Shown: piece after piece, positions 1-64,000 of the stretch
Numbering within the stretch: the first letter of the stretch is position 1
Layout: each line of letters opens with the position of its first letter
NCBI GenBank assembly: GCA_947480015.1
Contig: CANKBS010000012.1
Location: forward strand, 1-64,000
Reading direction: 5' to 3'
Length of the DNA stretch: 64,000 nucleotides
From: Sphingobacteriaceae bacterium
Lineage (GTDB): Bacteria > Bacteroidota > Bacteroidia > B-17B0 > Aurantibacillaceae
Notes under the pieces: model-generated
What the model saw: the letters and a program-made list of their open reading frames with translations, nothing else
Database searches by the model: none
What the model was told of the DNA's origin: nothing
Position numbers and translations under genes: made by a program

Positions 1-2647
1 CGCCAGGCGACCAGGTAAAAGAAATAGCGCCAACACCCGATGAGCTTAATGTGGCGGAATTGCCAACACAAACAGCGCTAGGACTTGCGCTAACGGAAAT
101 AACCGGCCCGGTATTTACCGTAACACTAACGGTTGCCGTATTGCTGCAAGCACCAGATTTACCAGTAAGCGTATAAACCGTGCTTGCGGCAGGAGTTACA
201 GTAACTGGCGATCCAATTAATACACCCGGCATCCAAGTGTAATTAGTTGCCCCCGAACCAATGAGACTCAATGATTGCCCAAAACATACCGCGGTAGGTG
301 AACTGCTGGCACCAACAAGCGGCAATGGAACAACCGTTACTGTTGAATTAATAGAACTGGTGCAGGTACCATTGCTGCCAGTGATGGTGTAAATGGTCGT
401 GCCTGCAGGACTAACGTTAATGCTGGCTCCCGCAATATTACCCGGATTCCAAGTATAGGTTGAGCCCCCGGATGCTGTTAAGGTAACCGAACTGCCAAAA
501 CACACCGATGCTGTGGCAGGAGTAATGGTCATTATGGGAACCGGACTAATAATTGGGTTGGAGGTGTACGTTGAGAAGCAACCCTTTAGATTAACTCCCG
601 TTACCGAATAACCACCTGCAATGGTTGGTGTAACAACAATGGAAGTTCCATTGGAACCGCCCGGAGACCATGTGAAACCTAAGGCCGTTGGGGCAGTTAC
701 TGTAAGCGTGGATGCGTTACCGGGACAAACGATTGCTGGATTTGGCGTAATAGTCATACTAGGGCCCGGATCAACACTAGCTGTAATTAATGCCGAATTG
801 GTGCAGGTACCCGACGCGCCAATTACGGTATAAGTGGTGGTAATAGTAGGTGTAAAGGTTTGGAAGAAGCCGGTTAAATTATTTGGCATCCATGTGAAAT
901 TGGTAGCGCCTCCTGCCACGAATGTTACGGGTGAGCCTGAACAAACAAAAGTTGAACCCAGAGGCGTTAAGGTTAATGCCTGAGGGGCTGTAAGTAAAAT
1001 ACTGGTTGTAGCCGTGGCCGAACATCCGGTTGTGGCGGTTCCTACAACAGTATAAATAGTCGTTATGGGTGGTGAAACAATTATGGCTGTGCCTGTAGAA
1101 GCCCCCGGACTCCAAGCAAAGGTGTTGGCGCCAAAAGCCGTGAGTGTAGCTGTTTGACCCGGACAAATACTGGCATTACTGCTTAAAATAGACACAGGGG
1201 GATTGGAATTAACAGTGATCAGAATCGTAAAAGTGCCAATACAAGTGCCCGTTCTAGCCGTTAATGTATAAATAGTTGTGGCAGCCGGCGTGACCACTAT
1301 ACTTGATAAGTTCGAGCCGCCTGGCATCCACGTATACTGCGCTGCACCGGAAGCACTCAGTGTTGAGGAAGTATTCGTGCCCGCAGCACAAATACTTGCT
1401 GGACTTGCGGTAATGGTTGCTGGTGGGGGAAATGATAAACGCAAAACCCTGTTAATAGGGTTGCATATCCCTAGAGGTGACATGGTGATGGAATAATTTC
1501 CTGCAACATTTGTAAATATTGTTTGGTTGGTACTGGTACCTGATGGACCTGACCATGAATAAGGCCCTAGCCCACTCGGGGCAGTGAGTGTAGCGGTTGT
1601 TCCACAAGTAACCGAAGCATTAACAGGACTTGGTGTCGGTGCTGTTATGGTATTGGTGTTTGCTGTAAAATTCATCTGATTACACTGTGAGTCAAAATAG
1701 GCATAAGCGAAATGTCCACCAGCCTGACAGTGCCCTACCGTTACTTCTATTGTGACATTACAACCGATGTACGATGTTAAATCAATGGAATAGCGTTGCC
1801 ATCCATTACTGCGAGCAACGCCAGCTACCGTAGTCCATGATGTTGGCCCTGTTCCAACGCAACCTGTTCCGGGCACCGTGATACTAAAAATCGGACATGT
1901 GGTTAATAAATTGCCAAAACAATCTCTTAATTTTACATACATGTAAGGCTGTGCACAGCATGCATGGGGAGAATTCGCTTGCATAACGGCGAAATAAGCG
2001 AAGTCAAATAATGAGTTGTTATTTGTAACCGGGAAGTTTTGAGTGAGTTTAACCACCGGAAATTGGAAGGGAGTAAGAAAAGTTGCCGTATTTAATTTAG
2101 CGACCTTTGTGCCTCCTAATGGGGAGTTTGGTATGGTTATACCTATTACCGGATCAACTAATGGAGTAGTCACAATACTAGCTAAACTGCCAGTGCCGAG
2201 TGCTGTAGGACAAGGATTATTTACACAAGCGGACATGAGTGTTCCGCTAAAAACTGATCCATTTGTGCCTTGGGAAACTGACCAACCCGCAAAACTATTG
2301 GCTTCAAAATCTTCATTTACACAAGGCGCCGTTAACACGGTTCCTCCTGAGTATCTGTAATTACGCACGTAATTAGCAACAAAATTGGTTTCATAATCGG
2401 GGAATGTAAATCCGTATTTGTTATTAATAAATACCCTTTTTTGTTGGTATTCGAATGCCTGATATTCAGCGCCATAAAAACCGCTGGCGACTGCTTCATT
2501 TTTCATGCTTACCTCATCAAAACCAAGCAATGAATCTTGCGAAAAAACTGTTTTATAAAATGGTGTTGAAGCACTTTGTGAGTAGAGAACACTGTTAGAG
2601 AAGGTTAAGATGGTGACCAAGGACACGAGTAAAAGCCTGATTTTCAT
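1..2647 (-). CDS. Large secreted Ig-like repeat protein (adhesin-like), 3' end outside window
   Basis: An open minus-strand frame runs without a stop from an ATG at 2647 to the window edge (882 codons). It starts with a signal peptide (MKIRLLLVSLVTILTF, then SNSVLYSQ). About 340 unique residues follow, with several Cys and a jelly-roll-like look (GWQRYSIDLTSYIGC). After that come about eight tandem repeats of 72-75 residues with the pattern C.G...TL.A.G....W.PG.....V.P...T.YT..G..G.C. Their Trp codons recur every 214-225 bp, near positions 1551, 1326, 1112, 889, 667, 447, 231 and 11. This is the Ig-like repeat architecture of Bacteroidota surface proteins, often T9SS cargo with a sorting domain at the missing C-terminus. 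Surface adhesion is inference. The shorter ORFs in this stretch in other frames are shadows. Confidence 0.85.
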   Translation of the reverse strand, partial: MKIRLLLVSLVTILTFSNSVLYSQSASTPFYKTVFSQDSLLGFDEVSMKNEAVASGFYGAEYQAFEYQQKRVFINNKYGFTFPDYETNFVANYVRNYRYSGGTVLTAPCVNEDFEANSFAGWSVSQGTNGSVFSGTLMSACVNNPCPTALGTGSLASIVTTPLVDPVIGITIPNSPLGGTKVAKLNTATFLTPFQFPVVKLTQNFPVTNNNSLFDFAYFAVMQANSPHACCAQPYMYVKLRDCFGNLLTTCPIFSITVPGTGCVGTGPTSWTTVAGVARSNGWQRYSIDLTSYIGCNVTIEVTVGHCQAGGHFAYAYFDSQCNQMNFTANTNTITAPTPSPVNASVTCGTTATLTAPSGLGPYSWSGPSGTSTNQTIFTNVAGNYSITMSPLGICNPINRVLRLSFPPPATITASPASICAAGTNTSSTLSASGAAQYTWMPGGSNLSSIVVTPAATTIYTLTARTGTCIGTFTILITVNSNPPVSILSSNASICPGQTATLTAFGANTFAWSPGASTGTAIIVSPPITTIYTVVGTATTGCSATATTSILLTAPQALTLTPLGSTFVCSGSPVTFVAGGATNFTWMPNNLTGFFQTFTPTITTTYTVIGASGTCTNSALITASVDPGPSMTITPNPAIVCPGNASTLTVTAPTALGFTWSPGGSNGTSIVVTPTIAGGYSVTGVNLKGCFSTYTSNPIISPVPIMTITPATASVCFGSSVTLTASGGSTYTWNPGNIAGASINVSPAGTTIYTITGSNGTCTSSINSTVTVVPLPLVGASSSPTAVCFGQSLSLIGSGATNYTWMPGVLIGSPVTVTPAASTVYTLTGKSGACSNTATVSVTVNTGPVISVSASPSAVCVGNSATLSSSGVGAISFTWSPG

Positions 2648-2689
2648 GGCATTATTAGTTTTAAATTGACCCCCAAGTTACTGAAAAAT

Positions 2690-2717
2690 ATTGTACGATT
2701 TTTCACGAATGAGTCAA
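2690..2717 (-). promoter_or_regulatory. Possible promoter of the Ig-like repeat gene
   Basis: On the minus strand TTGACT (2717-2712) and TACAAT (2695-2690) are 16 bp apart, about 45 bp upstream of the ATG at 2647. This resembles a generic sigma-70 promoter, but does not match the Bacteroidota TTG/TAnnTTTG consensus, so support is weak. Confidence 0.25.
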
Positions 2718-3180
2718 TTTTTTTTATGGTTTTTATATATACGTGACAATCAAATGTTTAATCCTGTTGGCAGGAGCGAAAATCAGCTTTTTATTTATTA
2801 AAAGAGATCGTGAGTACTCTGATTTGATAAACAAAGAAGGCTAATTTTAACAAATTTCTTTTCAAAGGCTGATTATTCCTACCATTTGCTTCGTTATTTT
2901 TGTTGGTATTTTTCGTTTATTTTTTTCATATGCTACAAAGATCATAGCCTAAACCTTTGGTGGTTGTTTTGTTAATTTTTAACAAAAACAGGCTCTATCT
3001 TTTGTTACCAAACCCGGCTTAAGTAAACGAGAATTTACTTTTATGTAGGCTTGTTGTTTTCTCAAAAATAAGTTTTGTTGATTGCGCATAAAAAAGGGGT
3101 TCGTGAATTTAGGCCCGGCATTTTTTAGGCGTTTTTAGGAATAAAAAAATCATGTGCTCACAAATGACTGCTTTATTCAT

Positions 3181-3192
3181 TAAATTTGGAGG
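3181..3192 (+). promoter_or_regulatory. -7-like box and ribosome binding site before mutL
   Basis: TAAATTTG (3181-3188) fits the Bacteroidota -7 consensus TAnnTTTG and overlaps GGAGG (3188-3192) seven to eight bases before the ATG. Either a real Shine-Dalgarno sequence (rare in this phylum) sets the start, or the mRNA is leaderless. Sequence alone cannot separate the two. Confidence 0.4.
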
Positions 3193-3195
3193 TTT

Positions 3196-5025
3196 ATGTC
3201 ATCAAATACCATAGCACTGTTACCCGACCATGTGGCCAATCAAATTGCGGCGGGTGAAGTTGTGCAACGTCCGGCCAGCGTGGTCAAAGAACTTCTTGAA
3301 AACGCTATCGATGCCGGTGCCACGCATATTAAATTAATTTTAAAAGATGCCGGCAAAGCCCTTGTACAGGTTATTGATAATGGAAAAGGCATGAACCCCT
3401 TTGATGCCCGCATGTGTTTTGAACGTCATGCCACTTCTAAAATTAACAGTGCCGACGACCTATTTACTCTTACCACTAAAGGCTTTAGAGGTGAAGCCCT
3501 TGGCAGTATAGCCGCGATTGCTCAGGTTGAATTAAAAACCAAACAGGAGGAAGATTTGGTTGGTCAACAAATTATTATTGAAGGTGGCAAACTCATCGCG
3601 CAAAACGAGTGTCAAACCGCAAGCGGCACTTCCTTTACAGTAAAAAATCTTTTCTTTAATGTGCCGGCCCGTCGTAACTTTTTAAAAAGCGATCAGGTTG
3701 AACAAAAACACATTCTCGATGAAATTGAAAGAGTGGCTATTCCGCACAACGATGTCCATTTTGTGTTGATTAGTAATGGCAATGAAATCTTAAACCTCCC
3801 TCCGGGAAGCCTTATGCAGCGTATTAAATCACTGCTTGGCACCTACATGCAAAAGGAGTTGGTTCAAATAAACGAAGACACTTCTTTTGTCAGAATTTCG
3901 GGTTATGTGAGTTTGCCGGATGCCGCTATTAAAACTAAAAAAGATCAGTATTTTTTTGTGAATAATCGTTTTGTGCGCAATCCGTTTTTGAATCATGCCA
4001 TTTATGAAGCTTACAAAGAGCTTATCGGTTTTCAGTCACACCCGCGTTATTTTATTTTCCTCGATCTCGACCCCAAACACATCGATATAAATATTCATCC
4101 AACCAAGACAGAGGTAAAATTTACCGACGACAAAACGGTTTACATGCTTTTACTCAGCGCCATCAAACGTGCATTGGGCAAGGCCAATGTGTCGGGCTCC
4201 ATTGATTTTGAAACTGAAGTAAATTTTCAATCCGATCCGGCGCAGGCAAATAAAGTTTATCCGCAACCACTCATTTCGTATAACACCAATTATAATCCAT
4301 TTCATTCTACCGCTGCCAACCAGGCGAACAATCCGCTTCAAAAAGCCAACAAACAAAACTGGGAATCGATGTTTGAGGGTTTTAAATCGGATACCGAGGT
4401 GGAAACCGAATCGCCACAGCAAGAACAACAACGCCTTGATGCCATTCGCAAAGAGGCGATCGACTTTCAGGTATTTCAATTACATAATAAATACATCGTT
4501 ACAGCTTACAACCAAAATGTTTTAGTGGTTGATCAACAGCGGGCACACGAACGCATTGTTTACGAGCATTACCTCAATTCAAAAACCGAAAATAAAATCA
4601 GTTCCCAACAATTATTATTTCCCGAACAAATTGAATTAAGTGCTGCAGATTTTTCGCTGGTAAAAGGTTTACTCGATGAATTTAAAAATTTAGGTTTTGA
4701 TCTGGAAATATTTGGTAAAAATAGCATTGTGGTAAACGGTGCCCCCAGTGACATGCAGGACTTTAATGTGGTGCAAACCATTGAAGGTATTGTTGAAACA
4801 TACAAACTCAATACCATTGATGCCAAGGTTGAAAAACACGATAATTTGTGCAGAGCCATTGCAAAAAACATTGGTATTAAATATGGCAAACAGCTTGAAG
4901 TAGAAGAAATGAAATTACTCCTCAATCATTTAATGACCTGTGAAAATCCATTATATACATCTAATGGAAAAACCGTAATGATGGATGTGGAATATAACGA
5001 GATCGAAAAATTCTTTAAAAGATAA
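3196..5025 (+). CDS. mutL: DNA mismatch repair protein MutL
   Basis: MutL is the GHKL ATPase that couples MutS mismatch recognition to downstream repair. The N-terminal ATPase motifs are clear: ELLENAIDAGA (residues 32-42), DNGKGM (61-66), ATSKI (79-83) and GFRGEAL (97-102). A variable Gln-rich linker (about 370-420) leads into the C-terminal dimerisation domain. That domain keeps VDQQRAHERIVYE, a variant of the DQHA(x)2E(x)4E endonuclease motif, but the usual C-terminal HGRP metal-site motif is replaced by YTSNGKTV, so nicking activity is doubtful. The length of 609 aa is normal. It heads an operon with two rhomboid genes; its stop abuts the next ATG. Confidence 0.97.
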   Translation: MSSNTIALLPDHVANQIAAGEVVQRPASVVKELLENAIDAGATHIKLILKDAGKALVQVIDNGKGMNPFDARMCFERHATSKINSADDLFTLTTKGFRGEALGSIAAIAQVELKTKQEEDLVGQQIIIEGGKLIAQNECQTASGTSFTVKNLFFNVPARRNFLKSDQVEQKHILDEIERVAIPHNDVHFVLISNGNEILNLPPGSLMQRIKSLLGTYMQKELVQINEDTSFVRISGYVSLPDAAIKTKKDQYFFVNNRFVRNPFLNHAIYEAYKELIGFQSHPRYFIFLDLDPKHIDINIHPTKTEVKFTDDKTVYMLLLSAIKRALGKANVSGSIDFETEVNFQSDPAQANKVYPQPLISYNTNYNPFHSTAANQANNPLQKANKQNWESMFEGFKSDTEVETESPQQEQQRLDAIRKEAIDFQVFQLHNKYIVTAYNQNVLVVDQQRAHERIVYEHYLNSKTENKISSQQLLFPEQIELSAADFSLVKGLLDEFKNLGFDLEIFGKNSIVVNGAPSDMQDFNVVQTIEGIVETYKLNTIDAKVEKHDNLCRAIAKNIGIKYGKQLEVEEMKLLLNHLMTCENPLYTSNGKTVMMDVEYNEIEKFFKR

Positions 5026-5880
5026 ATGAGTTATAATAATCAATACCGTCCCGGTGGTTTTGGCCACTTACCCATGGTTACTAAAAACATCATCATCATT
5101 AACGTGATTATGTTTCTGGCTACATTGGCCGCGCAAACCAGAGGCATCGACCTGAATAAATACTTTGGACTACATTACTTTTTAGCTCCCGATTTTAAGC
5201 CACATCAATTTATTACGTATATTTTTATGCATGGCAGTTACATGCATATTTTTTTCAATATGCTGGGGGTTTATATATTCGGACAAGTGCTTGAACAGGT
5301 GTGGGGACCAAAACGTTACCTTATTTTTTATGTGTTAACCGGATTAGGTGCGGCATTGGCGCAATATGTGGTCATCCATTTTTCGGTTGGCTCATTGCTT
5401 GGCTCTTTGGAAGCCGTTCAAACAAATTTAACCCGCGAAACTTTTGAAGCCATATTTTCTAATCCCGAATTTCATCACGGCGTTTCGCCTGATTTTATTG
5501 CGGAGTATAATACCTTTGTTAGTCAGTATACCGCCGCGGTTGATGCCGGTTCTCCGCGAGCCTTAAGTTTGGCTTCGCAATTTATTCTCGATTATAAAAA
5601 TCAATTTCTTAATTCACAAATTGTAGTGGGTGCATCGGGCTCTTTGTTTGGTTTGTTGGGCGCTTTTGGTATGTTATTTCCCAACCAAATGCTTTACCTC
5701 TATTTTTTCATTCCTGTTAAAGCAAAATGGTTGGTTATTGCCTACGGTGCTTTTGAATTGTTTTCAGGCTGGAGAAACGACCCCATGGATAACGTGGCCC
5801 ATTTTGCACACATCGGTGGATTATTGGTTGGCGTGTTATTGGTAATTCTATGGCGTAAAGACAGGCGCGAATTTTATTGA
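5026..5880 (+). CDS. Rhomboid family intramembrane serine protease
   Basis: Multi-pass membrane serine protease that cleaves transmembrane substrates. The nucleophile motif GASGSLFG is at residues 202-209 (Ser204) and the catalytic His in HIGG is at 262. The HIFFNMLGVYIFG signature of the first loop and second helix is near residue 74. A polar insertion of about 65 residues (roughly 130-195) separates the early helices from the GASG helix; this is longer than in GlpG-type rhomboids. The ATG follows the mutL stop with no gap and the end overlaps the second rhomboid by 4 bp, so translation is probably coupled. Substrates are unknown. Confidence 0.93.
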   Translation: MSYNNQYRPGGFGHLPMVTKNIIIINVIMFLATLAAQTRGIDLNKYFGLHYFLAPDFKPHQFITYIFMHGSYMHIFFNMLGVYIFGQVLEQVWGPKRYLIFYVLTGLGAALAQYVVIHFSVGSLLGSLEAVQTNLTRETFEAIFSNPEFHHGVSPDFIAEYNTFVSQYTAAVDAGSPRALSLASQFILDYKNQFLNSQIVVGASGSLFGLLGAFGMLFPNQMLYLYFFIPVKAKWLVIAYGAFELFSGWRNDPMDNVAHFAHIGGLLVGVLLVILWRKDRREFY

Positions 5881-6713
5881 AACTAAACATGAACTTTTTT
5901 CAATCCTTAAAATATAATTTTCAGCAGCAAGGTATTTTATCGCAGCTCATCATTGCGAATGTGGCCATGTTCTTAACCGTTAATTTGGTTGGCAATCTCG
6001 CGCATGTGAGTCTGATTGCTTACACTGCTTTGCCCATTGGTGGCACCGAATTTCTTTTTAAATTCTGGACGCCTTTCACCTATATGTTCACGCATGTTGA
6101 TTTGTGGCATTTAATTGGCAATATGATTCTGTTGTATTATATGTCGCAAATTTTTTTTACCATAATGGGGCAAAAGAAATTACTGTACCTCTATGTCATG
6201 AGCGGTTTATCGGGCGGTGCTTTGGTTTTAATGCTGGGTTTAATTTTACCGCAATCATTTGAAAACTCCTCTCTACTAGGGGCTTCGGCTGCCGTGCTGG
6301 GTATTGGATCCGTAATGGCTATTTTTTCTCCGAATTACCGAGTATACTTATTTGGTGTATTTGAAATGCCGTATAAATACTTTTTTTTATTGGTGTTTAC
6401 ACTCAGTACCATTATCGACTTTTCGATAAACACCGGTGGTAAAATCTCACATATTGGTGGCGCACTATTTGGTGTAATTTATGGTTACTACTTAAAAAAA
6501 GGCCATGACTTGTTTGATTTTTCTTTTGCGTTAAAAAAGAAAAGTCATTTAAAAGTGGTGAGTCATACTAAATCATTCGCCGAGCCAAGTGACGTTAAAA
6601 AAACATCCGATGAGCTGGTGATGAATGAACTTTTAGATAAGATTTCAAAAAGCGGATACGATAGTTTAACCAAAAAAGAAAAAGAAGATTTATTTAAATT
6701 GTCCCAAAAATAA
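5877..6713 (+). CDS. Second rhomboid family serine protease
   Basis: A second rhomboid in tandem with the first, overlapping it by 4 bp. The catalytic Ser is in LGASAAVLG (Ser137) and the His in SHIGGALFG (His192). WHLIGNMILLYYM near residue 77 is the rhomboid loop/helix signature. A cytoplasmic Lys-rich tail of about 65 residues (KKKSHLKVVSH onward) follows the last helix. mutL followed by two rhomboid genes is a recurrent Bacteroidota order, though no functional link to mismatch repair is established. MNFFQS, four codons downstream, is an alternative start. Confidence 0.92.
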   Translation: MKLNMNFFQSLKYNFQQQGILSQLIIANVAMFLTVNLVGNLAHVSLIAYTALPIGGTEFLFKFWTPFTYMFTHVDLWHLIGNMILLYYMSQIFFTIMGQKKLLYLYVMSGLSGGALVLMLGLILPQSFENSSLLGASAAVLGIGSVMAIFSPNYRVYLFGVFEMPYKYFFLLVFTLSTIIDFSINTGGKISHIGGALFGVIYGYYLKKGHDLFDFSFALKKKSHLKVVSHTKSFAEPSDVKKTSDELVMNELLDKISKSGYDSLTKKEKEDLFKLSQK

Positions 6714-6814
6714 CCGTCCTCATGCCTTAAAAGCTTTTAATACGTGAATTGTTAATAATTTGCTTTTCTGTTATTAAAGATGGCTTTTGTATTGCTTAAA
6801 TTAGTGACGCTAAC

Positions 6815-7837
6815 ATGAAAATTAAAAGCCCCCTTTTATTTTTATTTTTACTTCCTTTTTCTTTGGCATTCTCCCAATCACAAAAGGCTACGCAGATTGA
6901 GGATGCGGATGAACATTTTAAGAATGGTAATTATTTAATGGCTATTCCTATTTATAAAGCCGAATTAAAAAAAGAACCGAATGATTCAAAAATTAAATTC
7001 CGACTTGGCATTTGTTATGTAAAAACACGTCTTAATCGCGAAGAGGCCGTTGTTTGCCTTGAACAAGCCTCTAAAGACCCTAAAATTGATGAAGACGTTT
7101 GGATTCAATTGGGCAGAGCCTACTTTTTATACAATCGTATTGAAGAGGCTCAAAATGCATTTGACCACTTTGAAAGTTTAAAACCAAAACGCGCCCAGGA
7201 AATTGAACGCGATGTTGAGTACTGCGATAATGCGGTGAAACTTATGCGCAAGCCAAGTAATGTGTCTTTTCAAAATCTGGGCAAGGATATTAATAGTCCG
7301 GATGCCGATTACCTCCCCTTTATTGATGCCGACGAAAACTTTTTAATATTCACTTCACGCCGCAAAGAAAATAATATTGGAGGAAAAAAGGTAGAAATGG
7401 ATGGTTACCGCAGCTCCGATGTGTTTCAAAGCACCTTGGAACATGGTAACTGGACTCCTGCTAAGAATGCCGGACGCGGCATTAACACCAATTTAGATGA
7501 ACAGGCAGTTGGCCTAAGGTCGGATGGTTTGGTAATGTATGTTTACCTAGATCACATCGATAAATTTGGAGACATATATATATCAACTCGTAAGGATCAT
7601 ACAAGTGAATTTGCAAAACCTGCAATTATTGATCCGGTGGTTAATTCAAAAATCGAAACCAGTGGTTGTTTAAGTGAAGATGGTGACTTACTCGTTTTTG
7701 CGCGTCGTGAAAAAATTTCTAATACCAGTGATTTATTTATGAGTCGCAAATTACCAAATGGTAAATGGGGTTTGCCTCAAAAATTACCTGAAACCATTAA
7801 CTCGCCTTTTAACGAAGACCAACCCTTTCTTTCTTAG
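6815..7837 (+). CDS. PorE-like TPR/PD40 protein, N-terminal part ending at an in-frame TAG
   Basis: The N-terminus is a signal peptide (MKIKSPLLFLFLLPFSLAF). A TPR-like region follows (residues 25-120; HFKNGNYLMAIPIY, FRLGICYV), then PD40/WD40-like beta-propeller repeats (ADENFLIFTSRR, EDGDLLVFARRE). This is the layout of Bacteroidota PorE-like and gliding-associated envelope proteins. The frame stops at TAG 7835-7837 after NEDQPFLS, in the middle of a propeller blade, and the same frame then continues the blade. The 340-residue product is therefore a truncated propeller, unless the TAG is a sequencing error or is read through. A Bacteroidota OmpA-family relationship is inferred from architecture. 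Confidence 0.75.
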   Translation: MKIKSPLLFLFLLPFSLAFSQSQKATQIEDADEHFKNGNYLMAIPIYKAELKKEPNDSKIKFRLGICYVKTRLNREEAVVCLEQASKDPKIDEDVWIQLGRAYFLYNRIEEAQNAFDHFESLKPKRAQEIERDVEYCDNAVKLMRKPSNVSFQNLGKDINSPDADYLPFIDADENFLIFTSRRKENNIGGKKVEMDGYRSSDVFQSTLEHGNWTPAKNAGRGINTNLDEQAVGLRSDGLVMYVYLDHIDKFGDIYISTRKDHTSEFAKPAIIDPVVNSKIETSGCLSEDGDLLVFARREKISNTSDLFMSRKLPNGKWGLPQKLPETINSPFNEDQPFLS

Positions 7838-8392
7838 GATGGCGCAACCCTCTATTTTGCAAGCGACGGCTATGACAGTATGGGCGGCTATGATTTGTTT
7901 AAAAGCGACTGGGATCAAAAAACAAATAGTTTTTCCAAACCCGAAAATTTAGGGTACCCCATTAACTCAACCGACGACGATCGCAGCATTTGTGTAACCA
8001 GCGATAATAGGCTGGCTTATGTTAGTTCATTCCGACCAGATGGTTTTGGCGATCTTGATCTGTATCGCATAAAATTTAACGATGAAGAACAGGCAAGTGT
8101 TATTTATACCGGTCAGTTTTTATTGGGCGATTCCATTCCTGCTAATCAACCAAATACCTACGAAATTACTATTACAGTAGTGAACACAGCCACTAAATAT
8201 GAATACACGTTTGTGCCGCATTCAAAGACCGGACGCTATGTGATGGCCCTGCCAGCAGGCACTTACAAGCTTTCCACTTTTTGCAGAGGTTATGTGAAGT
8301 ATAAAGAAGATCTGGTTGTTTCTGACATAGGTAAAATCAATCAGGAAAGAACTAAAAATATCTTTCTCAAAAAAAGTCAAAAGGTTCAGTAG
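7838..8392 (+). pseudogene. C-terminal remainder of the interrupted TPR/PD40 gene
   Basis: Directly after the TAG, in the same frame, the sequence reads DGATLYFASDGYDSMGGYDL, the expected continuation of a PD40 blade. Another blade follows (SDNRLAYVSSFRPDGFGDL), then a carboxypeptidase-regulatory-like domain (YEYTFVPHSKTGRYVMALPA, GTYKLSTFCRGY). The frame ends at TAG 8390-8392. The joined gene 6815-8392 would encode 525 residues plus the interrupted codon. Unlike PorE it has no OmpA-like peptidoglycan-binding domain. An internal ATG at 7880 could allow reinitiation, but would give a signal-less fragment. A single-base nonsense change (for example from GAG or CAG) explains the stop. Confidence 0.8.
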
Positions 8393-8464
8393 CGAATCAG
8401 TTTTATAAGCTGCTTCATTTATCTTATTTAAATTTTCAATACATTCGTTTGCAATATCTAACTC

Positions 8465-9445
8465 ATGAACAGAAAAGATTTTATTAAAAAGGGTGCTTTA
8501 AGTGCATTTCTTTTCAGCCTTTCATCGGCCTTCGGTAATCTGGTGCCGCAAAGTTTGAAAAGCGGTGGCATTGCATACCGTGGCGTGGAAGGGGTGTTTT
8601 CGCCTACCAATACCCACATGGTTGGTAATGGTTTTAAAGTGATGAACTTCTTTCCTAATGGGAAAGGTTTTGAGGAAAGGATGAGTCCGTTTTTTTTACT
8701 GGACTTTAACGCGGAAGTTAATTTTCCGCCTTCCGAAATTTCAAGAGGTGTTGGTGTGCATCCGCATCGTGGCATCGAAACCATTACTTTTGCCTATAAA
8801 GGCAGTGTGGCGCATCACGACAGTGCTGGCAATAGCGGAGTCATTCATCCCGGCGATGTGCAGTGGATGACAGCCGGTGGTGGTGTATTACACAAAGAAT
8901 ACCATGAAAAGAATTTTGACAAACAAGGCGGCGCTTTTGAAATGGTGCAATTGTGGATTAATCTTCCCAAAAAACATAAAATGGCAAAAGCCAAATACCA
9001 AAGTATTCTGCATGCCAGCAAACCCTTTGTAAAACTTCCCGATAACATGGGCTCGGTGCATGTGGTAGCGGGTGAGTATAAAGGCATTAAAGGGATAGCC
9101 TCCGCTTTCTCACCGGTGCATATGTACGACCTACACCTCAACGCTAATGGAATAGTAGATTTTAGTTTGCCTGCTAATTTTAATTCGGGGATATTAGTAA
9201 TTGATGGAAGTGTGGTGCTGAATGATAACATTGCAGTACCTGAAAATCACTACATTCAATTTAAAAATGAAGCTGGTGAGATCCATATCAAAGCCGATAA
9301 AAAAACAATTCTTCTGGTGCTAAGTGGTGAAGATTTAAATGAGCCTTACATAAGTTACGGTCCTTTTGTAATGAATACCGATGACGAAATCAAACAAGCC
9401 ATTGAGGATTACAATGCTGGCAAATTTGGTTTTTTAGCTGATTGA
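8465..9445 (+). CDS. Pirin family protein with export-like N-terminus
   Basis: A cupin of the pirin family. Metal ligands are visible as HPHRGIET (His99, His101) and VLHKEYHE (His143, Glu145), the four positions used for iron in pirins. The MSPFFLLDF and PGDVQWMTAGGG signatures are also present. Unlike most pirins it begins with MNRKDFIKKGALSAFLFSLS, a twin-arginine-like (RK) or general signal sequence, so it may be exported; tatC and tatA are both in this window. Some pirins have quercetin 2,3-dioxygenase activity; the substrate here is unknown. A single gene between the interrupted PD40 gene and a convergent hydrolase. Confidence 0.9.
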   Translation: MNRKDFIKKGALSAFLFSLSSAFGNLVPQSLKSGGIAYRGVEGVFSPTNTHMVGNGFKVMNFFPNGKGFEERMSPFFLLDFNAEVNFPPSEISRGVGVHPHRGIETITFAYKGSVAHHDSAGNSGVIHPGDVQWMTAGGGVLHKEYHEKNFDKQGGAFEMVQLWINLPKKHKMAKAKYQSILHASKPFVKLPDNMGSVHVVAGEYKGIKGIASAFSPVHMYDLHLNANGIVDFSLPANFNSGILVIDGSVVLNDNIAVPENHYIQFKNEAGEIHIKADKKTILLVLSGEDLNEPYISYGPFVMNTDDEIKQAIEDYNAGKFGFLAD

Positions 9446-9464
9446 TTGCATTAAGCTTTGTTTA

Positions 9465-10961
9465 TTACATAAACAAAGCGTTTCTTGGATCAGTGTTTTT
9501 AAAGCTTAAATCGTTTCGGCTATCTTTCTTTGTTTTTTCAAACCGAAAAAACTCCTTGCTTAACAAGCGCTTTAACACAATTTCAATATGTGTGCAGCTG
9601 TTAGGTTGAAGTGCTTTTTCTAAAAGCTCGGTAGAGGCTTTAATTTTACAGGGCAGATAACGCACAAAGCCATTTTCCGGCCTCGGCCTTATGGTAAGGC
9701 CGAGATGTTCGATGCCCGGCTGTTCCGCTCTTATCAAATAGCCCTCAGGAGAATAAATAGCTTCACATCCTTTCATAATATCGTAATTAAAAAAGTAACT
9801 GAGTATTGATGGATTTAAGCGATTGATCTGCCGGTCGGCAAAAAACCCTGTTGGTAATAAATCCGGGTCGTCTGATTCGCCCGCCGTTAAAAGCAAATCA
9901 AAATCCGTGATGGCCTTTCCCTCTTGATCGGTTACTTTAAACATTAGCATCGTATAACGATCGTTGATGAAGGTGTTTTTTCTAAACAAGGTTTTTTCTA
10001 TTTCAAGCTTTTCTTGTTTTTGCACTTCCTCTGTTTCTGATATAAACTTTTGGACAATTTCGGCGTAAGCATTCTCGCTAGTTACCTCTAGGCAATCAAA
10101 TATCGCCGCTATAAGTTCCCGGCTCTTTTCATCTGTCCTGTCTTTGCTCACACTTTTCATAATTCCCATGGTATCGCCAGAATGTGATTTTCCTTTAATT
10201 ACTCTAAATGCAGTTTCAGTGGCATTCAGGTTTTCTTTTACAATCAATTCGTCCGCACTCCAAATGCCGTTTTGCTGAAAATGCACCCGTTGCTCCAAAA
10301 GAAGATAACGGTTATTAAGATTGGCCGAAGCTAAACGCACTACCCCATCAGAACCGGCTTCACCGGTGTAGGCATTTAAATGGTCGTATAATTTACGGTC
10401 TATCGATTGGCCACTGATTACAAAAGGAAAAAAACCGGTTGGAGAAATTTGTTTTATTCCATTGCGGATCCAGTTTACATTTAATTGCCAAGCCTCATCA
10501 CTTCCTAATTCGAGCCAGTTTAAAATTTGTTGTCCGGGCTCTACCCCGTCGAACCACGATTTGAGGCGACTTAAGCGACTTTTTCCCAATTGCGCCAGGG
10601 CCGAACCATGATTGGCAGGGGCCAGCATAATGAGATGACTCATGGGACAAGCTAAGTTATTGGTTTCGTAAAACAGGTGTTGCCAATTTCTAACCAATGG
10701 GCCACCGGTTGAATGGGTAATACAAACAAATCGTTTACCAGATGGGATTTGGTCTTGAATGGCCTGATGCATGGCTTTAGCCACATCGTTTAAACTAACT
10801 TGATCGTTAAAACTAATATACCTGCCTAAAAAGAGCTCGTGTACTTCAATTGCTTGTCTAAGCTGAGTCGCTTCGTTTACAAGCCGCTCCGGCAATTCGC
10901 CATAGGTGTTAAAGTTAGTTACAGAATATCCGTGTACAAAAACCAGAATAATGGGATCCAT
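9465..10961 (-). CDS. Alpha/beta hydrolase, lipase/esterase-like
   Basis: The N-terminal half (about residues 1-270) is an alpha/beta hydrolase: LVFVHGYSV forms the oxyanion-hole strand and THSTGG the nucleophile elbow (Ser84, a GxSxG variant with His in the first position as in many lipases). Asp205 (GSDGVVR) and His260 (GKSHSGD) are good candidates for the rest of the triad. The remaining 230 residues are an uncharacterised C-terminal region with a short Lys/Glu-rich helix (around 300-325). There is no signal peptide, so it is probably cytoplasmic. Phospholipase or esterase activity is inferred; the substrate is unknown. It converges with pirin, 19 bp apart. Confidence 0.8.
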   Translation of the reverse strand: MDPIILVFVHGYSVTNFNTYGELPERLVNEATQLRQAIEVHELFLGRYISFNDQVSLNDVAKAMHQAIQDQIPSGKRFVCITHSTGGPLVRNWQHLFYETNNLACPMSHLIMLAPANHGSALAQLGKSRLSRLKSWFDGVEPGQQILNWLELGSDEAWQLNVNWIRNGIKQISPTGFFPFVISGQSIDRKLYDHLNAYTGEAGSDGVVRLASANLNNRYLLLEQRVHFQQNGIWSADELIVKENLNATETAFRVIKGKSHSGDTMGIMKSVSKDRTDEKSRELIAAIFDCLEVTSENAYAEIVQKFISETEEVQKQEKLEIEKTLFRKNTFINDRYTMLMFKVTDQEGKAITDFDLLLTAGESDDPDLLPTGFFADRQINRLNPSILSYFFNYDIMKGCEAIYSPEGYLIRAEQPGIEHLGLTIRPRPENGFVRYLPCKIKASTELLEKALQPNSCTHIEIVLKRLLSKEFFRFEKTKKDSRNDLSFKNTDPRNALFM

Positions 10962-11141
10962 AGCTTTAATTTTGTTAATCTAAGGTAGAAAAAATTGCGG
11001 AATGTCTTTAATACATTAGGCAAATTGCTCTGATTGGGCTATTATCAGCATATGCGCTTTAATTGCCTAACGGCAAGCAAATTAGTCCAGAATTTGGAAC
11101 ACAAAAAGCTTCAAATTCTTTTTTTTTATTAGGAGAATATA

Positions 11142-11149
11142 TACCTTTG
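11142..11149 (+). promoter_or_regulatory. Bacteroidota -7 promoter element of a candidate small RNA
   Basis: TACCTTTG matches TAnnTTTG exactly. No clear -33 TTG sits 19-21 bp upstream. A start site a few bases downstream would begin the transcript just before the 11154-11173 hairpin and end it at the strong terminator at 11212-11239. Confidence 0.5.
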
Positions 11150-11152
11150 TAT

Positions 11153-11239
11153 TGTGTTACGTTCTAGTAACACTTTATTTCCGTTTTTTTTGGGTAAAAT
11201 GGGAATGATAGCCTCGGTAGCAATACCGAGGTTTTTTTT
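11153..11239 (+). ncRNA. Candidate structured small RNA (about 85-90 nt)
   Basis: No ORF explains this stretch, yet it has a promoter -7 box (11142-11149), a 5' hairpin and a strong intrinsic terminator. The 5' hairpin is GTGTTAC (11154-11160) pairing with GTAACAC (11167-11173) around a 6-nt loop. The 3' hairpin is CCTCGGTA (11212-11219) with TACCGAGG (11224-11231) around a GCAA tetraloop, then eight T. About 38 nt of linker separate them. Small trans-acting RNAs with this kind of promoter are known in Bacteroidota (for example the Flavo-1 motif); I cannot tell whether this belongs to a known family. Confidence 0.5.
11212..11239 (+). terminator. Rho-independent terminator of the candidate small RNA
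   Basis: A perfect 8-bp stem closed by a GNRA-type GCAA tetraloop is followed by eight T residues. The upstream gene (9465-10961) is on the opposite strand and ends elsewhere, so the terminator must serve a non-coding transcript. Confidence 0.8.
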
Positions 11240-11351
11240 AAGCATATGCGTTTAACCTTGGCGTCAAAGGCTTTGGCCCGGCCTCAAAAGTTGTTGAGTC
11301 AAAACTAGTTTTAATCCAATTTAAATTTTGTGTAATTTTTGGGCGCCTCCC

Positions 11352-11372
11352 CCTGAAGAGAAAGTCTTCAGG
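11352..11372 (+). other. Hairpin in the leader of the 2OG oxygenase gene
   Basis: CCTGAAGA (11352-11359) pairs perfectly with TCTTCAGG (11365-11372) around a 5-nt loop, about 85 bp before the GTG start at 11459. It is preceded by TTTTTGGGCGCC (about 11337-11346), which resembles the 5' end of the GGGCGCCC repeat family. A second short inverted repeat (CAGGCT, TTT, AGCCTG; about 11445-11459) touches the start codon. Confidence 0.4.
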
Positions 11373-11458
11373 TGTTTTCGGGTATATAAATCTAAAAACG
11401 GTTATTCATTTTGAATAGCTTACCTTTAGATCTGTCTGTAAAATCAGGCTTTTAGCCT

Positions 11459-12052
11459 GTGGACAAAGATTTTGAAATTCTGATCAGCACTTATATCGAA
11501 AATAAAATCGGTATTGCAGAGCATTTTTTTACCAAAGAATTGCTCGAGCATTTAAAAACAAATTTGCTGGAACTCAGTCGCGATAAGTTACTAAAGGCTG
11601 CCGGTACTGGTCATAATGATGGTTTAAACCACAACAAAGCCATGCGGAGCGATGCGATTTACTGGTTAGACCGTAAGCATAACAATATTTATGAAAACGC
11701 GTTTTTTGATCGCATGGATGCTTTTGTAACTTATCTCAACCAAAGTTGTTATGCCGGCATTAGCAGTTATGAATTTCATTATTCCTTATATGCAGCCGGT
11801 ACTTTTTATAAAACCCATCTTGATCAGTTTAAAGATAATTCCAAACGCAAATACTCCATGATTAATTACCTCAATGCCGATTGGAAATTGGCCGATGGCG
11901 GTCAGTTGTGCATCCATGAAGGTGACACCGTACAATTAATAAACCCAACTCAGGGTAAGACAGTTTTTTTTAAAAGCAATGAATTGCTGCATGAAGTATT
12001 ACTAAGCCATGAAAAAAGAATGAGCATAACGGGCTGGTTAAAAATAAGCTGA
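11459..12052 (+). CDS. 2-oxoglutarate/Fe(II)-dependent oxygenase (SM-20/prolyl hydroxylase-like)
   Basis: A 197-residue protein with the facial triad of the double-stranded beta-helix oxygenases: HLD in YKTHLDQF, a distal His in ELLHEVL and the 2-oxoglutarate-binding Arg in EKRMSITGWLK. The MINYLNADWKLADGGQL segment is typical of the PF13640 family. It probably hydroxylates a protein or small-molecule substrate in the cytoplasm; the target is unknown. The start is GTG (11459), since no ATG precedes the conserved region. A short stem-loop (CAGGCT/AGCCTG) ends at this start codon and could affect initiation. Confidence 0.88.
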   Translation: MDKDFEILISTYIENKIGIAEHFFTKELLEHLKTNLLELSRDKLLKAAGTGHNDGLNHNKAMRSDAIYWLDRKHNNIYENAFFDRMDAFVTYLNQSCYAGISSYEFHYSLYAAGTFYKTHLDQFKDNSKRKYSMINYLNADWKLADGGQLCIHEGDTVQLINPTQGKTVFFKSNELLHEVLLSHEKRMSITGWLKIS

Positions 12053-12074
12053 TTTTTTTTGTTCCGATCATTCG

Positions 12075-12082
12075 TATTTTTG
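12075..12082 (+). promoter_or_regulatory. -7 promoter element upstream of the membrane protein pair
   Basis: TATTTTTG matches TAnnTTTG, 41 bp before the ATG at 12124. No matching -33 TTG is visible. Confidence 0.4.
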
Positions 12083-12123
12083 TATCATACTTCAGAAAAA
12101 AAACTTTTTACTAATTTCACCTT

Positions 12124-13104
12124 ATGAAAGAGAAAAAGGAAACATTGGAGCTTTTTGAAAAAGGTTTCATTTCAGCCGATCAATTCGCTGCCATTGCCAG
12201 CTACCGGTCGCAAGGTTTGTTTTCACTGCGCTCCGAGATTAGGTTTTTATTTTTTATTGCAGTGAGTTTGTTTGTAAGCGGGGCAGGCATCCTTGTCTAT
12301 CAAAACATTAATAGTGTTGGGCATGTTAGCTTACTCAGCTTACTTTTTATCCTTTGCTCGTTTTGTTTTTTTTATGCTTTTAAACACGCTCCCGGATTTT
12401 CAAATGAAAAACAAGAATCAAAAAAATCCTTATTTCCTTACGTTGTATTGGCCGGAAATTTATTGGCAGGCATTTTTATGGGTTATTTACAATATCAGTA
12501 CGCGGTTTTTGGCACTCATTATAACATAGCCACACTTGTACCTACTCTACTTTATTTTTTTAGCGCTTATTATTTCGATCACAAAGGCGTGTTGGCGATA
12601 GGAATTACCGGGCTCTGTGCCTTTATTGGATTTTCGGCATCTCCTTCCGGATTATTGTATAACGATTTTTCGGAAACCTGGGGTTTGGTGTATTATGCCA
12701 TAGCGCTTGCTTTTGTATTTATTGTGTGGGCCGATTTTGCTGAATCTGGTAATTTTAAAAAACATTTTAACGAAACCTATTATCATTTTTCTCTGCACAT
12801 TCTTGGTGTTGCCACCTTAAGCCAAATTAACGATACCTATTGGCCTTTGGCCATGGCCTTACTTGCAGCAGCCGTGTTTTATTTTGTCCGCCTGGCTTAT
12901 AAACTCAAGTCTGCTTATTTTTTGGTTTTTGCCTACATCTATGGGTTTTTTGGGTTAAGTTCACTGTTCGTAAAACTTTTTGAATTTGTCAATCTCATGT
13001 CCCTAATCATTTATTTGAGTCCCTTTTATTTAATGGGCGTCATTTATTTTTTAATCAAAATCATCCGGCATTTAAAAAAACACAGTCAATATGATAGCCT
13101 ATAA
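12124..13104 (+). CDS. Polytopic membrane protein, DUF2157-like
   Basis: A 326-residue protein with a short cytoplasmic N-terminus (about 40 residues, KETLELFEKGFISADQFAAI) and about eight to ten hydrophobic helices. The N-terminal helix-turn pattern and the overall profile resemble DUF2157 proteins, whose function is unknown. It overlaps the next membrane protein gene by 14 bp and both share the EKGFIS/EKAGFI-like N-terminal motif, so they are probably co-translated paralogues acting together in the inner membrane. No catalytic motif is visible. Confidence 0.75.
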   Translation: MKEKKETLELFEKGFISADQFAAIASYRSQGLFSLRSEIRFLFFIAVSLFVSGAGILVYQNINSVGHVSLLSLLFILCSFCFFYAFKHAPGFSNEKQESKKSLFPYVVLAGNLLAGIFMGYLQYQYAVFGTHYNIATLVPTLLYFFSAYYFDHKGVLAIGITGLCAFIGFSASPSGLLYNDFSETWGLVYYAIALAFVFIVWADFAESGNFKKHFNETYYHFSLHILGVATLSQINDTYWPLAMALLAAAVFYFVRLAYKLKSAYFLVFAYIYGFFGLSSLFVKLFEFVNLMSLIIYLSPFYLMGVIYFLIKIIRHLKKHSQYDSL

Positions 13105-14275
13105 AAAAGAACTATTTGAGGCTTTGTTGTTAAAAGACGAAGCCCGAAGCCTTGAAAAGGCAGGATTCATAAACCAAAAACAGGTAAAGTTTATTGAAAC
13201 AAAATTACCTTCTTATAACAGGGCCGATAATGTTTTTGTACTTCTGGGTTTTTTTATTCTTGCAGGCATGCTGTTTTTGTCCTGTGCCGGGTTTTTGGGC
13301 TTTATAACCGCCCTAAGCGGAACAGCCAATAATCGGCACACCTTTTTATTAAGTGCCTTGTTTGGTTTTGTTGCTTTAGAAGGGGTCATTATTCGTCGTA
13401 TGAAAAATTATGCCAATGGGATTGATGATGCTTTTTTAATTTCATCGCTTGGTAATTTATTTGCTTTTATCGGCTTCTCTCTTTACGATGCCGAGAACTA
13501 TAATTTTCTTTTTGCCTCTATGTTTTTTATTGGGCTACTGGCCTGTTTACGTTATGTGGATAGAGTGGCTGCCTTTTTTGCCGTGATGGGTTTATATGCT
13601 TTGGTGGTCAGTTTCTGTATGCAATCCGGCGGACTCTTAAAGCTTTTTCTGCCTTTTGTGATCATGGGTAAAACAGCGGCTTATTATATCATTCTTTTGT
13701 GGTTAAAAAAGAAAGACGCCAAACAAATGTATTACAAAGGCGTGCTTAACTTTTGTGCGGGGCTTTTCACGGTTATTTTTTATCTCTCGGGAAATTACCT
13801 CGTAGTAAGGGAAGCTAATAGTTTATTACTGGGGAACGAATTGGCTCCGGGCTCAGATATTTCGTTTTCTTATTTCTTCTGGGGCTTTACTATTAGTTGT
13901 CCGCTCATCTATATCTACCTTGCCTTAAAACACAAAAAGCGCCCCTTGCTTTGGATTGGTGTGATTTCTTTAGCCTTCGGTATTTTTACCATTCGTTATT
14001 ATCATCCACTATTGCCCTTGGATTTAGCTTTACTAGCAGGTGGCTTAGTACTCTTTATCTTAGCCTATGTTAGCATGCAAAAGTTAAAAGGGAAAACCAA
14101 GGGATTAAGTTATGAGTCCGATCGGTTTCATGGCGGTGAAGAACTTTTGAACCTTCAGGCTCTAGCCTTGATTGAGAAATTTGGCGTTGACTCGGCCTCT
14201 CCAGCACAAACCTTACGTGGCGCCGAACCGGGCGGAGGTGAATTTGGAGGAGCAGGCAGTGGAGGGGGGTTTTAA
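13091..14275 (+). CDS. Polytopic membrane protein, partner of the preceding gene, Gly-rich tail
   Basis: A 394-residue protein with a cytoplasmic N-terminal segment (DEARSLEKAGFINQKQVKFI) related to that of the upstream gene, then about ten transmembrane helices. A soluble tail of about 65 residues ends in GGGEFGGAGSGGGF. Such Gly-rich ends are common in Bacteroidota membrane proteins with TPM-like domains, but no TPM domain is present. The 14-bp overlap suggests translational coupling. Function unknown. Confidence 0.75.
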   Translation: MIAYKKELFEALLLKDEARSLEKAGFINQKQVKFIETKLPSYNRADNVFVLLGFFILAGMLFLSCAGFLGFITALSGTANNRHTFLLSALFGFVALEGVIIRRMKNYANGIDDAFLISSLGNLFAFIGFSLYDAENYNFLFASMFFIGLLACLRYVDRVAAFFAVMGLYALVVSFCMQSGGLLKLFLPFVIMGKTAAYYIILLWLKKKDAKQMYYKGVLNFCAGLFTVIFYLSGNYLVVREANSLLLGNELAPGSDISFSYFFWGFTISCPLIYIYLALKHKKRPLLWIGVISLAFGIFTIRYYHPLLPLDLALLAGGLVLFILAYVSMQKLKGKTKGLSYESDRFHGGEELLNLQALALIEKFGVDSASPAQTLRGAEPGGGEFGGAGSGGGF

Positions 14276-14319
14276 GCCCTAAGTATTCGTGAATAAATTC
14301 TTTAGTCCTCTTAAAAGAT

Positions 14320-14327
14320 TAACTTTG
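14320..14327 (+). promoter_or_regulatory. -7 promoter element before the Lys-rich protein gene
   Basis: TAACTTTG matches TAnnTTTG, giving a leader of roughly 17-20 nt before the ATG at 14350. No clear -33 TTG. Confidence 0.45.
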
Positions 14328-14349
14328 ATTAACCCCTAAATTTTTCATC

Positions 14350-14814
14350 ATGGCTAAATCTATCAAAAGCAAGTCGGCTAAAAAAATAACAAAGGCTGCA
14401 AAAAAAACATCCGATATAAAAAAGAAGCCGGCTAAAAAAGCTGCGCCTAAAAAAAAACTTGCCAAAAAAAGTGGAAAGAAAAAAGATGACCTGATGTGTT
14501 TTTTAACCACGGCTTGTGTGGATCATTACAACTTAGCAGATAATGGCTATGAACTCAATACCCTTCGCCGGTATCGCGACAGTTATTTGGCTGCCACTGA
14601 AACCGGACAACAACTCATTAAGGACTATTACCGCGTATCGCCGGGTATTGTAAAACGCATCAATGCCGATGCTGCGAAAACAACACTTTATGATTTTGTA
14701 TATACACAGGTAAAAAAAGCCTGTGCCGAAATTGAAAAACAAAATTATGTGCTGGCAAAAAAAGTTTATGTGTTTATGGTACAAACACTCATGCGCCGTT
14801 ATGCGGTGTCTTAA
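14350..14814 (+). CDS. Lys-rich N-terminus fused to a CFLTTAC-motif domain
   Basis: Residues 1-48 are almost entirely Lys, Ala and Ser (KKITKAAKK, KKAAPKKKLAKK), like histone H1-type tails and the stand-alone peptide at 26350. Residues 50-154 form a domain beginning DDLMCFLTTACVDHYNLAD, similar to the Cys-containing 'CFI-box' motif, then ELNTLRRYRDSYL. Related stand-alone domains of unknown function occur in Bacteroidota. The basic tail suggests nucleic-acid or other polyanion binding; this is inference. It is followed 12 bp later by the DUF2461 gene. Confidence 0.78.
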   Translation: MAKSIKSKSAKKITKAAKKTSDIKKKPAKKAAPKKKLAKKSGKKKDDLMCFLTTACVDHYNLADNGYELNTLRRYRDSYLAATETGQQLIKDYYRVSPGIVKRINADAAKTTLYDFVYTQVKKACAEIEKQNYVLAKKVYVFMVQTLMRRYAVS

Positions 14815-14826
14815 TTTTTCTATAAC

Positions 14827-15519
14827 ATGAAACAAAAAGTAAGTATTCCAATTTCAGGTTTTGAATTCTTAAAATATCTAGCTAAAAATAATAACCGCGA
14901 TTGGTTTAATACTCATAAGGAGCGGTATTTAAAAGAGCTCGCACCTGTTGAGCAATTCGCCAATGATTTATTAGTTGAACTAAACAAGCACGATGTGATT
15001 GAAACGCCCTCCGGTAAAAAGGCCTTGCATCGTATTTACCGCGATGTGCGATTCTCGAAAGAAAAAACACCGTACAATACACATTGGGGCGGAAGTTTTA
15101 AGCGGGCCGGTAAAAACAGAAGGGGTTCTTATTACTTTCATTTAGCTCCCGGTAATTCCTTTGTGGCCTGCGGTTTCTGGGGGCCTAATGCCGAAGATCT
15201 AAAACGCATACGCGATGACTTTGCTTATGATGCCACGGAGATTCGAAAAATTTTAAACAGTAAAAAAATTAAAAATACTTTTGGCAATTTACAGGGTGAG
15301 CAATTAAAAACAACGCCTAAAGGTTTTAATGCGGATAGTGAAGCCATTGATCTGTTGCGTTACAAACAATTTTTGCTGATTAAAAAATTCAGTGATAAGG
15401 AAGTGGTGGATGGGCATTTTGCAAAAACCTTAGCCGAAACCTTTAAAGCCATGCGCCCATTTTTAGATTATATGACCGACGTATTAACCACCGATGTAAA
15501 CGGACTCAGTACCATTTAA
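14827..15519 (+). CDS. DUF2461 domain-containing protein
   Basis: A 230-residue protein that matches the DUF2461/TIGR02453 family from end to end: FLKYLAKNNNRDWFNTHKER at the N-terminus, IYRDVRFSKEKTPYNTH centrally and YYFHLAPGNSFVACGFWGP further on. The length is typical. Function is unknown. It sits 12 bp after the Lys-rich protein gene and 16 bp before a GNAT gene, so the group 14350-16511 is probably one operon. Confidence 0.88.
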   Translation: MKQKVSIPISGFEFLKYLAKNNNRDWFNTHKERYLKELAPVEQFANDLLVELNKHDVIETPSGKKALHRIYRDVRFSKEKTPYNTHWGGSFKRAGKNRRGSYYFHLAPGNSFVACGFWGPNAEDLKRIRDDFAYDATEIRKILNSKKIKNTFGNLQGEQLKTTPKGFNADSEAIDLLRYKQFLLIKKFSDKEVVDGHFAKTLAETFKAMRPFLDYMTDVLTTDVNGLSTI

Positions 15520-15535
15520 TTTTTTTTATACCAAC

Positions 15536-16048
15536 ATGTACATACTGGAAACCCTTCGTTTTTTATTAAGAGAAACCTCTGCCAATGATGCTGAGCAGGC
15601 CTACCTTCTTAATAGTGATGAAGAGGTGCTGAGATATACCGGCGATAAAGCTTTTGACAGTATTGATCAGGCCCGGATATTTTTAGCAAGCTATGATCAT
15701 TTTAAGAACTATGGATTTGGTCGCTGGGCAGTGATTGATAAAAACACCAAGGTCTTTTGTGGCTGGTGCGGATTAAAATACAGTTCAGACAAAAATGAAT
15801 ATGATATTGGATTCCGTTTTTTTAAAAAATACTGGAACATGGGTTATGCTACTGAAACAGCGGCAGCCTGCATAAAACTCGGCTTTGAAAAATTCGGCAT
15901 ACAAGAAATTGTGGGCCGGGCTATGGTAAAAAATAAAGCCTCTATTCGTGTACTCGAAAAAATTGGATTGGTATACAACAGCGAATTTGATTTTGATGGA
16001 GAGCCGGGACTTATTTATAAAATTAAAAACCAAAAATATGATAACTGA
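15536..16048 (+). CDS. GNAT family N-acetyltransferase (RimJ/RimL-like)
   Basis: A 170-residue acetyltransferase. LETLRFLLRETSANDAEQAY is the usual RimJ/RimL-type N-terminus, YDIGFRFFKKYWNMGYATE carries the acetyl-CoA-binding turn (motif A region), and VRAMVKNKASIRVLEKIG-like sequence (GRAMVKNKASIRVLEKIG) closes the fold. It probably acetylates a protein N-terminus or small molecule; the substrate is unknown. It overlaps the OsmC gene by 11 bp. Confidence 0.9.
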   Translation: MYILETLRFLLRETSANDAEQAYLLNSDEEVLRYTGDKAFDSIDQARIFLASYDHFKNYGFGRWAVIDKNTKVFCGWCGLKYSSDKNEYDIGFRFFKKYWNMGYATETAAACIKLGFEKFGIQEIVGRAMVKNKASIRVLEKIGLVYNSEFDFDGEPGLIYKIKNQKYDN

Positions 16049-16511
16049 GCATTATTACTCACTAAAGGCAATGTGGCATGGCAACAAAGGTAGCGGCACC
16101 AGCGGCCTGCGCGATTATGACCGCAGTCACACGGTTAGTATATATGGCAAACCCGACTTGCATTTGACTACCGATAATGCAGCAGTGGGTGACAAAACAA
16201 AATTAAATCCCGAAGATCTTTTGGTTTCTGCCATTTCTTCCTGTCACATGCTTTCCTATTTATATCTCTGCGCCTTGGAAGGAGTGGTAGTTATTGACTA
16301 TGTTGATAAAGCCAACGGACTCATGATCGAAAACGAATCGGGCGGAGGACGTTTTAAGGAAGTGGTTTTAAATCCAATAGTTACTGTTGCCAATGCCACA
16401 ATGAAAGAAAAGGCCATGCAGCTGCACGGTAAAGCCCATGAAATTTGTTACATCGCTAACTCGGTAAATTTTCCGGTTGTTACCAAGGCAACTTGTTTGG
16501 TTCAAAGGTGA
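16038..16511 (+). CDS. OsmC family protein (peroxiredoxin-like)
   Basis: OsmC/Ohr-type proteins reduce organic hydroperoxides with two Cys residues. Both are present: SSCHMLSYLYLC and HEICYIANSVNFPV. I place the start at ATG 16038 (MITEHYYSLKAMWHG, 157 aa); an in-frame ATG 90 bp upstream would add residues lying wholly inside the GNAT gene and unlike the family. The family motif AMWHGNKGSGTSGLRDYDR is intact. The 11-bp overlap with the GNAT gene suggests translational coupling. Confidence 0.9.
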   Translation: MITEHYYSLKAMWHGNKGSGTSGLRDYDRSHTVSIYGKPDLHLTTDNAAVGDKTKLNPEDLLVSAISSCHMLSYLYLCALEGVVVIDYVDKANGLMIENESGGGRFKEVVLNPIVTVANATMKEKAMQLHGKAHEICYIANSVNFPVVTKATCLVQR

Positions 16512-16534
16512 TTTAATGCGATCAGGATTAAACT

Positions 16535-18187
16535 TTAGTCGGCTTTAGGATAAAATAAAATGGTATACTTTGTGCCACTTAACGTGTGATGCAGCATAAA
16601 AGAGCCATAAGGAGACGTGCCAATAAATTGTTTATCTTGTCTTTCAATCAACATGCTTGCCGCATCGGTTAAAGGACTCAATTCACTGCGATCGGGATAA
16701 AAAGCCAATTGCACTTTAATGGGATACTGCAATAAAAAGAATTCTCCGTTTGGATTTTTAATGATACGATCCATTGGAAAAGGAGCGTGTGAATTAATAT
16801 CACTTAAAATGTCGATACTTGTTACTTTGCCTTTTCCATCAATGCGGTAAATATTTACCGACATGTATTGGCGGCTTTTGGTGACATCATCCCAACGTGT
16901 ACCCTGAGCAATAAAATAGCGGCTTTCACCGGCGGTGGTCATATAAACAGGAACATACTTTTCGGCAAGCGGCGCTATCTGACTTTGATTCATAGGCACC
17001 GGTGGCTGAAAGTTTTTTACGAATTTTGTTTTCTCTGAGCCTTTTTCTTCATCGGAAGTTGGATATAAACTAATCGCAGCCTGAGCTTTTGGAAACTGAT
17101 GTAATTGCACATAAGATTTAAAAAATTTCTCGCGGTTATTACTCATCACCCATAATTTATCGGCTTCGTACCAGCAAATTTCTGGATCCATTGAATTTAA
17201 TTTGTTTTTACCAACAGAATGAATCCATCCACTGATCTTATAATCGGCATCCATTGCAAATGAATATTGTTGCAAAACATCTTCCCCTTTATCGTCTTTT
17301 GTTTTTAATTGAAAGTTGGCAAATGCACCAATGGCTTCTGAATTTAAATTATAACACGTTGACATGGATGTTAAACTCACATCGCCCTCAATACGTGTTG
17401 AATCGAGGCAATCAAAGGTTTTATAGTCTTCAGTTAAATAGAATTTTAGTAAAAACGATTTTCCTTTGGTGCGGGTAATTACAAAATTACGCTCCGATAC
17501 AATGGGATAACGGGTTAATACGGATTCGTCTTTTGGCAAATTGCCTTTAAATAATAATCCGGTTGCGCGTAATGATTTGAATTGTTTTTTAGTGGCCATA
17601 ATGTCTTCAGCCAAGGTGTTTTCATGATACGTGCTCTGCACATAGGCTTGGGGTGGCTGTGGAATCATGCCTTTTACCAATACCGCCAAAGCTTCCATTT
17701 CTGGAACTGTTAAACCTTTTATTGCATCCAAATTATAAATACTCATTGTAATGGCGGTGCGGTTTGGAACCAAAGCATGTTTAAATCCCTTGGGATAATA
17801 TAAAACATAAGCCCCTTCTGATTCCATTTTACGTTCAGCAAGCAACCAATCGCTTTCGTTTAATAATTTACCGGTATTATCAAAGGTTTGTTTTTTAAGC
17901 ATCACCACAGCATTGGCACCCTGTATATAGTCGTTTCTTTTAGGGTCTTTAAAAACCGCACTTCCGGTATCTGAAACAAATTCGCCGGCATGAATCACAC
18001 TTCCATAAATAAGATGGTAATAAAATATACTAAACTGATCTTTCGCCGGAGCATCAAAATTTAAAATATAAAATTGAAGGTTAGGGTCGCTGCAAACCGG
18101 AGGCACTGCAACTTTAAGTGGTAAGTCTTGAGACGTTAAGTTTAAACTTACAAGCGCAAAAAGCAAAATGGTAAAGATCTTTTTCAT
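16535..18187 (-). CDS. Secreted protein of unknown function
   Basis: A 550-residue protein with a signal peptide (MKKIFTILLFALVSLNLTSQ). I choose ATG 18187 over the in-frame ATG at 18238 because only this start gives a signal peptide at the N-terminus. The rest is soluble and rich in beta-strands, with no motif I recognise; segments such as AEKYVPVYMTTAGESRYFIA suggest repeated sheet blades. Probably periplasmic or surface exposed. It is monocistronic and convergent with the OsmC operon. Confidence 0.8.
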   Translation of the reverse strand: MKKIFTILLFALVSLNLTSQDLPLKVAVPPVCSDPNLQFYILNFDAPAKDQFSIFYYHLIYGSVIHAGEFVSDTGSAVFKDPKRNDYIQGANAVVMLKKQTFDNTGKLLNESDWLLAERKMESEGAYVLYYPKGFKHALVPNRTAITMSIYNLDAIKGLTVPEMEALAVLVKGMIPQPPQAYVQSTYHENTLAEDIMATKKQFKSLRATGLLFKGNLPKDESVLTRYPIVSERNFVITRTKGKSFLLKFYLTEDYKTFDCLDSTRIEGDVSLTSMSTCYNLNSEAIGAFANFQLKTKDDKGEDVLQQYSFAMDADYKISGWIHSVGKNKLNSMDPEICWYEADKLWVMSNNREKFFKSYVQLHQFPKAQAAISLYPTSDEEKGSEKTKFVKNFQPPVPMNQSQIAPLAEKYVPVYMTTAGESRYFIAQGTRWDDVTKSRQYMSVNIYRIDGKGKVTSIDILSDINSHAPFPMDRIIKNPNGEFFLLQYPIKVQLAFYPDRSELSPLTDAASMLIERQDKQFIGTSPYGSFMLHHTLSGTKYTILFYPKAD

Positions 18188-18404
18188 AGAAGGTCGATTA
18201 AATTCGGCGCAAAGGTAACCTATTAAACCACCAAACAATTAAATAACAGGCCTAACATGACTTGTTTCAGGCTATTTCAGACAAATTAAGCCTTAGGTGT
18301 TTAACATTCCTACATTCTGTCGTTTTCCCCCTTTTTATCCTTAAAATATTTTTCGCCATAAAATCATTACTAGGTAAGCTAATTTGGATTGCCTAGCTTT
18401 ACCT

Positions 18405-19454
18405 ATGGATGATCAGGAACCAAAACATGTGCGTCGCGAACGTTACAAAGGCACACACCCAAAAGCCTTCAAAGAAAAATACAAAGAGCTCGAACCTGAA
18501 ACCTATTCGGCCGATGTAGCTAAGGTGATGCAACAAGGACGCACGCCTGCGGGCATGCACCGTTCTATTTGTGTGGATGAGATTTTACAATTTCTTCAAT
18601 TAAAACCCGGACAAATTGGTTTGGATGCAACTTTGGGTTATGGCGGACATAGTTTAGAGATTTTAAAAAAAATAGTGCCCGGCGGAAAATTATTTGCTAG
18701 CGATGTCGACCCTATTGAATTACCAAAAACCAAAGAACGTTTGGCGGCCTTAGGTTTTGGAGAGGATGTGTTGTTTGTGAGAAAAATGAATTTTTCGGGC
18801 ATCGATCAACTAGTAGCAGAGTCGGGTTTATTGAATTTTGTGTTGGCCGATTTGGGCGTTTCTTCCATGCAAATAGATAATCCCGAACGTGGCTTTTCAT
18901 TTAAGATAGAAGGTCCGCTTGATTTACGTTTAAACCCAAGTAGTGGCAAATCGGCGGCCATGCTTATTAAAAACGCCACGCACCAACAACTCGAATTCAT
19001 TTTTAGTGAAAATGCCGACGAACCTTTTTCAGAACAAATAGCCGAAGCTATTATTCGCACCTTAGCAAAGGGCAATAAAATTGTAACTACTTCGCAGTTG
19101 CAGAATATTATTAAAGACACGTTAACGTTTTTACCGGCTGCTACCAGAAACGAAGAAATTAAAAAAGCCTGTCAGCGTTGTTTTCAGGCTTTGCGCATAG
19201 CGGTGAATGATGAGTTTGGCGCTTTAGATAAATTTCTTGACAAACTTCCTGAATCATTGGCCCCGGGTGCCCGCGTTGCCATTCTTTCTTTTCATTCGGG
19301 TGAAGACCGAAGGGTGAAAAAAGCCTTTCAGTATTTTTTTCGTGAAGGTATTTTTTCTGAGGTGGCTCCTGATCCTATTCGTGCTTCGGCCGAAGAATGT
19401 TTTGCCAACCCAAGAGCCAAATCGGCCAAACTACGTTGGGCGGTTATGGCTTAA
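18405..19454 (+). CDS. RsmH/MraW-type SAM-dependent rRNA methyltransferase, N-terminally extended
   Basis: The Methyltransf_5 fold is clear: LDATLGYGGHSLEIL (SAM site), FVLADLGVSSMQIDNPERGF, PLDLRLNPSSG, FQALRIAVNDEFGALD and AILSFHSGEDRRVKKAF. Canonical RsmH makes N4-methyl-C1402 in 16S rRNA and lies in the dcw cell-wall cluster. This gene stands alone and has an extra 50-residue N-terminus (RRERYKGTHPKAFKEKYKEL, then QQGRTPAGMHRSI), a feature I recall from a separate RsmH-like subgroup; it may be a paralogue with a different target. The start is ATG 18405; an in-frame TTG at 18384 is less likely. TAGCTTTA, near the -7 consensus, precedes the start. Confidence 0.85.
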   Translation: MDDQEPKHVRRERYKGTHPKAFKEKYKELEPETYSADVAKVMQQGRTPAGMHRSICVDEILQFLQLKPGQIGLDATLGYGGHSLEILKKIVPGGKLFASDVDPIELPKTKERLAALGFGEDVLFVRKMNFSGIDQLVAESGLLNFVLADLGVSSMQIDNPERGFSFKIEGPLDLRLNPSSGKSAAMLIKNATHQQLEFIFSENADEPFSEQIAEAIIRTLAKGNKIVTTSQLQNIIKDTLTFLPAATRNEEIKKACQRCFQALRIAVNDEFGALDKFLDKLPESLAPGARVAILSFHSGEDRRVKKAFQYFFREGIFSEVAPDPIRASAEECFANPRAKSAKLRWAVMA

Positions 19455-19493
19455 GCCTATAAATACGCTATTTTAATCATAATTTTCTTATTT

Positions 19494-19519
19494 TTGATAG
19501 TATCAAATGATACTATCAA
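19494..19519. promoter_or_regulatory. Double palindromic operator at the fic start
   Basis: A perfect 12-bp inverted repeat with a 2-bp spacer spans 19494-19519. Each arm contains an 11-bp palindrome (TGATAGTATCA at 19495-19505, TGATACTATCA at 19508-19518), so it is two copies of TGATASTATCA 13 bp apart. It overlaps the translation start. The Fic protein ends in a DNA-binding-like domain, so autoregulation is a reasonable inference. Confidence 0.65.
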
Positions 19520-20475
19520 TGAAACCGCCTTACGAAATAAATTCATCCATACTCAGGCTTATTCGTTCTATATCCGAAAAAATAGGCGCCGTTAATTCGA
19601 GCCACTTAAATAAACAATCACCTCAACTTCGTAAACAAAACAAAATCAAAGCCATTCACGCGTCACTTAAAATTGAGGGCAATACCTTAACGGAGGAGCA
19701 AATAACCGCCCTGGTTGAAAATAAAAAAGTCATTGGTCCTAAAAAAGACATTTTGGAAGCTCTGAACGCCATTGAAGTTTATGAGAAAGTGGCAGCATTT
19801 AATTCAAATTCAGAAAAGAGTTTCTTATTGGCACACAAAAATTTGATGAGGGGATTAGTTGATAAACCCGGTAAATACCGACAACAAAATATTGGCGTGA
19901 TAAAGGGCAAAAAAATCGAACATGTTGCCCCTCCTTATAAAAATGTGCCCTATTTAATGAAGGATCTTTTTAACTATATAAAAAATTCAAATGAACTCTG
20001 CCTGATCAAAAGTTGTGTTTTCCACTATGAATTGGAATATATTCACCCCTTTATTGATGGTAATGGCCGTATGGGCCGCTTGTGGCAAACGGTCATTTTA
20101 ATGGAAGAATATGCGGTGTTTGAATTTTTACCCTTTGAGAACCTCATCAGTAAAACACAAAAAGACTATTACAAACAATTAGCCCTGAGTGATAAAGAAG
20201 GTAAATCGACCCGCTTTATTGAATATATGCTGGCAGTAATTGACCAATCGCTGGATGAACTTTTGAATTATAAAAGCAAGATCCTAAAAGACACCGATCG
20301 TCTCACTTATTTTCTCTCACCTGAAATAAAAGAATTTTCGCGAAAAGATTACATGGTTGTTTTTAAAGATATTTCTTCGGCTACAGCCAGTCGGGATCTC
20401 AAAAAAGGAATGGATCTGAAATTATTCAGCAAAAAAGGAACTAAGAATAAAACGCGCTATTACCTTAAAAAATAG
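19519..20475 (+). CDS. Fic family protein, class II, with C-terminal winged-helix-like domain
   Basis: Fic proteins transfer AMP (or another nucleotide moiety) to target proteins. The core motif HPFIDGNGRMGR is intact, with the catalytic His about residue 176. SLKIEGNT near residue 49 fits the inhibitory helix motif (S/T)xxxE(G/N) placed N-terminally, as in class II self-inhibited Fic proteins. The C-terminal 70 residues (EFSRKDYMVVFKDISSATAS, then RDLKKGMDLKLFSKKG) look like a winged helix-turn-helix. I prefer ATG 19519 (MKPPYEINSS); ATG 19507 lies within the palindrome. No antitoxin gene is adjacent. The target is unknown. Confidence 0.9.
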   Translation: MKPPYEINSSILRLIRSISEKIGAVNSSHLNKQSPQLRKQNKIKAIHASLKIEGNTLTEEQITALVENKKVIGPKKDILEALNAIEVYEKVAAFNSNSEKSFLLAHKNLMRGLVDKPGKYRQQNIGVIKGKKIEHVAPPYKNVPYLMKDLFNYIKNSNELCLIKSCVFHYELEYIHPFIDGNGRMGRLWQTVILMEEYAVFEFLPFENLISKTQKDYYKQLALSDKEGKSTRFIEYMLAVIDQSLDELLNYKSKILKDTDRLTYFLSPEIKEFSRKDYMVVFKDISSATASRDLKKGMDLKLFSKKGTKNKTRYYLKK

Positions 20476-20492
20476 CTTGTTTATTTTGTCTT

Positions 20493-21458
20493 CTACATAT
20501 ACTTTCCTGAAGCCAGATAATTTTTTACATAATCCGTTACGCCGTCTTCCAAACTTGTAAAAGGTTTTGCGTAACCGGTAGCAATTAACTTGGCCATGTT
20601 GGCTTGGGTGTAATACTGGTATTTATCCCTGATATCAATGGGTGTATCAATAAACTCAATATCGGCTTCTTTATTAAGGGCATGAAAGGTGGCTTTTGCC
20701 AAATCTAAAAAAGAACGGGCCTTACCCGAACCTAAATTATAAATACCGCTTTTCACTTTATTGGCATATAAATACCAAATCACATGTACCACGTCTTTCA
20801 CATAAACAAAATCACGTAATTGTCCACCGTCAGTATAATCGGGATTGTGCGAACGAAAGAGTTTTACCTTACCGATACTTTTAATCTGGTTAAAAGAGTG
20901 AAAAATAACTGAAGCCATGCGTGCTTTATGATATTCGTTCGGACCATACACATTAAAGAATTTTAAACCCTGCCAGCGCAAGGGGGCATTTTTTTGTTCC
21001 AGTGCCCATTTATCAAAATCGTTTTTACTGTCGCCGTATGGATTAAGGGGTTTTAATAAATTAATTTTAGTTTCATCGTCATCATAGCCTTGTTCGCCCA
21101 AACCATAGGTGGCGGCCGAAGAAGCATAAATTAAAGGAATACCGCTTTTGGCGCAGATAGTCCAGATGGCTTTGGTGTAATTTAAATTCAGTTCATTAAA
21201 AAGCTCCACATTAAACTCGGTGGTATCTGTTCTGGCGCCAATGTGGATCACATGATCAACAATGTTGTGGTTTTTTTCAAACCAGTCTAAAAAATGCTTG
21301 CGCTCAATTTTCTGATAGAAGGTTTTTAAATTATAATTTTTTTCTTTTTCGGTTTTACTAAAATCATCCACCAAAACCAAATTATTGATTCCTTCTGAAT
21401 TAAATTTAGAAACCAGGCAACTGCCTATAAAACCTGCTGATCCTGTAATTACTATCAT
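20493..21458 (-). CDS. hldD: ADP-L-glycero-D-manno-heptose 6-epimerase
   Basis: HldD (RfaD) is an SDR-family epimerase that makes ADP-L-glycero-D-manno-heptose for the lipopolysaccharide core. It opens with the NAD(P)-binding motif MIVITGSAGFIGS. SSAATYG, YGDSKNDFDKWA (catalytic Tyr/Lys region) and FFNVYGPNEYHK are characteristic of this enzyme, as is the C-terminal KPFTSLEDGVTDYV. The start is ATG 21458 (321 aa); in-frame extension to 21527 adds non-homologous residues. A TAAATTTG box lies 15 bp upstream. It is divergent from the acyl-CoA synthetase gene. Confidence 0.94.
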   Translation of the reverse strand: MIVITGSAGFIGSCLVSKFNSEGINNLVLVDDFSKTEKEKNYNLKTFYQKIERKHFLDWFEKNHNIVDHVIHIGARTDTTEFNVELFNELNLNYTKAIWTICAKSGIPLIYASSAATYGLGEQGYDDDETKINLLKPLNPYGDSKNDFDKWALEQKNAPLRWQGLKFFNVYGPNEYHKARMASVIFHSFNQIKSIGKVKLFRSHNPDYTDGGQLRDFVYVKDVVHVIWYLYANKVKSGIYNLGSGKARSFLDLAKATFHALNKEADIEFIDTPIDIRDKYQYYTQANMAKLIATGYAKPFTSLEDGVTDYVKNYLASGKYM

Positions 21459-21473
21459 AATGCGATTGAGAGG

Positions 21474-21481
21474 CAAATTTA
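21474..21481 (-). promoter_or_regulatory. -7 promoter element of hldD
   Basis: TAAATTTG on the minus strand (21481-21474) matches TAnnTTTG, leaving a leader of roughly 10 nt to ATG 21458. A -33 TTG at the expected distance is not seen. Confidence 0.45.
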
Positions 21482-21577
21482 AATATTTTTTAGGCAGAAT
21501 TTCTTTTCTCCAACTATTTGAGGGCAAAATGATGGATGTATTTTGTTTTTCGACAAAAATCGTGCAAATTCGATGTT

Positions 21578-23353
21578 ATGGAAATAAAACGGGTATTTGA
21601 TATTCTTGAGAAATTAAAAACCTACGCGCCAAAAAACGATATTTTAAACGCGAAGGAAAACAAACAATGGGTACATTATAGTTTATTTGATTTTATTGAT
21701 CAGGCTAATTATGTGAGTGCGGGATTGCTTCAGCTTGGATTAAAAAAGAACGATATGGTGGCCATCATGGCCGGTAATATGCCAAAGTGGAATTTTGTAG
21801 ATTACGGCAGTCAGCAAGTATCCATGCCTACTGCGCCTATTTTTCCGACCATTAGCGACGACGACCTGCTTTATATCTTAAACCACAGCGAGGCTAAAAT
21901 TATTTTTATTTCCGAAAAAGCCACTTACCAGAAACTTGCCCGACTAGAAGACAAACTCACGCACTTAAAATATGTCTTTAGTTTTAATCCCATTCCGGGT
22001 GTTAAAGATTTTGCTGAATTTATTGCCTTGGGTAAAGAACATTTAGATGAAGAGAAATTAACACATCTGAAGGCTCAGGTAAATGAAAAAGATCTTCTTA
22101 CCATTTTATATACGTCTGGCACCACCGGTCAGCCTAAAGGGGTAATGATTTCACACTATAATTTAGTGAGTAATGTTCTTACCTGCCAAAACATTGCGCC
22201 TTTTACCACTAAATGGAGGGCCTTAAGTTTTTTACCCTTAAACCATGTTTACGAGCGTTTTTTAAACACGCTTTATTTATATCAGGGTGTGAGTATTTAT
22301 TATGCCGAAAATTTTGAAACCATTGGTGATAATTGCCGTGAATTACATCCTCAAGTTTTTGTGGCTGTGCCAAGGGTATTAGAAAAGGTGTTAGACCGTA
22401 TTAGTTCGGCCGGCGAAAAATTAAGCGGCTTCAAAAAAATGATCTTCGATTGGAGTATGCATTTGGCCGAGCGATTTGAATTACATGGGGCAAATGGATT
22501 ATGGTATGCTTTGCAAAGAAAAATTGCCGACAAACTCGTTTATAAAAAATGGCGCGCTGCTATTGGCGGTGAAATTGTGGCGGTGGTTAGTGGTGGCGCA
22601 GCATTGAATCCAAGACTAGAACGTATATTTTATTGTGCCGGCATAAATTTACTGCAGGGTTATGGTTTAACCGAAACCTGTGTGGTGGTTTCGGTAAATC
22701 GTTTTGATGAGGATAATCGTATGTTTGGTACCGTGGGTGTTCCGGTAGATAACACACAGGTAAAAATTGCCGAAGAAGATGGTGAAATTCTGATGAAAGG
22801 TCCGAGTTTAATGATGGGTTACTATAAAAATCCCGAAGCCACTGACGAGGCGATTGATAAGGACGGTTGGTTGCATACGGGCGACATTGGTACAATTGTT
22901 GACGGCAAATTTTTAAAGATCACCGATCGCAAAAAAGAAATCTTCAAATCCAGTTCCGGTAAATACATTTCGCCGGTAGCCATTGAAAACAAGTTGAAAG
23001 AAAGTAAATTTATTGAACATTGTATAGTCATTGGTGAAGGGCAGAAATTTGCCTCCGCTATAATTATCCCTTCTTACATAAGTTTTAAAGAACATTTTAA
23101 TCATACTAGCATCGATTGGATAGAAGGAAACGAATTGTATTTACATGAAGAAGTAAAAAAGGTCATTGCCGAACATATTAAAAAGATAAATCGCAGTTTG
23201 GCTGCCTTCGAGCAAATAAAGCGTTATCAATTAATTCATGCGATTTGGGGAGTTGAAAGCGGTGAGATTACGCCTAAACTGAGTTTAAAGCGTAAAGCCA
23301 TTATGGAAAAACATAAAGATGTGGTCTCTAAAATTTTTGGCTCCGAAGATTAA
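21578..23353 (+). CDS. Long-chain fatty acid--CoA ligase (AMP-forming)
   Basis: An ANL-superfamily adenylating enzyme that activates fatty acids through an acyl-AMP intermediate. The P-loop YTSGTTGQPKGVMISH, the GYGLTETCVVVS motif, DGWLHTGDIG and TDRKKEIFKSSSGKYISP are all intact. Length (591 aa) and divergence fit FadD15-like long-chain acyl-CoA synthetases of Bacteroidota. The start is ATG 21578 (MEIKRVFDILEKL); an in-frame ATG at 21536 lies in the divergent promoter region. It is convergent with the radical SAM gene, with no gap. Confidence 0.92.
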   Translation: MEIKRVFDILEKLKTYAPKNDILNAKENKQWVHYSLFDFIDQANYVSAGLLQLGLKKNDMVAIMAGNMPKWNFVDYGSQQVSMPTAPIFPTISDDDLLYILNHSEAKIIFISEKATYQKLARLEDKLTHLKYVFSFNPIPGVKDFAEFIALGKEHLDEEKLTHLKAQVNEKDLLTILYTSGTTGQPKGVMISHYNLVSNVLTCQNIAPFTTKWRALSFLPLNHVYERFLNTLYLYQGVSIYYAENFETIGDNCRELHPQVFVAVPRVLEKVLDRISSAGEKLSGFKKMIFDWSMHLAERFELHGANGLWYALQRKIADKLVYKKWRAAIGGEIVAVVSGGAALNPRLERIFYCAGINLLQGYGLTETCVVVSVNRFDEDNRMFGTVGVPVDNTQVKIAEEDGEILMKGPSLMMGYYKNPEATDEAIDKDGWLHTGDIGTIVDGKFLKITDRKKEIFKSSSGKYISPVAIENKLKESKFIEHCIVIGEGQKFASAIIIPSYISFKEHFNHTSIDWIEGNELYLHEEVKKVIAEHIKKINRSLAAFEQIKRYQLIHAIWGVESGEITPKLSLKRKAIMEKHKDVVSKIFGSED

Positions 23354-24367
23354 TTAGGTAAATACTTTGGTACCTTCGGTGCAATTGGTACAAATATCTA
23401 TTTGATTCCGGCTTTTTAAAACCGATCGTCTGAACTGATCATAAGCCGGCGAAAACCAAATATTTTTAAATGATTCCGATTCGAGATTACCTAATTTGTA
23501 TTTGGCATCCTTATCAAAACAACAGGGTACAATTTTTCCGTCCCAGGTAATCACGCAGCCCTGCCACATGCGCCAGCACTGGTTCAGCAATTTATTTTTA
23601 ATATGGTAATTGCCCGAAGCATCTTTTTTATACCGCGAGTAGTTTTCCAAATCCGGTATAAGCGTGTGCCCGTTTTCAAAATCGTAAATTTGTGCGGTTT
23701 TAATTTTCACCTCATCTACGCCTAATTCTTTGCCTAATTTTTTCACTGCCTCAATCTGCGTTTGATTGGGTTTAAAAACCACAAATTGCCAAACCACATG
23801 AGGCGTTTTGCTTTTTAAGCGTTTTTTTTGTTTCAAAATCTCCTTGGTGCCTTCCAATACCTTATCGAGCTTACCTCCTATGCGGTACTGCTCATAAACT
23901 CCCTGGGTAATACCATCCACCGAAATAATGAGTTTGTCGAGTTTACTCAACACGGTTTGACGGGCATTTTCCTCCGTTAAATAATGTGCATTGGTACTGG
24001 TGATGGTGAAAATTTTATTGGCATGCGCAAAACTTACCATGTTTAAAAAATCGGGATTAAGGTAAGGCTCGCCTTGAAAATAAAAAGTGAGGCTGTGTAA
24101 ATGGCTTTTAAGTTGGCCGATGATGGTTTGAAAGAGTTGTTGTTGTAACATGCCGGTAGGTCGGCTAAATTCGCGTAAACCACTGGGACATTGCGGGCAG
24201 CGTAGGTTACAGCTCGTAGTAGGTTCGATGCTTACAAAAACGGGGAGGCCAAATTGTTTGGGTTCATTCCTGAAACGCGAATAATGAAAGCCAACATAAA
24301 GCTTAATGAAGTTGACGGCTTTTGCCGGACTAAGCTTTTTTAAGATGTTTATATAGTAGTAGATCAA
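23354..24367 (-). CDS. Radical SAM/SPASM domain protein
   Basis: The radical SAM [4Fe-4S] motif is CNLRCPQCP (CxxxCxxC; about residues 53-60). A C-terminal SPASM-type Cys cluster is visible: CWRMWQGCVITWDGKIVPCC, then CTNC near the end, which would bind auxiliary clusters. SPASM enzymes mature peptides or act as anaerobic sulfatase-maturing enzymes; similar Bacteroidota proteins are also annotated with sugar or lipid modification. No peptide substrate gene is visible nearby. The stop lies against that of the upstream acyl-CoA synthetase gene. Substrate unknown. Confidence 0.88.
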   Translation of the reverse strand: MIYYYINILKKLSPAKAVNFIKLYVGFHYSRFRNEPKQFGLPVFVSIEPTTSCNLRCPQCPSGLREFSRPTGMLQQQLFQTIIGQLKSHLHSLTFYFQGEPYLNPDFLNMVSFAHANKIFTITSTNAHYLTEENARQTVLSKLDKLIISVDGITQGVYEQYRIGGKLDKVLEGTKEILKQKKRLKSKTPHVVWQFVVFKPNQTQIEAVKKLGKELGVDEVKIKTAQIYDFENGHTLIPDLENYSRYKKDASGNYHIKNKLLNQCWRMWQGCVITWDGKIVPCCFDKDAKYKLGNLESESFKNIWFSPAYDQFRRSVLKSRNQIDICTNCTEGTKVFT

Positions 24368-24426
24368 AACTGAATTATAAAGATATGCTTAAATAGAATA
24401 TTGTGACTACTTTTATCGTTTAATTA

Positions 24427-26067
24427 ATGACAAAACGATTTCTTCACATACTGGTAGTGGCACTGTTGATTTTACTACAGCAACGTTGCGCACAGATAGC
24501 TCCGTTAACTGGAGGAAAAAGAGACCTTAATCCACCTAAATTACTGGAAGCCATACCGGCCAATGCCAGTGTGAGTTTCACCAATGAGGTAATCATTCTG
24601 AGGTTTGATGAATATGTGCAGGTAAAAGATCTTCCCAATCAACTTATCGTATCACCGAAATTAAAAACCACGCCTCAAATTACTGCCGATGGTAAAAAAA
24701 TTCATATCAAATTGGTGAAAGAGGAATTAAAGCCAAAAACAACCTATCGTATTTATTTTGGTAAATCGGTGGCCGATATGAATGAATCGAATATTCTCCC
24801 GAATTTGGAATACGTTTTTTCTACCGGCGATTATATTGACAGTTTAAAACTAAAAGGAAGCGTAAAAGAAGCGTTTAATAACAAACCTGCCGACAAGATT
24901 TTGGTTGGCTTATACGACAACGACAACACCACCGATAGTTTGCCTTACCTGCAAAGCCCCGACTATACGGCCAAAACAAACGAATTCGGCGAGTTTCATT
25001 TTAGTAATTTGCCCTACCGCGCTTTTAGAATGGTTGCCTTTAGTGATGCCAATAAAAATAGTGTTTACGACGGTTTAAATGAAAAAATAAGTTATTTAGA
25101 CAGTGAACTCCACTTAAGTTGCGATAGCACAATTCATCTAAAACTTTTTCAGGAGGAAAACACAAAAAAGTTTATCAAACAACAAGTCACCCCCTATTAT
25201 GGATTTTTACAATTGTTTTTAAATAAAAAAACAAAAGTAGCCGTTCAACCGTTTAATATTCCGGATTCGGCCAGATGGCTTGAAAGCGCTGTAAACAAAG
25301 AGAAAGACACCATTGGTGTTTATTATTCAGGTATTATAGACACCCTTAATTTACTGGTTCGCTATTTACCAGAAAACAAAACCGACACGTTGAAGATTAA
25401 CTTGCCTAAATACAAATTCAGTAATAAAAAATTCAAAACCTATACTTTAAACACCTTTGGAGCAAAACTTGGCCTAAATCAAAAATTAAAGCTAAGTTTT
25501 ATTAATTGGATGGATACAGCCCGAACAAATTTGAAGCAACTTAAACTAAAGAGTAAAGATGATAGTTTGATTGCCAAAGAGGCTGTAAGCGGTCACTGGT
25601 TGGGAACTACAGACTTTCAGATTGACACAAAATTAAAAGAAGGTAAAAATTATACCTTAAAAATTGATAGTAATGCTTTTTATGCCCTAATTCCAAATTC
25701 GAACGATAGTGGATCATTTGCGTTTAAGACCGCAAGCAAACTTGAATTTGGGAAAGTGGGCGTAAAACTTCGATTAAATAAAAAACAGAGCTATATCATC
25801 CAATTAATTACTGCACAAGAACAAGTGATAAAAGAACAATTCATTTCCTTCTCACTATCTGCCAGTAACGCTGTAAGTGTTGATTTTACAGACGTTGCGC
25901 CGGGTGAGTATTTTGTAAAAATCATTTACGACGACAATAAAAACAATAAATGGGATAGTGGCAATTTATTAATGAAACAACAACCCGAATCGGTTATAAT
26001 TAACTCAAAACAGCTAAAAGTTTTGTCTGATTGGGAAATTGAAGAAGAAATCACCATTAAAGAATAA
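24427..26067 (+). CDS. Ig-like (Big_5) domain lipoprotein
   Basis: A 546-residue envelope protein. The N-terminus (FLHILVVALLILLQQRCAQ) is a lipoprotein signal with Cys21 as likely lipidation site. Residues about 35-130 match the bacterial Ig-like Big_5 domain (PKLLEAIPANASVSFTNEVI, RFDEYVQVKDLPNQLIVSP). Later a segment like a carboxypeptidase-regulatory fold (LVGLYDNDNTTDS, NEFGEFHFSNLPYRAFRMVA, SDANKNSVYDG) appears, and this pattern recurs near the end (YDDNKNNKWDSGN). Probably an outer-membrane lipoprotein of the common Bacteroidota family; function unknown. Confidence 0.88.
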   Translation: MTKRFLHILVVALLILLQQRCAQIAPLTGGKRDLNPPKLLEAIPANASVSFTNEVIILRFDEYVQVKDLPNQLIVSPKLKTTPQITADGKKIHIKLVKEELKPKTTYRIYFGKSVADMNESNILPNLEYVFSTGDYIDSLKLKGSVKEAFNNKPADKILVGLYDNDNTTDSLPYLQSPDYTAKTNEFGEFHFSNLPYRAFRMVAFSDANKNSVYDGLNEKISYLDSELHLSCDSTIHLKLFQEENTKKFIKQQVTPYYGFLQLFLNKKTKVAVQPFNIPDSARWLESAVNKEKDTIGVYYSGIIDTLNLLVRYLPENKTDTLKINLPKYKFSNKKFKTYTLNTFGAKLGLNQKLKLSFINWMDTARTNLKQLKLKSKDDSLIAKEAVSGHWLGTTDFQIDTKLKEGKNYTLKIDSNAFYALIPNSNDSGSFAFKTASKLEFGKVGVKLRLNKKQSYIIQLITAQEQVIKEQFISFSLSASNAVSVDFTDVAPGEYFVKIIYDDNKNNKWDSGNLLMKQQPESVIINSKQLKVLSDWEIEEEITIKE

Positions 26068-26349
26068 TTTTTTTGGAGGCCAATTCCGGCCGCTCGTTTT
26101 TTAAAATCATACGGACTTTTTCTTCCTATTTTTAACAGCACCACGGAAACACCTGTAAAATCAATTAATACAGGGCATCGCATAAAAAATACACAACAAA
26201 ATAAAAATTATTACCAGCGTTTGATTCGTCTTATTTCTCCGCTATTAACAATTTCAACAAAATGATGTTGAAAAAATAATCACTTAATAATTAGATAACA
26301 CTGAATAATTTATTTACTTCGTATCAACAAATCTCAAAAACAAGAAACC

Positions 26350-26469
26350 ATGGCAAAAAAAGCAGCAAAGAAAGCAGCTCCTAAAAAAGCAGCTAAGAAA
26401 GCAACAAAAAAAGCAGCTCCTAAAAAAGCAGCAAAAAAAGCAGTAAAGAAAACTGCAAAGAAAAAGTAA
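26350..26469 (+). CDS. 39-residue Lys/Ala-rich histone H1-like peptide
   Basis: A short gene (ATG 26350, TAA 26467-26469) encoding 39 residues made only of Met, Ala, Lys, Pro, Thr and Val, in repeats of KKAAPKKAAKKA type. Two tandem terminators follow at once, which supports real expression. Composition equals histone H1 C-terminal tails and Bacteroidota 'histone-like' peptides, so nucleoid or RNA binding is plausible but unproven. Compare the Lys-rich N-terminus at 14350. Confidence 0.75.
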   Translation: MAKKAAKKAAPKKAAKKATKKAAPKKAAKKAVKKTAKKK

Positions 26470-26475
26470 TAAAAG

Positions 26476-26497
26476 CCCCGCTCAAGCGGGGTTTTTT
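26476..26497 (+). terminator. Rho-independent terminator 1 after the Lys/Ala-rich gene
   Basis: CCCCGC (26476-26481) pairs with GCGGGG (26486-26491) around TCAA and is followed by six T. It starts 7 bp after the stop codon. Confidence 0.85.
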
Positions 26498-26510
26498 GTT
26501 AGAATTAAAT

Positions 26511-26535
26511 CCCTGCTTCGGCGGGGTTTTTTTTT
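26511..26535 (+). terminator. Rho-independent terminator 2 (tandem)
   Basis: CCCTGC (26511-26516) pairs with GCGGGG (26521-26526), one G-T pair, around a TTCG tetraloop, followed by nine T. The stem resembles terminator 1, suggesting duplication or a strong need to stop transcription. Confidence 0.8.
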
Positions 26536-26692
26536 GAGCCTCGGCCGAATGATTATAACAATAATAGCCAAAGCAGCGGTTTTAAAAAACAGGTAATTTT
26601 AAGACTATGTGATTACTATAGCTTTTTATAATTTCAAAGGATAGATTTAAACAGTTTCTTATATTTACATAATTAATATTAAAGTAAATCCC

Positions 26693-27223
26693 ATGACTAA
26701 AAGATTGATCAGTTTATTTTCCGCCATTGTAGTTAGTTCTATGGTGATATCGTGCGGAAATAAAAAAACAGGGGAGGCGATAATTGCTCCGGCGGGAATG
26801 CATACATTAGATTTAAGCCGCTTTGGAAAACCTTTCGCCATTTTTGTGCCTGACACCATTTCTTCGCATTTACAAATAATCGAACAGAGTAATGGCGCCC
26901 TTGATATTATAGTCGGTAAAAACTTCGCCATTAGCATTAACGAACAGGCCGCCGATATTGAATTGCGTAAACAAGATGTTAAAACAGATGAAGTAAATAA
27001 ATTAAAAGGGTTTATTACCGACGAAGCTGCCGCCATTATGTGGGAAAGTGAGATCATTCACCCTGAATTTCATTTTCTGATCAATTTAAAAATTGCCAAT
27101 TCCGATTATACTATTGAAGATATCCGCGAACCGGAATCAAATCTATTTAGTAAAGACGCTATTCAAAAAATGTTTGAAAGCTCTAAAAAAATTATAGAAA
27201 TTAAAAAAGAAAAACACTCCTAA
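26693..27223 (+). CDS. Small lipoprotein of unknown function
   Basis: A 176-residue protein with a lipoprotein signal (MTKRLISLFSAIVVSSMVIS, then Cys-Gly-Asn). The mature part has no motif I recognise; GMHTLDLSRFGKPFAIFVPD and HPEFHFLINLKIANSDYTIE suggest a compact alpha/beta domain. It is flanked by a strong hairpin terminator at 27244 and is probably monocistronic. Confidence 0.82.
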   Translation: MTKRLISLFSAIVVSSMVISCGNKKTGEAIIAPAGMHTLDLSRFGKPFAIFVPDTISSHLQIIEQSNGALDIIVGKNFAISINEQAADIELRKQDVKTDEVNKLKGFITDEAAAIMWESEIIHPEFHFLINLKIANSDYTIEDIREPESNLFSKDAIQKMFESSKKIIEIKKEKHS

Positions 27224-27243
27224 TCACTTAGGTCACGTTGCTG

Positions 27244-27279
27244 AAAGCCGTTGTTTTTGTTAAAACAGCGGCTTTTGTG
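27244..27279 (+). terminator. Hairpin terminator after the lipoprotein gene
   Basis: A 14-bp stem with one G-T pair: AAAGCCG (27244-27250) pairs with CGGCTTT (27269-27275) and TGTTTT with AAAACA, around a 4-nt loop. The T tract is short (TTTTG). Confidence 0.6.
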
Positions 27280-27371
27280 TATTAGGGCTATTAACAATAA
27301 AATTAAATTATTAACACTCACGCTATTCTTAGAAGTTTTTTATAATATTTGCTTTATTCAAACTAAAAAAT

Positions 27372-27713
27372 ATGTCAGAAGAACTTGAAAAAAATGATAG
27401 GGGCGATTTGTTCTCAAAATCTGTTAGGGCAGGAAAACGTACTTACTTTTTCGATGTAAAAAGCACCAGAGGTAATGATTATTACTTAACCATTACCGAA
27501 AGCAAAAAACGCTTTGGTACCGATGGAAAATTTACCTACGAAAAACACAAAATTTTCCTCTATAAAGAAGATTTTGAAAAGTTCATCGAAGGTTTGAACG
27601 AAGCCATAACCCACATTAAAGAAAATGCACCGGAAATAGAAAGTAATTACGAATCGAATGAACCAGAGAAAAAGAGTGATTCGGATGTGAGCTTTGAGGA
27701 CCTGGGAAACTAA
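27372..27713 (+). CDS. PUR family (DUF3276) DNA/RNA-binding protein
   Basis: A 113-residue protein of the Bacteroidota/Spirochaete PUR family, which binds single-stranded nucleic acid as a dimer. The core reads SVRAGKRTYFFDVKSTRGND, then YYLTITESKKRF and FLYKEDFEKFIEGLNEAI, the beta-strands and helix of the PUR repeat. An acidic tail (about 25 residues, EPEKKSDSDVSFEDLGN) follows. A good terminator (27737-27760) ends the transcript, so the gene is monocistronic. Confidence 0.9.
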   Translation: MSEELEKNDRGDLFSKSVRAGKRTYFFDVKSTRGNDYYLTITESKKRFGTDGKFTYEKHKIFLYKEDFEKFIEGLNEAITHIKENAPEIESNYESNEPEKKSDSDVSFEDLGN

Positions 27714-27736
27714 AACAAATTCTAAAAACGATAGAC

Positions 27737-27760
27737 GGCGGTTAAACCCGCCTTTTTTTT
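27737..27760 (+). terminator. Rho-independent terminator of the PUR gene
   Basis: GGCGG (27737-27741) pairs with CCGCC (27748-27752) and is followed by eight T (27753-27760), 24 bp after the stop. Confidence 0.85.
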
Positions 27761-27832
27761 GCTCCAATTTTTATGCTTCTCCTGCCAATCGCATCAAGGC
27801 TTCAAACACAAAAAGTGCTTAGCGCAAATTAA

Positions 27833-28402
27833 ATGAAACTTTTAGTACTCGATAATTACGACAGCTTCACCTACAACCTGGTTCACCTCATCGAAAAGGT
27901 GAGCGAAATTCCTTTTGAAGTCAAAAAAAATAACGACATCACACTTGAAGAGATAAAAGCCTTTGACAAGATTCTTTTATCACCCGGACCCGGCTTACCT
28001 TCACAAGCCGGCATTATGCCCGAGCTTTTAAAAACCTATGCCTCTTCTAAATCCATCTTTGGTGTTTGTTTGGGTTTGCAGGCCATTGGTGAATTTTGTG
28101 ACTCCCCTCTTAAAAATTTAAATACCGTGTTTCACGGTTTGGCAACTCCCATTCATCTTATTAAAGAAGATCCTTTATTTAGAAATTGTCCCAATCATTT
28201 TTTAGCCGGACGTTATCATTCTTGGGTTATTGATGAAAATCATCTATCCAATCAATTAGAAATTACTGCGCTTGACGATCAGGGACTCATCATGGCTGCG
28301 CACCATAAAGAATACAATGTTCGCGGCGTTCAATTTCATCCCGAATCTATTTTATCGGAGCACGGCGAAAGCATTATCAGAAACTGGATTGAACTTTGCT
28401 GA
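27833..28402 (+). CDS. Glutamine amidotransferase, anthranilate/aminodeoxychorismate synthase component II
   Basis: Class I glutamine amidotransferase of the TrpG/PabA group, which supplies ammonia for anthranilate or p-aminobenzoate synthesis. LDNYDSFTYNLVHLI is the family N-terminus; SPGPGLPSQAG, the nucleophile elbow GVCLGLQAIG (Cys79; Leu where the family usually has His) and QFHPESILSEHG (catalytic His/Glu) follow. Length (189 aa) is normal. No trpE/pabB lies next to it; instead it leads into aroB and aroA, so it may serve folate or tryptophan synthesis from the same chorismate pathway. Confidence 0.9.
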   Translation: MKLLVLDNYDSFTYNLVHLIEKVSEIPFEVKKNNDITLEEIKAFDKILLSPGPGLPSQAGIMPELLKTYASSKSIFGVCLGLQAIGEFCDSPLKNLNTVFHGLATPIHLIKEDPLFRNCPNHFLAGRYHSWVIDENHLSNQLEITALDDQGLIMAAHHKEYNVRGVQFHPESILSEHGESIIRNWIELC

Positions 28403-28426
28403 AAATATTGTTTAATTTTATAGCTC

Positions 28427-29491
28427 ATGCCAACAATCAAAACAAAACACTACAGCATTGTTACAGGAACTAATTCCCTCTCCTCCCTTAAATCATTTTT
28501 ATCCAAAAATAAATTCAGCGCTTACTTCATCCTATGCGATGAGAATACACTGCTCTATTGTTTGCCGACTCTCATTTTTGCCTGTCCCGTATTGGGCAAA
28601 GCAGAAGTGATCGAAATTGAAAGCGGAGAAGAAAGTAAGTCGCTTGAGATTTGCGCCAATATTTGGGAAACCCTTACCGAAAACAAAGCCGATAAAAATG
28701 CACTCATCATTAATTTAGGTGGCGGTGTAGTAAGTGACTTGGGTGGATTTGTCTCCTCAGTATATAAAAGAGGCATTGATTTTATAAATATTCCCACATC
28801 CTTATTAGCCATGGCCGATGCCAGTGTGGGTGGTAAAACAGGCATTGATTTTGCCGGACTAAAAAACAACATCGGTACTTTTGCACAAGCCAAATCGGTA
28901 TTTGTTGACCCTTCCTTTCTTGCCACCTTGCCCGAACGTCATTATATGAATGGTTTGGCTGAGATTTATAAAATTGCTTTGGTGGCTGATGCTTCTTTTT
29001 GGAAACAATTACAAAAAGCAGGTCCAAACCAAAATGCCGAAAAACTGGTCAGTAAAAGTATAAGCCTTAAACATGCCATCGTATTAAAAGACCCTTTTGA
29101 TAAAGGTATTCGGAAAATTTTAAATTTTGGACATAGCATAGGACATGCCATTGAAAGTTATTTTTTAGGTAGCGAACAAGCTTTATTACACGGAGAAGCT
29201 GTGGTAATGGGCATGTTAATTGAAACGCATCTGGCTTTTCAGAAAAAATTACTAAGTAAAGAACATTTGGTGGAGATTTATAACGAACTCAGTTTTGTTT
29301 TTGATGTGAAGCCTTTAACTACGATAAACGTATCGGATCTGATGCCTTTTATATATAACGATAAAAAAAACAGTAAAACTCAACTTCTTTTCTCATTGAT
29401 TAAAAAGCCCGGTGCCTGCACCTTTGATGTGCCGGTTACAGAAAAACAAATAGAAAAAGCCCTGGCCTTTTTTAATGCCCACATCCAATGA
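28427..29491 (+). CDS. aroB: 3-dehydroquinate synthase
   Basis: AroB converts DAHP to 3-dehydroquinate, step two of the shikimate pathway, using NAD and zinc. GGGVVSDLGGFVSSVYKRG, IPTSLLAMADASVGGKTGID and the zinc-binding FGHSIGHAIES are intact. Length 354 aa is normal. It starts 24 bp after the amidotransferase gene and overlaps aroA by 4 bp, which places two shikimate enzymes in one operon. Confidence 0.96.
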   Translation: MPTIKTKHYSIVTGTNSLSSLKSFLSKNKFSAYFILCDENTLLYCLPTLIFACPVLGKAEVIEIESGEESKSLEICANIWETLTENKADKNALIINLGGGVVSDLGGFVSSVYKRGIDFINIPTSLLAMADASVGGKTGIDFAGLKNNIGTFAQAKSVFVDPSFLATLPERHYMNGLAEIYKIALVADASFWKQLQKAGPNQNAEKLVSKSISLKHAIVLKDPFDKGIRKILNFGHSIGHAIESYFLGSEQALLHGEAVVMGMLIETHLAFQKKLLSKEHLVEIYNELSFVFDVKPLTTINVSDLMPFIYNDKKNSKTQLLFSLIKKPGACTFDVPVTEKQIEKALAFFNAHIQ

Positions 29492-30726
29492 TCCGTTTAA
29501 GTGCACCCACACATACTATTAAAGCCAAAATATATTTGGGCGGTTCAAAAAGCATCAACAATCGTTTGCTCATCTTAAACGAATTGTTCCAGCTTAATTC
29601 TGATCTTCAAAACCTTTCTTCCTCTGAAGACACTTTTCTTTTACAAAAAGCATTAGCACAATTAAAAAATTCAAAACAAGCCAGCATTCATATTGGTCAT
29701 GCGGGGAGCGATCTGCGTTTTCTTACTGCTCTCCTCGCAATAACCGAAGGTGTATGGGACCTTACCGGTTCTGATCGTTTAAAGGAAAGACCCATTGCCG
29801 AGTTGGTAAGAGCTTTAAGAGAGTTGGGTGCCGACATCGCTTATCTTGAAAAAGAAAATTTTCCGCCTTTAAAAATAAAAGGGAAAAAACTCAAGGGTGG
29901 CACTTTAGAAATTGACAGCAGTATTAGCTCACAATTTGTATCGGCACTATTACTCATTGCTCCGGCGCTTGAAAACGGACTCTCGCTCAACTTAAAAAAT
30001 TCTCCGGTATCCCGTCCTTATATAGATATGACTCTGGCTCTTTTAACAGGATTGGGTGTTCAGGTAGAAGCATCCGCACAAAGCATACGTGTTGAACCGG
30101 CCGGCGTTTTGATTAAAACTAAATCTTTCATCGAGTCTGACTGGTCATCGGCTTCCTACTGGTATAGCATGTGTGCCCTGGCACCCCATTCAGAAATTGA
30201 ATTGTTTTATTTAAACAAAAGTAGTTTGCAGGCCGATGCCATCATTGTTGATTTATATAAAACCTTGGGAGTGGAAACCCTTTATAAAGAAAATTCTGTT
30301 TTAATAAGACACATTCCTTTACAAGCAACATCATTCGACTACGATTTTACAAATTGTCCCGATATTGCTCAAAGTATAGCGCCGCTTTGTTTTGCTTTGG
30401 GAATTCCGGCCAGATTACATGGTTTAAAAACACTGCGCTTAAAAGAAAGTGATCGTATTGAAGCTCTAAAAACGGAATTGGAAAAATTAGGTGCCAGCAT
30501 TAAAGTTGAGAAAGACAGTCTATATATAAGCGGAAACTTGGATAAAACCATTATACCACAACCAATCGCCACCTATAACGATCACCGCATGGCACTTGCT
30601 TTTGCGCCACTGGCCCTGCTGCTCAAGGAACTGCGCATTCAACACCCTTCGGTCATCGACAAATCCTACCCCGGCTTTTGGGAAGATTTGAAATCCGTTG
30701 GTTTTAATGTAAATTTGCAGCCTTAA
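29488..30726 (+). CDS. aroA: 3-phosphoshikimate 1-carboxyvinyltransferase (EPSP synthase)
   Basis: EPSP synthase transfers enolpyruvate to shikimate 3-phosphate. GGSKSINNRLLIL is the substrate-binding N-terminus; HAGSDLRFLTALL is a variant of the usual GNSGT-type motif; DRLKERPIAELVRAL, LRLKESDRIEALK and YNDHRMALAFAPLAL are conserved. Length 412 aa is slightly short but complete. Overlaps aroB by 4 bp and precedes tatC by 2 bp. Confidence 0.95.
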   Translation: MIRLSAPTHTIKAKIYLGGSKSINNRLLILNELFQLNSDLQNLSSSEDTFLLQKALAQLKNSKQASIHIGHAGSDLRFLTALLAITEGVWDLTGSDRLKERPIAELVRALRELGADIAYLEKENFPPLKIKGKKLKGGTLEIDSSISSQFVSALLLIAPALENGLSLNLKNSPVSRPYIDMTLALLTGLGVQVEASAQSIRVEPAGVLIKTKSFIESDWSSASYWYSMCALAPHSEIELFYLNKSSLQADAIIVDLYKTLGVETLYKENSVLIRHIPLQATSFDYDFTNCPDIAQSIAPLCFALGIPARLHGLKTLRLKESDRIEALKTELEKLGASIKVEKDSLYISGNLDKTIIPQPIATYNDHRMALAFAPLALLLKELRIQHPSVIDKSYPGFWEDLKSVGFNVNLQP

Positions 30727-30728
30727 AC

Positions 30729-31565
30729 ATGGCATTCTTCGCATCAGATAAAAATACCGAAACCGGAAAGGAAATGTCCTTTTTACAACACCTAGAAGAA
30801 CTCCGCTGGCATTTAGTGAGAAGCGCTGCCTTGGTGATGGTCTTTGCCATATTGGCTTTTGTGTTTAACGACTTTGTTTTTGATACCGTTATATTCGGAC
30901 CCCTTCAGCAAAATTTTATTTCGTACCGGGCGCTTTGTGCCTTTGGCCAATACATTGGTGCAGGCGATGTGATGTGTATGGTAGTTAAACCGGCGCATTT
31001 ACAAACCCTCAGTGCCAGCGAACAATTTTTTAATCACATGTGGATATCCTTTATCTGTGGTTTGGTAATTGGCTTCCCTGCGGTATTGTGGGAGCTTTGG
31101 AAATTTGTGAGTCCGGCTTTAAAAAGCAAAGAAATTGGTCCGGTTAAAATTTTTGTACTCATTGCCTCTATTTTATTTTTGATAGGCATTTTCTTCGGTT
31201 ACTTTTTACTCTTCCCTATGAGTTACAATTTTTTGATCAATTACCAAGTTTCTTCCAGCGGTATTGTGCAAACTCAAAATACCTTTGATGATTATATTTC
31301 TTTGATCAGCACCATGACCCTAGTTTCGGGAATTATTTTTGAAATGCCGGTATTGGTTTATTTTTTAACACGTATGACCTTGCTTACCCCGCAGTTCATG
31401 CGTAAATACCGTAAACACGCGGTTATCATCATTTTGATCGCTGCGGCTATTATTACACCTAGTCCCGATGTGACGTCACAAATGGTGGTTGCTATTCCCA
31501 TGTATCTCTTGTATGAATTAAGTGTGTTTGTTTCGGCCTGGGTAATTAAGAAACATAAACTCTAA
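30729..31565 (+). CDS. tatC: Sec-independent (Tat) translocase protein TatC
   Basis: TatC is the six-helix core of the twin-arginine translocase and recognises Tat signal peptides. It opens with the diagnostic SFLQHLEELRWHLVRSA, and FPAVLWELWKFVSPAL and SPDVTSQMVVAIPMYLLYEL are conserved. An insertion between the first two helices is common in Bacteroidota. The partner tatA is at 42727-42978, about 11 kb away. It follows aroA by 2 bp, so it is co-transcribed with aroB-aroA. Confidence 0.95.
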   Translation: MAFFASDKNTETGKEMSFLQHLEELRWHLVRSAALVMVFAILAFVFNDFVFDTVIFGPLQQNFISYRALCAFGQYIGAGDVMCMVVKPAHLQTLSASEQFFNHMWISFICGLVIGFPAVLWELWKFVSPALKSKEIGPVKIFVLIASILFLIGIFFGYFLLFPMSYNFLINYQVSSSGIVQTQNTFDDYISLISTMTLVSGIIFEMPVLVYFLTRMTLLTPQFMRKYRKHAVIIILIAAAIITPSPDVTSQMVVAIPMYLLYELSVFVSAWVIKKHKL

Positions 31566-31582
31566 AGCTAAACCACAAAACC

Positions 31583-31930
31583 ATGTCAGATCAGGTAACA
31601 GAATTTAATGCCTATCGTTCAAAAATGAATGAGGTTATTTTGGGCAAAGACAATTTAGTGATCAAACGTTTATTTAACCTCGATACACAAACTTATGCCG
31701 AGGGGGCTTTAAATGTAAAAACAAAAGAAATGCTCGGTCTTGTTGCCAGCATGGTTTTACGTTGTGATGATTGTATTAAATACCATCTCGAAAAGTGTAA
31801 AGAGCAAGGTTGTAGCACCGAAGAAATTTACGAGATTTTTGCTGTGGCCAATATTGTTGGCGGCACCATTGTGATTCCGCACACCCGCCGCGGTGCCGAA
31901 TTCTGGGAAGAACTACTCAAACAAAAATAA
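31583..31930 (+). CDS. Carboxymuconolactone decarboxylase/AhpD-like protein
   Basis: A 115-residue all-alpha protein with the CxxC redox pair in LRCDDCIKYHLEKCKEQG, the AhpD-like signature, and a conserved GGTIVIPHTRR region. Peroxidase-coupled thiol chemistry is possible; the substrate is unknown. It lies 17 bp after tatC and converges with the pspC-like gene, whose stop is one base away. Confidence 0.9.
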   Translation: MSDQVTEFNAYRSKMNEVILGKDNLVIKRLFNLDTQTYAEGALNVKTKEMLGLVASMVLRCDDCIKYHLEKCKEQGCSTEEIYEIFAVANIVGGTIVIPHTRRGAEFWEELLKQK

Positions 31931-31931
31931 T

Positions 31932-32168
31932 TTATTCAATATCCCACACACTAGGACGTTTACGGGTATAAAAAGGCTTGAAGTAATTTTTATGTTCTAA
32001 CATAAAAGCCATGATAAAATAAATGATGATCGGACTTCCAAAAGTGAAGAAGGAAAGATAAATAAAGTACATACGCACAGTGTTGGTGCGAATGCCCAGT
32101 TTTTTACCCAGCCATTGGCAAACCCCAAAAGCCCTATGTTCAAACCATCGTCTGATTGAATTGATCAT
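31932..32168 (-). CDS. PspC domain protein
   Basis: A 78-residue membrane protein of the PspC type, usually an envelope-stress sensor or regulator. RAFGVCQWLGKKLGIRTNTV is the family signature (variant of GVCGGLAEY), followed by one helix (RMYFIYLSFFTFGSPIIIYF). Its stop is one base from that of the convergent AhpD-like gene. No other psp genes are nearby. Confidence 0.85.
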   Translation of the reverse strand: MINSIRRWFEHRAFGVCQWLGKKLGIRTNTVRMYFIYLSFFTFGSPIIIYFIMAFMLEHKNYFKPFYTRKRPSVWDIE

Positions 32169-32218
32169 GTTGCAAAGATAAACTATTTAATAGAGTATTT
32201 AATTGAGGCTCGTATTCT

Positions 32219-32325
32219 TTTTTGGGCGCCCGGGCGGGCCACTTCGGGCTCGGCTACCGCCTCGGTTTCCGCCGAAAAGGCGGAGAACCAAGCCCTACGT
32301 GTCCCTGGCGCTAAAATCCGTAATT
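32219..32325 (+). repeat. GGGCGCCC dispersed repeat, copy A
   Basis: Starts TTTTTGGGCGCCCGGGCGGG and ends with CCCTGGCGC and GTAATTT. Internal inverted arms (TTTCCGCC ... GGCGGAGAA) form a hairpin. Same ends as copies B (37449), C (52677) and D (62921, inverted); it lies between the PspC and DUF2851 genes. Confidence 0.85.
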
Positions 32326-32448
32326 TAAAAAACACGTTTTTTATTGCCCTCATAACAACAATCATTTATGAAGAAGTTTCAGTTTTCAACCTAGGACACA
32401 ATTTATTTACTTGAAGAATGATAATGTCAATTTGTATTGCATACTAAT

Positions 32449-33732
32449 TTATTTCGCATTTAATATACTAGCCGCAATGCCGCATTTTAAACAGCTTTTC
32501 GAAACGCAGTAATTATCATACAAGTTAATAAGGGCCTGCGTATCGGCGGCACTTTTGATCTGTTCTTTTTTAGCCGCAAATAATTTTGTTTTCTGATTTT
32601 CTTCGGGGGCGCAATCCGCCAAAAGATCCAAAGCCAATTGTGTAAATTCTTCCTTAGCCAGTTTTTTGCCATAAAAAAAGTAAAAAGGCGCAAAGGAATT
32701 TATGATCAGGTTCTCTATCGACGTTTTTCCAAAGGCCAGGTCTTTAAAAGTGGCCGAAGTATCCAGACTGTAATGATTTTTCCAATAGCCTTGTAATGTT
32801 ATGTTTAAAGCGTTTTTGAGTTCGCTGCTAGTGTTGAATTGATGCGGATTCAGGAACAATTGGGGATTTGAATGAAGCAATTGAGCGAACTGAGCCAATC
32901 GTAAAGTTGGAAAATTAGCGGGACGTAATTTGGAGTATTTAAAGAGTTCTTTCTTCAAAGCCATTAACTGGTATTTGTTTTTAAGAAATTCGAATTCATT
33001 CTGTAACTGCAAAATGTATTTGTCTTCAAATTGCTCATCCAACAAGCCGGCTGTGCCAAACAAGAGCGCTTCTACCTGCAGTAAATTATCGGCGTGTTTT
33101 AAAAGTAAGTTTACAGGCAATTGTTTGGCTATTAATTCAAAGGGTAAGGCATTTACCTTAAAACCAAAATTGCGTAACAGAGCGGTGTAAAAAGTCTGGG
33201 TATAATCCCCATAATAGCTGCTGAACCAGGTTTGTAATGTTTTTACTTTATACTCCAGTCGCTCGGTACACATGCGTTCGAGCCAGGCAATAAATTTAAA
33301 TTTATTTACTTCTTTTAAATGCGCGGCACAGGCCAGTTTATCTTTCGCGGCGGCTAGTTGTTCATACAAACGAATGGTTTCGGGAGAAATGTAATGTTTG
33401 AGCTCTAAAATTTCAACCTGATGTTTTGTGTTTTGCTCCAAGTCCACATCGTGTTCGTACACCGCATGCAAAATAATGGTGTCGTATGTTTTATCATCCT
33501 GATGTTTGTGTTTTAACCAATCGCTGGTTTTCAGGTGGATCTCTACATTACCCGCCAATACCAAGTCATTCAAACGAATGTGGGCATTAAAAAAATCCGG
33601 ACCCGAATCCACATTCAATTCTCCCGGTTTCAGAATGCTGATCTCGCTGCCCGAATGGCAAATAAGTGGAATTGGTTTTAAAAGTCGGTGCCGCCAAACA
33701 AATTGCAGCAGATCCTCCTTAAATTTAGGCAT
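32449..33732 (-). CDS. DUF2851 family protein
   Basis: A 427-residue Bacteroidota protein. The N-terminus (PKFKEDLLQFVWRHRLL) and the strand region PGELNVDSGPDFFNAHIRLN, then GNVEIHLKTSDWLKHKHQ match DUF2851. A Cys pair near the end (CVSKSCLKCGI) may bind metal. Function unknown. It overlaps the YdcF-like gene by 8 bp on the same strand, so they are translated from one mRNA. Confidence 0.9.
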   Translation of the reverse strand: MPKFKEDLLQFVWRHRLLKPIPLICHSGSEISILKPGELNVDSGPDFFNAHIRLNDLVLAGNVEIHLKTSDWLKHKHQDDKTYDTIILHAVYEHDVDLEQNTKHQVEILELKHYISPETIRLYEQLAAAKDKLACAAHLKEVNKFKFIAWLERMCTERLEYKVKTLQTWFSSYYGDYTQTFYTALLRNFGFKVNALPFELIAKQLPVNLLLKHADNLLQVEALLFGTAGLLDEQFEDKYILQLQNEFEFLKNKYQLMALKKELFKYSKLRPANFPTLRLAQFAQLLHSNPQLFLNPHQFNTSSELKNALNITLQGYWKNHYSLDTSATFKDLAFGKTSIENLIINSFAPFYFFYGKKLAKEEFTQLALDLLADCAPEENQKTKLFAAKKEQIKSAADTQALINLYDNYCVSKSCLKCGIAASILNAK

Positions 33733-34501
33733 ATCCTTTTAGCTTATAAGTTAGGTAGCCAATCCACTCATGTATGAGCATATCAAGACCTATTAAAGCA
33801 CCGGGATTGGGTATAAATAAATGATCAAAAGTAAAACGACGAAGTCCGCTGGAACGGTTGGTAATATAAGGACTCAAATTGGTAAAGCCTGCCTTTTTAA
33901 AAACCGCCATGGCCCTTGGCATATGATAACCCGAGGTTACCAATAGAAAATTTCCTTTTAGATTTAAACTATCCAGAATTTTTTTGGTGTACACCGCATT
34001 TTCATAAGTGTTTTTACTTTCCGATTCAAAAATCATGGCGCTATCGGGAACATGAATGCTGCTTAAATACTTTTTAACGTAAATACCTTCCTTTTTTTCA
34101 GGAAATTCAATACTTCCGGAGCCTCCTGTAAAAATAATTTTTTTAATCCTGCCCTTATGATACAATGCCAGGGTTTGAAACAAACGGTCGCCACTGTGAC
34201 CGAAATTTAATTTTTTTAAACGCAAATCCACGTCGCCTATTCCTCCTAAAACAATGGCGCCATCGTAGGTGTTCGTCATCAGGTCGTAATCGGGTGTTAC
34301 CGGCTCCCAGGCCCTGAAACACTCATCCACCAAAAAAGAATTGCTACAAACATACAGTACAATAACCGCGGCTATGCGCAATTTTTTGGCCCTGCCTTCT
34401 ACTTTTGTTTTAAAGGAATAAAGTAAAAGCACAAACACCCAGGTTAAAGGCGAAAATAAAAAAGCGACTAATTTGGAGAGGTAAAAAAACATAAGTTGCA
34501 T
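33725..34501 (-). CDS. YdcF/SanA family (DUF218) protein
   Basis: A 258-residue membrane-anchored protein with two N-terminal helices (LVAFLFSPLTWVFVLLLYSF) and a DUF218 domain: GAIVLGGIGDVDLR, IIFTGGSG, ESESKNTYENA and LVTSGYHMPRAMAVF. Family members (ElyC, SanA, YdcF) act in envelope biogenesis, including peptidoglycan. It overlaps the DUF2851 gene. Divergent from accC. Confidence 0.88.
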   Translation of the reverse strand: MQLMFFYLSKLVAFLFSPLTWVFVLLLYSFKTKVEGRAKKLRIAAVIVLYVCSNSFLVDECFRAWEPVTPDYDLMTNTYDGAIVLGGIGDVDLRLKKLNFGHSGDRLFQTLALYHKGRIKKIIFTGGSGSIEFPEKKEGIYVKKYLSSIHVPDSAMIFESESKNTYENAVYTKKILDSLNLKGNFLLVTSGYHMPRAMAVFKKAGFTNLSPYITNRSSGLRRFTFDHLFIPNPGALIGLDMLIHEWIGYLTYKLKGYA

Positions 34502-34585
34502 CTAAAATAATAAAAAGAACTAATAATTGCGGTAGTTTAAAGCAATCTTATTATTGATTATCTTTATGCTTGATTTTGAACCTTT

Positions 34586-36070
34586 ATGCAAAAAATTCTG
34601 ATAGCCAACCGTGGTGAGATTGCCCTGCGTATTATGCGCAGCGCGCGTGAAATGGGAATAAAAACCGTTGCCATTTATTCTGAAGCCGATCGTAATGCCC
34701 TGTTTGTGCGTTATGCCGACGAAGCAGTTTGTGTGGGTCCGCCACCGAGCGCCCAGTCGTATTTACAAGGCGATAAAATCATTGCCATTTGTAAGGAATT
34801 AAAGGTAGATGGCATCCATCCGGGTTATGGTTTTTTAAGTGAGAACGCCGATTTTGCCCGAAAAGTAAGAGCGGCCGGCATTACCTTTATAGGACCAAGT
34901 CCCGAGAGTATGGACCTGATGGGTGATAAACTCAGCGCCAAGGCCACAGCTAAAAAATACAAAGTACCCATGATCCCCGGATCGGAAGGTGCTATCAGCG
35001 ATATTAAAGAAGCCATTAAAGTAGCCAAGGAAGTGGGTTTCCCGCTTTTAATAAAAGCTAGCGCCGGCGGTGGTGGTAAAGGCATGCGTTTGGTAGAGCG
35101 TGAAGAAGATATTGAAGAGCAAATGAAAATGGCCGTAAGTGAGGCTATTTCAGCTTTTGGGAATGGTGCGGTTTTTATTGAACGTTATGCTACCAGTCCG
35201 CGACACATCGAAATTCAGTTACTGGCCGATAACCACGGCAATTGTGTGTATTTGTTCGAACGCGAATGCAGCATTCAACGCCGTCACCAAAAATTAATTG
35301 AAGAAGCGCCGAGTTCGGTGTTAAGTCCGGAATTACGCGAACGTATGGGCAAATGCGCGGTTGATGTGGCCAAGGCCTGCAATTACAGTGGCGCCGGCAC
35401 GGTTGAGTTTTTAGTGGATGATAAACTGAACTTTTATTTTCTTGAAATGAATACCCGTTTGCAGGTAGAACATCCTGTTTCGGAACTGATTACCGGTTTA
35501 GATTTGGTAAAAGAACAAATTAAGGTAGCCCGTAACGAAAAACTTAGCTTCACCCAAAACGATCTTAAAATAAACGGGCATGCTTTAGAAGTGCGTGTGT
35601 GCGCGGAAGACCCGATGAATAACTTTTTACCGGATATTGGCAAACTGGTGGTTTATAAAACGCCCGCCGGTCCGGGGGTGAGGGTTGACGATAGTTTTGA
35701 AGAAGGTATGGACATTCCTATTTATTACGATCCCATGATCTCAAAACTGATTGTGCATGGTAAAGACCGTACCGAAGCCATCGAAAAAATGATCAGAGCC
35801 ATTGAAGATTATAAAATTGTGGGCGTTGAAACCACCCTCGATTTCTGCAAATTCGTTTTAAAACACGATGCTTTTGTGAGCGGTAAATTTGATACCGGTT
35901 TTGTAAAAGATCATTTTAAACCCGAGTACTTAATGACTGAAAACGCCGAATATGCCGAAATTGCTGCTATTGCTGGCTCGGTGATTTTTGGAAATGCGAC
36001 GGTAAGTAAACAAACGATAAGCCAAGACTCTGTTAAAAAAAGTCAATGGAAATCGAAGCGCCTTAATTAA
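34586..36070 (+). CDS. accC: Biotin carboxylase subunit of acyl-CoA carboxylase
   Basis: AccC carboxylates the biotin carrier protein with bicarbonate and ATP, the first half of malonyl-CoA (or propionyl-CoA carboxylase) synthesis. The opening KILIANRGEIALRIMRSARE and the ATP-grasp KASAGGGGKGMRLV, FIERYATSPRHIEIQLL and FLEMNTRLQVEHPVSELITG are intact. At 494 aa it includes the full biotin carboxylase C-terminal domain plus a short tail. No accB/bccp gene is adjacent. Divergent from the YdcF-like gene. Confidence 0.95.
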   Translation: MQKILIANRGEIALRIMRSAREMGIKTVAIYSEADRNALFVRYADEAVCVGPPPSAQSYLQGDKIIAICKELKVDGIHPGYGFLSENADFARKVRAAGITFIGPSPESMDLMGDKLSAKATAKKYKVPMIPGSEGAISDIKEAIKVAKEVGFPLLIKASAGGGGKGMRLVEREEDIEEQMKMAVSEAISAFGNGAVFIERYATSPRHIEIQLLADNHGNCVYLFERECSIQRRHQKLIEEAPSSVLSPELRERMGKCAVDVAKACNYSGAGTVEFLVDDKLNFYFLEMNTRLQVEHPVSELITGLDLVKEQIKVARNEKLSFTQNDLKINGHALEVRVCAEDPMNNFLPDIGKLVVYKTPAGPGVRVDDSFEEGMDIPIYYDPMISKLIVHGKDRTEAIEKMIRAIEDYKIVGVETTLDFCKFVLKHDAFVSGKFDTGFVKDHFKPEYLMTENAEYAEIAAIAGSVIFGNATVSKQTISQDSVKKSQWKSKRLN

Positions 36071-36148
36071 AGCGTAACTTTTAGCTTACCTTTTACGTTT
36101 AAACTAATAAATGGTTGAATGCAAGATCATTTTTTAAAATACTTCCAA

Positions 36149-36763
36149 ATGAACTTCAGAAAAAGTAGTCTTTACTTTTTTGTTTTTATTAGTTGGACCC
36201 TCTCCTCTCAAAATACCTCGGCCTATGATCTTTTAACGCCGCCCGAAAACGGTTACCGTTGTCGCGCCGAAGTGCATGAAGGTGATACCATACCGGTGTT
36301 TGATCTGAGTACCATTTATGTGAGCGCCTCTTATGTGTTTAGAACACCTAAGGCTTATGAGCAATGGACCCGTGTAAAATTTAATGTCAAAAAAGTGTAT
36401 CCCTATGCTATTCTGGCGGCAGCTAAATTAAAAGAATACGATAAAGCTCTTGAAAAAATTCAGGATGAAGATTTGAAAAAAGTCTTTATTAAAGCCTGCG
36501 AAAAGGATCTGAGAAATGAGTTTGAGGATGAGTTAAAGGGATTGACCGTATCGCAGGGTAAAATACTGATGAAACTCATAGACCGTGAAGCTAACAAAAC
36601 CACCTACGAAATCGTAAAACAATTACGCGGCAGTTTTCAGGCGGCTATGTGGCAAACCCTAGCCTGCCTGTTTGGGCATAACATGAAGGTAGAATACGAT
36701 GCCAAGGTAGAAGATATTTTGATAGAACGCGCCGTAAAATTAGTTGAAGCCGGTCAGTTCTAA
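36149..36763 (+). CDS. DUF4294 secreted protein
   Basis: A Bacteroidota-specific DUF4294 protein. With ATG 36149 it has a signal peptide (MNFRKSSLYFFVFISWTLSS) and mature sequence of about 185 residues; ATG 36119 adds ten residues and is less likely. The domain is marked by HEGDTIPVFDLSTIYVSA, RVKFNVKKVYPYAI and GLTVSQGKILMKLIDREANK. Function unknown, probably periplasmic. Confidence 0.88.
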   Translation: MNFRKSSLYFFVFISWTLSSQNTSAYDLLTPPENGYRCRAEVHEGDTIPVFDLSTIYVSASYVFRTPKAYEQWTRVKFNVKKVYPYAILAAAKLKEYDKALEKIQDEDLKKVFIKACEKDLRNEFEDELKGLTVSQGKILMKLIDREANKTTYEIVKQLRGSFQAAMWQTLACLFGHNMKVEYDAKVEDILIERAVKLVEAGQF

Positions 36764-36792
36764 TTTCGAATTTTTATTATTATTTTAGCCCT

Positions 36793-37422
36793 ATGTTAAG
36801 ACTCTTAGTAATTGCTTTGTTGATTAGTAGCTTTGCCGGGGCGCAAACTAAAAAATCCGTTCAAAAAAACGCTAAACCAAAAGTTGAAGCCGATTCTTTA
36901 ATAACCGATTCGGTGATAGCTGAAGTTGAAAAGCCTATGCCCCGTGAGTTTGCCGTGTATACCAAAAAACCAAAACTAAAAACCGAACGCATGAAATTGT
37001 GTTTGAATTTGGTGAGTAAGGATACCGTTTTGAATTACTGCATTAACGATTCCATTTGCCATGACCCTGAAATCACCAAGATCTTATTTGAGAAAAAAGA
37101 TGCCGATTCAACTTATCTGCTTGTTTATGTGGATGCCTTCTCTAAGCCTGTTGACAAGCCTGAGTGTGATGCCGGCAAGGAATTAAAATTATTTTTTATC
37201 CGCTGGAATACCAAAACCAATAAAGCTTTGGTAAAACACCGCACTGTTGAATCTTGCATGCGTGGGGTTACCAACATGACCCGTGAGCCTATTCTGAACT
37301 GGGATCGCGTGACGCCTTTGACTGTAAATTATTACAAAGGAAATTCTACTTTTTCTGAAATAAAATTTGATCCTCATCAGTATTTGCTGGGCTTTCAAAG
37401 CGCCGATACTGAATCTAAGTAG
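36793..37422 (+). CDS. Secreted protein of unknown function
   Basis: A 209-residue protein with a signal peptide (MLRLLVIALLISSFAGAQ), then a Lys-rich stretch (KKSVQKNAKPKVEADS) and a domain with LVYVDAFSKPVDKPECDAGK and YYKGNSTFSEIKFDPHQYLL. I recognise no family. It starts 29 bp after the DUF4294 gene, so the two may be co-expressed. Confidence 0.8.
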   Translation: MLRLLVIALLISSFAGAQTKKSVQKNAKPKVEADSLITDSVIAEVEKPMPREFAVYTKKPKLKTERMKLCLNLVSKDTVLNYCINDSICHDPEITKILFEKKDADSTYLLVYVDAFSKPVDKPECDAGKELKLFFIRWNTKTNKALVKHRTVESCMRGVTNMTREPILNWDRVTPLTVNYYKGNSTFSEIKFDPHQYLLGFQSADTESK

Positions 37423-38064
37423 GCGAGCTTCAAAATGTATTTTGTTTATTTTGGGCGCCCGAGCGGGCTGCGCCGGGCTCAAGGCACTGGCTTGCTGCCC
37501 CACTCGGCTTTTTTCAGCGGTAGAAAAAACCGCTGAAAAAGAGCTAAAGCCATCACACAATCTGGCTCATCAAGCCTCAGGCTTGATGCCCTATCCCTGA
37601 CGCTCACGGAATTTTAAACCCATTGTTAATCCATTTATTTTAGTTTTTTTACATTATAATCTACGTTTTTTCGCGTCTCTTTATTCATCTATCTTTTAGC
37701 CGATTTGGGGCTCGACTAAGTAGTCTGCTATCCATTTTTAGGTTTTATTATAGCGCCCCGGCGAGCCGCTTCGGTCTTAGCGCGGTATTCGGAATTGATT
37801 CTCTATAATTTCACTGAATTGAATTTCACTTCTTACTCCATTCTTTAATATTTTATTCTTTTTCAGATGCATTTAAAATCACACGCAAATTTATTCGAGA
37901 ATGATTTCACTCTTCCAATCCATAAATCATACTGCGTTTATTAAGGCGTAGATTTTCAAAACAAATACTTTAATCAATCTTCAACTTGAACTGATTAATC
38001 AGCCTCCGCATCTAATTGCCTTAAAATTTCAATGTTTCAAAAAAAATAGGCATATTTAACCTGT
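37423..38064. other. Long intergenic region with repeat copy B and a degenerate remnant
   Basis: About 640 bp without a gene. It holds copy B (37449-37618) and a decayed look-alike near 37750-37790 (AGCGCCCCGGCGAGCCGCTT). The rest, 37790-38064, is AT-rich and I see nothing in it. Confidence 0.5.
37449..37618 (+). repeat. GGGCGCCC dispersed repeat, copy B
   Basis: Starts TTTTGGGCGCCCGAGCGGGC and ends CCCTGACGCTCACGGAATTT. Its central hairpin differs from copies A and C: TTTTTTCAGCGG pairs with CCGCTGAAAAA around TAGAAAAAA. It shares the segment TGGCTCATCAAGCC with copy C. Confidence 0.85.
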
Positions 38065-39153
38065 TTGAATAACGGGTTAAAAATACTGTTAGTTCCCTTT
38101 GCCTTTTTATACGGTGTTATTACCTTATTCCGCAATTTATTATACGACTGGCGCATCCTCAAAGAAAAACGTTTCGACGTACACACCATTGGGGTGGGCA
38201 ATCTGGCGGTTGGCGGTGCCGGCAAAACGCCCCTGGTGGAATATCTTTTACGTTTATTAATTCCCGAAGATCCCAACATTGCCACCTTGAGCCGGGGTTA
38301 TAAACGCAAGACCCGCGGTTATGTATTGGCCGATGATAACAGCACAGCCGAAGATATAGGTGATGAACCGCTTATTTATAAATCCAAATACAAGGTGCAA
38401 GTGGCGGTAGATGCCAGTCGCGTAAACGGCATTAAACAACTCATTGCTTTAGGAAGAACGGCTCCGAAAATGATTTTACTGGACGATGTGTTTCAACACC
38501 GTTCATTGCGTTGCGGACTGAATATTTTAGTGAGTGATTATCATAATTTATTTTTTAACGACCGCATGTTGCCGGCCGGTACCCTCCGCGAATTTAAAAG
38601 TGGGATGATAAGGGCCGATATTATCATCATCAGCAAAACCCCTGATAACACCTCGGCTGTTGAGATCCGCAATATTTTAAAAGATGTGAACCCAAGAGCG
38701 CATCAACGCGTGTTTTTCTCTTATCTCAAATACGGTGAATTGTATTCCATTCACAACCCAAACGATAAGCTTGATACTTTAAACGAATTGTTTCGTTACC
38801 GCATTATTTCTTTTGCCGGAATTGCTAATGCCGAGCCCATGGTAAATTATCTGAAAGAATACGCGGCCGACCTCAAACACCTGCCCTTTGCCGATCACCA
38901 CGATTATATGCCCAAAGATCTGGAAGACATTGAACGCTATTACAACAGTTTTGAAGGCGGCAATAAAATATTAGTGACCACCGAAAAAGATCTGATGCGT
39001 TTAAAGAATAAAGACATCTGGCCTCTGGCCAAAAGCATGAACATTTATGTGTTGCCGGTGGAAGTGAGCTTTAAAGACAAAGAAGAAGAGTTGAATGAAC
39101 TTATATTAAAATATGCTAGATCAAATAGAATTTACCACCAAAAGTATACGTGA
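38065..39153 (+). CDS. lpxK: Tetraacyldisaccharide 4'-kinase
   Basis: LpxK phosphorylates the lipid A disaccharide precursor at the 4' position. The P-loop is GVGNLAVGGAGKTPLVEYLL, preceded by a membrane-anchoring helix (KILLVPFAFLYGVITLF). LSRGYKRKTRGYVL, GDEPLIY and ILLDDVFQHRSLRCGLNILV are characteristic. The start is TTG 38065; an in-frame stop lies a few codons upstream and no ATG is available. The 3' end overlaps the next gene by 41 bp. Confidence 0.92.
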   Translation: MNNGLKILLVPFAFLYGVITLFRNLLYDWRILKEKRFDVHTIGVGNLAVGGAGKTPLVEYLLRLLIPEDPNIATLSRGYKRKTRGYVLADDNSTAEDIGDEPLIYKSKYKVQVAVDASRVNGIKQLIALGRTAPKMILLDDVFQHRSLRCGLNILVSDYHNLFFNDRMLPAGTLREFKSGMIRADIIIISKTPDNTSAVEIRNILKDVNPRAHQRVFFSYLKYGELYSIHNPNDKLDTLNELFRYRIISFAGIANAEPMVNYLKEYAADLKHLPFADHHDYMPKDLEDIERYYNSFEGGNKILVTTEKDLMRLKNKDIWPLAKSMNIYVLPVEVSFKDKEEELNELILKYARSNRIYHQKYT

Positions 39154-39928
39154 GCGCACCGCTGATTTTAAACCCTCCATTGGCATTATACTGGGCACGG
39201 GCCTTGGCGGCTTAGTGAAAGAAATAAAAATAGCCTACACTTTACCCTATAACGAAATACCACACTTTGCCCTGAGCACCGTAGAAGGACATTCAGGGAA
39301 ATTAATTTTCGGGGAACTGAGTGGAAAACAAGTAGTGGTGATGCAGGGACGCTTTCATTTTTATGAAGGTTATGATATGAAGCAGATCACCTTTCCGGTG
39401 CGTGTGATGAAAGCCCTGGGCATAAGCACCCTCTGTGTGAGCAATGCCTGCGGTGGCATGAACCCCGCTTTTCAAGTGGGTGAACTCATGATCATTAACG
39501 ATCACATTAATTTATTTCCAACCAACCCGCTCATCGGTAAAAATTATCCGGAGCTGGGCCCGCGTTTTCCCGATATGGGCGAAACCTATAAAAAAGAATT
39601 GCGCGAACTGGCCAAACAAATTGCCAAAGAAAATAATATTAAAGTTGATGAAGGGGTATATGCCGGCTTAACCGGTCCTTGTTTTGAAACCCCCGCCGAA
39701 TTCCGCTACCTGCGCCGCATAGGAGCCGATGTGGTGGGCATGAGCACCGTGCCCGAAGTAATTGTGGCTAAACATGCGGGACTGGATGTATTCGGGATCA
39801 GCATAGTAACTGATTTGGGTGTTGAAGGTCATGTGGAAAAAGTAACGCATGAAGAAGTGCAGCACATTGCCAATTTACAGGAACCTAAACTCACGCTTAT
39901 TATTAAAGAGCTGGTGAAGCGGATCTAA
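39113..39928 (+). CDS. Purine-nucleoside phosphorylase
   Basis: A trimeric-type PNP (PunA/DeoD-like) that splits purine nucleosides with phosphate. GIILGTGLGGLV is the phosphate loop; STVEGHSGKLIFGELSGKQV, MQGRFHFYEGYDM, SNACGGMNPAFQVGELM and LTGPCFETPAEFRYLRRIGA are typical. Length 271 aa is normal. The start ATG lies 41 bp inside lpxK in another frame; homology (MLDQIEFTTKSI) supports that start, so translation is probably coupled. Confidence 0.94.
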   Translation: MLDQIEFTTKSIRERTADFKPSIGIILGTGLGGLVKEIKIAYTLPYNEIPHFALSTVEGHSGKLIFGELSGKQVVVMQGRFHFYEGYDMKQITFPVRVMKALGISTLCVSNACGGMNPAFQVGELMIINDHINLFPTNPLIGKNYPELGPRFPDMGETYKKELRELAKQIAKENNIKVDEGVYAGLTGPCFETPAEFRYLRRIGADVVGMSTVPEVIVAKHAGLDVFGISIVTDLGVEGHVEKVTHEEVQHIANLQEPKLTLIIKELVKRI

Positions 39929-39932
39929 CATA

Positions 39933-40430
39933 TCAATCGGGACTTTTGGTATAAAAACTATTCTCCAGTAAAATTTCTTTGAGACGTTTGTTGATGATGC
40001 TGATGTTTATTTTGTTGGCAGGTAATTCGCTGACCCCATTGACAAAGGTTTTTAATTCATAAGCCGGCTGGACTTTATCGCCGGGGTAACGTTCTTCCTT
40101 CAAAATAAAAAGCGATTCGTATTTATAACCTTTAATGTAAACCAGTTTAACCAGACTATCATTGGGACCGGCCTGAATCTGCGCATTTTCTACTTGCAGC
40201 GAGAGCAGGGCTTTTAAAGAATCGGGAACGATGAGAAAAAACAGATCACCTTTATTTTTGAGAATACTATCGCTTTTAAAGCCTTTTTGAAAAAAGTAAA
40301 TGGCGTTTTTATCTTTTTTTAGTTTAATGGTTTCTACCTTTTGCGCTTCGGAAACAGAAGCAGTAAAAAAAACAAACAACAACAGATATGTAATAACAGG
40401 GCTTTTCACAAGAATTGACAAGATAAACAT
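39933..40430 (-). CDS. Secreted protein of unknown function
   Basis: A 165-residue protein with a signal peptide (SPVITYLLLFVFFTASVSEA). The mature part (about 135 residues) is Lys-rich with strands such as VKLVYIKGYKYESLFILKEE; no family recognised. It converges with the PNP gene with a 4-bp gap. Confidence 0.75.
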   Translation of the reverse strand: MFILSILVKSPVITYLLLFVFFTASVSEAQKVETIKLKKDKNAIYFFQKGFKSDSILKNKGDLFFLIVPDSLKALLSLQVENAQIQAGPNDSLVKLVYIKGYKYESLFILKEERYPGDKVQPAYELKTFVNGVSELPANKINISIINKRLKEILLENSFYTKSPD

Positions 40431-40523
40431 TTTTTGGAAGAGCCTTGGATGATGAGGCTGAATGTTGGATTTCTAATGCAATTTTTTATCCTTAACTTAG
40501 ATTGAGCAAATATCTAAACAATT

Positions 40524-41741
40524 GTGAAGCCCCAAACCAGCATACGCATTTTTCCTTTCAAACTGCTTTGTTGCTTTTTCTTTTTGATTTGCTCTTCTGT
40601 TTTTGATGCTCAAGTAAATTTAGTGCCTAATCCGAGTTTTGAGATTTATAAGGCATGTCCATCCTTTCCAAATACCGTTGACTCCGTGCCTCCATGGCGT
40701 GGGACAAACTTCGATTCCGATTATTACAATGCCTGTGGCCTTGGAGGTGCAAATGTTCCGAATACAACTGGTGGATACCAAATGGCAAGAACTGGAAGTG
40801 GGTTTGCGGGGCAGTACTTTTATAATGGAATAAACATTAATTACAGGGAATATATTCAAGTTTTGCTAAAAGGCCAATTACAAGCGAATTCATGTTATTT
40901 AGTAAAATGGTTCGTGAATAGTCCTAATTTATTTGCGAAGTATAGTTGCAATAATATTGGAGCGTACCTTTCCCAAAATAGTTTTACTAATGTTGCCCCT
41001 CCCTTGACAGCTAATGTTGTTAGTGTTAATCCGCAGATATTAGCGTATGGGAATCCTATTATTTTTGACACACTAAATTGGAAAGAGATTGGAGGAGTCT
41101 TTATGGCTAATGGAGGAGAAAAGTACTTGACTATTGGGAATTTTAGAAATGATGCTAGTACTGATACGCTTGATAAAAATCTTGGGATTTACGCAGGCGC
41201 ATACTACTTCATCGACGATGTTTCTGTTGAGCAAATTTCTTCTCCCACTTGGTTGCGCGATACCATGATAAATGCGGGTGACAGCGTGTTTATTGGTTCC
41301 AATTACGGTGGCTTAGCTTGCTCATGGTATAATTTAACTGCGCAGTTAATTTCAACTAAACCCGGCTTCTTTGTAAAACCAAGTACCAATACAAAATATG
41401 TGGTGCATCAAAGTTTTTGCGGGGGAACTTTTGTAGATACAATTGAAGTGAAAGTCAATCATAATTTGGTGGGTTTAAAAAACTATTCAGCTCTGCTTAG
41501 TAAATTACTACTCTACCCGCAACCGGCAGCTGCTGAGCTTAGTGTTAGTGGGCTGGATGGGGCTTTCAAAACAATTCGGGTTTATGATGCCTTTGGAAAT
41601 CTGCTCAGGGAAATTTATCCGGAGCCGAAAGAAAAATTGATCATACTAAATACCACTGAATTTAGTTCAGGTATTTATTCTTTGCTTTTTGAAGATGCGC
41701 AACAAAACAGAATGAGTCGGTGCTTTATTATTGAAAGGTGA
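40524..41741 (+). CDS. Secreted protein with T9SS type A C-terminal sorting domain
   Basis: A 405-residue extracellular protein. The signal peptide (FPFKLLCCFFFLICSSVFDA) is followed by a NLVPNPSFEIYKACP segment, a common start of carbohydrate-binding-like jelly-roll domains in Bacteroidota. The C-terminus (YPQPAAAELSVSGLDGAFKT, then IRVYDAFGNLLREI and FSSGIYSLLF) is a type A T9SS sorting domain, so it is exported by PorSS and attached to the surface. The start is GTG 40524. The repeat cluster begins 9 bp after the stop. Confidence 0.88.
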   Translation: MKPQTSIRIFPFKLLCCFFFLICSSVFDAQVNLVPNPSFEIYKACPSFPNTVDSVPPWRGTNFDSDYYNACGLGGANVPNTTGGYQMARTGSGFAGQYFYNGININYREYIQVLLKGQLQANSCYLVKWFVNSPNLFAKYSCNNIGAYLSQNSFTNVAPPLTANVVSVNPQILAYGNPIIFDTLNWKEIGGVFMANGGEKYLTIGNFRNDASTDTLDKNLGIYAGAYYFIDDVSVEQISSPTWLRDTMINAGDSVFIGSNYGGLACSWYNLTAQLISTKPGFFVKPSTNTKYVVHQSFCGGTFVDTIEVKVNHNLVGLKNYSALLSKLLLYPQPAAAELSVSGLDGAFKTIRVYDAFGNLLREIYPEPKEKLIILNTTEFSSGIYSLLFEDAQQNRMSRCFIIER

Positions 41742-41749
41742 TGGGGCTT

Positions 41750-42099
41750 GTCATGGTTCGACAAGCTCACCATGACACACTCACAATTACAAGCTCACCA
41801 TGACATGTTAGTTAAATGCACTTAGGATGCCCAAGGATGTCATCCTGAGCCTGTCGAAGGATGGCTCTGCCTGTCATGGTTCGATGCTTCGACGGGCTCA
41901 GCACAAACAGCTCACCATGACACACTCACAATTACAAGCTCACCATGACATGTTAGTTAAATGCACTTAGGATGCCCAAGGATGTCATCCTGAGCCTGTC
42001 GAAGGATGGCACTGGCTGTCATGGTTCTATGCTTCCTTATCATGGTTCGACAAGCTCACCATGACTTAGTAGTGGTCATCCTGAGCCTGTCGAAGGATG
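41750..42099. repeat. Palindromic element cluster 1 (core GAGCYTGTCGA)
   Basis: Full copies with stem CATCCT/AGGATG (flanked by GT): 41839-41863, 41984-42008, 42075-42099. Full copies with stem CATGGT/ACCATG in opposite orientation: 41750-41776 and 42040-42065. A longer hybrid lies at 41873-41922 and half-copies at 41789-41804 and 41934-41949. Neighbouring elements face each other, as BIME-type REP pairs do. The last copy contains the stop codon of the GIY-YIG gene. Confidence 0.9.
41766..42035. repeat. Direct 145-bp tandem duplication
   Basis: Bases 41766-41890 recur at 41911-42035 with three mismatches in 125, a period of 145 bp. The unit carries one full CATCCT-type palindrome and two half elements, so the duplication probably occurred by slippage or recombination between copies. 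Confidence 0.9.
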
Positions 42100-42402
42100 G
42101 TCTTCCGAAGAAGGAAACCTTACCTTATAGTTTTTTGATAGTTCAACCAAAGCCTCATAATTCCCTAAAATCAAAGCCTCCTTTTTTTTACGAGACCAAC
42201 CTTTCAATTGTTTTTCCCTGGCAATAGCTGCTAAATTATTTTCAATTATTTCGAAGTATACCAACTCTAAAGGCCTTCGTGAATAAGTATAACAGGTTGG
42301 ATTCAAACCCTCTTCATGTTGGGATAGCCTAGAATTAACATCATTGCTAACACCAATATAATAGCTATCGTCTGAACATTTAAGTATATAAACATAAAGC
42401 AT
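42076..42402 (-). CDS. GIY-YIG nuclease family protein embedded in palindromic repeats
   Basis: A 108-residue protein of the UPF0213-type GIY-YIG fold: YVYILKCSDDSYYIGVSNDV (variant GIY ... YIG), the catalytic Arg in VNSRLSQHEEG, and a conserved AREKQLKGWSR. It is probably a DNA-cleaving or structure-specific nuclease. Its last nine codons (DHPSTGSG and a TGA stop) are encoded by a repeat palindrome (42075-42099). The coding body has no repeat sequence; palindromes lie on both sides (cluster 1 and cluster 2). Whether it acts on these repeats is unknown. Confidence 0.88.
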   Translation of the reverse strand: MLYVYILKCSDDSYYIGVSNDVNSRLSQHEEGLNPTCYTYSRRPLELVYFEIIENNLAAIAREKQLKGWSRKKKEALILGNYEALVELSKNYKVRFPSSEDHPSTGSG

Positions 42403-42486
42403 GATTAAAATTAAATAAAATCATGTATTGCTTTTTTTGTTGTGATTTTTATTCGCGTAGATTTTTTTCACGTAACATTATTGAGT

Positions 42487-42705
42487 CATGGTTCTATGGT
42501 TCGATGGTAGATGCTTCCCTTGTCATGGTTCGACAGGCTCACCATGACCTATTAGTCGTCATCCTGAGCCTGTCGAAGGATGGCTCTGCCTGTCATGGTT
42601 CGACAAGCTCACCATGACAAGCTCACCATGACCTATTAGTCGTCATCCTGAGTAAGTTTAAGCTGAGCTTGGCCGATAGCTATCGGCCGAAGCATCGAAG
42701 GATGG
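42487..42705. repeat. Palindromic element cluster 2 (core GAGCYTGTCGA)
   Basis: Copies with stem CATGGT/ACCATG: 42522-42548 and 42592-42618. Stem CATCCT/AGGATG: 42558-42582 and, interrupted, 42642-42705. Half copies lie near 42487-42505 and 42616-42632. The interrupted copy has about 40 extra bases between its arms, including an 18-bp perfect palindrome (GGCCGATAG, CTATCGGCC). A stretch of 46 bp (42558-42603) is identical to 41839-41884 in cluster 1. Confidence 0.88.
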
Positions 42706-42726
42706 TGAAAGACAGCGAAGAAAGAA

Positions 42727-42978
42727 TTACTCCTTCTCGATTTCCTTTTTAATTTCCTGAATGTGTTCGTTTACCTGTTCGGTAAGACCACCGGTACTTT
42801 CGCGGATATCTTTTTGAATGCCACTGGTGGCATCTTTAAATTCACGGATTCCTTTTCCTAAAGTTTTGGCAATAGTTGGAATACCTTTGCCACCAAATAA
42901 AAGCAGGATCACAAAAACCACGAGGATCACCTCGCCGCCACCTAAGTTTAAAAATAAAATGAATTGATTAATTGCCAT
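42727..42978 (-). CDS. tatA: Twin-arginine translocase TatA/TatE family protein
   Basis: An 83-residue Tat pore protein. The single N-terminal helix (GGEVILVVFVILLLFGGKGI) is followed by the amphipathic PTIAKTLGKGIREFKDATSG, then a charged tail. The family FG motif is kept (LLFGGKGI). It is the last gene of the minus-strand unit that begins at 49000. Its ATG overlaps the preceding gene's stop (TAATG), so translation is coupled. tatC lies at 30729-31565. Confidence 0.93.
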   Translation of the reverse strand: MAINQFILFLNLGGGEVILVVFVILLLFGGKGIPTIAKTLGKGIREFKDATSGIQKDIRESTGGLTEQVNEHIQEIKKEIEKE

Positions 42979-43088
42979 TACTTTTTGCCTCCTCGCATAA
43001 ATTTAAAAACCACCACACAGCCGGTAATAAAGATCAGCGCCACAAAAGCAATGATAAAATAATGACCAAAATCAAGCGTGTTATTCAT
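42978..43088 (-). CDS. 36-residue single-pass membrane peptide coupled to tatA
   Basis: An ATG at 43088 opens a 36-residue frame, MNNTLDFGHYFIIAFVALIF, then ITGCVVVFKFMRGGKK, that ends in TAATG shared with the tatA start. It has one transmembrane helix and a basic C-terminus (in-positive topology). No homology is recognisable, but it lies 18 bp after the AstE-like gene on the same strand. A Tat-accessory or small membrane role is speculation. Confidence 0.65.
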   Translation of the reverse strand: MNNTLDFGHYFIIAFVALIFITGCVVVFKFMRGGKK

Positions 43089-43106
43089 GTCGCAAGTTAC
43101 TAAAAA

Positions 43107-44057
43107 TTATGTTTCCATCATGCCAATGTGTATGAGCGCATCACCCTGATTCACCACCGGTTGGTTGTTTATGCCCACAATGTAGCCGTTTTCGGGACTA
43201 AACACCTTGTCTTCGGTTTGACCAAAAGGATTAAAAATAATACCCAGCAGATCACCTTTTGAAACCGGGGCGCCGTTATCTACACTCATGTGAAACAAGC
43301 CGCTGCTATTGGCCCGCACCCAGGTATCGTTCTTTATTTTTACCGATGCATTGTCAGGCACTTCAAAATTGATCATGCCGTAGGAGTTCATTAAACGCAA
43401 ACAACCGTTCACACCCTCATTAATGGCATGGTAATCAAAACGCATGCTTTCCCCGCCTTCAAATACTAAAATGGGTTTGTTTTTTTTGGCGGCTTCTTTT
43501 CTAAAAGTGCCATCGCGGTAAGTACTGTCGATAATTAAAGGCGCCGAAAACCTTTCGGCCAAAGCTACATTATCTGGAAAATCAAACACACAGCGCAATT
43601 GCGGAAAATTATTCAGCTTGGCTCCACCGGTATGAAAATCCACACCAAAATCGATAATGGGTAAAATATGTTTCATTAAATCGTAAGCAATTCGGCTTCC
43701 AAAAGACCCTTTTTTAGAACCGGGAAAACAACGGTTCAGGTCGCGGCCATCGGGCAAATCGCGACTGCCATACAAAAAAGAAATTACATTAATAACCGGT
43801 ATGGCAATGAGGGTACCGCATTTGAGATCTTTCACCTCATCGCGGGAAATAACTTTGCGTAAAATTTCTATGCCATTGGTTTCTTCGCCATGCATGCCGG
43901 CGCTTAATAATAAAGTGGGGCCCTTTTCTTTAGAGCGCATCACAATAACCGGAATTTCGAGTTTGGTTTTGGTGTGTAATTCGTAAGAATTTAAAATCAC
44001 CGTTCTGTTTTGGCCGGACTCAATGGTTTGCCCGTTAATGACTAAGCTGGACTGCAC
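43107..44057 (-). CDS. Succinylglutamate desuccinylase/aspartoacylase family protein
   Basis: A zinc-dependent hydrolase of the AstE/AspA family (M14-like). The zinc ligands are visible in SAGMHGEETNGIEIL (His and Glu) and IDFGVDFHTGG (His); DLNRCFPG and ILVFEGGESM are typical. The C-terminal part has a biotinyl/lipoyl-like beta segment (SSGLFHMSVDNGAPVSKGDL, LGIIFNPFG). These enzymes remove acyl groups from amino acids or peptides; next to rimK the substrate may be an amide or glutamylated product. This is inference. Confidence 0.88.
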   Translation of the reverse strand: MQSSLVINGQTIESGQNRTVILNSYELHTKTKLEIPVIVMRSKEKGPTLLLSAGMHGEETNGIEILRKVISRDEVKDLKCGTLIAIPVINVISFLYGSRDLPDGRDLNRCFPGSKKGSFGSRIAYDLMKHILPIIDFGVDFHTGGAKLNNFPQLRCVFDFPDNVALAERFSAPLIIDSTYRDGTFRKEAAKKNKPILVFEGGESMRFDYHAINEGVNGCLRLMNSYGMINFEVPDNASVKIKNDTWVRANSSGLFHMSVDNGAPVSKGDLLGIIFNPFGQTEDKVFSPENGYIVGINNQPVVNQGDALIHIGMMET

Positions 44058-44080
44058 TGTTTATTTTTTAAGATTAAAAA

Positions 44081-44977
44081 TTATTCGCCGGGTTTATTAA
44101 ACTCATTACGCTCTACGTATTCAATAATTTTTCCGGCAATGTCGATGCCTGTAGCGCCTTCAATGCCTTCAAGGCCAGGCGATGAATTCACTTCCATAAC
44201 CAAAGGTCCGCGACTCGATTGCAGCAGATCAACCCCGGCAATACCAAGTCCCAGTTTTTTTGCCGATTTAATGGCCGTGGCTCTTTCTTCGGCAGTAAGT
44301 TGAATCACAGAAGCTGAACCCCCGCGATGCAGGTTCGAGCGGAATTCCCCGTCCTTAGCCTGACGTTTCATGGCCCCAACAATTTGTCCGTCTACCACAA
44401 ACACACGCAGATCGGCACCTCCGGCTTCTTTAATAAATTCCTGCACCAGCATGTTGGCTTCTAATTTTAAAAAAGCTTCAATAACACTTTTAGCCGCCTT
44501 TTGATTTTCGGCTAAAATAACACCAATGCCTTGTGTCCCTTCTAAAAGCTTGATCACACAGGGTGCGCCGCCAATATTCTCAATCACGTTATCAATATCT
44601 TTATCTTTAGGTGAAGAGGCAAAAGCAGTTTTTGGAATACCAATACCGGCGCGGGCTAAAATTTGCAGACTGCGTAATTTATCACGCGAGCGCACCAGAG
44701 CCTGTGATTCAACGGCAGTGAAAATCTTCATCATTTCAAACTGACGCACCACGGCCGAGCCGTAAAAAGTTGCCGAAGCCCCAATGCGGGGAATAACCGC
44801 GTTGACATCGGTAACTTCTTTTCCGTTAAAATAAATATGCGGACGACCCTGTTCGATGACCAGCACACATTTCATGTGATCGAGCAGCAACATTTCGTGA
44901 CCGCGTTGTTCGCCGGCTTCCAGGAGTCGTTTGGTAGAGTATAGGTTTTTATTACGGGATAATAAGGCGATCTTCAT
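44081..44977 (-). CDS. rimK: RimK family ATP-grasp ligase
   Basis: ATP-grasp enzyme of the RimK family, which adds glutamate to a protein C-terminus (ribosomal protein S6 in E. coli) or makes related amide bonds. [36 protein letters not shown] and [20 protein letters not shown] carry the ATP-grasp and Mg-binding residues. Length 298 aa is standard. It lies 23 bp from the AstE-like gene and 54 bp from the RimB-like protease, an arrangement known elsewhere for RimK, zinc-protease and AstE genes. Confidence 0.92.
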
Positions 44978-45031
44978 CTTTTTCTGGTTTTAATGTGAAA
45001 TTAAAAATTGAAAATTAATAACCGTTACGAA

Positions 45032-45478
45032 TTAAATGGGTTTTGTATTCAGTAAATAAATGGCTTTGTTTAGGTCGATGCCTCCGGTATGGATCTGGTT
45101 CACATCGATGAGAAATTTTCCTTTTAATAAACGACGGCCTATAAGCACCGGATAACGCAGGTTGTCGCGGTTCGACAAAGAAATGGTAGACATAACTTTT
45201 TTTCTACCAACTTTTATGAGCGTTTTTATCACGTAACGTTCTTCCATTTCACCAAATGAATTTTTGATTTTCTTTTGTGTAAACTCTTCAAAGCGCAGCA
45301 CCTTGCTTTCTTTTTGAGTTAAAGTAAAATAAAGGATTGCTTTTGTATTTTCATAATTTATTATGATGTTTTCGCAATGCAACGAAGAGGTATAAGCCCC
45401 GGTGTCGATCTTAGCTTCCATGCCATGCATACCCAGCAATGGAAAATCAACAAATTCCCTTCGTCCGATCAATTTCAT
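45032..45478 (-). CDS. RimB-like (ATP-dependent zinc protease family) retropepsin-like protein
   Basis: A 148-residue protein of the family annotated as ATP-dependent zinc protease (PF05618), whose Pseudomonas member RimB is a retropepsin-like protease. LLGMHGMEAKIDTGAYTSSL carries the DTGA active-site-like motif and YPVLIGRRLLKGKFLIDVNQ is the second conserved block. The start is ATG 45478 (MKLIGRREFVDF); upstream in-frame codons overlap the FAD oxidoreductase gene. It pairs with RimK, so it may process or recycle the RimK product; inference from family context. Confidence 0.85.
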   Translation of the reverse strand: MKLIGRREFVDFPLLGMHGMEAKIDTGAYTSSLHCENIIINYENTKAILYFTLTQKESKVLRFEEFTQKKIKNSFGEMEERYVIKTLIKVGRKKVMSTISLSNRDNLRYPVLIGRRLLKGKFLIDVNQIHTGGIDLNKAIYLLNTKPI

Positions 45479-45479
45479 C

Positions 45480-46550
45480 TTATGAGCTTTGTGTTGCGGC
45501 ATAGTTCTTATAAAAGCGTTTAACATTCGCCTCTTCATGAATGCTTTCCTTTTCTAAGTAGAAATTTACGAAATTTTTTGCGAAGTAAGGTGCCAGCATA
45601 ACGCCTTTGGTGCCTAGTCCGTTAAAAATAAATAAATTTTTATATTGGGGATGCGCTCCTATAATGGGGCGACGATCGATGCTGGAAGGACGAATACCGG
45701 CCGCGTGTTTAATTAAGGTATAGTCGCAGCTGATGAGTTGTTTCAGTTTGTTGTGCAATTCGCTAGCGCCGGCTTCGGTAGGCTCTTCCGTGAGATCATC
45801 CCAGGCATAAGTAGCACCTACTTTGTAGCGCTTATTACCCAGATCCATTAAAAAACCATTTTTATTAAAGATGCAGTTGTTGAGTTTCAGATCATTACTT
45901 TCAATGGTAAACACCTCGCCTTTGGCCGGTTTTAATGGAATCCAATTAAAATAGGGATTGTTTTTTACCAGATACCCTTCACAAAATAAAATGTTTTTGG
46001 CTTTTAGTCCTTTATAAGAAACATGATCTTCTTCGATGGTTAACAAGCTATGGTCAACTAATTCGTTGTGATACGAAGACTTAAAAAATTCGGCACTTCC
46101 GTTAATAAAGGCGGCCATGTTGATGTTCCCGCTTTGTTTAACGGCCCCATAGGCATTGGAAATTTTACAATTTACAAATTGCTCCGAGGTTTCAGTATAA
46201 ATTTTTGGATCCAAAAAATCGCTTAATTCCCCGGTAGCTTTTTTTGTCCATAATGCTTTTTCCTGTTCTTCCACAAAAGGCTTAACCAGACTGCGTTGGC
46301 AGAGGAGCGTTTGACCCAGATCTTTTTCGCAGGCCGAATAAAAACGATTGAGTTCAGGCACCAAATCATTGGCCAGCCAGCTTTTAGTGAGGCGTTTAAA
46401 TACAATGGGATTCCAGATGCCACCGGCTACTAAAGAAGAGTTGGTTTCAGCATGGGGACCAATGAGTTTGAAACTTAAATGCTGTTGGTGCAAACTATGT
46501 GCCATCACTGTGGCGGCCAGGCCTCGACCAACTATAATAAAATCAACCAT
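45480..46550 (-). CDS. FAD-dependent oxidoreductase (DAO family)
   Basis: A 356-residue flavin enzyme. The dinucleotide-binding motif is FIIVGRGLAATVMAHSL and the C-terminal FAD signature AGIRPSSIDRRPIIGAHPQY, then GLGTKGVMLAPYFAKNFV. Family members oxidise D-amino acids, glycine or sarcosine-like amines. The last base of the preceding gene's stop is shared with its ATG (TAATG), and the stop lies one base from the RimB-like start, so the unit is translationally coupled. The substrate is unknown. Confidence 0.87.
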   Translation of the reverse strand: MVDFIIVGRGLAATVMAHSLHQQHLSFKLIGPHAETNSSLVAGGIWNPIVFKRLTKSWLANDLVPELNRFYSACEKDLGQTLLCQRSLVKPFVEEQEKALWTKKATGELSDFLDPKIYTETSEQFVNCKISNAYGAVKQSGNINMAAFINGSAEFFKSSYHNELVDHSLLTIEEDHVSYKGLKAKNILFCEGYLVKNNPYFNWIPLKPAKGEVFTIESNDLKLNNCIFNKNGFLMDLGNKRYKVGATYAWDDLTEEPTEAGASELHNKLKQLISCDYTLIKHAAGIRPSSIDRRPIIGAHPQYKNLFIFNGLGTKGVMLAPYFAKNFVNFYLEKESIHEEANVKRFYKNYAATQSS

Positions 46551-47164
46551 TATTTGCGTTCTGAGTGAACATTGGAATTAAAATTTTTCTTTGGTCCGCG
46601 ATAAGCACCCGAGAAAAAAAGTACAATTTTAAAACCGAACAGTTTTTGTTTGTAATTCATTTCGCCAAAAACCTCAGCGCCTAAACCCATATCATACGAA
46701 AATTTGGTGACCGCCTGAAGGCAGCCGTATAAACCAAAACCATCGTAAAAAATGGCCTTTGTGCTTGAATCGCCTTCTACTCCCGTAAAATAGGTAGGCC
46801 CTACAAATGCTGCGAGATTTGTTGTTTTCGTCTCACGGCGGTAACCGTAACCCAAGTGAAACTGAATGTTGTTATTGGATTGAAATTCATTGCCACTCAT
46901 CATAATCCCACCTTGAAAATGTTGGGCTTTGATGTGAAACTGAAAATCGATGGCAATACATTTTTGCGATTGATTACGCATACTTGAGCCTAAAAAACCC
47001 GGACCTAAGGTAAGGTAATTATTATGAATGCGATAACGTTTTGATTCGTAAATAATTTCTTGTTTACGGTCGTAGGGCGGCTTTTCGCCTTGTTGTAAAG
47101 GTTTTTCCTGAGCAGTAATTTGCAGAACAGCGAGAAGAACGAGTATGCTGAGTTTTAATTTGAT
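46550..47164 (-). CDS. Outer-membrane-like protein with apparent ATC start
   Basis: The frame 46550-46981 from an internal ATG (143 aa) has no signal peptide. Read 61 codons further upstream, it gives a signal peptide (KLKLSILVLLAVLQITAQ) and then EKPLQQGEKPPYDRKQEIIY, with no ATG, GTG or TTG between the in-frame stop and this peptide. The best start is ATC 47164 (decoded as Met: MKLKLSILV), a rare initiator. The body is beta-barrel-like (NNIQFHLGYGYRRETKTTNL, FAGPTYFTGV type strands). Alternatively the sequence has an error or the start is truly mutated. Confidence 0.7.
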   Translation of the reverse strand: MKLKLSILVLLAVLQITAQEKPLQQGEKPPYDRKQEIIYESKRYRIHNNYLTLGPGFLGSSMRNQSQKCIAIDFQFHIKAQHFQGGIMMSGNEFQSNNNIQFHLGYGYRRETKTTNLAAFVGPTYFTGVEGDSSTKAIFYDGFGLYGCLQAVTKFSYDMGLGAEVFGEMNYKQKLFGFKIVLFFSGAYRGPKKNFNSNVHSERK

Positions 47165-47199
47165 AAGGCTAAGTTAAAAAGAAAATTTGCTATTTAATG

Positions 47200-47841
47200 C
47201 TAAGAAATTAAAAAGGGATTATTTTGGCGTTCACGTCCAATAGTGGTTGAAGGACCATGTCCCGAATACACTTTTACCGCATCGTCCAATACCAGCAAAC
47301 GCTCGTGAATGGAGCTCATTAAGGTGTCATGACTAGCCAATGGAAGATCAGTACGACCTATACTGCCCTGAAAAAGCACATCGCCGGCAATGAGCAATTT
47401 ATTTTCACTATTATAAAATGAAATACTTCCCGGTGAATGGCCCGGTGTAAAAATACATTCAAAAGCATAAGTTCCCAGCAAAATGGTATCACCATCGTTT
47501 AAATACTTTTGCGGAAAAGGAGAGGCCTCTGCCTTTACGCCATACATAGCAGCCGATTCGGGCATGCGTTGAATAAAAAACAGATCAGCTTCATGCATTT
47601 CAGGTAGTAACCCATAGGTATCAAAAATAAAACGATTGCCCAACACATGATCGATGTGCGCATGCGTTAAAAGCAAACGACTTAAAGTCAGTTTTTTTTC
47701 TTCAACAAAATTTTTGAGGATCTGATTTTCGCTAGCATTTGAATTGCCCGGATCGATGATAAAGGCCATGCCTTCGTCGTTATAGACTAGGTAAGTATTT
47801 TGCTGGAAAGGATTAAAACAAAAAGATTTGAGGTGCAACAT
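47200..47841 (-). CDS. Metallo-beta-lactamase fold hydrolase (glyoxalase II-like)
   Basis: A 213-residue MBL-fold enzyme with the zinc motif LLTHAHIDHVLG (HxHxDH) and later metal ligands FTPGHSPGS and VLFQGSIGRTDL and YSGHGPSTTIG. It resembles YcbL-type hydroxyacylglutathione-hydrolase-like proteins, which lack specificity-defining extensions. It is 4 bp from the amidohydrolase gene and 35 bp from the outer-membrane-like gene, within the same unit. Confidence 0.9.
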   Translation of the reverse strand: MLHLKSFCFNPFQQNTYLVYNDEGMAFIIDPGNSNASENQILKNFVEEKKLTLSRLLLTHAHIDHVLGNRFIFDTYGLLPEMHEADLFFIQRMPESAAMYGVKAEASPFPQKYLNDGDTILLGTYAFECIFTPGHSPGSISFYNSENKLLIAGDVLFQGSIGRTDLPLASHDTLMSSIHERLLVLDDAVKVYSGHGPSTTIGRERQNNPFLIS

Positions 47842-47845
47842 GGTA

Positions 47846-49000
47846 TTAGCTTGTTTTTTTTATAAAACGAAGGGTTGAATTTTTTTCTTCCAGCAAATTT
47901 AAGCCGGTATTTTTTCCGGGGATTAATTTCCCGAAATGGTCTGAAAGTGCCAAAGCCCTAGCTCCGTTGGAAGTGATGGCGCGGAGCAGATCGGCAAGCT
48001 CAAAACAGTTAGTGGCTTGGCGGATCAGATTTAATTCGGCGAGTACATCTAAAGTGACATTACTAGCAAGACTATCAGTTCCAAGGCAGATCTGATTTTT
48101 GTAATTAGAAAAAAGTGAATAATCGGGTAAGGCGTTTTCGATGTACTGATTAGCAGCCGGACAAAAACACCAAAAAACGCCTTTATCGCCGGCCATTTTT
48201 ATTTCTTCCGATTGGCTGAAGGTATTATGTACCAAGAGGCTTGGACTCTCTGGTAAAAAAGGCAGATAGTTTTTTAAACTCGTTTGTTTGGGTGCTTTAA
48301 ACCAGGAAAGATCGAGTTTGAGAAAATCATAAAGCTCATTAAAGCCGTTTTTTTCGCCCGCAAAAAATTTCGTTTCTTCTAAACTCTCCTGATTGTGAAT
48401 ACTAAAAGGTAAGTGATGTGAAGCATCGTAATCACTGATGCGTTGAATGAGTTCGTTGGAAGTACTGTAGGGGGCGTGAGGGGCCAGACTACCTTTTAAA
48501 TTATAGTTTTTTAGCGTTTGTATCAATTGCAATCCACGTTCGTAAGCCGCTCCGACACTGGCAGGATGCAGTCCGATGAGCTCAATAAAGGTATGATAAC
48601 TAAGTTTGCTGTCGGCCTTAATTTTAAAACTCTCTTCGGTATTGCTAATGTCGCCAACTAGCACCATGCCTTTGTTCCACATGTTTTTGTCAGCTTCCCG
48701 GGCATGTTCGGCCCTTTCTTCGGCCGGCATGGCATTTCGAATGCTGACAATTTGTTTCGCAAAACCTGGCAGGCCAGTATGTTCAGGGATTTGACCTTTC
48801 AGGTGACTGAGTTCCAAATGACAGTGGGCATTCACAAAACCCGGTGTGAGAAGACCTTCCAGCCTTTCGATGCGGTTTGAATCAAGAGCGTTTTCAGAAA
48901 TGATTTCCACTAACTGATCCTTTTCATCGAGCACTAAAACGGAATCCTCCGCCAAAAATTTCTCCCCCGAAAACAGTCTATTTGCTTTTAAAAAACGCAC
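47846..49000 (-). CDS. Amidohydrolase family protein (SsnA/ATZ-like)
   Basis: A 384-residue TIM-barrel metal-dependent hydrolase. The metal site motif is GFVNAHCHLELSHLKG and later APHAPYST, SIHNQESLEE, FCPAANQYIENALP and GTDSLASNVTLDVL follow the amidohydrolase-1 order (His, Asp ligands). Members deaminate or hydrolyse cyclic amides and aminated rings; the substrate is unknown. It is the first gene of the minus-strand unit. The start is GTG 49000, four bases after a TAACTTTG promoter element, which suggests a leaderless mRNA. Confidence 0.9.
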   Translation of the reverse strand: MRFLKANRLFSGEKFLAEDSVLVLDEKDQLVEIISENALDSNRIERLEGLLTPGFVNAHCHLELSHLKGQIPEHTGLPGFAKQIVSIRNAMPAEERAEHAREADKNMWNKGMVLVGDISNTEESFKIKADSKLSYHTFIELIGLHPASVGAAYERGLQLIQTLKNYNLKGSLAPHAPYSTSNELIQRISDYDASHHLPFSIHNQESLEETKFFAGEKNGFNELYDFLKLDLSWFKAPKQTSLKNYLPFLPESPSLLVHNTFSQSEEIKMAGDKGVFWCFCPAANQYIENALPDYSLFSNYKNQICLGTDSLASNVTLDVLAELNLIRQATNCFELADLLRAITSNGARALALSDHFGKLIPGKNTGLNLLEEKNSTLRFIKKTS

Positions 49001-49004
49001 GGGC

Positions 49005-49012
49005 CAAAGTTA
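49005..49012 (-). promoter_or_regulatory. Leaderless-type promoter of the amidohydrolase operon
   Basis: TAACTTTG (49012-49005) matches TAnnTTTG. Only GCCC separates it from the GTG start, so transcription would begin at or very near the first base of the coding region. Confidence 0.6.
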
Positions 49013-49029
49013 GTTATTTATCGCTTGGA

Positions 49030-50112
49030 ATGGTATCTTTACGCCCTATTTTGGTACCAAAAAAAGACATACGCGCACTTAGTTTAGAGCAGCTCACACA
49101 GGTGTTTGAAGAAATTAATGAACCGGGCTTCAGGGCCAAACAGGTTTACGACTGGCTTTGGGCAAAAGGTCTGACTGATTTTAATCAAATGTCGAACCTC
49201 TCCAAAAAATTACGCGATTTTTTAGAGACCCATTATACCATTAACGCCGTTCAGATTCATGAATTACAAGTGAGTTCAGACCGTACCGTAAAATGTGCCA
49301 TGCGTTTGCATGATAATTTTGTGGTGGAGAGTGTGCTTATACCCCACTCTGCGCGCATGACCGCCTGCATCTCCTCGCAAGTAGGTTGTAGTTTAACCTG
49401 TAAGTTTTGTGCAACCGGTAAATTAAAACGCATGCGTAATTTAAATGCCGACGAAATTTTTGATCAGGTGGTATTGGTGAAAAACACTGCCTTTGAGCGT
49501 TATCAGGCCCCATTAACCAATATTGTTTACATGGGCATGGGCGAACCCTTATTAAATTATGCCGAAGTTTTAAAATCGATAGAAAAAATTACCAGTCCAA
49601 CGGGTTTGGGCATGTCGCCAAAACGCATCACGGTTTCAACCGCCGGCGTGGCTAAAATGATCATGAAACTGGGCGATGATAAGGTAAAATTTAATCTGGC
49701 TCTTTCTCTGCATGCCCCTAGCGATGCTAAACGCGATCAGTTGATGCCTATTAACGAAACCAATTCGCTCGATAATTTGGCCGATGCCTTAAATTATTTT
49801 TCCGATAAAACCGGTAGCCGTCCAACATTCGAATACATAGCCTTTAAAGACTTTAACGATTCGTTGCAGGATGCGCAGGAACTGGTGAATTACTGCAAGC
49901 GCGTAAAAAGCAAGGTCAACATTATTGAATACAATGCCATTGATGGCGGGCAGTTTCAGCAAACCACCAAAGAGCGTCTGCTGGCCTTTACCAATCACCT
50001 CGAGAGCAACGGGGTTATTTGTAATGTGCGTCATAGCCGGGGCAAGGATATTGATGCGGCTTGTGGTCAACTGGCCAATAAAAACAAACTCATTTCTCCC
50101 GAATTAAAATAA
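49030..50112 (+). CDS. rlmN: Dual-specificity RNA methyltransferase RlmN (23S A2503 / tRNA A37)
   Basis: Radical SAM methyltransferase. The cluster motif is CSLTCKFCATGKLKRMRN (CxxxCxxC), preceded by ISSQVG; RVSTAGV-type (RITVSTAGVAKMI) and LALSLHAPSDAKRDQLMPIN are also canonical, and HSRGKDIDAACGQL ends the protein. I use ATG 49030 (360 aa); the frame extends to 48982, which overlaps the divergent GTG start. A TATCTTTA box inside the first codons leaves the true start uncertain; a downstream TTG at 49051 is possible. Confidence 0.92.
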   Translation: MVSLRPILVPKKDIRALSLEQLTQVFEEINEPGFRAKQVYDWLWAKGLTDFNQMSNLSKKLRDFLETHYTINAVQIHELQVSSDRTVKCAMRLHDNFVVESVLIPHSARMTACISSQVGCSLTCKFCATGKLKRMRNLNADEIFDQVVLVKNTAFERYQAPLTNIVYMGMGEPLLNYAEVLKSIEKITSPTGLGMSPKRITVSTAGVAKMIMKLGDDKVKFNLALSLHAPSDAKRDQLMPINETNSLDNLADALNYFSDKTGSRPTFEYIAFKDFNDSLQDAQELVNYCKRVKSKVNIIEYNAIDGGQFQQTTKERLLAFTNHLESNGVICNVRHSRGKDIDAACGQLANKNKLISPELK

Positions 50113-50130
50113 AGTTTAAATTAGCCGGCT

Positions 50131-51108
50131 GTGTCAAGAACCGTTGATGAAATAAAAAAGCCAGTAGAGCAACACATGGAACTCTTTGAAGAAAAATTCA
50201 AAGATGCCATGAAAAGTTCTGTGCCCCTACTTGACAAAATAACGGGCTACATTGTTAAACGCAAGGGCAAACAAATCCGGCCCATGTTCGTTTTTTTATC
50301 GGCTCAAATTAACGGCGAAATTAACGACAGTACTCACCGTGCCGCTGCTCTTATAGAACTCTTACACACGGCCACTTTGGTGCACGATGATGTGGTGGAT
50401 GACAGTAACGAGCGTCGTGGTTTTTTCAGCGTAAATGCTTTATGGAAAAACAAGATCGCTGTTTTGATCGGCGATTTTTTACTTTCCAAAGGTTTGTTGC
50501 TCTCATTGGACAACAACGATTTCCATTTACTTAAAATTGTAAGCACCGCGGTTCGCGAAATGAGCGAAGGTGAATTATTGCAGATTGAAAAAGCCAGAAG
50601 ACTGGATATTTCGGAAGAAATTTATTTTGAGATCATCACCAAAAAAACAGCCACACTTATAGCAGCCTGTTGTGCTGCGGGTACAGCCTCGGTTACCAGC
50701 GATGCAAAGACCATTGAACTGGCCCGTGAGTTTGGTACCTTAACCGGTATTGCTTTTCAAATTAAAGACGATTTGTTTGATTTTGGGAACGATGAAGACA
50801 TTGGAAAACCAACCGGCATCGACATCAAAGAAAAGAAAATGACCCTGCCTTTGATTTATGCTTTAAATAATTGTACCTGGTTAGAGAAAAGAAAGATCAT
50901 TAACCTCATTAAAAATCATAACGAGGAAAGTGAAGAAGTAAAAAAAGTAATTGATTTTGTGATTGAAAAAGGTGGCATTGCTTATGCCAATAAGATCATG
51001 CACGATTACAAAGAAAAAGCCTTGAGCATTTTAAATCAATTGCCCGATAACCCGGCCCGTCGCAGTTTAGAGCGCTTACTCATTTACGCCATTGAAAGAA
51101 AAAAATAA
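50131..51108 (+). CDS. Polyprenyl diphosphate synthase family protein
   Basis: A trans-isoprenyl diphosphate synthase. The first Asp-rich motif is LVHDDVVDDSNERRG and the second is QIKDDLFDFGNDEDIGKP. Length 325 aa is typical of octaprenyl/solanesyl (IspB-like) synthases, which make the quinone or carrier side chain. Start is GTG 50131. It lies 18 bp after rlmN. Confidence 0.92.
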   Translation: MSRTVDEIKKPVEQHMELFEEKFKDAMKSSVPLLDKITGYIVKRKGKQIRPMFVFLSAQINGEINDSTHRAAALIELLHTATLVHDDVVDDSNERRGFFSVNALWKNKIAVLIGDFLLSKGLLLSLDNNDFHLLKIVSTAVREMSEGELLQIEKARRLDISEEIYFEIITKKTATLIAACCAAGTASVTSDAKTIELAREFGTLTGIAFQIKDDLFDFGNDEDIGKPTGIDIKEKKMTLPLIYALNNCTWLEKRKIINLIKNHNEESEEVKKVIDFVIEKGGIAYANKIMHDYKEKALSILNQLPDNPARRSLERLLIYAIERKK

Positions 51109-51109
51109 T

Positions 51110-51619
51110 ATGCAAAAACTTATTTATACCCTCAGCACTTTTTTGTTTCTGTTTTTGTATGCTTGTACAAATACGCCGGCTGAAAAAGAATTAAGTGCCG
51201 ATGAAAAAAGAATTCAGGATTCGGTATCGCGTCTTGAGCAAAAACTTACCGTTGATTCGTTGAAGAAAAAAAATCCCTTATTGATCATGCCTCCCGATAG
51301 CATATACACCGGCGATTATACCGATAAGTACCCAACAGGCATCACCAAGTTTAAAGGCTTTTTCAGATTCGGGAAACGTCACGGACAGTGGATGTCGTTT
51401 TACCCAAGCGGCTTGGCCTGGAGTGAAATGCATTATGATAAAGGCTTACGTCAGGGTCCCAACATTACCTATTTTGAAAACGGTAAAGTACGTTATAATG
51501 GATTTTACAAATTAGACAAGCAGGACAGTGTATGGTGTTATTACGATACCCTGGGCAAACTCGCCGAAAAAGTGCTGTTTAAAAACGATCGCATTATTAA
51601 AAAACTACCCTTACAATAA
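51110..51619 (+). CDS. Lipoprotein with MORN-like repeats
   Basis: A 169-residue lipoprotein: signal LIYTLSTFLFLFLYACTN, then Asp-rich spacer and MORN-type repeats (ITKFKGFFRFGKRHGQWMSF, YPSGLAWSEMHYDKGLRQGP, YFENGKVRYNGFYK). The start is ATG 51110 (MQKLIYTL); an in-frame ATG at 51092 lies inside the polyprenyl synthase gene. Related MORN proteins are often labelled 'toxin-antitoxin YwqK family', but nothing here supports a toxin-antitoxin role. Confidence 0.85.
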   Translation: MQKLIYTLSTFLFLFLYACTNTPAEKELSADEKRIQDSVSRLEQKLTVDSLKKKNPLLIMPPDSIYTGDYTDKYPTGITKFKGFFRFGKRHGQWMSFYPSGLAWSEMHYDKGLRQGPNITYFENGKVRYNGFYKLDKQDSVWCYYDTLGKLAEKVLFKNDRIIKKLPLQ

Positions 51620-51697
51620 ATTACCTCTTTTATTTTTTTCTGAAAGGAATCCTGAAATAGATTACCTTTATGTATATCAATCCCAAAAATTGTGTGC

Positions 51698-52651
51698 ATG
51701 AAAAAAATCTACTTTACTTTTCTTCTCAGCCTCTTCTTCATTTCTCAAAAAGCTCAGGTTGTATTTTGTCCGCCGCATGCAGGCTGGTCAAATGTATTTA
51801 CCCGGAGTTGGCCAGATCAAACCCTTGAATACGAAAATGTTATTTACACGGGTAAGCAGGTAATTGGCAATGACACCGTAAAAGTTCTATCGCACAGGCG
51901 TTTTTTTATGATGACTAATTTAGGTTACACGGGCCCAACTTACATAAAACAAAAAGGTGACACCATTTTTATGAAGAATGTGCGGACTCAAAATAACTGG
52001 CAGATCCTTTACAATTTTGCCGCAACAGTTGGGTCAAGTTGGAATAACACTATTATAGGAGGGACTCCACTTTCGACCACAAAAATTGTTTCCTATACAA
52101 CTATGGTGGTTTCAACTCAAACAGTAAACGTCAATGGTTATAATTTAAAACAACTTACTGTTTTACAAAATCAAACAGGTCTGATGTCACCGAATGCAGC
52201 TTATTTTAATATTACCGAGCGTCTTGGAAGCTCTTCGTATTTATTTCATTTCTTAGGAAGCGCGGCGACTGATGGCGACACGTTCGTTGAAAACGTATGC
52301 TACAGCGATTCCGTTTTTGGCACATATCAAATTGGAGCACATGCCTGTAATTACCTGACACTTTTGGGTGTGAATGAAGCGGGAGCACATAATAATGCCT
52401 TGAGTATTTATCCCAATCCCGGTGCCGGAGATTTAAACCTAAGCTCCGATTATTTTAGCGATGAAAAATATACTTACACAATTAGTAATGCTCAAGGCCA
52501 GGTTATTTTAAAAGGCGAATTTGAAGTAAACCAACAAAGTGCCTCTATCCCTACAGCGCTTATGGCACAAGGTTTGTACAACCTCAGTATCAGTAAAACA
52601 GGTAATGAAAACAACATTGTTTTCACTAAACGTTTTGTGAAGACGGAGTAG
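51698..52651 (+). CDS. Secreted protein with T9SS type A sorting domain
   Basis: A 317-residue extracellular protein. Signal peptide MKKIYFTFLLSLFFISQKAQ; the mature part is a compact beta domain without recognised fold (FCPPHAGWSNVFTRSW). The C-terminus (LSIYPNPGAGDLNLSSD, then YTISNAQGQVILKG and GLYNLSISK) is a T9SS type A domain, so it leaves through PorSS. ATG 51698 is chosen over GTG 51692. TACCTTTA near 51663 is close to the -7 consensus. Confidence 0.87.
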   Translation: MKKIYFTFLLSLFFISQKAQVVFCPPHAGWSNVFTRSWPDQTLEYENVIYTGKQVIGNDTVKVLSHRRFFMMTNLGYTGPTYIKQKGDTIFMKNVRTQNNWQILYNFAATVGSSWNNTIIGGTPLSTTKIVSYTTMVVSTQTVNVNGYNLKQLTVLQNQTGLMSPNAAYFNITERLGSSSYLFHFLGSAATDGDTFVENVCYSDSVFGTYQIGAHACNYLTLLGVNEAGAHNNALSIYPNPGAGDLNLSSDYFSDEKYTYTISNAQGQVILKGEFEVNQQSASIPTALMAQGLYNLSISKTGNENNIVFTKRFVKTE

Positions 52652-52676
52652 ATCCGTTTAGAATTCCATAAACTAT

Positions 52677-52822
52677 TTTTGGGCGCCCGGGCGGGCCATT
52701 TCGGGCTCGGCTGTTGCCTCGGTTTCCGCCGAAGGGGCGGAGAACCACGTGCCTGCGCAAAAGCTGGCTCATCAAGCCACAGGCTTGCTGCCCTATGTCC
52801 CTGGCGCAACATTCGTAATTTT
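52677..52822 (+). repeat. GGGCGCCC dispersed repeat, copy C
   Basis: Starts TTTTGGGCGCCCGGGCGGGC and ends TCCCTGGCGC and GTAATTTT. The internal arms TTTCCGCC and GGCGGAGAA match copy A; the segment CTGGCTCATCAAGCC is shared with copy B. It lies between the T9SS gene and the bidirectional terminator. Confidence 0.85.
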
Positions 52823-52881
52823 CAAATCGTCTTTTTTAGTGCATATTAAGCCTTTTCATTGGACCAATTATTGTGAAGCAA

Positions 52882-52912
52882 AAAAACGTCAGCTTATTCA
52901 GCTGACGTTTTT
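52882..52912. terminator. Bidirectional terminator between convergent genes
   Basis: A 13-bp perfect stem (AAAAACGTCAGCT at 52882-52894, AGCTGACGTTTTT at 52900-52912) around TATTC. It has A on one side and T on the other, so it can terminate both the T9SS transcript and the pntAB operon. Confidence 0.85.
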
Positions 52913-52931
52913 ATTTTCTTTGAAAGAAAAA

Positions 52932-54329
52932 TTAAGCTTTTAAGAAGCCTAGAATTTTTTCAACGCTGTCTTTAGCATCACCGTATAACATATCGGTATT
53001 TGATTTGTAGAACAAAGGATTTTCAACACCGGCGTAACCTACCGACATAGAACGTTTCATCACAATTACTTTTTCAGCTTTCCAGGCTTCAATAACCGGC
53101 ATGCCATAAATAGGACTGGAAGGATCATCCTGAGCACCCGGATTAACCACGTCGTTAGCACCGATTACCATTACCACATCGGTAGCAGGAAGGTCTTCGT
53201 TGATCTCATCCATTTCTAAAACGATATCATAAGGCACATTGGCTTCTGCCAATAACACATTCATATGTCCCGGTAAACGTCCTGCTACCGGATGAATAGC
53301 GAATCTCACTTTTTTACCGGCTTTGCGCAAGGTTTGTACCATGTCGTAAATTGGATACTGTGCTTTTGCAACAGCCATACCATAACCCGGAACAATAACT
53401 ACTGATTTGGCCTCTTTTAATAGGTCAGATACTTCTTCGTGATTCATCGCCGTAACTTCACCCACCATGGCAGTGGCTGGTCCGCTTGAAGCAACCTCAC
53501 CAAAACCGCCAAGAATAACCGAAATAAAAGAACGGTTCATAGCTTCACACATAATAATGGAAAGAATGGCACCTGAACTTCCTACTAAAGCACCGGTAAT
53601 GATGAGGAGATTATTCCCTAACATAAAACCAGCTGCCGAAGCTGCCCATCCTGAATACGAGTTGAGCATAGAAACGACTACCGGCATATCGGCACCGCCA
53701 ATAGCCATTACCAGCATCACACCAATAAAACAAGCAAATGCCGTCATAATGTATAAATACATCATGCCTTCAATACCCGGAGCCATGGTAAACATTACAC
53801 CCAAAACAATACTGGCTAAAAGTAAAATACCATTTACTAAATGACGACCCGGATATAATAAAGGTTTGCTTCTAACCTTACCTTCTAATTTGCCCCAGGC
53901 AATAATAGAACCGGTAAAAGTAACTGCACCAATAAACACCCCAATAAATACTTCCACCAAATGAATGGTATGTTCGGTAGAAGCTAATAAATGTGTTTTA
54001 GGATCGAGGTAGGAACCAAAACCAACCAACACAGCTGCTAATCCCACAAAACTATGTAAGATGGCCACCAACTGCGGCATGGAAGTCATTTCTACTTTAC
54101 GAGCTAAGAGCACACCAATAACAGAAGCAATGGCAACAGCCGTAATAATGTATACATGGCCGTGTACGTCTTGTCCGAGTAGTGTAGCCAATACCGCAAT
54201 GATCATACCGATGATACCATAAAAAACACCCCGTTTGGCGCCTTCTTGAGAGGATAAACCTCCTAAACTTAATATAAATAAAATACCTGCGAATAAATAA
54301 GCGGCAATTTGAATTTCCTTAGCGATCAT
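52932..54329 (-). CDS. pntB: NAD(P) transhydrogenase subunit beta
   Basis: Membrane subunit of the proton-translocating transhydrogenase that moves hydride from NADH to NADP+. About nine transmembrane helices fill the first 280 residues; the C-terminal NADP-binding domain reads [69 protein letters not shown] and [18 protein letters not shown]. Length 465 aa is normal. It lies 5 bp from pntA. Confidence 0.96.
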
Positions 54330-54334
54330 AGTTC

Positions 54335-55873
54335 TTATTTCTTAAACATTTTCAACATGCGGTGAGTAACAACGAATCCGCCAACAATATTAATGCTGGC
54401 AACCAGTATGGCGATGAAGGCCAGTATGGTCATAGGACTTGAGAGGTCGTCGGTAGTGAGTAATAAACCACCAACTATAATAATTCCACTAATAGCATTG
54501 GTAACGGCCATTAAAGGCGTGTGCAGCGAGTGTGATACATTCCAGATCACTTGCCAGCCAACAAACACGGCCAATACAAACACGGTGAAGTGTTGCATAA
54601 AATCGCTTGGTGCAAACTGACCCAGTACCAATAAAAACAAACCAATCACCCCTAATTTAATGATCATTGATTTTGTTTCTTGTTTGTTTTTTCTTTCTGC
54701 AATAACTTTTGGATCTTCTGCTTCAACCGTAGCGGCTACTTTAGGCTTAGCCGGACTAACCGGAAGCGGCGCAGGAGGCCAGTTAATTTTTCCGTTATGT
54801 GTAACCATGGCTCTTGAAACCACAGCGTCTTCCATATCAATTTTAAACTTATCGGCTTTGCCCATGTCATCTAATAAGTGACAAAGGTTATTACCATATA
54901 ATTGTGAAGCCTGTGCAGGTAACTGACTTAATTTACCAATGATGGTAACACCATTTGGTGTGGTATAAACTTCTCCGTTTTTAGTTAATTCACAATTTCC
55001 ACCCGATGATGCAGCTAGATCTACAATTACTGAGCCCGGTTTCATCACGGCTACATGCTCCGTTAAAATTAATTTAGGAGCCGGTCTGCCGGGAATTTGA
55101 GCAGTGGTAATAATAATATCCACTTCAGCTGCTTGTGCTTTAAACAAAGCCATTTCAGCTGCAATAAATGCCGGACTCATTTCTTTTGAGTAACCGGATG
55201 CTGTTGCGCCATCTTCCTCAATTTCTACAGTCAAAAACTCAGCGCCCATAGATTCAATTTGTTCAGCAACTTCTTTACGTGTATCAAAAGCTCTAACAAT
55301 CGCACCTAATGAATTTGCTGCACCTAAGGCCGCCAATCCGGCAACACCGGCACCAATAACCAGAACCTTGGCAGGCTCTACTTTTCCGGCAGCGGTGATC
55401 TGACCATTTAAAAATCTTCCAAAGTAAAAAGCGCCTTCAACTACTGATCTGTATCCGGCTATGTTAGCCATAGAGGATAACACATCCATTTTTTGAGCAC
55501 GTGAAATACGTGGTATGGCATCCATGGCCACTGCGTTCACTTTTTGATCGGCTAATTTTTGAAGCAGTGGCTGATTTTGCGCCGGCCATAAATAGCTTAA
55601 CAAAACCAAACCTTCTTTCATTAAAGCAACCTCTTCCAAAGCGGGCTCTTTCACTTTTAATACAATGTCCGATTGGCCGTATATTTCAGCGGCCGTGTTT
55701 ACAATTTTGGCGCCTGCTTCTTCAAATTCTTTATCCGAGAAGTTTGCTTTTTGTCCAGCGTTGTGCTGTATATAAACTTCAAAGCCTTGCTTTTGTAAAC
55801 GTTTCACCGTTTTGGGCGTAGCAGCGACCCTTAGTTCATTAGGAGATGTTTCTGCCGGAATTCCAACTTTCAT
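54335..55873 (-). CDS. pntA: NAD(P) transhydrogenase subunit alpha (fused form)
   Basis: The NAD-binding subunit, with the alanine-dehydrogenase-like N-terminal domain ([40 protein letters not shown]) joined to a C-terminal membrane domain of three to four helices ([20 protein letters not shown]). A single 512-residue chain is the usual Bacteroidota layout. A Pro/Ala-rich linker (residues 375-390) separates the parts. It is the upstream gene of the pntAB operon. Confidence 0.95.
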
Positions 55874-56070
55874 AATGGATATGTTTGTTTTTAAATGCTC
55901 AAATAATGTACGCCTGTATCTTTATTCGCTTTCACAAGAGGAACCAAATGGTTTAGTCCAAAAATCGCCCTAATCAGAAGAAACATGGCTATTTCATCCT
56001 TCAAATTTTGTGAGGCCAAAGGAAGTAATTTTATTGGGAATATAAAAGCCTGATTTTAGACTAATTTTGT

Positions 56071-56745
56071 CTATTTAAGAAGGTCGGGACGCCTTGATTT
56101 TGTGCGTTCTAGGCTTTGTTCGTGTCGCCATTTATCAATGTTGGCGCTATGTCCGCTTAGTAATATAGGTGGAATGCCCCAGTTTTGGTACTCTGCAGGG
56201 CGAGTGTATACCGGCGGGGCAAGTAAATTATCCTGAAAGGAATCACTTAAAGCCGAGGTTTCGTCATTAAGAACCCCGGGCAAAAGACGAATAACGGCAT
56301 CGCTTAATACAGCGGCTGCAATTTCACCCCCGCTTAATACATAATCGCCAATACTAATCTCGCGGGTAATGAGGTGTTCGCGCACCCTTTCATCTATGCC
56401 TTTATAGTGCCCACAAAGAATAACTATGTTTTTTTGCATGGATAATTGATTGCAGATCTTTTGGTTTAACAGTTCCCCGTCGGGCGACATATAAATGATC
56501 TCGTCGTAAGTTCTTTGCGATTTGAGGTCTTTAAGGCAAGCATCAATGGGTTCAATCATGAGCACCATACCGGCACCGCCGCCAAAGGCATAATCGTCTA
56601 TTTGTTTTTGTTTGTTGCTGGCATAATCCCTTAAATTAATAAGATTTACCTCCACCAGTTGATTGGCAATGGCACGCTTTAAAATGGAGTGGCCGAATGA
56701 ACTGCTCATCAGTTCCGGAACCGCGCTAATGATGTCGATACGCAT
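56071..56745 (-). CDS. trmD: tRNA (guanine-N1-)-methyltransferase
   Basis: TrmD methylates G37 of tRNA using SAM, with a deep trefoil knot. [45 protein letters not shown] and [20 protein letters not shown] (knot) are intact, as are [14 protein letters not shown] and [17 protein letters not shown]. Length 224 aa is normal. A TATCTTTG box sits four bases before the ATG. No rpsP, rimM or rplS lies nearby, unlike many genomes. Confidence 0.95.
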
Positions 56746-56749
56746 GGGG

Positions 56750-56757
56750 CAAAGATA
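56750..56757 (-). promoter_or_regulatory. Leaderless-type promoter of trmD
   Basis: TATCTTTG (56757-56750) matches TAnnTTTG. Only CCCC separates it from ATG 56745. Confidence 0.6.
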
Positions 56758-56828
56758 GATTTATTTGGGGAATTTGAGGTTTAACAATTTGGTAATATTA
56801 GCTTAAAGATAAAAGGAAGTGCTTGCTC

Positions 56829-56836
56829 TAATTTTG
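56829..56836 (+). promoter_or_regulatory. -7 element close to the CarboxypepD_reg-like gene start
   Basis: TAATTTTG matches TAnnTTTG; the GTG start at 56842 lies five bases later, so this may be another leaderless promoter. No -33 TTG at the expected distance. Confidence 0.45.
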
Positions 56837-56841
56837 AATCA

Positions 56842-57162
56842 GTGAAAAAATTACTTTACATATTTTTAATTCTGGGTTTGAATCAGGCACTAGTGGCCGG
56901 TAATTCGGACAAAGAAAAAACTAACACCAAAGTAGTGGTTGGTAAGATAACCGACACTATGGGCGAATCAATAGCCGGAGCGAAGATTGTAATTCCTGAA
57001 ACCGGTGAAACGTTTTTTGCAGATATGGATGGTAATTTTAAACTTTCTTTAAAAACCGATCGCGAGTATTCTATTACCATAAACAGTATCGGTTACGAAT
57101 TACTTCAGGTAAAATCGAGTCATTTGAGCTCCTTTACCGACCTGTCACTTAAGTCACTTTAG
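56842..57162 (+). CDS. Small secreted carboxypeptidase-regulatory-like domain protein
   Basis: A 106-residue protein: signal peptide (KKLLYIFLILGLNQALVAGN), then one CarboxypepD_reg-type beta sandwich (VVGKITDTMGESIAGAKIVI, PETGETFFADMDGNFKLSLK). This domain usually heads TonB-dependent receptors; here it stands alone. The start is GTG 56842. Divergent from trmD. Function unknown. Confidence 0.8.
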   Translation: MKKLLYIFLILGLNQALVAGNSDKEKTNTKVVVGKITDTMGESIAGAKIVIPETGETFFADMDGNFKLSLKTDREYSITINSIGYELLQVKSSHLSSFTDLSLKSL

Positions 57163-57250
57163 TCATTAGCCTTCAAAGCCTTTATTAATAAGGCTTATAG
57201 ACCTTTTAGTGCTTTATTAGTAAAGTTAAGGTTATCTTTTCATTACCCTA

Positions 57251-57281
57251 TTGTTTCTAAAACATTAACTTAATACCTTTG
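57251..57281 (+). promoter_or_regulatory. Canonical Bacteroidota promoter before the MORN protein gene
   Basis: TTG (57251-57253) and TACCTTTG (57274-57281) are separated by 20 bp, an exact match to the TTG-N19-21-TAnnTTTG consensus. The start site would fall near 57287. Confidence 0.65.
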
Positions 57282-57322
57282 GTTAAAGAAATTGATTGTT
57301 TTTATTCTTAAAAAACTTCCCT

Positions 57323-57784
57323 ATGAAAAAGATCCTCTTATTAGTTTTTAGCTTACTTGGTTTAGGAGTTATAAACGCACAAAGCTTAAATGAAAAAGGT
57401 TTATATATTGACAGTGATGGCGAGTTATTTAACGGCACCATTACACAAACACAAAATAACACCAAGTCCGAATTTATTGTAAAAGACGGCCAGATTGATG
57501 GGACTGCAAATTATTACTATGCTTCAGGCAAATTAATGGAAAGCGGCACCTTTACTAAAGGATTAAAAGATCAGCGTTGGATCCGTTATAATGAGAATGG
57601 CAGCACTTCGGCATTGGCTTTTTATAATATGGGTAAAAAAACAGGTACTTGGTTGGTATACGATGATAACGGTCACAAACGTTTTGAAATGAATTATAAA
57701 GATGGCGAAAAAACCGGCTTATGGACCAATTGGGATGAAAGCGGCGCTGTAGCCAGTACTAAAGATTACAGTCAAGTTAACTAA
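57323..57784 (+). CDS. MORN-repeat secreted protein
   Basis: A 153-residue protein with signal peptide MKKILLLVFSLLGLGVINAQ and several MORN-type repeats (GTANYYYASGKLMESGTFTK, GLKDQRWIRYNENGS, GKKTGTWLVYDDNGHKRFEM, NYKDGEKTGLWTNWDESG). ATG 57323 is chosen over the in-frame ATG at 57296 because it gives the signal peptide. MORN repeats bind lipid or serve as scaffolds; function here unknown. Confidence 0.85.
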   Translation: MKKILLLVFSLLGLGVINAQSLNEKGLYIDSDGELFNGTITQTQNNTKSEFIVKDGQIDGTANYYYASGKLMESGTFTKGLKDQRWIRYNENGSTSALAFYNMGKKTGTWLVYDDNGHKRFEMNYKDGEKTGLWTNWDESGAVASTKDYSQVN

Positions 57785-57805
57785 TTTTTTTGTTTTTTAA
57801 TTTTG

Positions 57806-57833
57806 AGCCCTGCCATTTGGTGGGGCTTTTTTT
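57806..57833 (+). terminator. Rho-independent terminator of the MORN protein gene
   Basis: AGCCC (57806-57810) pairs with GGGCT (57823-57827), with GCC/GGT inside, followed by a T tract. It lies 22 bp after the stop. Confidence 0.65.
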
Positions 57834-57891
57834 ACGTACGCTTTTGAACCACATAAGAAACAGAATAAGACACAACACTTATAGTTACTCT

Positions 57892-58063
57892 GTCATTCTG
57901 AGCCTGTCGAAGAATGGAAAGGAAAGTTCAAATGTTCAAGGAGGTTAGAGGGTTAAAACTAGTTCAAAACATTTCCTTCTCATTTACTCCCATGAAAGTC
58001 CTGAGTGCCGCCCTGAGCTTAGTCTTAGGGTGCCTTATGCATACCCTGAGCTTGTCGAAGGGT
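57892..58063. repeat. Palindromic element cluster 3 (core GAGCYTGTCGA)
   Basis: Copies with different stems: 57892-57916 (CATTCT/AGAATG, loop GAGCCTGTCGA) and 58043-58063 (ACCCT/AGGGT, loop GAGCTTGTCGA). 58011-58030 is a variant (CCCT/AGGG, loop GAGCTTAGTCTT). The three stems differ but each pairs perfectly, so complementarity rather than sequence is conserved. The stretch 57785-58118 holds these and the terminator. Confidence 0.8.
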
Positions 58064-58105
58064 GGTTCAATTTGTGGGTTTGTTATTACATTCATAACGA
58101 ATGAC

Positions 58106-58113
58106 TACCTTTG
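58106..58113 (+). promoter_or_regulatory. Leaderless-type promoter of the ABC-F gene
   Basis: TACCTTTG matches TAnnTTTG; CGGCC separates it from ATG 58119. A TTG at 58080-58082 is 23 bp upstream, slightly beyond the usual spacing. Confidence 0.6.
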
Positions 58114-58118
58114 CGGCC

Positions 58119-60035
58119 ATGAATTTACTCTCTGTCAACAATATTTCTAAAGCATACGGTGCCAAGGTCCTTTTTAATAAAATAAGTTTCGGTATTAATT
58201 ATGGTGAAAAAGTAGCGCTGGTAGCCAAAAACGGCTCGGGCAAGACCACGTTATTTAAAATTTTAAAGGGCATTGAAATTGCCGATGAGGGTGAAGTTGT
58301 TTTTAGAAAAGACATCAGCATTGGTTTTTTGGAACAGAATTTTGCCTTTGATGAAAAACTGACCATTCAACAATTAATTGATACGGCCGATAATAAATTT
58401 GTGGCTTGTATTCGTAATTACGATGCCATTATTAAACTCAGCGAAACCGATTCAAGCGATCAAACGGCCGATAAGCTGGAGATGGCTTTAAACGAAATGA
58501 ATCTGATCGAAGCCTGGGATTATGAAAAAAACATTCATGAGATTTTATCGAAACTCGAGATCAGAGATACAAGTCGGGTGATCAGTACTTTGTCTGGTGG
58601 ACAAAAAAAACGGGTGGCTTTGGCTTTAACCTTGATCAATAAACCCAATCTCATCATTATGGATGAGCCCACCAATCATCTGGATATTGAAATGATTGAG
58701 TGGCTCGAGAATTATTTACAGGATGCTTCCATCAGTATTTTACTGGTAACCCACGATCGTTATTTTTTAGATGAGGTTTGTGATAAAATCATTGAAATTG
58801 ATAATCACGAATTGTATGAATACAAAGGAAATTTTGATTATTACCTGGAGAAAAAAGCCGAACGCGAACAAATAACCGATGCCGAAATTGATAAGGCCAG
58901 AAACCTGTATCGTAAAGAAGTGGTTTGGGTGCGCAAGATGCCAAAAGCCCGTGGCACTAAGTCAAAATCGCGGGTAGATGCTTTTTACGAAATTGAAAAA
59001 AAGGCCAAACAAAAACGCGTTGAGAAAAAAATTGAATTAACGGTGAAGATGGAACGCATGGGTTCTAAAATAGTGGAGTTGCATAACATCGCCAAAAATT
59101 ATCCCAATAAAGTTATTTTATCGGAACCCTTTTCTTATACGTTTATTCCCGGTGAAAAAATTGGTGTGGTTGGAAAAAACGGAGTTGGTAAAACCACACT
59201 CTTAAATATCATTCAAGGCAAAGAAGAAGTTGACAAAGGTAAAGTGCAATTAGGCGATACGATTGTGTTTGGTTATTATTCGCAAGGCGGCATGATCATT
59301 AATGTGGATAAGCGGATCATTGAAATTATTCAGGATATTGCCGAACATATTCCCTTAGCCAATGGTGCCAGTTTATCGGCCTCGCAATTACTCACCCGCT
59401 TTAACTTCCCTCCCAATGTGCAATACAGTTATGCGCATACTTTAAGTGGTGGCGAAAAAAGAAGATTGTTTTTACTTACGGTATTAATGAAAAATCCTAA
59501 CTTCTTAATATTAGATGAGCCCACAAACGATTTGGACATTGTGACCCTTCAAACACTGGAAGATTTTCTCGAAGAATTTAAAGGCTGTGTTTTAATTGTA
59601 TCGCATGACCGTTATTTTATTGACCGTTTAGTAGACCATACCTTTGTTTTGGAAGGCAATGGCACCATTAAAGATTATCCGGGCAATTACACCGAGTACC
59701 GCAACTGGATCAGCGAACAAAAAGAGAAAGAAAAAGAACAGCTTAAAATAAATGCAGCTAAACAAAATGAGGCGCCGGTTAAAGTGGAAGTAATTCAGGA
59801 AGTTAAAACTGCGCCCGCAAAAAAATTATCCTACAAAACACAACGCGAATTAGAAGAACTGGAATTAGAAATTCCACAACTGGAAGAAAAGAAACTCGAT
59901 CTTGAAACGCAATTAGCAGCAGGCATTAGCGACTATAACGAAATTCAAAAACTTACCGAAGAAATTAAAGTAGTGGCCGATTCGTTGGAATCTAAATCGA
60001 TGCGCTGGCTTGAGATACAGGAAGAGTTGTTGTAA
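58119..60035 (+). CDS. ABC-F family ATPase (Uup/EttA-like)
   Basis: A soluble protein with two ABC nucleotide-binding domains and no membrane part, as in ABC-F translation factors. Site 1: AKNGSGKTTLF, LSGGQKKRVALAL, LIIMDEPTNHLDI. Site 2: GKNGVGKTTLL, LSGGEKRRLFLL, FLILDEPTNDLDI. The C-terminal 90 residues form a Lys/Glu-rich coiled coil (KTQRELEELELEIPQLEEKK) typical of Uup. ATG 58119 is chosen; an ATG at 58101 lies in the promoter. It probably acts on the ribosome. Confidence 0.93.
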   Translation: MNLLSVNNISKAYGAKVLFNKISFGINYGEKVALVAKNGSGKTTLFKILKGIEIADEGEVVFRKDISIGFLEQNFAFDEKLTIQQLIDTADNKFVACIRNYDAIIKLSETDSSDQTADKLEMALNEMNLIEAWDYEKNIHEILSKLEIRDTSRVISTLSGGQKKRVALALTLINKPNLIIMDEPTNHLDIEMIEWLENYLQDASISILLVTHDRYFLDEVCDKIIEIDNHELYEYKGNFDYYLEKKAEREQITDAEIDKARNLYRKEVVWVRKMPKARGTKSKSRVDAFYEIEKKAKQKRVEKKIELTVKMERMGSKIVELHNIAKNYPNKVILSEPFSYTFIPGEKIGVVGKNGVGKTTLLNIIQGKEEVDKGKVQLGDTIVFGYYSQGGMIINVDKRIIEIIQDIAEHIPLANGASLSASQLLTRFNFPPNVQYSYAHTLSGGEKRRLFLLTVLMKNPNFLILDEPTNDLDIVTLQTLEDFLEEFKGCVLIVSHDRYFIDRLVDHTFVLEGNGTIKDYPGNYTEYRNWISEQKEKEKEQLKINAAKQNEAPVKVEVIQEVKTAPAKKLSYKTQRELEELELEIPQLEEKKLDLETQLAAGISDYNEIQKLTEEIKVVADSLESKSMRWLEIQEELL

Positions 60036-60046
60036 TGGGCGGGGAT

Positions 60047-60805
60047 TTATTTCCCGCTTCCTTTAAATACGGTTTTCATAAAAGAACTTGCAAATACAAA
60101 ATCAAAAAGTTCTTTGTTGCTGGTATTTAATATGTCACTTTTGTTGCCGGTCCACCAGTTTTCGCCTTTGTGCACAAACATGATGTTATCGCCAATCTCA
60201 ATCACCGAGTTCATATCATGGGTCACAATAATGGTGGTAATCTTAAATTCCTGCGTAATATCCTTGATGAGCTCATCAATCACAATAGACGTTTTTGGAT
60301 CCAAACCCGAATTGGGTTCGTCACAAAATAAATATTTGGGGTTATTGGCAATGGCTCTGGCCAGCGAGGCCCGTTTCTTCATCCCACCACTTAATTCGGC
60401 GGGATAGAGTGCATTCTTCCCTTCAAGTTTTACACGTTGCAGACAAAAATTAACGCGGTCGTTTTTTTCTTCTTTACTTAAATCGGTAAACATGTCCAGT
60501 GGAAAACGCACATTCTCCTCAAGTGTTTGTGAATCGAATAAAGCACCACCCTGAAATAACATCCCGATTTCTTTTCTAATCTCCTGTTGTGCTTTCCGGT
60601 CGCGTTTAAGAAAATCGACACCGTTGTATAAGATCTCGCCTGAATCAACAGCATGCAGGCCCACCATGAGTTTGAGGATGGTTGTTTTCCCGCAACCACT
60701 TTCACCAATAATTAAATTTGTTTTGGAAGGATAGAAGGAAAAGGAAACGTCTTTTACCACTTGCCTCTCTCCAAAACTTTTATTGATATTTTTAATTTCG
60801 ATCAA
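60047..60805 (-). CDS. ABC transporter ATP-binding protein, MlaF-like
   Basis: ATPase of a lipid-transport-type ABC importer/exporter (MlaFE). Walker A GESGCGKTTILKLMVGL, signature ELSGGMKKRASLARAIANNP, Walker B YLFCDEPNSGLDPKTS and H-loop IIVTHDMNSV are intact. It overlaps the permease by 4 bp. In E. coli the MlaFEDB complex moves phospholipids across the envelope; a MlaD-type MCE gene is not visible downstream here. Confidence 0.92.
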   Translation of the reverse strand: MIEIKNINKSFGERQVVKDVSFSFYPSKTNLIIGESGCGKTTILKLMVGLHAVDSGEILYNGVDFLKRDRKAQQEIRKEIGMLFQGGALFDSQTLEENVRFPLDMFTDLSKEEKNDRVNFCLQRVKLEGKNALYPAELSGGMKKRASLARAIANNPKYLFCDEPNSGLDPKTSIVIDELIKDITQEFKITTIIVTHDMNSVIEIGDNIMFVHKGENWWTGNKSDILNTSNKELFDFVFASSFMKTVFKGSGK

Positions 60806-61548
60806 CGGATCAAGAATAAATAAGTTAGGATTAGGCTGAATAATAAAATCAAAATGCTGCTGTAAACCACTGCGTTGGTGCTGCTTTTACCTACTTCCAA
60901 AGCGCCACCGGAGGTATGGTAGCCATAATAAGAAGAAACAGATGTAATGATAAATGCAAAAACTAACACTTTTGTGAAAGAGTAATATAACTTCCCGGGG
61001 TCGAAAAAAGCCTGGATGCCGAAAACATAATCATACGTTGAGAACGCTGCAGACGGTAGACAGGCCATTAAGTATCCACCGGAGATGCCAAGAAACATAC
61101 TTAAGGCAATAAGCACAGGAAAAATAAGGATAGCCGCTGCAATCTTTGGAAAAATTAAATAACCCGCCGAATTAATTCCCATGATCTCTAAGGCATCAAT
61201 TTGCTCTGTGATGCGCATGGCGCCAATTTCAGAAGCAATGTTAGAACCGATTTTTCCTGCCAAAATTAAACACACCACGGTTGGACTAAATTCCAACATA
61301 ATACTTTCGCGGACCGTAAATCCAATGGTATAACGAGGAATTAATGGATTATCGATATTACTGGCAGTTTGAATGGCAATAATTCCGCCCATAAAAACAG
61401 AAATAATGGCTACAATGGGTAAGGATGAAATACCCATGGCATCGATCTCAAAAATTATCTGACGACCATACACTCTGAATTTCTGTGGGCGCTGGAACAC
61501 CCTGCTCATAAGCATGAAATAACGGCCTATGTGAAAAAATAACTTCAT
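60802..61548 (-). CDS. ABC transporter permease, MlaE-like
   Basis: A 248-residue permease with about five helices and the conserved EIGAMRITEQIDALEIMGIN motif of MlaE/YrbE. VGKSSTNAVVYSSILILLFS is the last helix. It precedes the ATPase gene by a 4-bp overlap. The upstream gene is the small lipoprotein on the other strand, so this is the start of its operon. Confidence 0.92.
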   Translation of the reverse strand: MKLFFHIGRYFMLMSRVFQRPQKFRVYGRQIIFEIDAMGISSLPIVAIISVFMGGIIAIQTASNIDNPLIPRYTIGFTVRESIMLEFSPTVVCLILAGKIGSNIASEIGAMRITEQIDALEIMGINSAGYLIFPKIAAAILIFPVLIALSMFLGISGGYLMACLPSAAFSTYDYVFGIQAFFDPGKLYYSFTKVLVFAFIITSVSSYYGYHTSGGALEVGKSSTNAVVYSSILILLFSLILTYLFLIR

Positions 61549-61655
61549 GGATGTTTGACGGTTTTATTTTGTCTCCTTACAATTGCTTTGTTTATACCCT
61601 GTATTCAGGCTTTTTAAGCCCATTAACAAAAAATAAAAGTACTAAAATAATCGCT

Positions 61656-61663
61656 TATATTTG
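61656..61663 (+). promoter_or_regulatory. -7 promoter element of the 49-residue lipoprotein gene
   Basis: TATATTTG matches TAnnTTTG. The ATG at 61673 is nine bases later, so the leader would be very short. Confidence 0.5.
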
Positions 61664-61672
61664 TGTTATACT

Positions 61673-61822
61673 ATGATCAAACGTTATCTCCTCATATTTT
61701 CAATTTTCGCCATTCTCGTGTCAACCATGGAAGGCTGTTTTCTGCAAAAAAACCGCTGCGACTCCTGTCCGGGTGTTTCTAAACATAAAAAAGTACGCAA
61801 ACACAATAAGGGCTCTTTATAA
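61673..61822 (+). CDS. 49-residue lipoprotein with CxxCP motif
   Basis: An ORF from ATG 61673 to TAA 61820-61822: MIKRYLLIFSIFAILVSTME, then GCFLQKNRCDSCPGVSKHKK and a basic tail (VRKHNKGSL). The Gly-Cys at residues 21-22 makes a plausible lipobox. The mature peptide has a CDSCP motif and many Lys/His residues, which may bind metal; speculative. It has its own -7 promoter (61656-61663) and lies between the MlaE-like gene and the convergent ALDH-like gene. Short Cys-Pro lipoproteins like this are common in Bacteroidota; function unknown. Confidence 0.6.
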   Translation: MIKRYLLIFSIFAILVSTMEGCFLQKNRCDSCPGVSKHKKVRKHNKGSL

Positions 61823-61833
61823 TTCTGTTTTCA

Positions 61834-62715
61834 TTAATACTTCGAAGCGCCCATCCCTGAAGTCTCAACCGGCTGCCAGGTGGTTTTAATTTCCTGAAGA
61901 TCCATAATGAGATAAGGATGTTGATTTTCATCTTTTGTCCAATCCTTATTCCAATGAAAAAAACGTTTTACATTAAGTGATGCGTTTTGTTGCATGGTTT
62001 TTAGTTCTTCTTTGTTGGAGCGAGCATACACCAAAGCATTCGCATCCATGTGCGAAGAAAAATGAGTATGCAGTTCCTTACTTGAACCTGTTAAAACATT
62101 TACCACGCCGGCTGGAAGATCGGATGTGGCAAGCACTTCAGTAAAGCTCACGGCACATAAAGGCAATGATTCGGAAGCTAATAGCACGCAGGTATTTCCT
62201 CCACAAATAACTGGGGCCATTACCGAAATTAAACCAAGCAATGAACTTTTTTCGGGCGCAATGATGTTTACTACGCCCATGGGTTCAGGTGCCGAGAAAT
62301 TATGAAAGGGTCCGCTTACAGGATTGACCGCACTAAACAGAGCCTGGTATTTATCGCACCAGCCGGCATAGTGTACCAAACGATCGATGCTTTGAAACAC
62401 TTCCTGTTCGGCGGCTTTTGCAGTGAGTCCTTGTAATACCAGTTCTTCTATAAACTGGGCCTTTCTGCCTTCCAGTAGTTCGGCAATGCGGTATAAGATC
62501 TGTCCCCGGTTAAAAGCAGACCTTGCTGCCCAGCCTTCAAAGGCCGTGCGGGCCGCTACCACCGCGTTACGTAAATCTTTGCGCGATGCTAAACACACAT
62601 TGGCGAGGAGTTCTTTTTTCTTGTTTTTTAAAGCATAAAAGCGACCGCTTTCGGTACGGGGAAATTGGCCTCCAATAAAGATCTTATAGGTTTTCAGGAC
62701 ATTTAAACGGCTCAT
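61834..62715 (-). CDS. Truncated aldehyde dehydrogenase-like protein, catalytic Cys domain absent
   Basis: The 293 residues align to the N-terminal NAD-binding half of aldehyde dehydrogenases: KIFIGGQFPRTESGRFYAL, RTAFEGWAARSAFNRGQILY, EPMGVVNIIAPEKSSLLGLI and CGGNTCVLLASESLPLCAV. Full ALDHs have about 480 residues and a catalytic Cys near 300 in an FxxGQxC motif; that part is missing and the C-terminus is unrelated (KTTWQPVETSGMGASKY). Known relatives of such short ALDH-like proteins sit beside a full-length ALDH or a deoxyribose-phosphate aldolase; any partner gene would lie outside the window. Probably a pseudoenzyme or regulatory subunit. Confidence 0.8.
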   Translation of the reverse strand: MSRLNVLKTYKIFIGGQFPRTESGRFYALKNKKKELLANVCLASRKDLRNAVVAARTAFEGWAARSAFNRGQILYRIAELLEGRKAQFIEELVLQGLTAKAAEQEVFQSIDRLVHYAGWCDKYQALFSAVNPVSGPFHNFSAPEPMGVVNIIAPEKSSLLGLISVMAPVICGGNTCVLLASESLPLCAVSFTEVLATSDLPAGVVNVLTGSSKELHTHFSSHMDANALVYARSNKEELKTMQQNASLNVKRFFHWNKDWTKDENQHPYLIMDLQEIKTTWQPVETSGMGASKY

Positions 62716-62920
62716 AAACAGAATAAAGACTAAAGATACTTATTAGAATTAAAAAAAGAATGAAAACTTTTTAAGAAAAACTTGCCGGCCAAGATTAGTC
62801 CTAAAGAAACATCTAATAAAGTGATTCAAAAAAATAATGCTGTTTAATTTGCCGGTAAATTATTCTTTAATCGAAATAAACGGCAGATTGTTTTTTATAA
62901 AAATAAAAAATTACGCATGA

Positions 62921-63032
62921 GTTTAAAATTCCGTGAGCGCCAGGATTGAGCGTCTGTTTGAGCTCCTTTTTGCTTCCGGAAATTATCAGGCAAAAAGAGC
63001 GAGTCGCGAAAGCCCGCCCGGGCGCCCAAATA
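62921..63032 (-). repeat. GGGCGCCC dispersed repeat, copy D (inverted)
   Basis: Read on the minus strand it starts TTTGGGCGCCCGGGCGGGC and ends CCTGGCGCTCACGGAATTTT, matching copies A-C. Its central hairpin pairs CTTTTTGCTT with the AGGCAAAAAG region (one mismatch), again different from the others. It lies in the 345-bp gap 62716-63060; nothing else is seen there. Confidence 0.85.
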
Positions 63033-63060
63033 AAGAGATTACTCTTTTATGGTTGACTAA

Positions 63061-64000
63061 TTAAAATGGCACAAAACTTAAGCCGATCATGAAATTAAAA
63101 CGTTGACTCGGGTAGCGGTCCCAGCGATAATACCGTGAATTGGCAATGTTATTAAACCTACCAAAGAAACTCAGCATTTTGCTGAAACGGTATTCGCCTT
63201 CAAAATTTAAATCGGCCCAGCCGTTAATTTGTTTTGGTTTATAAACCACATCGCCGTTGTCGTTGCTTTGTGAAAGTGACCATTGATTTCCCATAAAAAA
63301 CAAATCGGCTTTAAGAATGATTTTGCTGCTCAGATTATAAATACCCGACATCGTTAAATCAAAATCGGGTTTGTGATAGGCTCTGGTTAGTGTTTTTGTT
63401 TTGTAGATATAGTAATTGCCTTTGCCGATGAGATTGAGTTTTTCTCCGGCCTGGTATTTTAATTGGCCGTTCACTGTTAAAATACTAGCATTATCATAAA
63501 CAACTGCAAACTGATTGTAAATGGAATTGATTCCCGAATAATCGGTCACAAAAAAATGCAGGTTATCGTATTGAGCATAACTTAAACTGGCATCGTATGA
63601 CATGCGGCTACTTAGATTACCACGGAGACCTCCAAAAAGATTATATTTATTGTTGGTGTTTTTATAATTCAGTGTTGTATCAACAAAGGGATTTTCTTTA
63701 CTCAGGCTTCTGAAACTATTTTTAATCAAACCTCCTTTTACACCGGCATAAGGTATGATCATGCTTTCATAAATATCGTAGTGAATATTTAACTGTGGGA
63801 AAAAATAAAATTTCGTAGCGCCCTTAAAGTTATCGAGTGTTCCGGTTAAGCCCATATCGGCATGCCATTTTTTACCGTTGGCCTCAAAAGAAGGATTAAT
63901 ACTCATGATGAGGTCGTTCACTGTATCATTGGCCTGTTTATGATTATAATAATCCGTCAGAAAATTAATGTTGAATTTTTCTTTGTTCAGGTACATATGT
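63061..64000 (-). CDS. Outer membrane beta-barrel protein, 5' end outside window
   Basis: The minus-strand frame is open to the window edge (the codon before the visible Met is CAT), so the protein continues upstream. The visible 313 residues are all amphipathic beta-strands (PQLNIHYDIYESMIIPYAGV, GKGNYYIYKTKTLTR, FGRFNNIANSRYYRWDRYPS) and end in FNFMIGLSFVPF, with aromatic residues typical of the terminal strand of an outer membrane barrel. A TonB-dependent receptor or related porin is likely, but the plug and N-terminus are not visible. Confidence 0.75.
   Translation of the reverse strand, partial: HMYLNKEKFNINFLTDYYNHKQANDTVNDLIMSINPSFEANGKKWHADMGLTGTLDNFKGATKFYFFPQLNIHYDIYESMIIPYAGVKGGLIKNSFRSLSKENPFVDTTLNYKNTNNKYNLFGGLRGNLSSRMSYDASLSYAQYDNLHFFVTDYSGINSIYNQFAVVYDNASILTVNGQLKYQAGEKLNLIGKGNYYIYKTKTLTRAYHKPDFDLTMSGIYNLSSKIILKADLFFMGNQWSLSQSNDNGDVVYKPKQINGWADLNFEGEYRFSKMLSFFGRFNNIANSRYYRWDRYPSQRFNFMIGLSFVPF

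Follow-up and report, generated by a model that had tools for sequence, protein, structure and literature searches.

We assign positions 11154..11239 on the plus strand of the 64,000-nucleotide stretch of DNA analyzed here (the window) to a predicted small regulatory RNA gene, an assignment that we make with high confidence from comparison of sequences. The RNA is very probably a previously uncatalogued regulatory small RNA with a predicted length of ~86 nt. We read its relatives as a family of small RNA genes because their stems carry compensatory changes, the loop between the stem arms is retained, and a TAnnTTTR box lies upstream of all 14 copies.

Organization of the locus

As the initial annotation had described, the predicted gene lies in a 497-bp gap between two flanking ORFs; the gap is free of any ORF of at least 40 aa. 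Upstream, a divergent gene on the minus strand (9465..10961) encodes a hydrolase-like protein of 498 aa with a weak match to DUF7379 that falls below the family cut-off. Downstream, a gene for a 2OG-Fe(II) oxygenase (11459..12052, plus strand) is found on the same strand as the RNA, 219 nt beyond its T tail. The interval separating the predicted RNA from the oxygenase gene contains a further short hairpin, CCTGAAGA...TCTTCAGG, that has a weak run of T (window positions 11352-11372) and is possibly part of the leader of the oxygenase gene.

The −7 promoter box TACCTTTG (consensus TAnnTTTG) occupies positions 11142..11149 of the plus strand. In Flavobacterium psychrophilum, the TAnnTTTG box is located at −12 to −5 according to the accessible text of PMC9723704, and we therefore expect transcription to initiate at about position 11154, where a 5′ hairpin (11154..11173) begins in which the arms GTGTTAC and GTAACAC (11154-11160 and 11167-11173) pair over 7 bp. 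A middle hairpin of 13 bp follows at 11175..11208 and presents an 8-nt loop, TTTTGGGT, at 11188-11195; the folds and the alignment of 14 copies mark this hairpin as the family core. The predicted RNA closes with an intrinsic terminator (11210..11239) built from a GC-rich 8-bp stem with a GCAA loop, CCTCGGTA-GCAA-TACCGAGG (11212-11231), and a tail of eight T residues (11232-11239). Thus the box, the 5′ stem and the terminator of the initial annotation are all present in the DNA, whereas the middle hairpin, the part that relatives conserve, had been overlooked.

Folding of the 86-nt RNA (11154-11239) yields three hairpins with an energy of −36.3 kcal/mol, compared with a mean of −14.6 for shuffled sequences (z −7.75; none of 200 shuffles as low). 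In addition to the promoter box and the fold, the prediction draws on a family model that returns this copy with an E value of 1.7e-8 in its genome. A terminator scan of window positions 1-20000 places the terminator of 11142-11239 as its top-listed site. Over these 20 kb the scan as a whole gives 19 sites versus 20.5 in shuffles, which is no excess, so the scan alone is insufficient and the case rests on conservation. The longest ATG-started open frame within the RNA is 18 codons, and by eye the alignment contains no common frame.

Family members and distribution

The middle hairpin together with the terminator occurs at 14 places. This genome accounts for two of them; the search of 39 further genomes of the genus yielded the other 12, distributed over five genomes. 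The second copy in this genome (C3:219953-220017) was found by DNA search and is 83% identical over 65 nt, and the copies first found in genus relatives have in common the 16-mer TTTTTTTTGGGTAAAA ahead of a terminator. We built a covariance model from 8 copies, then 10, then 14, and ran it on 40 genus genomes. The final model places two copies in this genome (G000), four in G001, five in G030 and one each in G010, G011 and G017. These 14 copies score from 55.8 to 74.5 bits and the next matches at most 43.9, although all 14 are in the final model and their scores are thus not independent of it. The four to six copies left out of the earlier models were already found at E ≤ 6e-4 (that of G010 at 4e-4 with the second model), with the exception of G030e, which had an E value of 0.001 with the first. 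The lower-scoring matches that were aligned (L049, L083, L092 of G584) either lack the loop or have a damaged one.

Across a sample of 395 genomes of the class, true members are confined to this genus, and the match in G584 is without the loop. Similarly, 87 genomes of the order, which consists of a single family, contain no further member outside the genus; two weak matches there, in G407 and G053 (E 6e-4 to 9e-4), are not counted as members, and that of G053 has no loop. The exact 16-mer TTTTTTTTGGGTAAAA is found in 6 of 296 genomes of the phylum, in unrelated sequence in the five besides this genome. A scan of named genomes for the 16-mer plus CCYCG returned nine loci, none of which is a member by fold, and a scan of viral contigs returned three loci and no members. 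In G207, a genome from another class of the phylum, we observe seven dispersed elements of ~95 nt (L035-L041) that start with the 16-mer TTTTTTTTGGGTAAAA and continue with CTCCGTGAACATCAAGGTCTT...GCGTTGCTTTTT; these elements have no match in Rfam and do not contain the hairpin of the new family.

Covariation and the conserved loop

In the 14-row alignment, which was fitted to a model with the tested structure and so leans towards that structure, 92.1% of 252 cells are paired compared with 75.5% in shuffled alignments, and both-sided changes are found in 12 of 18 pairs, covering 44 cells compared with 14.0. None of 500 shuffles equals the alignment in paired cells, in cells changed on both sides, in pair types or in covariation score, whereas two of 500 do so in the number of pairs. 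When the partner is slid by 1-3 columns, pairing drops to 45-61%. The first alignment, made with MAFFT from 8 copies, gave the same picture, with 87.4% paired, 18 cells and 0 of 500 shuffles as high. Both helices contribute, as 7 of the 11 modelled pairs of the middle hairpin and 5 of the 7 pairs of the terminator helix display both-sided changes across the family.

The loop reads UUUUGGGU in 13 copies and UGUUGGGU in the remaining one. The same loop UUUUGGGU is carried by stems as unlike as CCGUUUU/AAAAUGG, UAUAUUCU/AGAAUAUA, GUUACUUU/AAGGUAAC and UGUGCUUCU/AGGAGCGCA. A loop that stays constant on a drifting stem is probably the recognised part of the RNA. Two orthologous tandem partner copies, G001b and G030b, have a shifted pairing register and a shorter loop, and the fold of G001d is weakly better than those of its shuffles (z −1.52). 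The 5′ hairpin is restricted to the two copies of G000, the only ones whose leader has room for it; its sequence differs between them, and it is not conserved in the family. Conservation in close relatives, whose absence the initial annotation had named as refuting its reading, is nevertheless observed. The family core comprises the middle hairpin, with its UUUUGGGU loop, and the terminator.

Promoters

Within 60 nt upstream, all 14 copies have a TAnnTTTR box, compared with a shuffled mean of 2.95 (0 of 1000 shuffles as high); in random 60-nt stretches of these genomes the box has a background frequency of 5-9%. A TTG exactly 20 nt ahead of the box is found in seven copies, compared with a shuffled mean of 2.0 (3 of 2000 as high). 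The window copy is outside these seven and has no TTG at −33. In 12 of the 14 copies the inferred start falls near the foot of the conserved stem, and the predicted RNA therefore comprises little beyond the two hairpins, at ~65-75 nt. The first copies of G001 and G030, which are orthologous, are most alike in the RNA (identity 0.87), less so in the promoter (0.75) and least in the two flanks (0.62 and 0.57).

The TAnnTTTR box of every copy and the covarying terminator helix provide the promoter and terminator of its own, in an intergenic gap, by which an sRNA gene is recognized. The independent regulatory RNA proposed in the initial annotation is supported, at the level of sequence, by the occurrence of 14 copies across 6 of the 40 genomes of the genus, by the compensatory changes in both helices and by these upstream boxes.

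Possible mode of action

We consider it reasonably probable, though well short of assured, that the window encodes a trans-acting RNA of ~86 nt from a lineage-specific paralogous family that acts by means of its loop. The conserved sequences suggest that transcription would begin at a dedicated primary-sigma promoter and stop at the terminator of the gene itself, and covariation points to an architecture in which a changeable stem would present the fixed loop UUUUGGGU, with the terminator hairpin following. Because the loci are scattered and unrelated, we infer that the action through the loop would be in trans. The loop would base-pair with ACCCAAA-type sites near the starts of a few mRNAs and so block translation, a step to which we assign an even balance of belief and doubt. 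With several divergent copies, a genome would set the dose of the RNA or answer different signals.

A search for the loop complement ACCCAAA before starts gave 4 of 903 in 1.2 Mb of G030, where permutations average 2.40 and ACCCAAA takes rank 5 of 35, so that the enrichment is not specific; neither G001, G039 nor the window showed a clear excess. The 31 ORFs with an ACCCAAA-type site include only two homologous pairs, one of them between genomes. The pattern ACCCAAAN{1,20}ATGAA has 22, 37 and 37 matches in G000, G001 and G030, respectively, versus 27, 39 and 22 for backward controls. Gaps of 2-5 nt between ACCCAAA and ATGAA are over-represented in G030 (17 of 37, p 3e-4, for an interval picked afterwards), and 11 of 12 G030 ORFs with such a gap look exported by a crude rule, versus 50 of 98 sampled ATGAA starts. 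Although these figures resemble a regulon, we do not propose one in G030, as permuted 7-mers of the same letters matched or outdid ACCCAAA over 1.2 Mb of that genome. The over-representation of ACCCAAA in G030 may stem from the general C and A content before starts.

This lack of enrichment of complementary mRNA sites is one of several observations that would also suit a real trans-acting RNA whose loop, instead of serving as a base-pairing seed, would dock an RNA-binding protein. CsrB is a decoy RNA of this kind, titrating an RNA-binding protein. A fixed loop on a freely drifting stem, up to five copies per genome, and little or no single-stranded 5′ leader in most copies all agree with protein docking, which we nevertheless regard as possible but unlikely: no protein partner is known, each RNA has one loop and no array of repeats, and eight nucleotides of loop would suffice for a seed as well. 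Marginally more doubtful is a specific form of this proposal, a lineage-specific decoy set of minimal stem plus terminator, with the loop UUUUGGGU as its sole fixed part, that would titrate a putative Bacteroidota RNA-binding regulator; its scaffold would have been duplicated and given new stems, with as many as five versions in one genome. We retain the paralogous, loop-acting RNA as the preferred reading.

Genomic context

An exonuclease/GIY-YIG gene precedes three copies (in G001, G030 and G011), and in two genomes a second copy and an HTH/HipA pair come next at this locus. The exonuclease gene is present in 30 genus genomes. Among the 20 in which we examined the downstream region, the motif is found only in G001, G030 and G011; in G028, one of these 20, the contig ends too early to tell. 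In a tree of the exonuclease protein (29 rows), all six carriers fall in one group of ten with four non-carriers (support 84/98), and the carrier label changes three times, compared with a shuffled mean of 5.6 (0 of 500 as low). The distribution is compatible with a single origin plus some losses of the family.

The remaining copies have unrelated neighbours. Across the family the genes after the copies include an M20 peptidase, the HTH/HipA pair, UbiA and genes without a family. At least three of the 14 copies (G030c, G030d and G001d) face a convergent neighbour as their next gene. In G017, we also note two identical 127-codon ORFs (L101:2349-2732 and 2761-3144), 412 bp apart from start to start, that lie near the sRNA copy and immediately past a tRNA-Ser gene; they are a tandem duplication.

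The position of the oxygenase gene on the same strand, 219 nt past the T tail, could suggest that the window element is a cis-acting leader, either an attenuator or a riboswitch, of that gene. We find this very improbable, because the genes downstream of the copies are unrelated and sometimes convergent, the first of the tandem copies in two genomes precedes only the second copy, and no Rfam riboswitch matches. A dispersed DNA repeat like REP or MITE elements, without a function as RNA and resembling a hairpin and terminator by chance, would account for multiple scattered copies and for the few beside genes of mobile character (a ParB-like protein in L082, DUF5675 in L095), but is just as hard to credit given that copies within a genome have strongly diverged outside the loop and yet keep the pairing, the box (14 of 14) and the terminator, that the orientation of hairpin, box and terminator is fixed, and that the window copy has no match in phage or plasmid records.

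Comparison with known RNAs

The Rfam check recommended in the initial annotation, with Flavo-1 as the named candidate, returned no family at the gathering threshold, and we rejected a riboswitch or known Rfam family as an identification; the sub-threshold matches rest on the terminator. The best of these is PsrR1 (RF02701), a cyanobacterial RNA with a terminator hairpin of similar sequence, which reaches 24.7 bits against a threshold of 42 and aligns well at the terminator only. Flavo-1 (RF01705) is likewise a Bacteroidota sRNA motif of similar size with U-rich and A-rich stem arms, but it forms one long stem broken by internal loops and has conserved letters of its own; at its threshold of 42 bits it matches neither the window nor any of the 14 copies, which come from 12 sources. 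A genuine Flavo-1 (45.3 bits, threshold 42) is present in G001 at L095:5239-5329 (C1, about 2044238-2044328), 1.8 kb from one copy of the new family.

Among described systems, the closest in kind is FopS, a family of paralogous sRNAs of Bacteroides thetaiotaomicron. According to the accessible portion of PMC11697453, FopS has 14 members with a single-stranded seed and a terminator, represses susC-like mRNAs, is bound by the RRM protein RbpB, and has been deposited in Rfam by its authors. As far as that portion describes them, the two families share a phylum, short multicopy RNAs, promoters of the TAnnTTTG type, a 3′ terminator hairpin, and one short shared element per RNA. They differ in that the seed of FopS lies in its single-stranded 5′ stretch, whereas the shared element of the new family is the loop of a covarying hairpin. 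FopS also belongs to another lineage. Given the different layout, we do not assign the new family to FopS. The Rfp sRNAs of F. psychrophilum, as outlined in the available text of PMC9723704, resemble it in description as independent short transcripts with strong folds and TAnnTTTG promoters from the same phylum; the same text has a stem-loop of Rfp18 predicted to pair with several mRNAs.

A literature search with the loop letters UUUUGGGU gave, among the matches listed, titles on eukaryotes, viruses and other topics, and none on bacterial sRNAs. We found no description of the new family by title or abstract start, though supplements or papers beyond the collection searched could still contain one.

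Implications

Homologs of the classical RNA chaperones are absent from Bacteroidota, as stated in the accessible portion of PMC11697453. Few sRNA families of this phylum have been described, and the new family adds an example that is small, multicopy and confined to one clade. The covariance model is now available for finding more members. Because an 8-nt loop is all that stays fixed on a stem free to vary, the function of the family could be probed with a single loop mutation.

Follow-up and report, generated by a model that had tools for sequence, protein, structure and literature searches.

A stand-alone GIY-YIG nuclease gene between facing tagged hairpins in a Sphingobacteriaceae bacterium: a candidate driver of CGTC-type palindromic repeats

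Tagged REPs have been split into two superfamilies, GTAG and CGTC (Di Nocera et al. 2013, PMC3733652). Members of the CGTC superfamily, which includes TGTC and CCTC variants, have stems of 8-9 bp starting with A-T, loops of 4-5 nt and a head-to-head pairing, and they occur in Proteobacteria, Chlorobi, Bacteroidetes, Spirochaetes and Thermotogae; the superfamily apparently lacks a dedicated transposase, and its mode of spread was left open (PMC3733652). GIY-YIG nucleases are mentioned neither in that survey nor in a survey of HUH enzymes and REPs (PMC6006769), and we found no paper linking GIY-YIG with REPs, RAYTs or extragenic palindromes in open-licence PubMed Central, a collection with few subscription papers and no preprints.

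The repeats described here come from a 64,000-nucleotide stretch of DNA (the window) at the start of contig CANKBS010000012.1 of a Sphingobacteriaceae bacterium. They resemble CGTC REPs in having an unpaired CGTC/TGTC tag at one end and head-to-head pairs and, less strictly, in a stem that often begins with A-T and a short loop, and the two have Bacteroidetes, Spirochaetes and Alphaproteobacteria as common hosts. They differ in that two stem positions are usually G.A mismatches, in that their loops are often longer and, relative to the CGTC REPs surveyed in 2013 (PMC3733652), in their association with a dedicated nuclease gene. With REP/REPIN-RAYT systems they share short tagged hairpins, facing pairs, a gene-bearing version with equal flanks and a repeat type that tracks the enzyme. 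In contrast to those systems, the tag is GTCA or CGGT (GTAG is not among the common tags), and the enzyme is a GIY-YIG nuclease, with a fold other than that of the Y1 HUH enzyme RAYT and without HUH and tyrosine chemistry. The proteins closest to this nuclease in sequence and fold are stand-alone GIY-YIG proteins of the UPF0213/YazA type, whose housekeeping members, where inspected, differ in occupying fixed operons without hairpins. Homing endonucleases of the I-TevI type share the nuclease fold and, probably, selfish spread; unlike them, the nuclease studied here has no intron, intein or added DNA-binding domain (by eye, no intron or intein was seen at the gene) and is flanked by its own palindromes.

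A family of small tagged hairpins

The initial annotation had described elements that share the core GAGCYTGTCGA, carry complementary arms differing from copy to copy and face their neighbors, and our analysis bears out each part of this description. With at most one mismatch allowed, the core matches 13 times in the window (10 exactly), against a mean of 0.64 and a maximum of 3 in shuffled sequence. Nine of these matches lie within 41750-42705, where their strands alternate (-,+,-,+,-,+,-,+,-; Table 1), two are at 58 kb, and two one-mismatch hits at 23930 and 47991, both within coding genes, are probably due to chance. All the quoted arms are present, namely CATCCT/AGGATG, CATGGT/ACCATG, CATTCT/AGAATG (57.9 kb) and ACCCT/AGGGT (58.05 kb). 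Across the whole genome (3.77 Mb) there are 58 exact copies of TGAGCYTGTCGA and none of its reversed control.

Table 1. Features of the repeat cluster, the 58-kb copies and the tRNA-linked loci. Positions are those of the window unless a locus is named.
Feature	Position	Strand	Basis
Hairpin, CATGGT type	41750..41776	-	core search
Hairpin, CATCCT type	41839..41863	+	core search
Hairpin with variant core GAGCCCGTCGA and TGCT stem, without GTCA tag	41881..41907	-	core search
Hairpin, CATCCT type, partner of the hairpin at 42039..42065	41984..42008	+	core search, pair analysis
Hairpin, CATGGT type	42039..42065	-	core search, pair analysis
Hairpin, CATCCT type; downstream end of gene-bearing unit, overlapping the 3' end of the gene	42075..42099	+	
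Stand-alone GIY-YIG nuclease gene, 108 aa, UPF0213-like	42076..42402	-	Pfam, translation, profile match
Hairpin, CATGGT type; upstream end of gene-bearing unit	42522..42548	-	
Gene-bearing unit (GTCA-tagged hairpin, GIY-YIG gene, facing hairpin ending TGAC), candidate autonomous element	42075..42548	-	
Gene-less facing pair, 61 bp, CATCCT and CATGGT ends, candidate non-autonomous copy	42558..42618	.	
Long-loop or disrupted copy, GTCATCCTGAG ... CGAAGGATGG, enclosing a further hairpin-like stretch	42642..42705	+	by eye
Single hairpin, CATTCT type	57892..57916	+	core search
Single hairpin, ACCCT type	58040..58064	+	core search
tRNA-linked unit	L281, about 2740-3422		
tRNA-linked unit	L282, about 2789-3472		
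Further tRNA-linked clade loci	L116, L118, L127, L149, L153, L155, L158, L159, L165, L169, L171, L174, L175		

Among 52 distinct genome copies, the four stem pairs adjoining the core are 87-100% Watson-Crick. Pair 2 (C-G 36, G-C 10, T-A 1) is formed in 90% of copies against 59% after shuffling, pair 3 (C-G 21, G-C 21, A-T 2, T-A 1) in 87% against 43%, and pair 4 (T-A 40, C-G 5, G-C 1) in 88% against 70%; pairs 2 and 3 vary on both sides, as compensatory change does. Part of this variation reflects two end types, CATCCT and CATGGT, which are paired with each other, and is not free drift. GTCA stands before the stem, mostly without a mirror copy on the opposite side. Read as a hairpin, the core would form tandem G.A mismatches, the order up to the loop being T-A, G.A, A.G and G-C, and the invariant part is better described as a tag, (T/C)GTCA, followed by a stem and YGAG...CGAR.

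The repeats are a real and widespread family of small DNA hairpins. Rfam holds no family matching the cluster, a literature search on the repeat sequence itself gave unrelated matches only, and no IS terminal repeat explaining the copies was found. Elsewhere in the same genome the core is also arranged in tandem, in short arrays whose periods are 16, 21 and 24 bases (L178 and L180 on contig 21, L015 on contig 11, L001 on contig 2), which indicates that some copies multiplied via tandem duplication and not as facing pairs.

All five close facing pairs of GTCA-tagged hairpins in the genome, at four separate sites, join a CATCCT end with a CATGGT end. The cores of gene-less pairs are 34-55 bp apart, and those of the gene-bearing unit, which has the same two ends, are 447 bp apart. 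Given these identical end types, the gene-less 61-mer, which folds with a z of -3.4 as single-stranded DNA, looks like the gene-bearing unit minus its gene.

The GIY-YIG nuclease and its hairpins across genomes

It had been proposed that a transposase or nuclease tied to the repeats be sought. A GIY-YIG gene, overlooked earlier, does lie inside the interval; the expected correlation with copy number, on the other hand, is weak and unspecific. Over 87 genomes of the window's own bacterial family, nuclease number and repeat number give a partial rho of 0.21 with genome size controlled (permutation p about 0.03), and the number of Y1 transposase genes correlates with repeat number about as well.

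The gene's product matches Pfam PF01541 (E 1.2e-18), and its C-terminus, about EDHPSTGSG, is encoded by the downstream hairpin of the two facing ones that bracket the gene. A profile search with the 108-aa protein placed solved UPF0213 proteins nearest (1zg2, E 1.7e-21) and SLX1 next, and Foldseek ranked them in the same order for its AlphaFold model (mean pLDDT 89.4). In this UPF0213-type domain the catalytic positions are conserved: G17, R25 and E63 never vary across 75 sequences, and Y5 and Y15 rarely do, as would be expected of a GIY-YIG active centre. The closest homologues within the genus are those of G015 and G011, which lie on contigs other than those bearing the tat regions of these genomes.

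We counted hairpins of the form stem(4 or more)-GAG-N3..34-CGA-stem' in two samples. Sample 1 drew on named genomes, comprised 80 loci in order of similarity to the cluster nuclease, and could favor repeats because the last residues of the query are repeat-encoded; sample 2, which cannot, comprised 60 loci from the 87 family genomes, picked by Pfam score only. Within 400 bp of the GIY-YIG gene hairpin density is 3.46 per kb in sample 1 and 3.31 in sample 2, against a background, more than 1.4 kb from the gene, of 0.175 and 0.069 per kb, so that hairpins are 20 to 48 times denser near stand-alone GIY-YIG genes than elsewhere in the same DNA. A hairpin lies within 400 bp in 70 of 80 and 39 of 60 loci, respectively, and hairpins flank both sides of the gene in 51 of 80 and 29 of 60. 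Eight control motifs of similar composition gave near/far ratios of 0 to 2.7, and in intergenic DNA alone the excess is 7-fold in sample 1 and 39-fold in sample 2; inverted and direct repeats across the gene are also above control positions. Y1 transposase genes of the same 87 genomes, which served as a control for small mobile nucleases, have a hairpin nearby in 3 of 24 cases and on both sides in none. Near housekeeping UPF0213 genes, such as Bacillus subtilis yazA in its operon, the hairpin is absent or a single weak match, and relatives in Methylobacterium and Planktothrix do carry it. Such hairpins enclose the nuclease gene not only at this locus but also in dozens of genomes, which belong to many bacterial phyla. 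On a Planktothrix agardhii plasmid (L275), the neighbors of a GIY-YIG gene with TGTCATTCTGAGTGAAACGAAGAAT hairpins are a gene for an MmeI-type restriction enzyme on one side and the DISARM gene drmA on the other.

Orientation is regular as well. In both samples together, the nearest upstream hairpin is on the plus strand in 69 cases and the minus strand in 26, and for the nearest downstream hairpin the minus strand prevails (62:32), which places the tags outermost. Two homologous loci (L129, L133) are arranged similarly, the upstream stem being of the TGGT type and the downstream stem of the CCCT type. In one nuclease clade (L136, L145, L150, L152, L160, L170) the hairpins near the gene are long-armed, and a conserved internal loop, GAGT(G/A)...(C/T)GTATCGA, surrounds an inner stem-loop that differs from copy to copy.

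Of 227 GTCA-tagged hairpins near GIY-YIG genes, 211 bear TGTCA (183) or CGTCA (28), with the mirror side untagged, which gives them the one-ended CGTC/TGTC tag of the CGTC superfamily; head-to-head pairs are likewise found, both in the genome and around the gene. A stem and loop of 8+5+8 results only when the two G.A mismatches count as pairs, and the first pair is A-T in 112 of 227. A wider search for perfect hairpins with a [CT]GTC tag gave few matches, and at one locus (L143) fully paired forms of the hairpin flank the GIY-YIG gene on both sides. Judged by sequence, the repeats are probable relatives of the CGTC superfamily, an assignment whose stem-and-loop part needs the G.A mismatches to be counted.

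The type of hairpin goes with the nuclease. Hairpins of one locus have the same loop class in 95% of pairs against 22% after shuffling. On a tree of 96 nucleases (108 columns, many forks unresolved), loop class changes 27 times against a shuffled mean of 56.6, closing pair 7 times against 25.8, and tag, GTCA or CGGT, once against 7.7, and no shuffle was as low in any of the three. Within the window's own bacterial family alone the figures are 6 against 18.3, 2 against 12.4 and 1 against 4.8; since the coupling holds inside one family, much of the host effect is removed. Tag and loop track the nuclease tree and not the host, the loop differing between lineages together with the nuclease, and the clade with CGGT and related tags spans Bacteroidota, Ignavibacteriota, Spirochaetota, Actinomycetota and Chloroflexota. 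Both the association of nuclease and hairpins and the coupling of their specificities are very well supported.

Mobility and a tRNA-linked sister class

The tat region adjoining the cluster is conserved in about 30 congeners, and none of the 11 congener loci inspected has the repeat cluster beside it, one of them (L264) having a single stray core. Alignment of 13 pairs of related loci revealed no clean empty site, no target duplication and no insertion bounded cleanly by hairpins; that the hairpins move together with the gene is therefore something we infer.

A second short GIY-YIG gene of the genome (contig 39, L032 1-850) is bracketed by two copies of a second repeat, one whose ends carry CGTCA. 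This repeat has 11 copies (L032, L249-L259) with ends CGTCATTCAGA...TCTGAGTGACGG, also written CGTCATTCAGACGCCGC...TCTGAGTGACGG; they are often in tandem, and several are near contig ends. The only Y1 transposase gene of the genome (contig 37, L035 1-1150) is found among a third palindromic repeat, of the GCTCC...GGAGC type, as would be expected of an ordinary RAYT-like gene.

In 13 of the 60 family loci a tRNA gene lies within 400 bp of the nuclease gene, usually 36-48 bp before it, and the control flanks of the same sample contain no tRNA gene. With unassigned genes omitted, one change on the tree suffices to set tRNA-type genes apart from hairpin-type ones. One complete genome carries a 686-bp tRNA-type unit, 93% identical, at both tRNA-Met and tRNA-Arg, which shows that a stand-alone GIY-YIG unit spread within one genome. 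The tRNA-linked clade looks like a tRNA-targeting mobile nuclease, and the spread of its unit supports mobility of the nuclease family as a whole.

What moves the repeats

We consider it probable that a small mobile element, with the gene for the stand-alone GIY-YIG nuclease as its sole gene, has these repeats as its ends and as its gene-less remnants, and that this nuclease moves them. By analogy, the system is best read as REP/RAYT-like, driven by a GIY-YIG nuclease in place of an HUH enzyme. The unit would start from the (T/C)GTCA tag and a first hairpin, whose core is YGAG...CGAR, and continue through the nuclease gene to another hairpin that faces the first and ends in TGAC, and gene-less facing pairs, such as the 61-bp one here, would be non-autonomous copies, as REPINs are to RAYTs. 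The nuclease would bind tag, stem and core when these are single-stranded or extruded as a cruciform and would cut at or near the tag, after which the unit might be copied to a new site by host repair or replication. Because cleavage by GIY-YIG enzymes is hydrolytic, joining would have to fall to the host; we know of no GIY-YIG enzyme that joins DNA, which counts against this reading. Support comes from the hairpin excess, the facing orientation, the coupling of tag and loop, the matched ends in five of five pairs, the second GIY-YIG gene between CGTCA-ended repeats and the tat region conserved in congeners that lack the cluster. The reading is weakened by the lack of a clean empty site, the low rho, the equally good Y1 correlation, the 108-column tree and repeat-rich drafts (G001, G019, G029) in which no short GIY-YIG gene was detected, many of the repeats in G019 being at contig ends.

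Movement by the nuclease is the most economical reading, and its main rival, which we regard as unlikely, is that the nuclease is a homing-type parasite that cuts gene-less hairpin pairs and has its gene copied between them, the repeats spreading by other means. A gene between the members of a facing pair, and a specificity tracking the nuclease tree, are equally expected of such a parasite, which would also fit the genomes with many repeats and no detected gene. Against it, no other enzyme turned up in association with the repeats: Y1 genes are not linked to them, and the 2013 survey reported no associated transposase (PMC3733652). The tRNA-linked units of the sister clade, moreover, have spread whole, as units of 686 bp. 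More improbable is that the nuclease is a domesticated host enzyme with the task of resolving or limiting hairpins, and stays beside the repeats because these originated around its gene or control its expression. The SLX1-like fold, the housekeeping UPF0213 genes in fixed operons and the general ability of the GIY-YIG superfamily to cut structured DNA agree with such a role, whereas scattered lineage-specific sites, several genes per genome and a tag specificity that crosses phyla look selfish.

That a Y1 (RAYT) transposase moves the repeats with the nuclease as a passenger is very improbable. Y1 genes are present in 57 of the 87 family genomes and match repeat number as well as the nuclease does, but they lack these hairpins, the only one in this genome is flanked by a different repeat, and the repeats also occur in genomes free of Y1; we rejected Y1 as the driver because none of the 24 Y1 loci has flanking hairpins on both sides. 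Hairpins and nuclease gene both lie between genes, as they would if the hairpins were ordinary intergenic ones, for example terminators, linked to the nuclease by chance or by common intergenic placing. The intergenic-only controls refute this explanation, to which we assign a negligible probability, and orientation and tag track the gene.

We return to the nuclease as the mover of its own repeats. Short palindromic repeats of the TGTC/CGTC type occur in many phyla of bacteria and, according to the survey in which they were defined, apparently have no transposase of their own. A GIY-YIG nuclease is likely the driver of this common class of repeats, previously without a known enzyme. It is an evenly balanced question whether a new class of mobile elements is at hand, in which UPF0213-type GIY-YIG nucleases recognize tagged folded DNA, the (T/C)GTCA/CGGT clade driving the CGTC superfamily across many phyla and the sister clade using the ends of tRNA genes. 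If the nuclease does move the repeats, it would be, to our knowledge, the first GIY-YIG nuclease found to mobilize its own palindromic ends in bacteria. With a specific candidate enzyme, whose tag and loop specificities can be read from its own flanks, the question of how these repeats spread becomes directly testable.

Follow-up and report, generated by a model that had tools for sequence, protein, structure and literature searches.

A small GIY-YIG nuclease gene in the 64,000-nucleotide stretch of a Sphingobacteriaceae genome analysed here (the window) ends inside a repeat palindrome and has repeat clusters on both sides (Table 1), as an earlier reading made from the sequence alone (the sequence-only reading) had correctly noted. 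Does the nuclease belong with these repeats, or do gene and repeats merely share a place in the genome?

The GIY-YIG gene and its repeat-made C-terminus

The only Pfam family matched by the window protein is PF01541, and no HUH Y1 transposase domain was detected using Pfam. The catalytic residues Y5, Y15, R25, H29 and E63 are intact and are invariant across 30 homologues. A search of NCBIfam gave no named family for this protein. The closest solved structures are the UPF0213 proteins 1zg2 and 1ywl, followed by SLX1, and the nearest folds to the predicted model are likewise UPF0213 proteins and the structure-specific nuclease SLX1. The separate DNA-binding domain of a free-standing homing endonuclease is lacking, as the 108 amino acids hold the catalytic domain and a short tail.

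The codons from 42102 down to 42076 (GAC CAT CCT TCG ACA GGC TCA GGA TGA) encode DHPSTGSG and the stop. Apart from the D codon and the final stop base, all of this lies within the palindrome 42077-42099. The proposal that the tail comes from the palindrome thus needs a small correction: the palindrome does contribute, but so does the adjoining tag. Read along the gene, the hairpin finishes with TGAC, complementary to its GTCA tag, and so provides the TGA stop, which belongs to this TGAC/GTCA tag. It had also been suspected that other GIY-YIG genes carry tails translated from such repeats, and we found this in 12 genes, in which the downstream core starts exactly 19 nt before the end of the open reading frame (ORF) and the stop junction is identical. 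In other close relatives (e.g., L271), the stop lies just before the hairpin. Most likely, the tail is a side effect of the downstream hairpin overlying the stop codon, because close relatives stop before the hairpin, the tail has low confidence in the structural model and the stop derives from the conserved GTCA/TGAC tag. A functional repeat-made tail is unlikely, given the homologues that end before the hairpin and the low-confidence model of the tail.

Table 1 Features of the window around the GIY-YIG gene, with the further hairpin copies
Feature	Position	Strand	Details or basis
Interval missing in relatives	40431..42726		Also contains T9SS-type gene 40524-41741
Flanking repeat clusters	41750-42101 (3' side of gene), 42485-42706 (5' side)		
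Outermost tagged hairpin, downstream cluster	41750..41777	-	
Two 127-bp units, 145 bp apart	41764..42035		98% identical; one tagged hairpin each (41838-41865, 41983-42010)
Doublet 3' of gene, direct repeat of the 5' doublet	42035..42100 (5' doublet 42518..42583)		66 bp, 92% identity
Second hairpin of downstream doublet	42039..42066	-	aGTC-ATGG-TGAGCTTGTCGAA-CCAT
Tagged hairpin downstream of gene, head away from gene	42074..42101	+	gGTC-ATCC-TGAGCCTGTCGAA-GGAT
Single-domain GIY-YIG nuclease gene, 108 aa	42076..42402	-	Pfam PF01541, E 1.2e-18
Repeat-encoded C-terminus DHPSTGSG and stop	42076..42102	-	Sequence; same junction in 12 homologues; low pLDDT
Nearest tagged hairpin upstream of gene, head away from gene	42522..42549	-	
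Tagged hairpin, head-to-head partner of 42522-42549	42557..42584	+	cGTC tag
Further tagged hairpin upstream of gene	42592..42619	-	
Degenerate hairpin remnant, edge of upstream cluster	42640..42706		Sequence
Two more hairpin copies, without GIY-YIG gene	57891..58066		57891-57918 (tagged); 58039-58066

Anatomy and copies of the tagged hairpin

The hairpins follow the consensus (T/C)GTC-A-NNN-TGAGC-N-TCGAA-N'N'N', in which a fixed asymmetric core is enclosed by a variable self-complementary stem and tagged on one side. Among the 197 hairpins around GIY-YIG genes that have a stem of at least 3 bp, GTC precedes the core by exactly 7 nt on 142 head sides versus 18 tail sides (about 3 expected), and the base preceding this tag is T in 118 and C in 14. 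The first stem base is almost always A and the second is G (52), C (50) or T (39). In 65 cores of this genome, a trailing A is invariant around the fixed core and the stems are complementary via differing sequences (CATCC/GGATG, CATGG/CCATG, CATGC/GCATG and CACCC/GGGTG). The stem positions are paired at 0.91, 0.88, 0.88 and 0.77. The window-type hairpin has a shorter outer stem and a short inner stem with a GA bulge, and the canonical form occurs at homologous Rhizobiales and Neisseria loci. Neighbouring hairpins form inverted doublets, often head-to-head and many of them spaced 33-37 nt, and of the 61 genes with a core on both sides, 42 have their nearest hairpins oriented heads-outwards.

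Nine of the 11 hairpins in the window carry the GTC tag. The exact hairpin 23-mer is present in four copies around the gene and once more with two mismatches at 57894 (none in shuffled sequences). Across the 3.77-Mb genome, the core TTCGACARGCTCA has 58 exact copies in about 25 clusters and 88 matches with at most one mismatch, versus 4 for a reversed-pattern control. Most hairpin clusters of the genome have no GIY-YIG gene, and using tblastn no GIY-YIG remnants were detected in 20 other hairpin regions. The second wide gap between hairpins of the genome (L223, contig C11 57011-57501) is repeat-rich and has no GIY-YIG remnant.

The second standalone GIY-YIG gene of the genome (L002, contig C39) has a different, longer CGTC-tagged repeat in both flanks, which is found in 20 copies with at most one mismatch, several of them at contig ends. 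Both standalone GIY-YIG genes of this genome are therefore repeat-flanked, each by its own repeat. The sole RAYT gene of the genome (L005, contig C37) has unrelated palindromic repeats of its own.

GIY-YIG genes are paired with flanking repeats across genomes

For every GIY-YIG gene, we compared the 400 bp to its left with the 400 bp to its right, and other genes in these loci served as controls. Repeats shared by the two flanks were found at 34 of 44 GIY-YIG genes of the order versus 0 of 185 neighbouring genes, and in genomes taken phylum-wide at 22/25 versus 3/42. A scan of 85,000 species genomes, which reached Nitrospirota, Nitrospinota, Chloroflexi, Actinobacteria, Spirochaetes and others, gave 57/74 versus 13/208, and records of a plasmid collection 9/14 versus 4/19. 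The pattern TTCGN3-7GCTCR was present in both flanks of 44 of 74 GIY-YIG genes and of a single control out of 208, itself within a GIY-YIG locus. The enrichment of repeats at GIY-YIG genes that had been conjectured from this locus is thus borne out, and the association of nuclease and hairpin is systematic. About a fifth of the GIY-YIG genes have no detectable two-sided repeat.

At the level of whole genomes, each of the nine Bacteroidota genomes that reach 19 or more core copies carries a clade-A nuclease (the clade of the window gene, see below), compared with 45 of 80 overall. This co-occurrence is only moderate (p about 0.004 for 80 Bacteroidota genomes, without correction for phylogeny).

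Some records of the plasmid collection, such as L285 and L297, are megabase-sized and look like mislabelled chromosomes. On a Planktothrix plasmid (L301), the GIY-YIG gene lies between an MmeI-type restriction gene and the DISARM gene drmA, with a 51-bp direct match between its flanks.

Nuclease clade predicts repeat core type

A tree of 55 GIY-YIG proteins of the order has two clades (support 100/99). Clade A contains the window gene and the hairpin-flanked genes, and clade B the genes that adjoin tRNAs. Within clade A and its relatives, nearest-relative nucleases share a core class in 0.865 of cases versus 0.42 when permuted, so that the clade of the nuclease predicts the core type of the repeat. 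The concordance vanishes once the comparison is restricted to relatives of less than about 60-65% identity.

Gain, absence and duplication of the unit

The site of the window gene beside tatA lacks both a GIY-YIG gene and the core pattern in all 25 genus relatives in which tatA could be placed. In most of these the orthologue of ORF 39933-40430 directly follows tatA, so that the interval 40431-42726 is missing. As the interval gained here also includes a T9SS-type sorting-domain gene, the unit is not purely gene and hairpins. One of these relatives (L169) has a hairpin array at the tatA site without a GIY-YIG gene.

A second site, between aroQ and sua5, holds hairpin-gene-hairpin units in two relatives and hairpins without the gene in this genome; in 14 relatives it is a spacer of 11-240 bp that lacks both. 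Despite their different locations, the window unit and the two aroQ-sua5 units can be aligned through the gene and the 3' hairpin. It had been asked whether the gene and its flanking repeats are gained and lost together, and at both loci they are absent together from the same site in relatives. Relatives have empty sites at these two loci, yet the exact insertion points could not be aligned.

Similar copies of gene and flank also occur within single genomes (L264 and L265). Two or three GIY-YIG and flank-repeat copies lie within a few kb, about 79-99% identical, in L264, L265, L266 and L267, and can help to delimit the unit.

Relation to CGTC-tagged REPs and to housekeeping GIY-YIG proteins

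CGTC-tagged REPs are multicopy intergenic hairpins of Bacteroidetes and other phyla, including the dRS3 repeats of Neisseria, that apparently lack a dedicated transposase and were found next to no RAYT gene (Di Nocera et al. 2013, PMC3733652). The window-type hairpins resemble them in several respects. They have an unpaired GTC tag at one end only (CGTC, often TGTC, in the REPs), A as first stem base, and an intergenic, multicopy nature with head-to-head dimers (58 exact cores; inverted neighbours at 33-37 nt). They differ in the stem, which has a two-base bulge. An invariant TGAGC/TCGAA core and an attached nuclease gene likewise set the window hairpin apart from the REPs as surveyed in 2013. 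Two further REP traits neither clearly match nor clearly differ: the 8-9 bp stem with a 4-5 nt loop, set against the outer and inner stems described above, and the A-T pairs at the first and second stem positions, set against a first base that is almost always A and a second that varies in the numbers given above.

CGTC REPs flank GIY-YIG homologues in nine records, seven of them alphaproteobacterial and the others from Neisseria and Aeromonas. Two-sided CGTC- or TGTC-tagged hairpins were identified at GIY-YIG genes of Sinorhizobium meliloti, Shinella, Rhizobium, Neorhizobium, Sphingobium, Novosphingobium, Azospirillum, Aeromonas and Neisseria gonorrhoeae, where the flanking repeats are dRS3. 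Among the homologues L292 to L296, flanking hairpins are absent, weak or confined to one side.

The UPF0213 (YazA-YhbQ) housekeeping proteins have the same fold as the window protein and supply the nearest solved structures named above. Their genes lie in tight neighbourhoods without flanking repeats, unlike the window gene with its two-sided repeats and its empty sites in relatives, and on these grounds we rejected the window gene as a UPF0213 housekeeping member. No flanking CGTC REPs were detected at the housekeeping UPF0213 (yazA-type) genes of Bacillus and Salinivibrio; that of Listeria has one weak 6-of-7 match.

A probable REP-type element with its own nuclease, and the alternatives

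Given the observed pairing with its orientation and clade specificity, and the gains or absences at individual sites, we consider it probable that the window gene encodes a nuclease dedicated to its own family of tagged REP hairpins, and that gene and hairpins form a small REP-type element; cutting and mobilisation are inferred. Hairpins flank the gene on both sides, pointing heads outwards and commonly arranged in head-to-head doublets. The enzyme may bind the hairpin as a single strand during replication, repair or DNA uptake. It would recognise the hairpin core and nick in or close to the GTC tag, with single strands as the probable substrate. The resulting break could allow hairpins to be copied or to insert at other sites, alone or together with the gene. 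Counting against this reading are the many hairpin clusters without a GIY-YIG gene, the GIY-YIG genes without two-sided repeats, the loss of core-type concordance among more distant nucleases, the T9SS-type gene in the gained interval and the only moderate co-occurrence across genomes.

The sequence-only reading had drawn an analogy to RAYT genes and REP elements. This fits the anatomy, since REPs and REPINs (REPtrons) likewise have inverted tagged hairpins around a gene and non-autonomous doublets elsewhere in the genome. It fails for the enzyme and the tag, as the window unit has no HUH/Y1 transposase and the tag is GTC, not GTAG.

A further comparison for the enzyme comes from the Ssn proteins, which Chenal and co-workers reportedly described in 2025 as site-specific single-stranded GIY-YIG nucleases acting on the NTS repeats of Neisseria. 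Ssn nucleases reportedly affect natural transformation, tuning it near repeats in the case of Ssn and NTS in Neisseria. By analogy, this family suggests that enzymes of the window type may cleave single-stranded repeat DNA. The window enzyme shares with Ssn a single GIY-YIG domain linked to a genomic repeat, an intact active site, and a cognate repeat both in the genome and around the gene. Unlike Ssn, it belongs to a divergent clade, has another repeat core, a repeat-made C-terminus and doublet-gene-doublet units, and its cutting is only inferred.

The nuclease could recognise the hairpins and have as its main job the processing of incoming or replicating single-stranded DNA, for example, tuning natural transformation near repeats, with the spread of repeats a side effect of recombination between them. 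This remains a serious alternative, though an unlikely one. It would give the same clade-specific pairing, and it agrees with a single-domain enzyme with intact active site and with the dRS3-type CGTC repeats around the N. gonorrhoeae homologue. However, the gene and repeats at sites that are empty in relatives and the duplicated units in one genome resemble an element in its own right.

We regard it as quite improbable that another enzyme, RAYT or some other transposase, moves the hairpins and that the GIY-YIG gene is a passenger. RAYT genes are present in this genome and in many relatives, but among 21 RAYT loci of the same genus none has this hairpin in both flanks, and seven are flanked by different repeats of their own. 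Moreover, the genus members G004 and G014 have no RAYT match and their GIY-YIG genes still lie between repeats, and CGTC REPs were at no RAYT gene in the survey of Di Nocera et al. (2013, PMC3733652). RAYT as the mover of these hairpins was discarded on the 0/21 count.

The least plausible explanation, that dispensable small genes and repeats gather neutrally in the same tolerant intergenic sites, draws on both being intergenic and dispensable and on the two-sided repeats of some other genes (the 13/208 above), but is made unlikely, and was rejected, on the basis of the far lower rates at neighbouring genes of the same loci and the two-sided heads-out orientation, with the clade-matched core types and the recurrence across phyla also against it.

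A possible wider nuclease superfamily and the tRNA-linked sister clade

The enzyme behind the CGTC-tagged REPs was not identified in the 2013 survey, and our data name one nuclease family as their partner in several phyla and with matched core types. This GIY-YIG family is the strongest candidate for the enzyme that this widespread class of bacterial repeats has lacked. Going beyond the window gene being the nuclease of its own hairpins, we put forward tentatively, and with slightly less than even confidence, that single-domain GIY-YIG nucleases are the mobility enzymes of a CGTC-tagged REP superfamily independent of RAYT, each clade having its own core and the sister clade targeting the tRNA T-arm. 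If this is true, a single nuclease superfamily would have left behind a large share of the most common short repeat DNA in bacteria, from Neisseria dRS3 to the repeats of Bacteroidota and rhizobia. There would then be a second kind of REP system, independent of RAYT, and sequence-specific nucleases whose targets can be read from the sequence would be readily available. As each gene has its presumed substrate adjoining, the nuclease question is directly testable.

In the order, 12 of 44 GIY-YIG genes are adjacent to a tRNA versus 5 of 185 controls. The clade-B genes lie just downstream of the tRNA and in the same direction. In most of 11 clade-B loci (L035, L045, L055, L056, L058-L061, L063, L067 and L074), a copy of the tRNA 3' end is found beyond the gene; it starts in or near the T-arm and often comes with a terminator. 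The likeness of the T-arm (a 5-bp stem, then TTCGA) to the hairpin may be chance. Near-identical clade-B genes are found at the tRNA-Met (L058) and tRNA-Arg (L059) of a single genome, G004, a pair that looks like a recent move.
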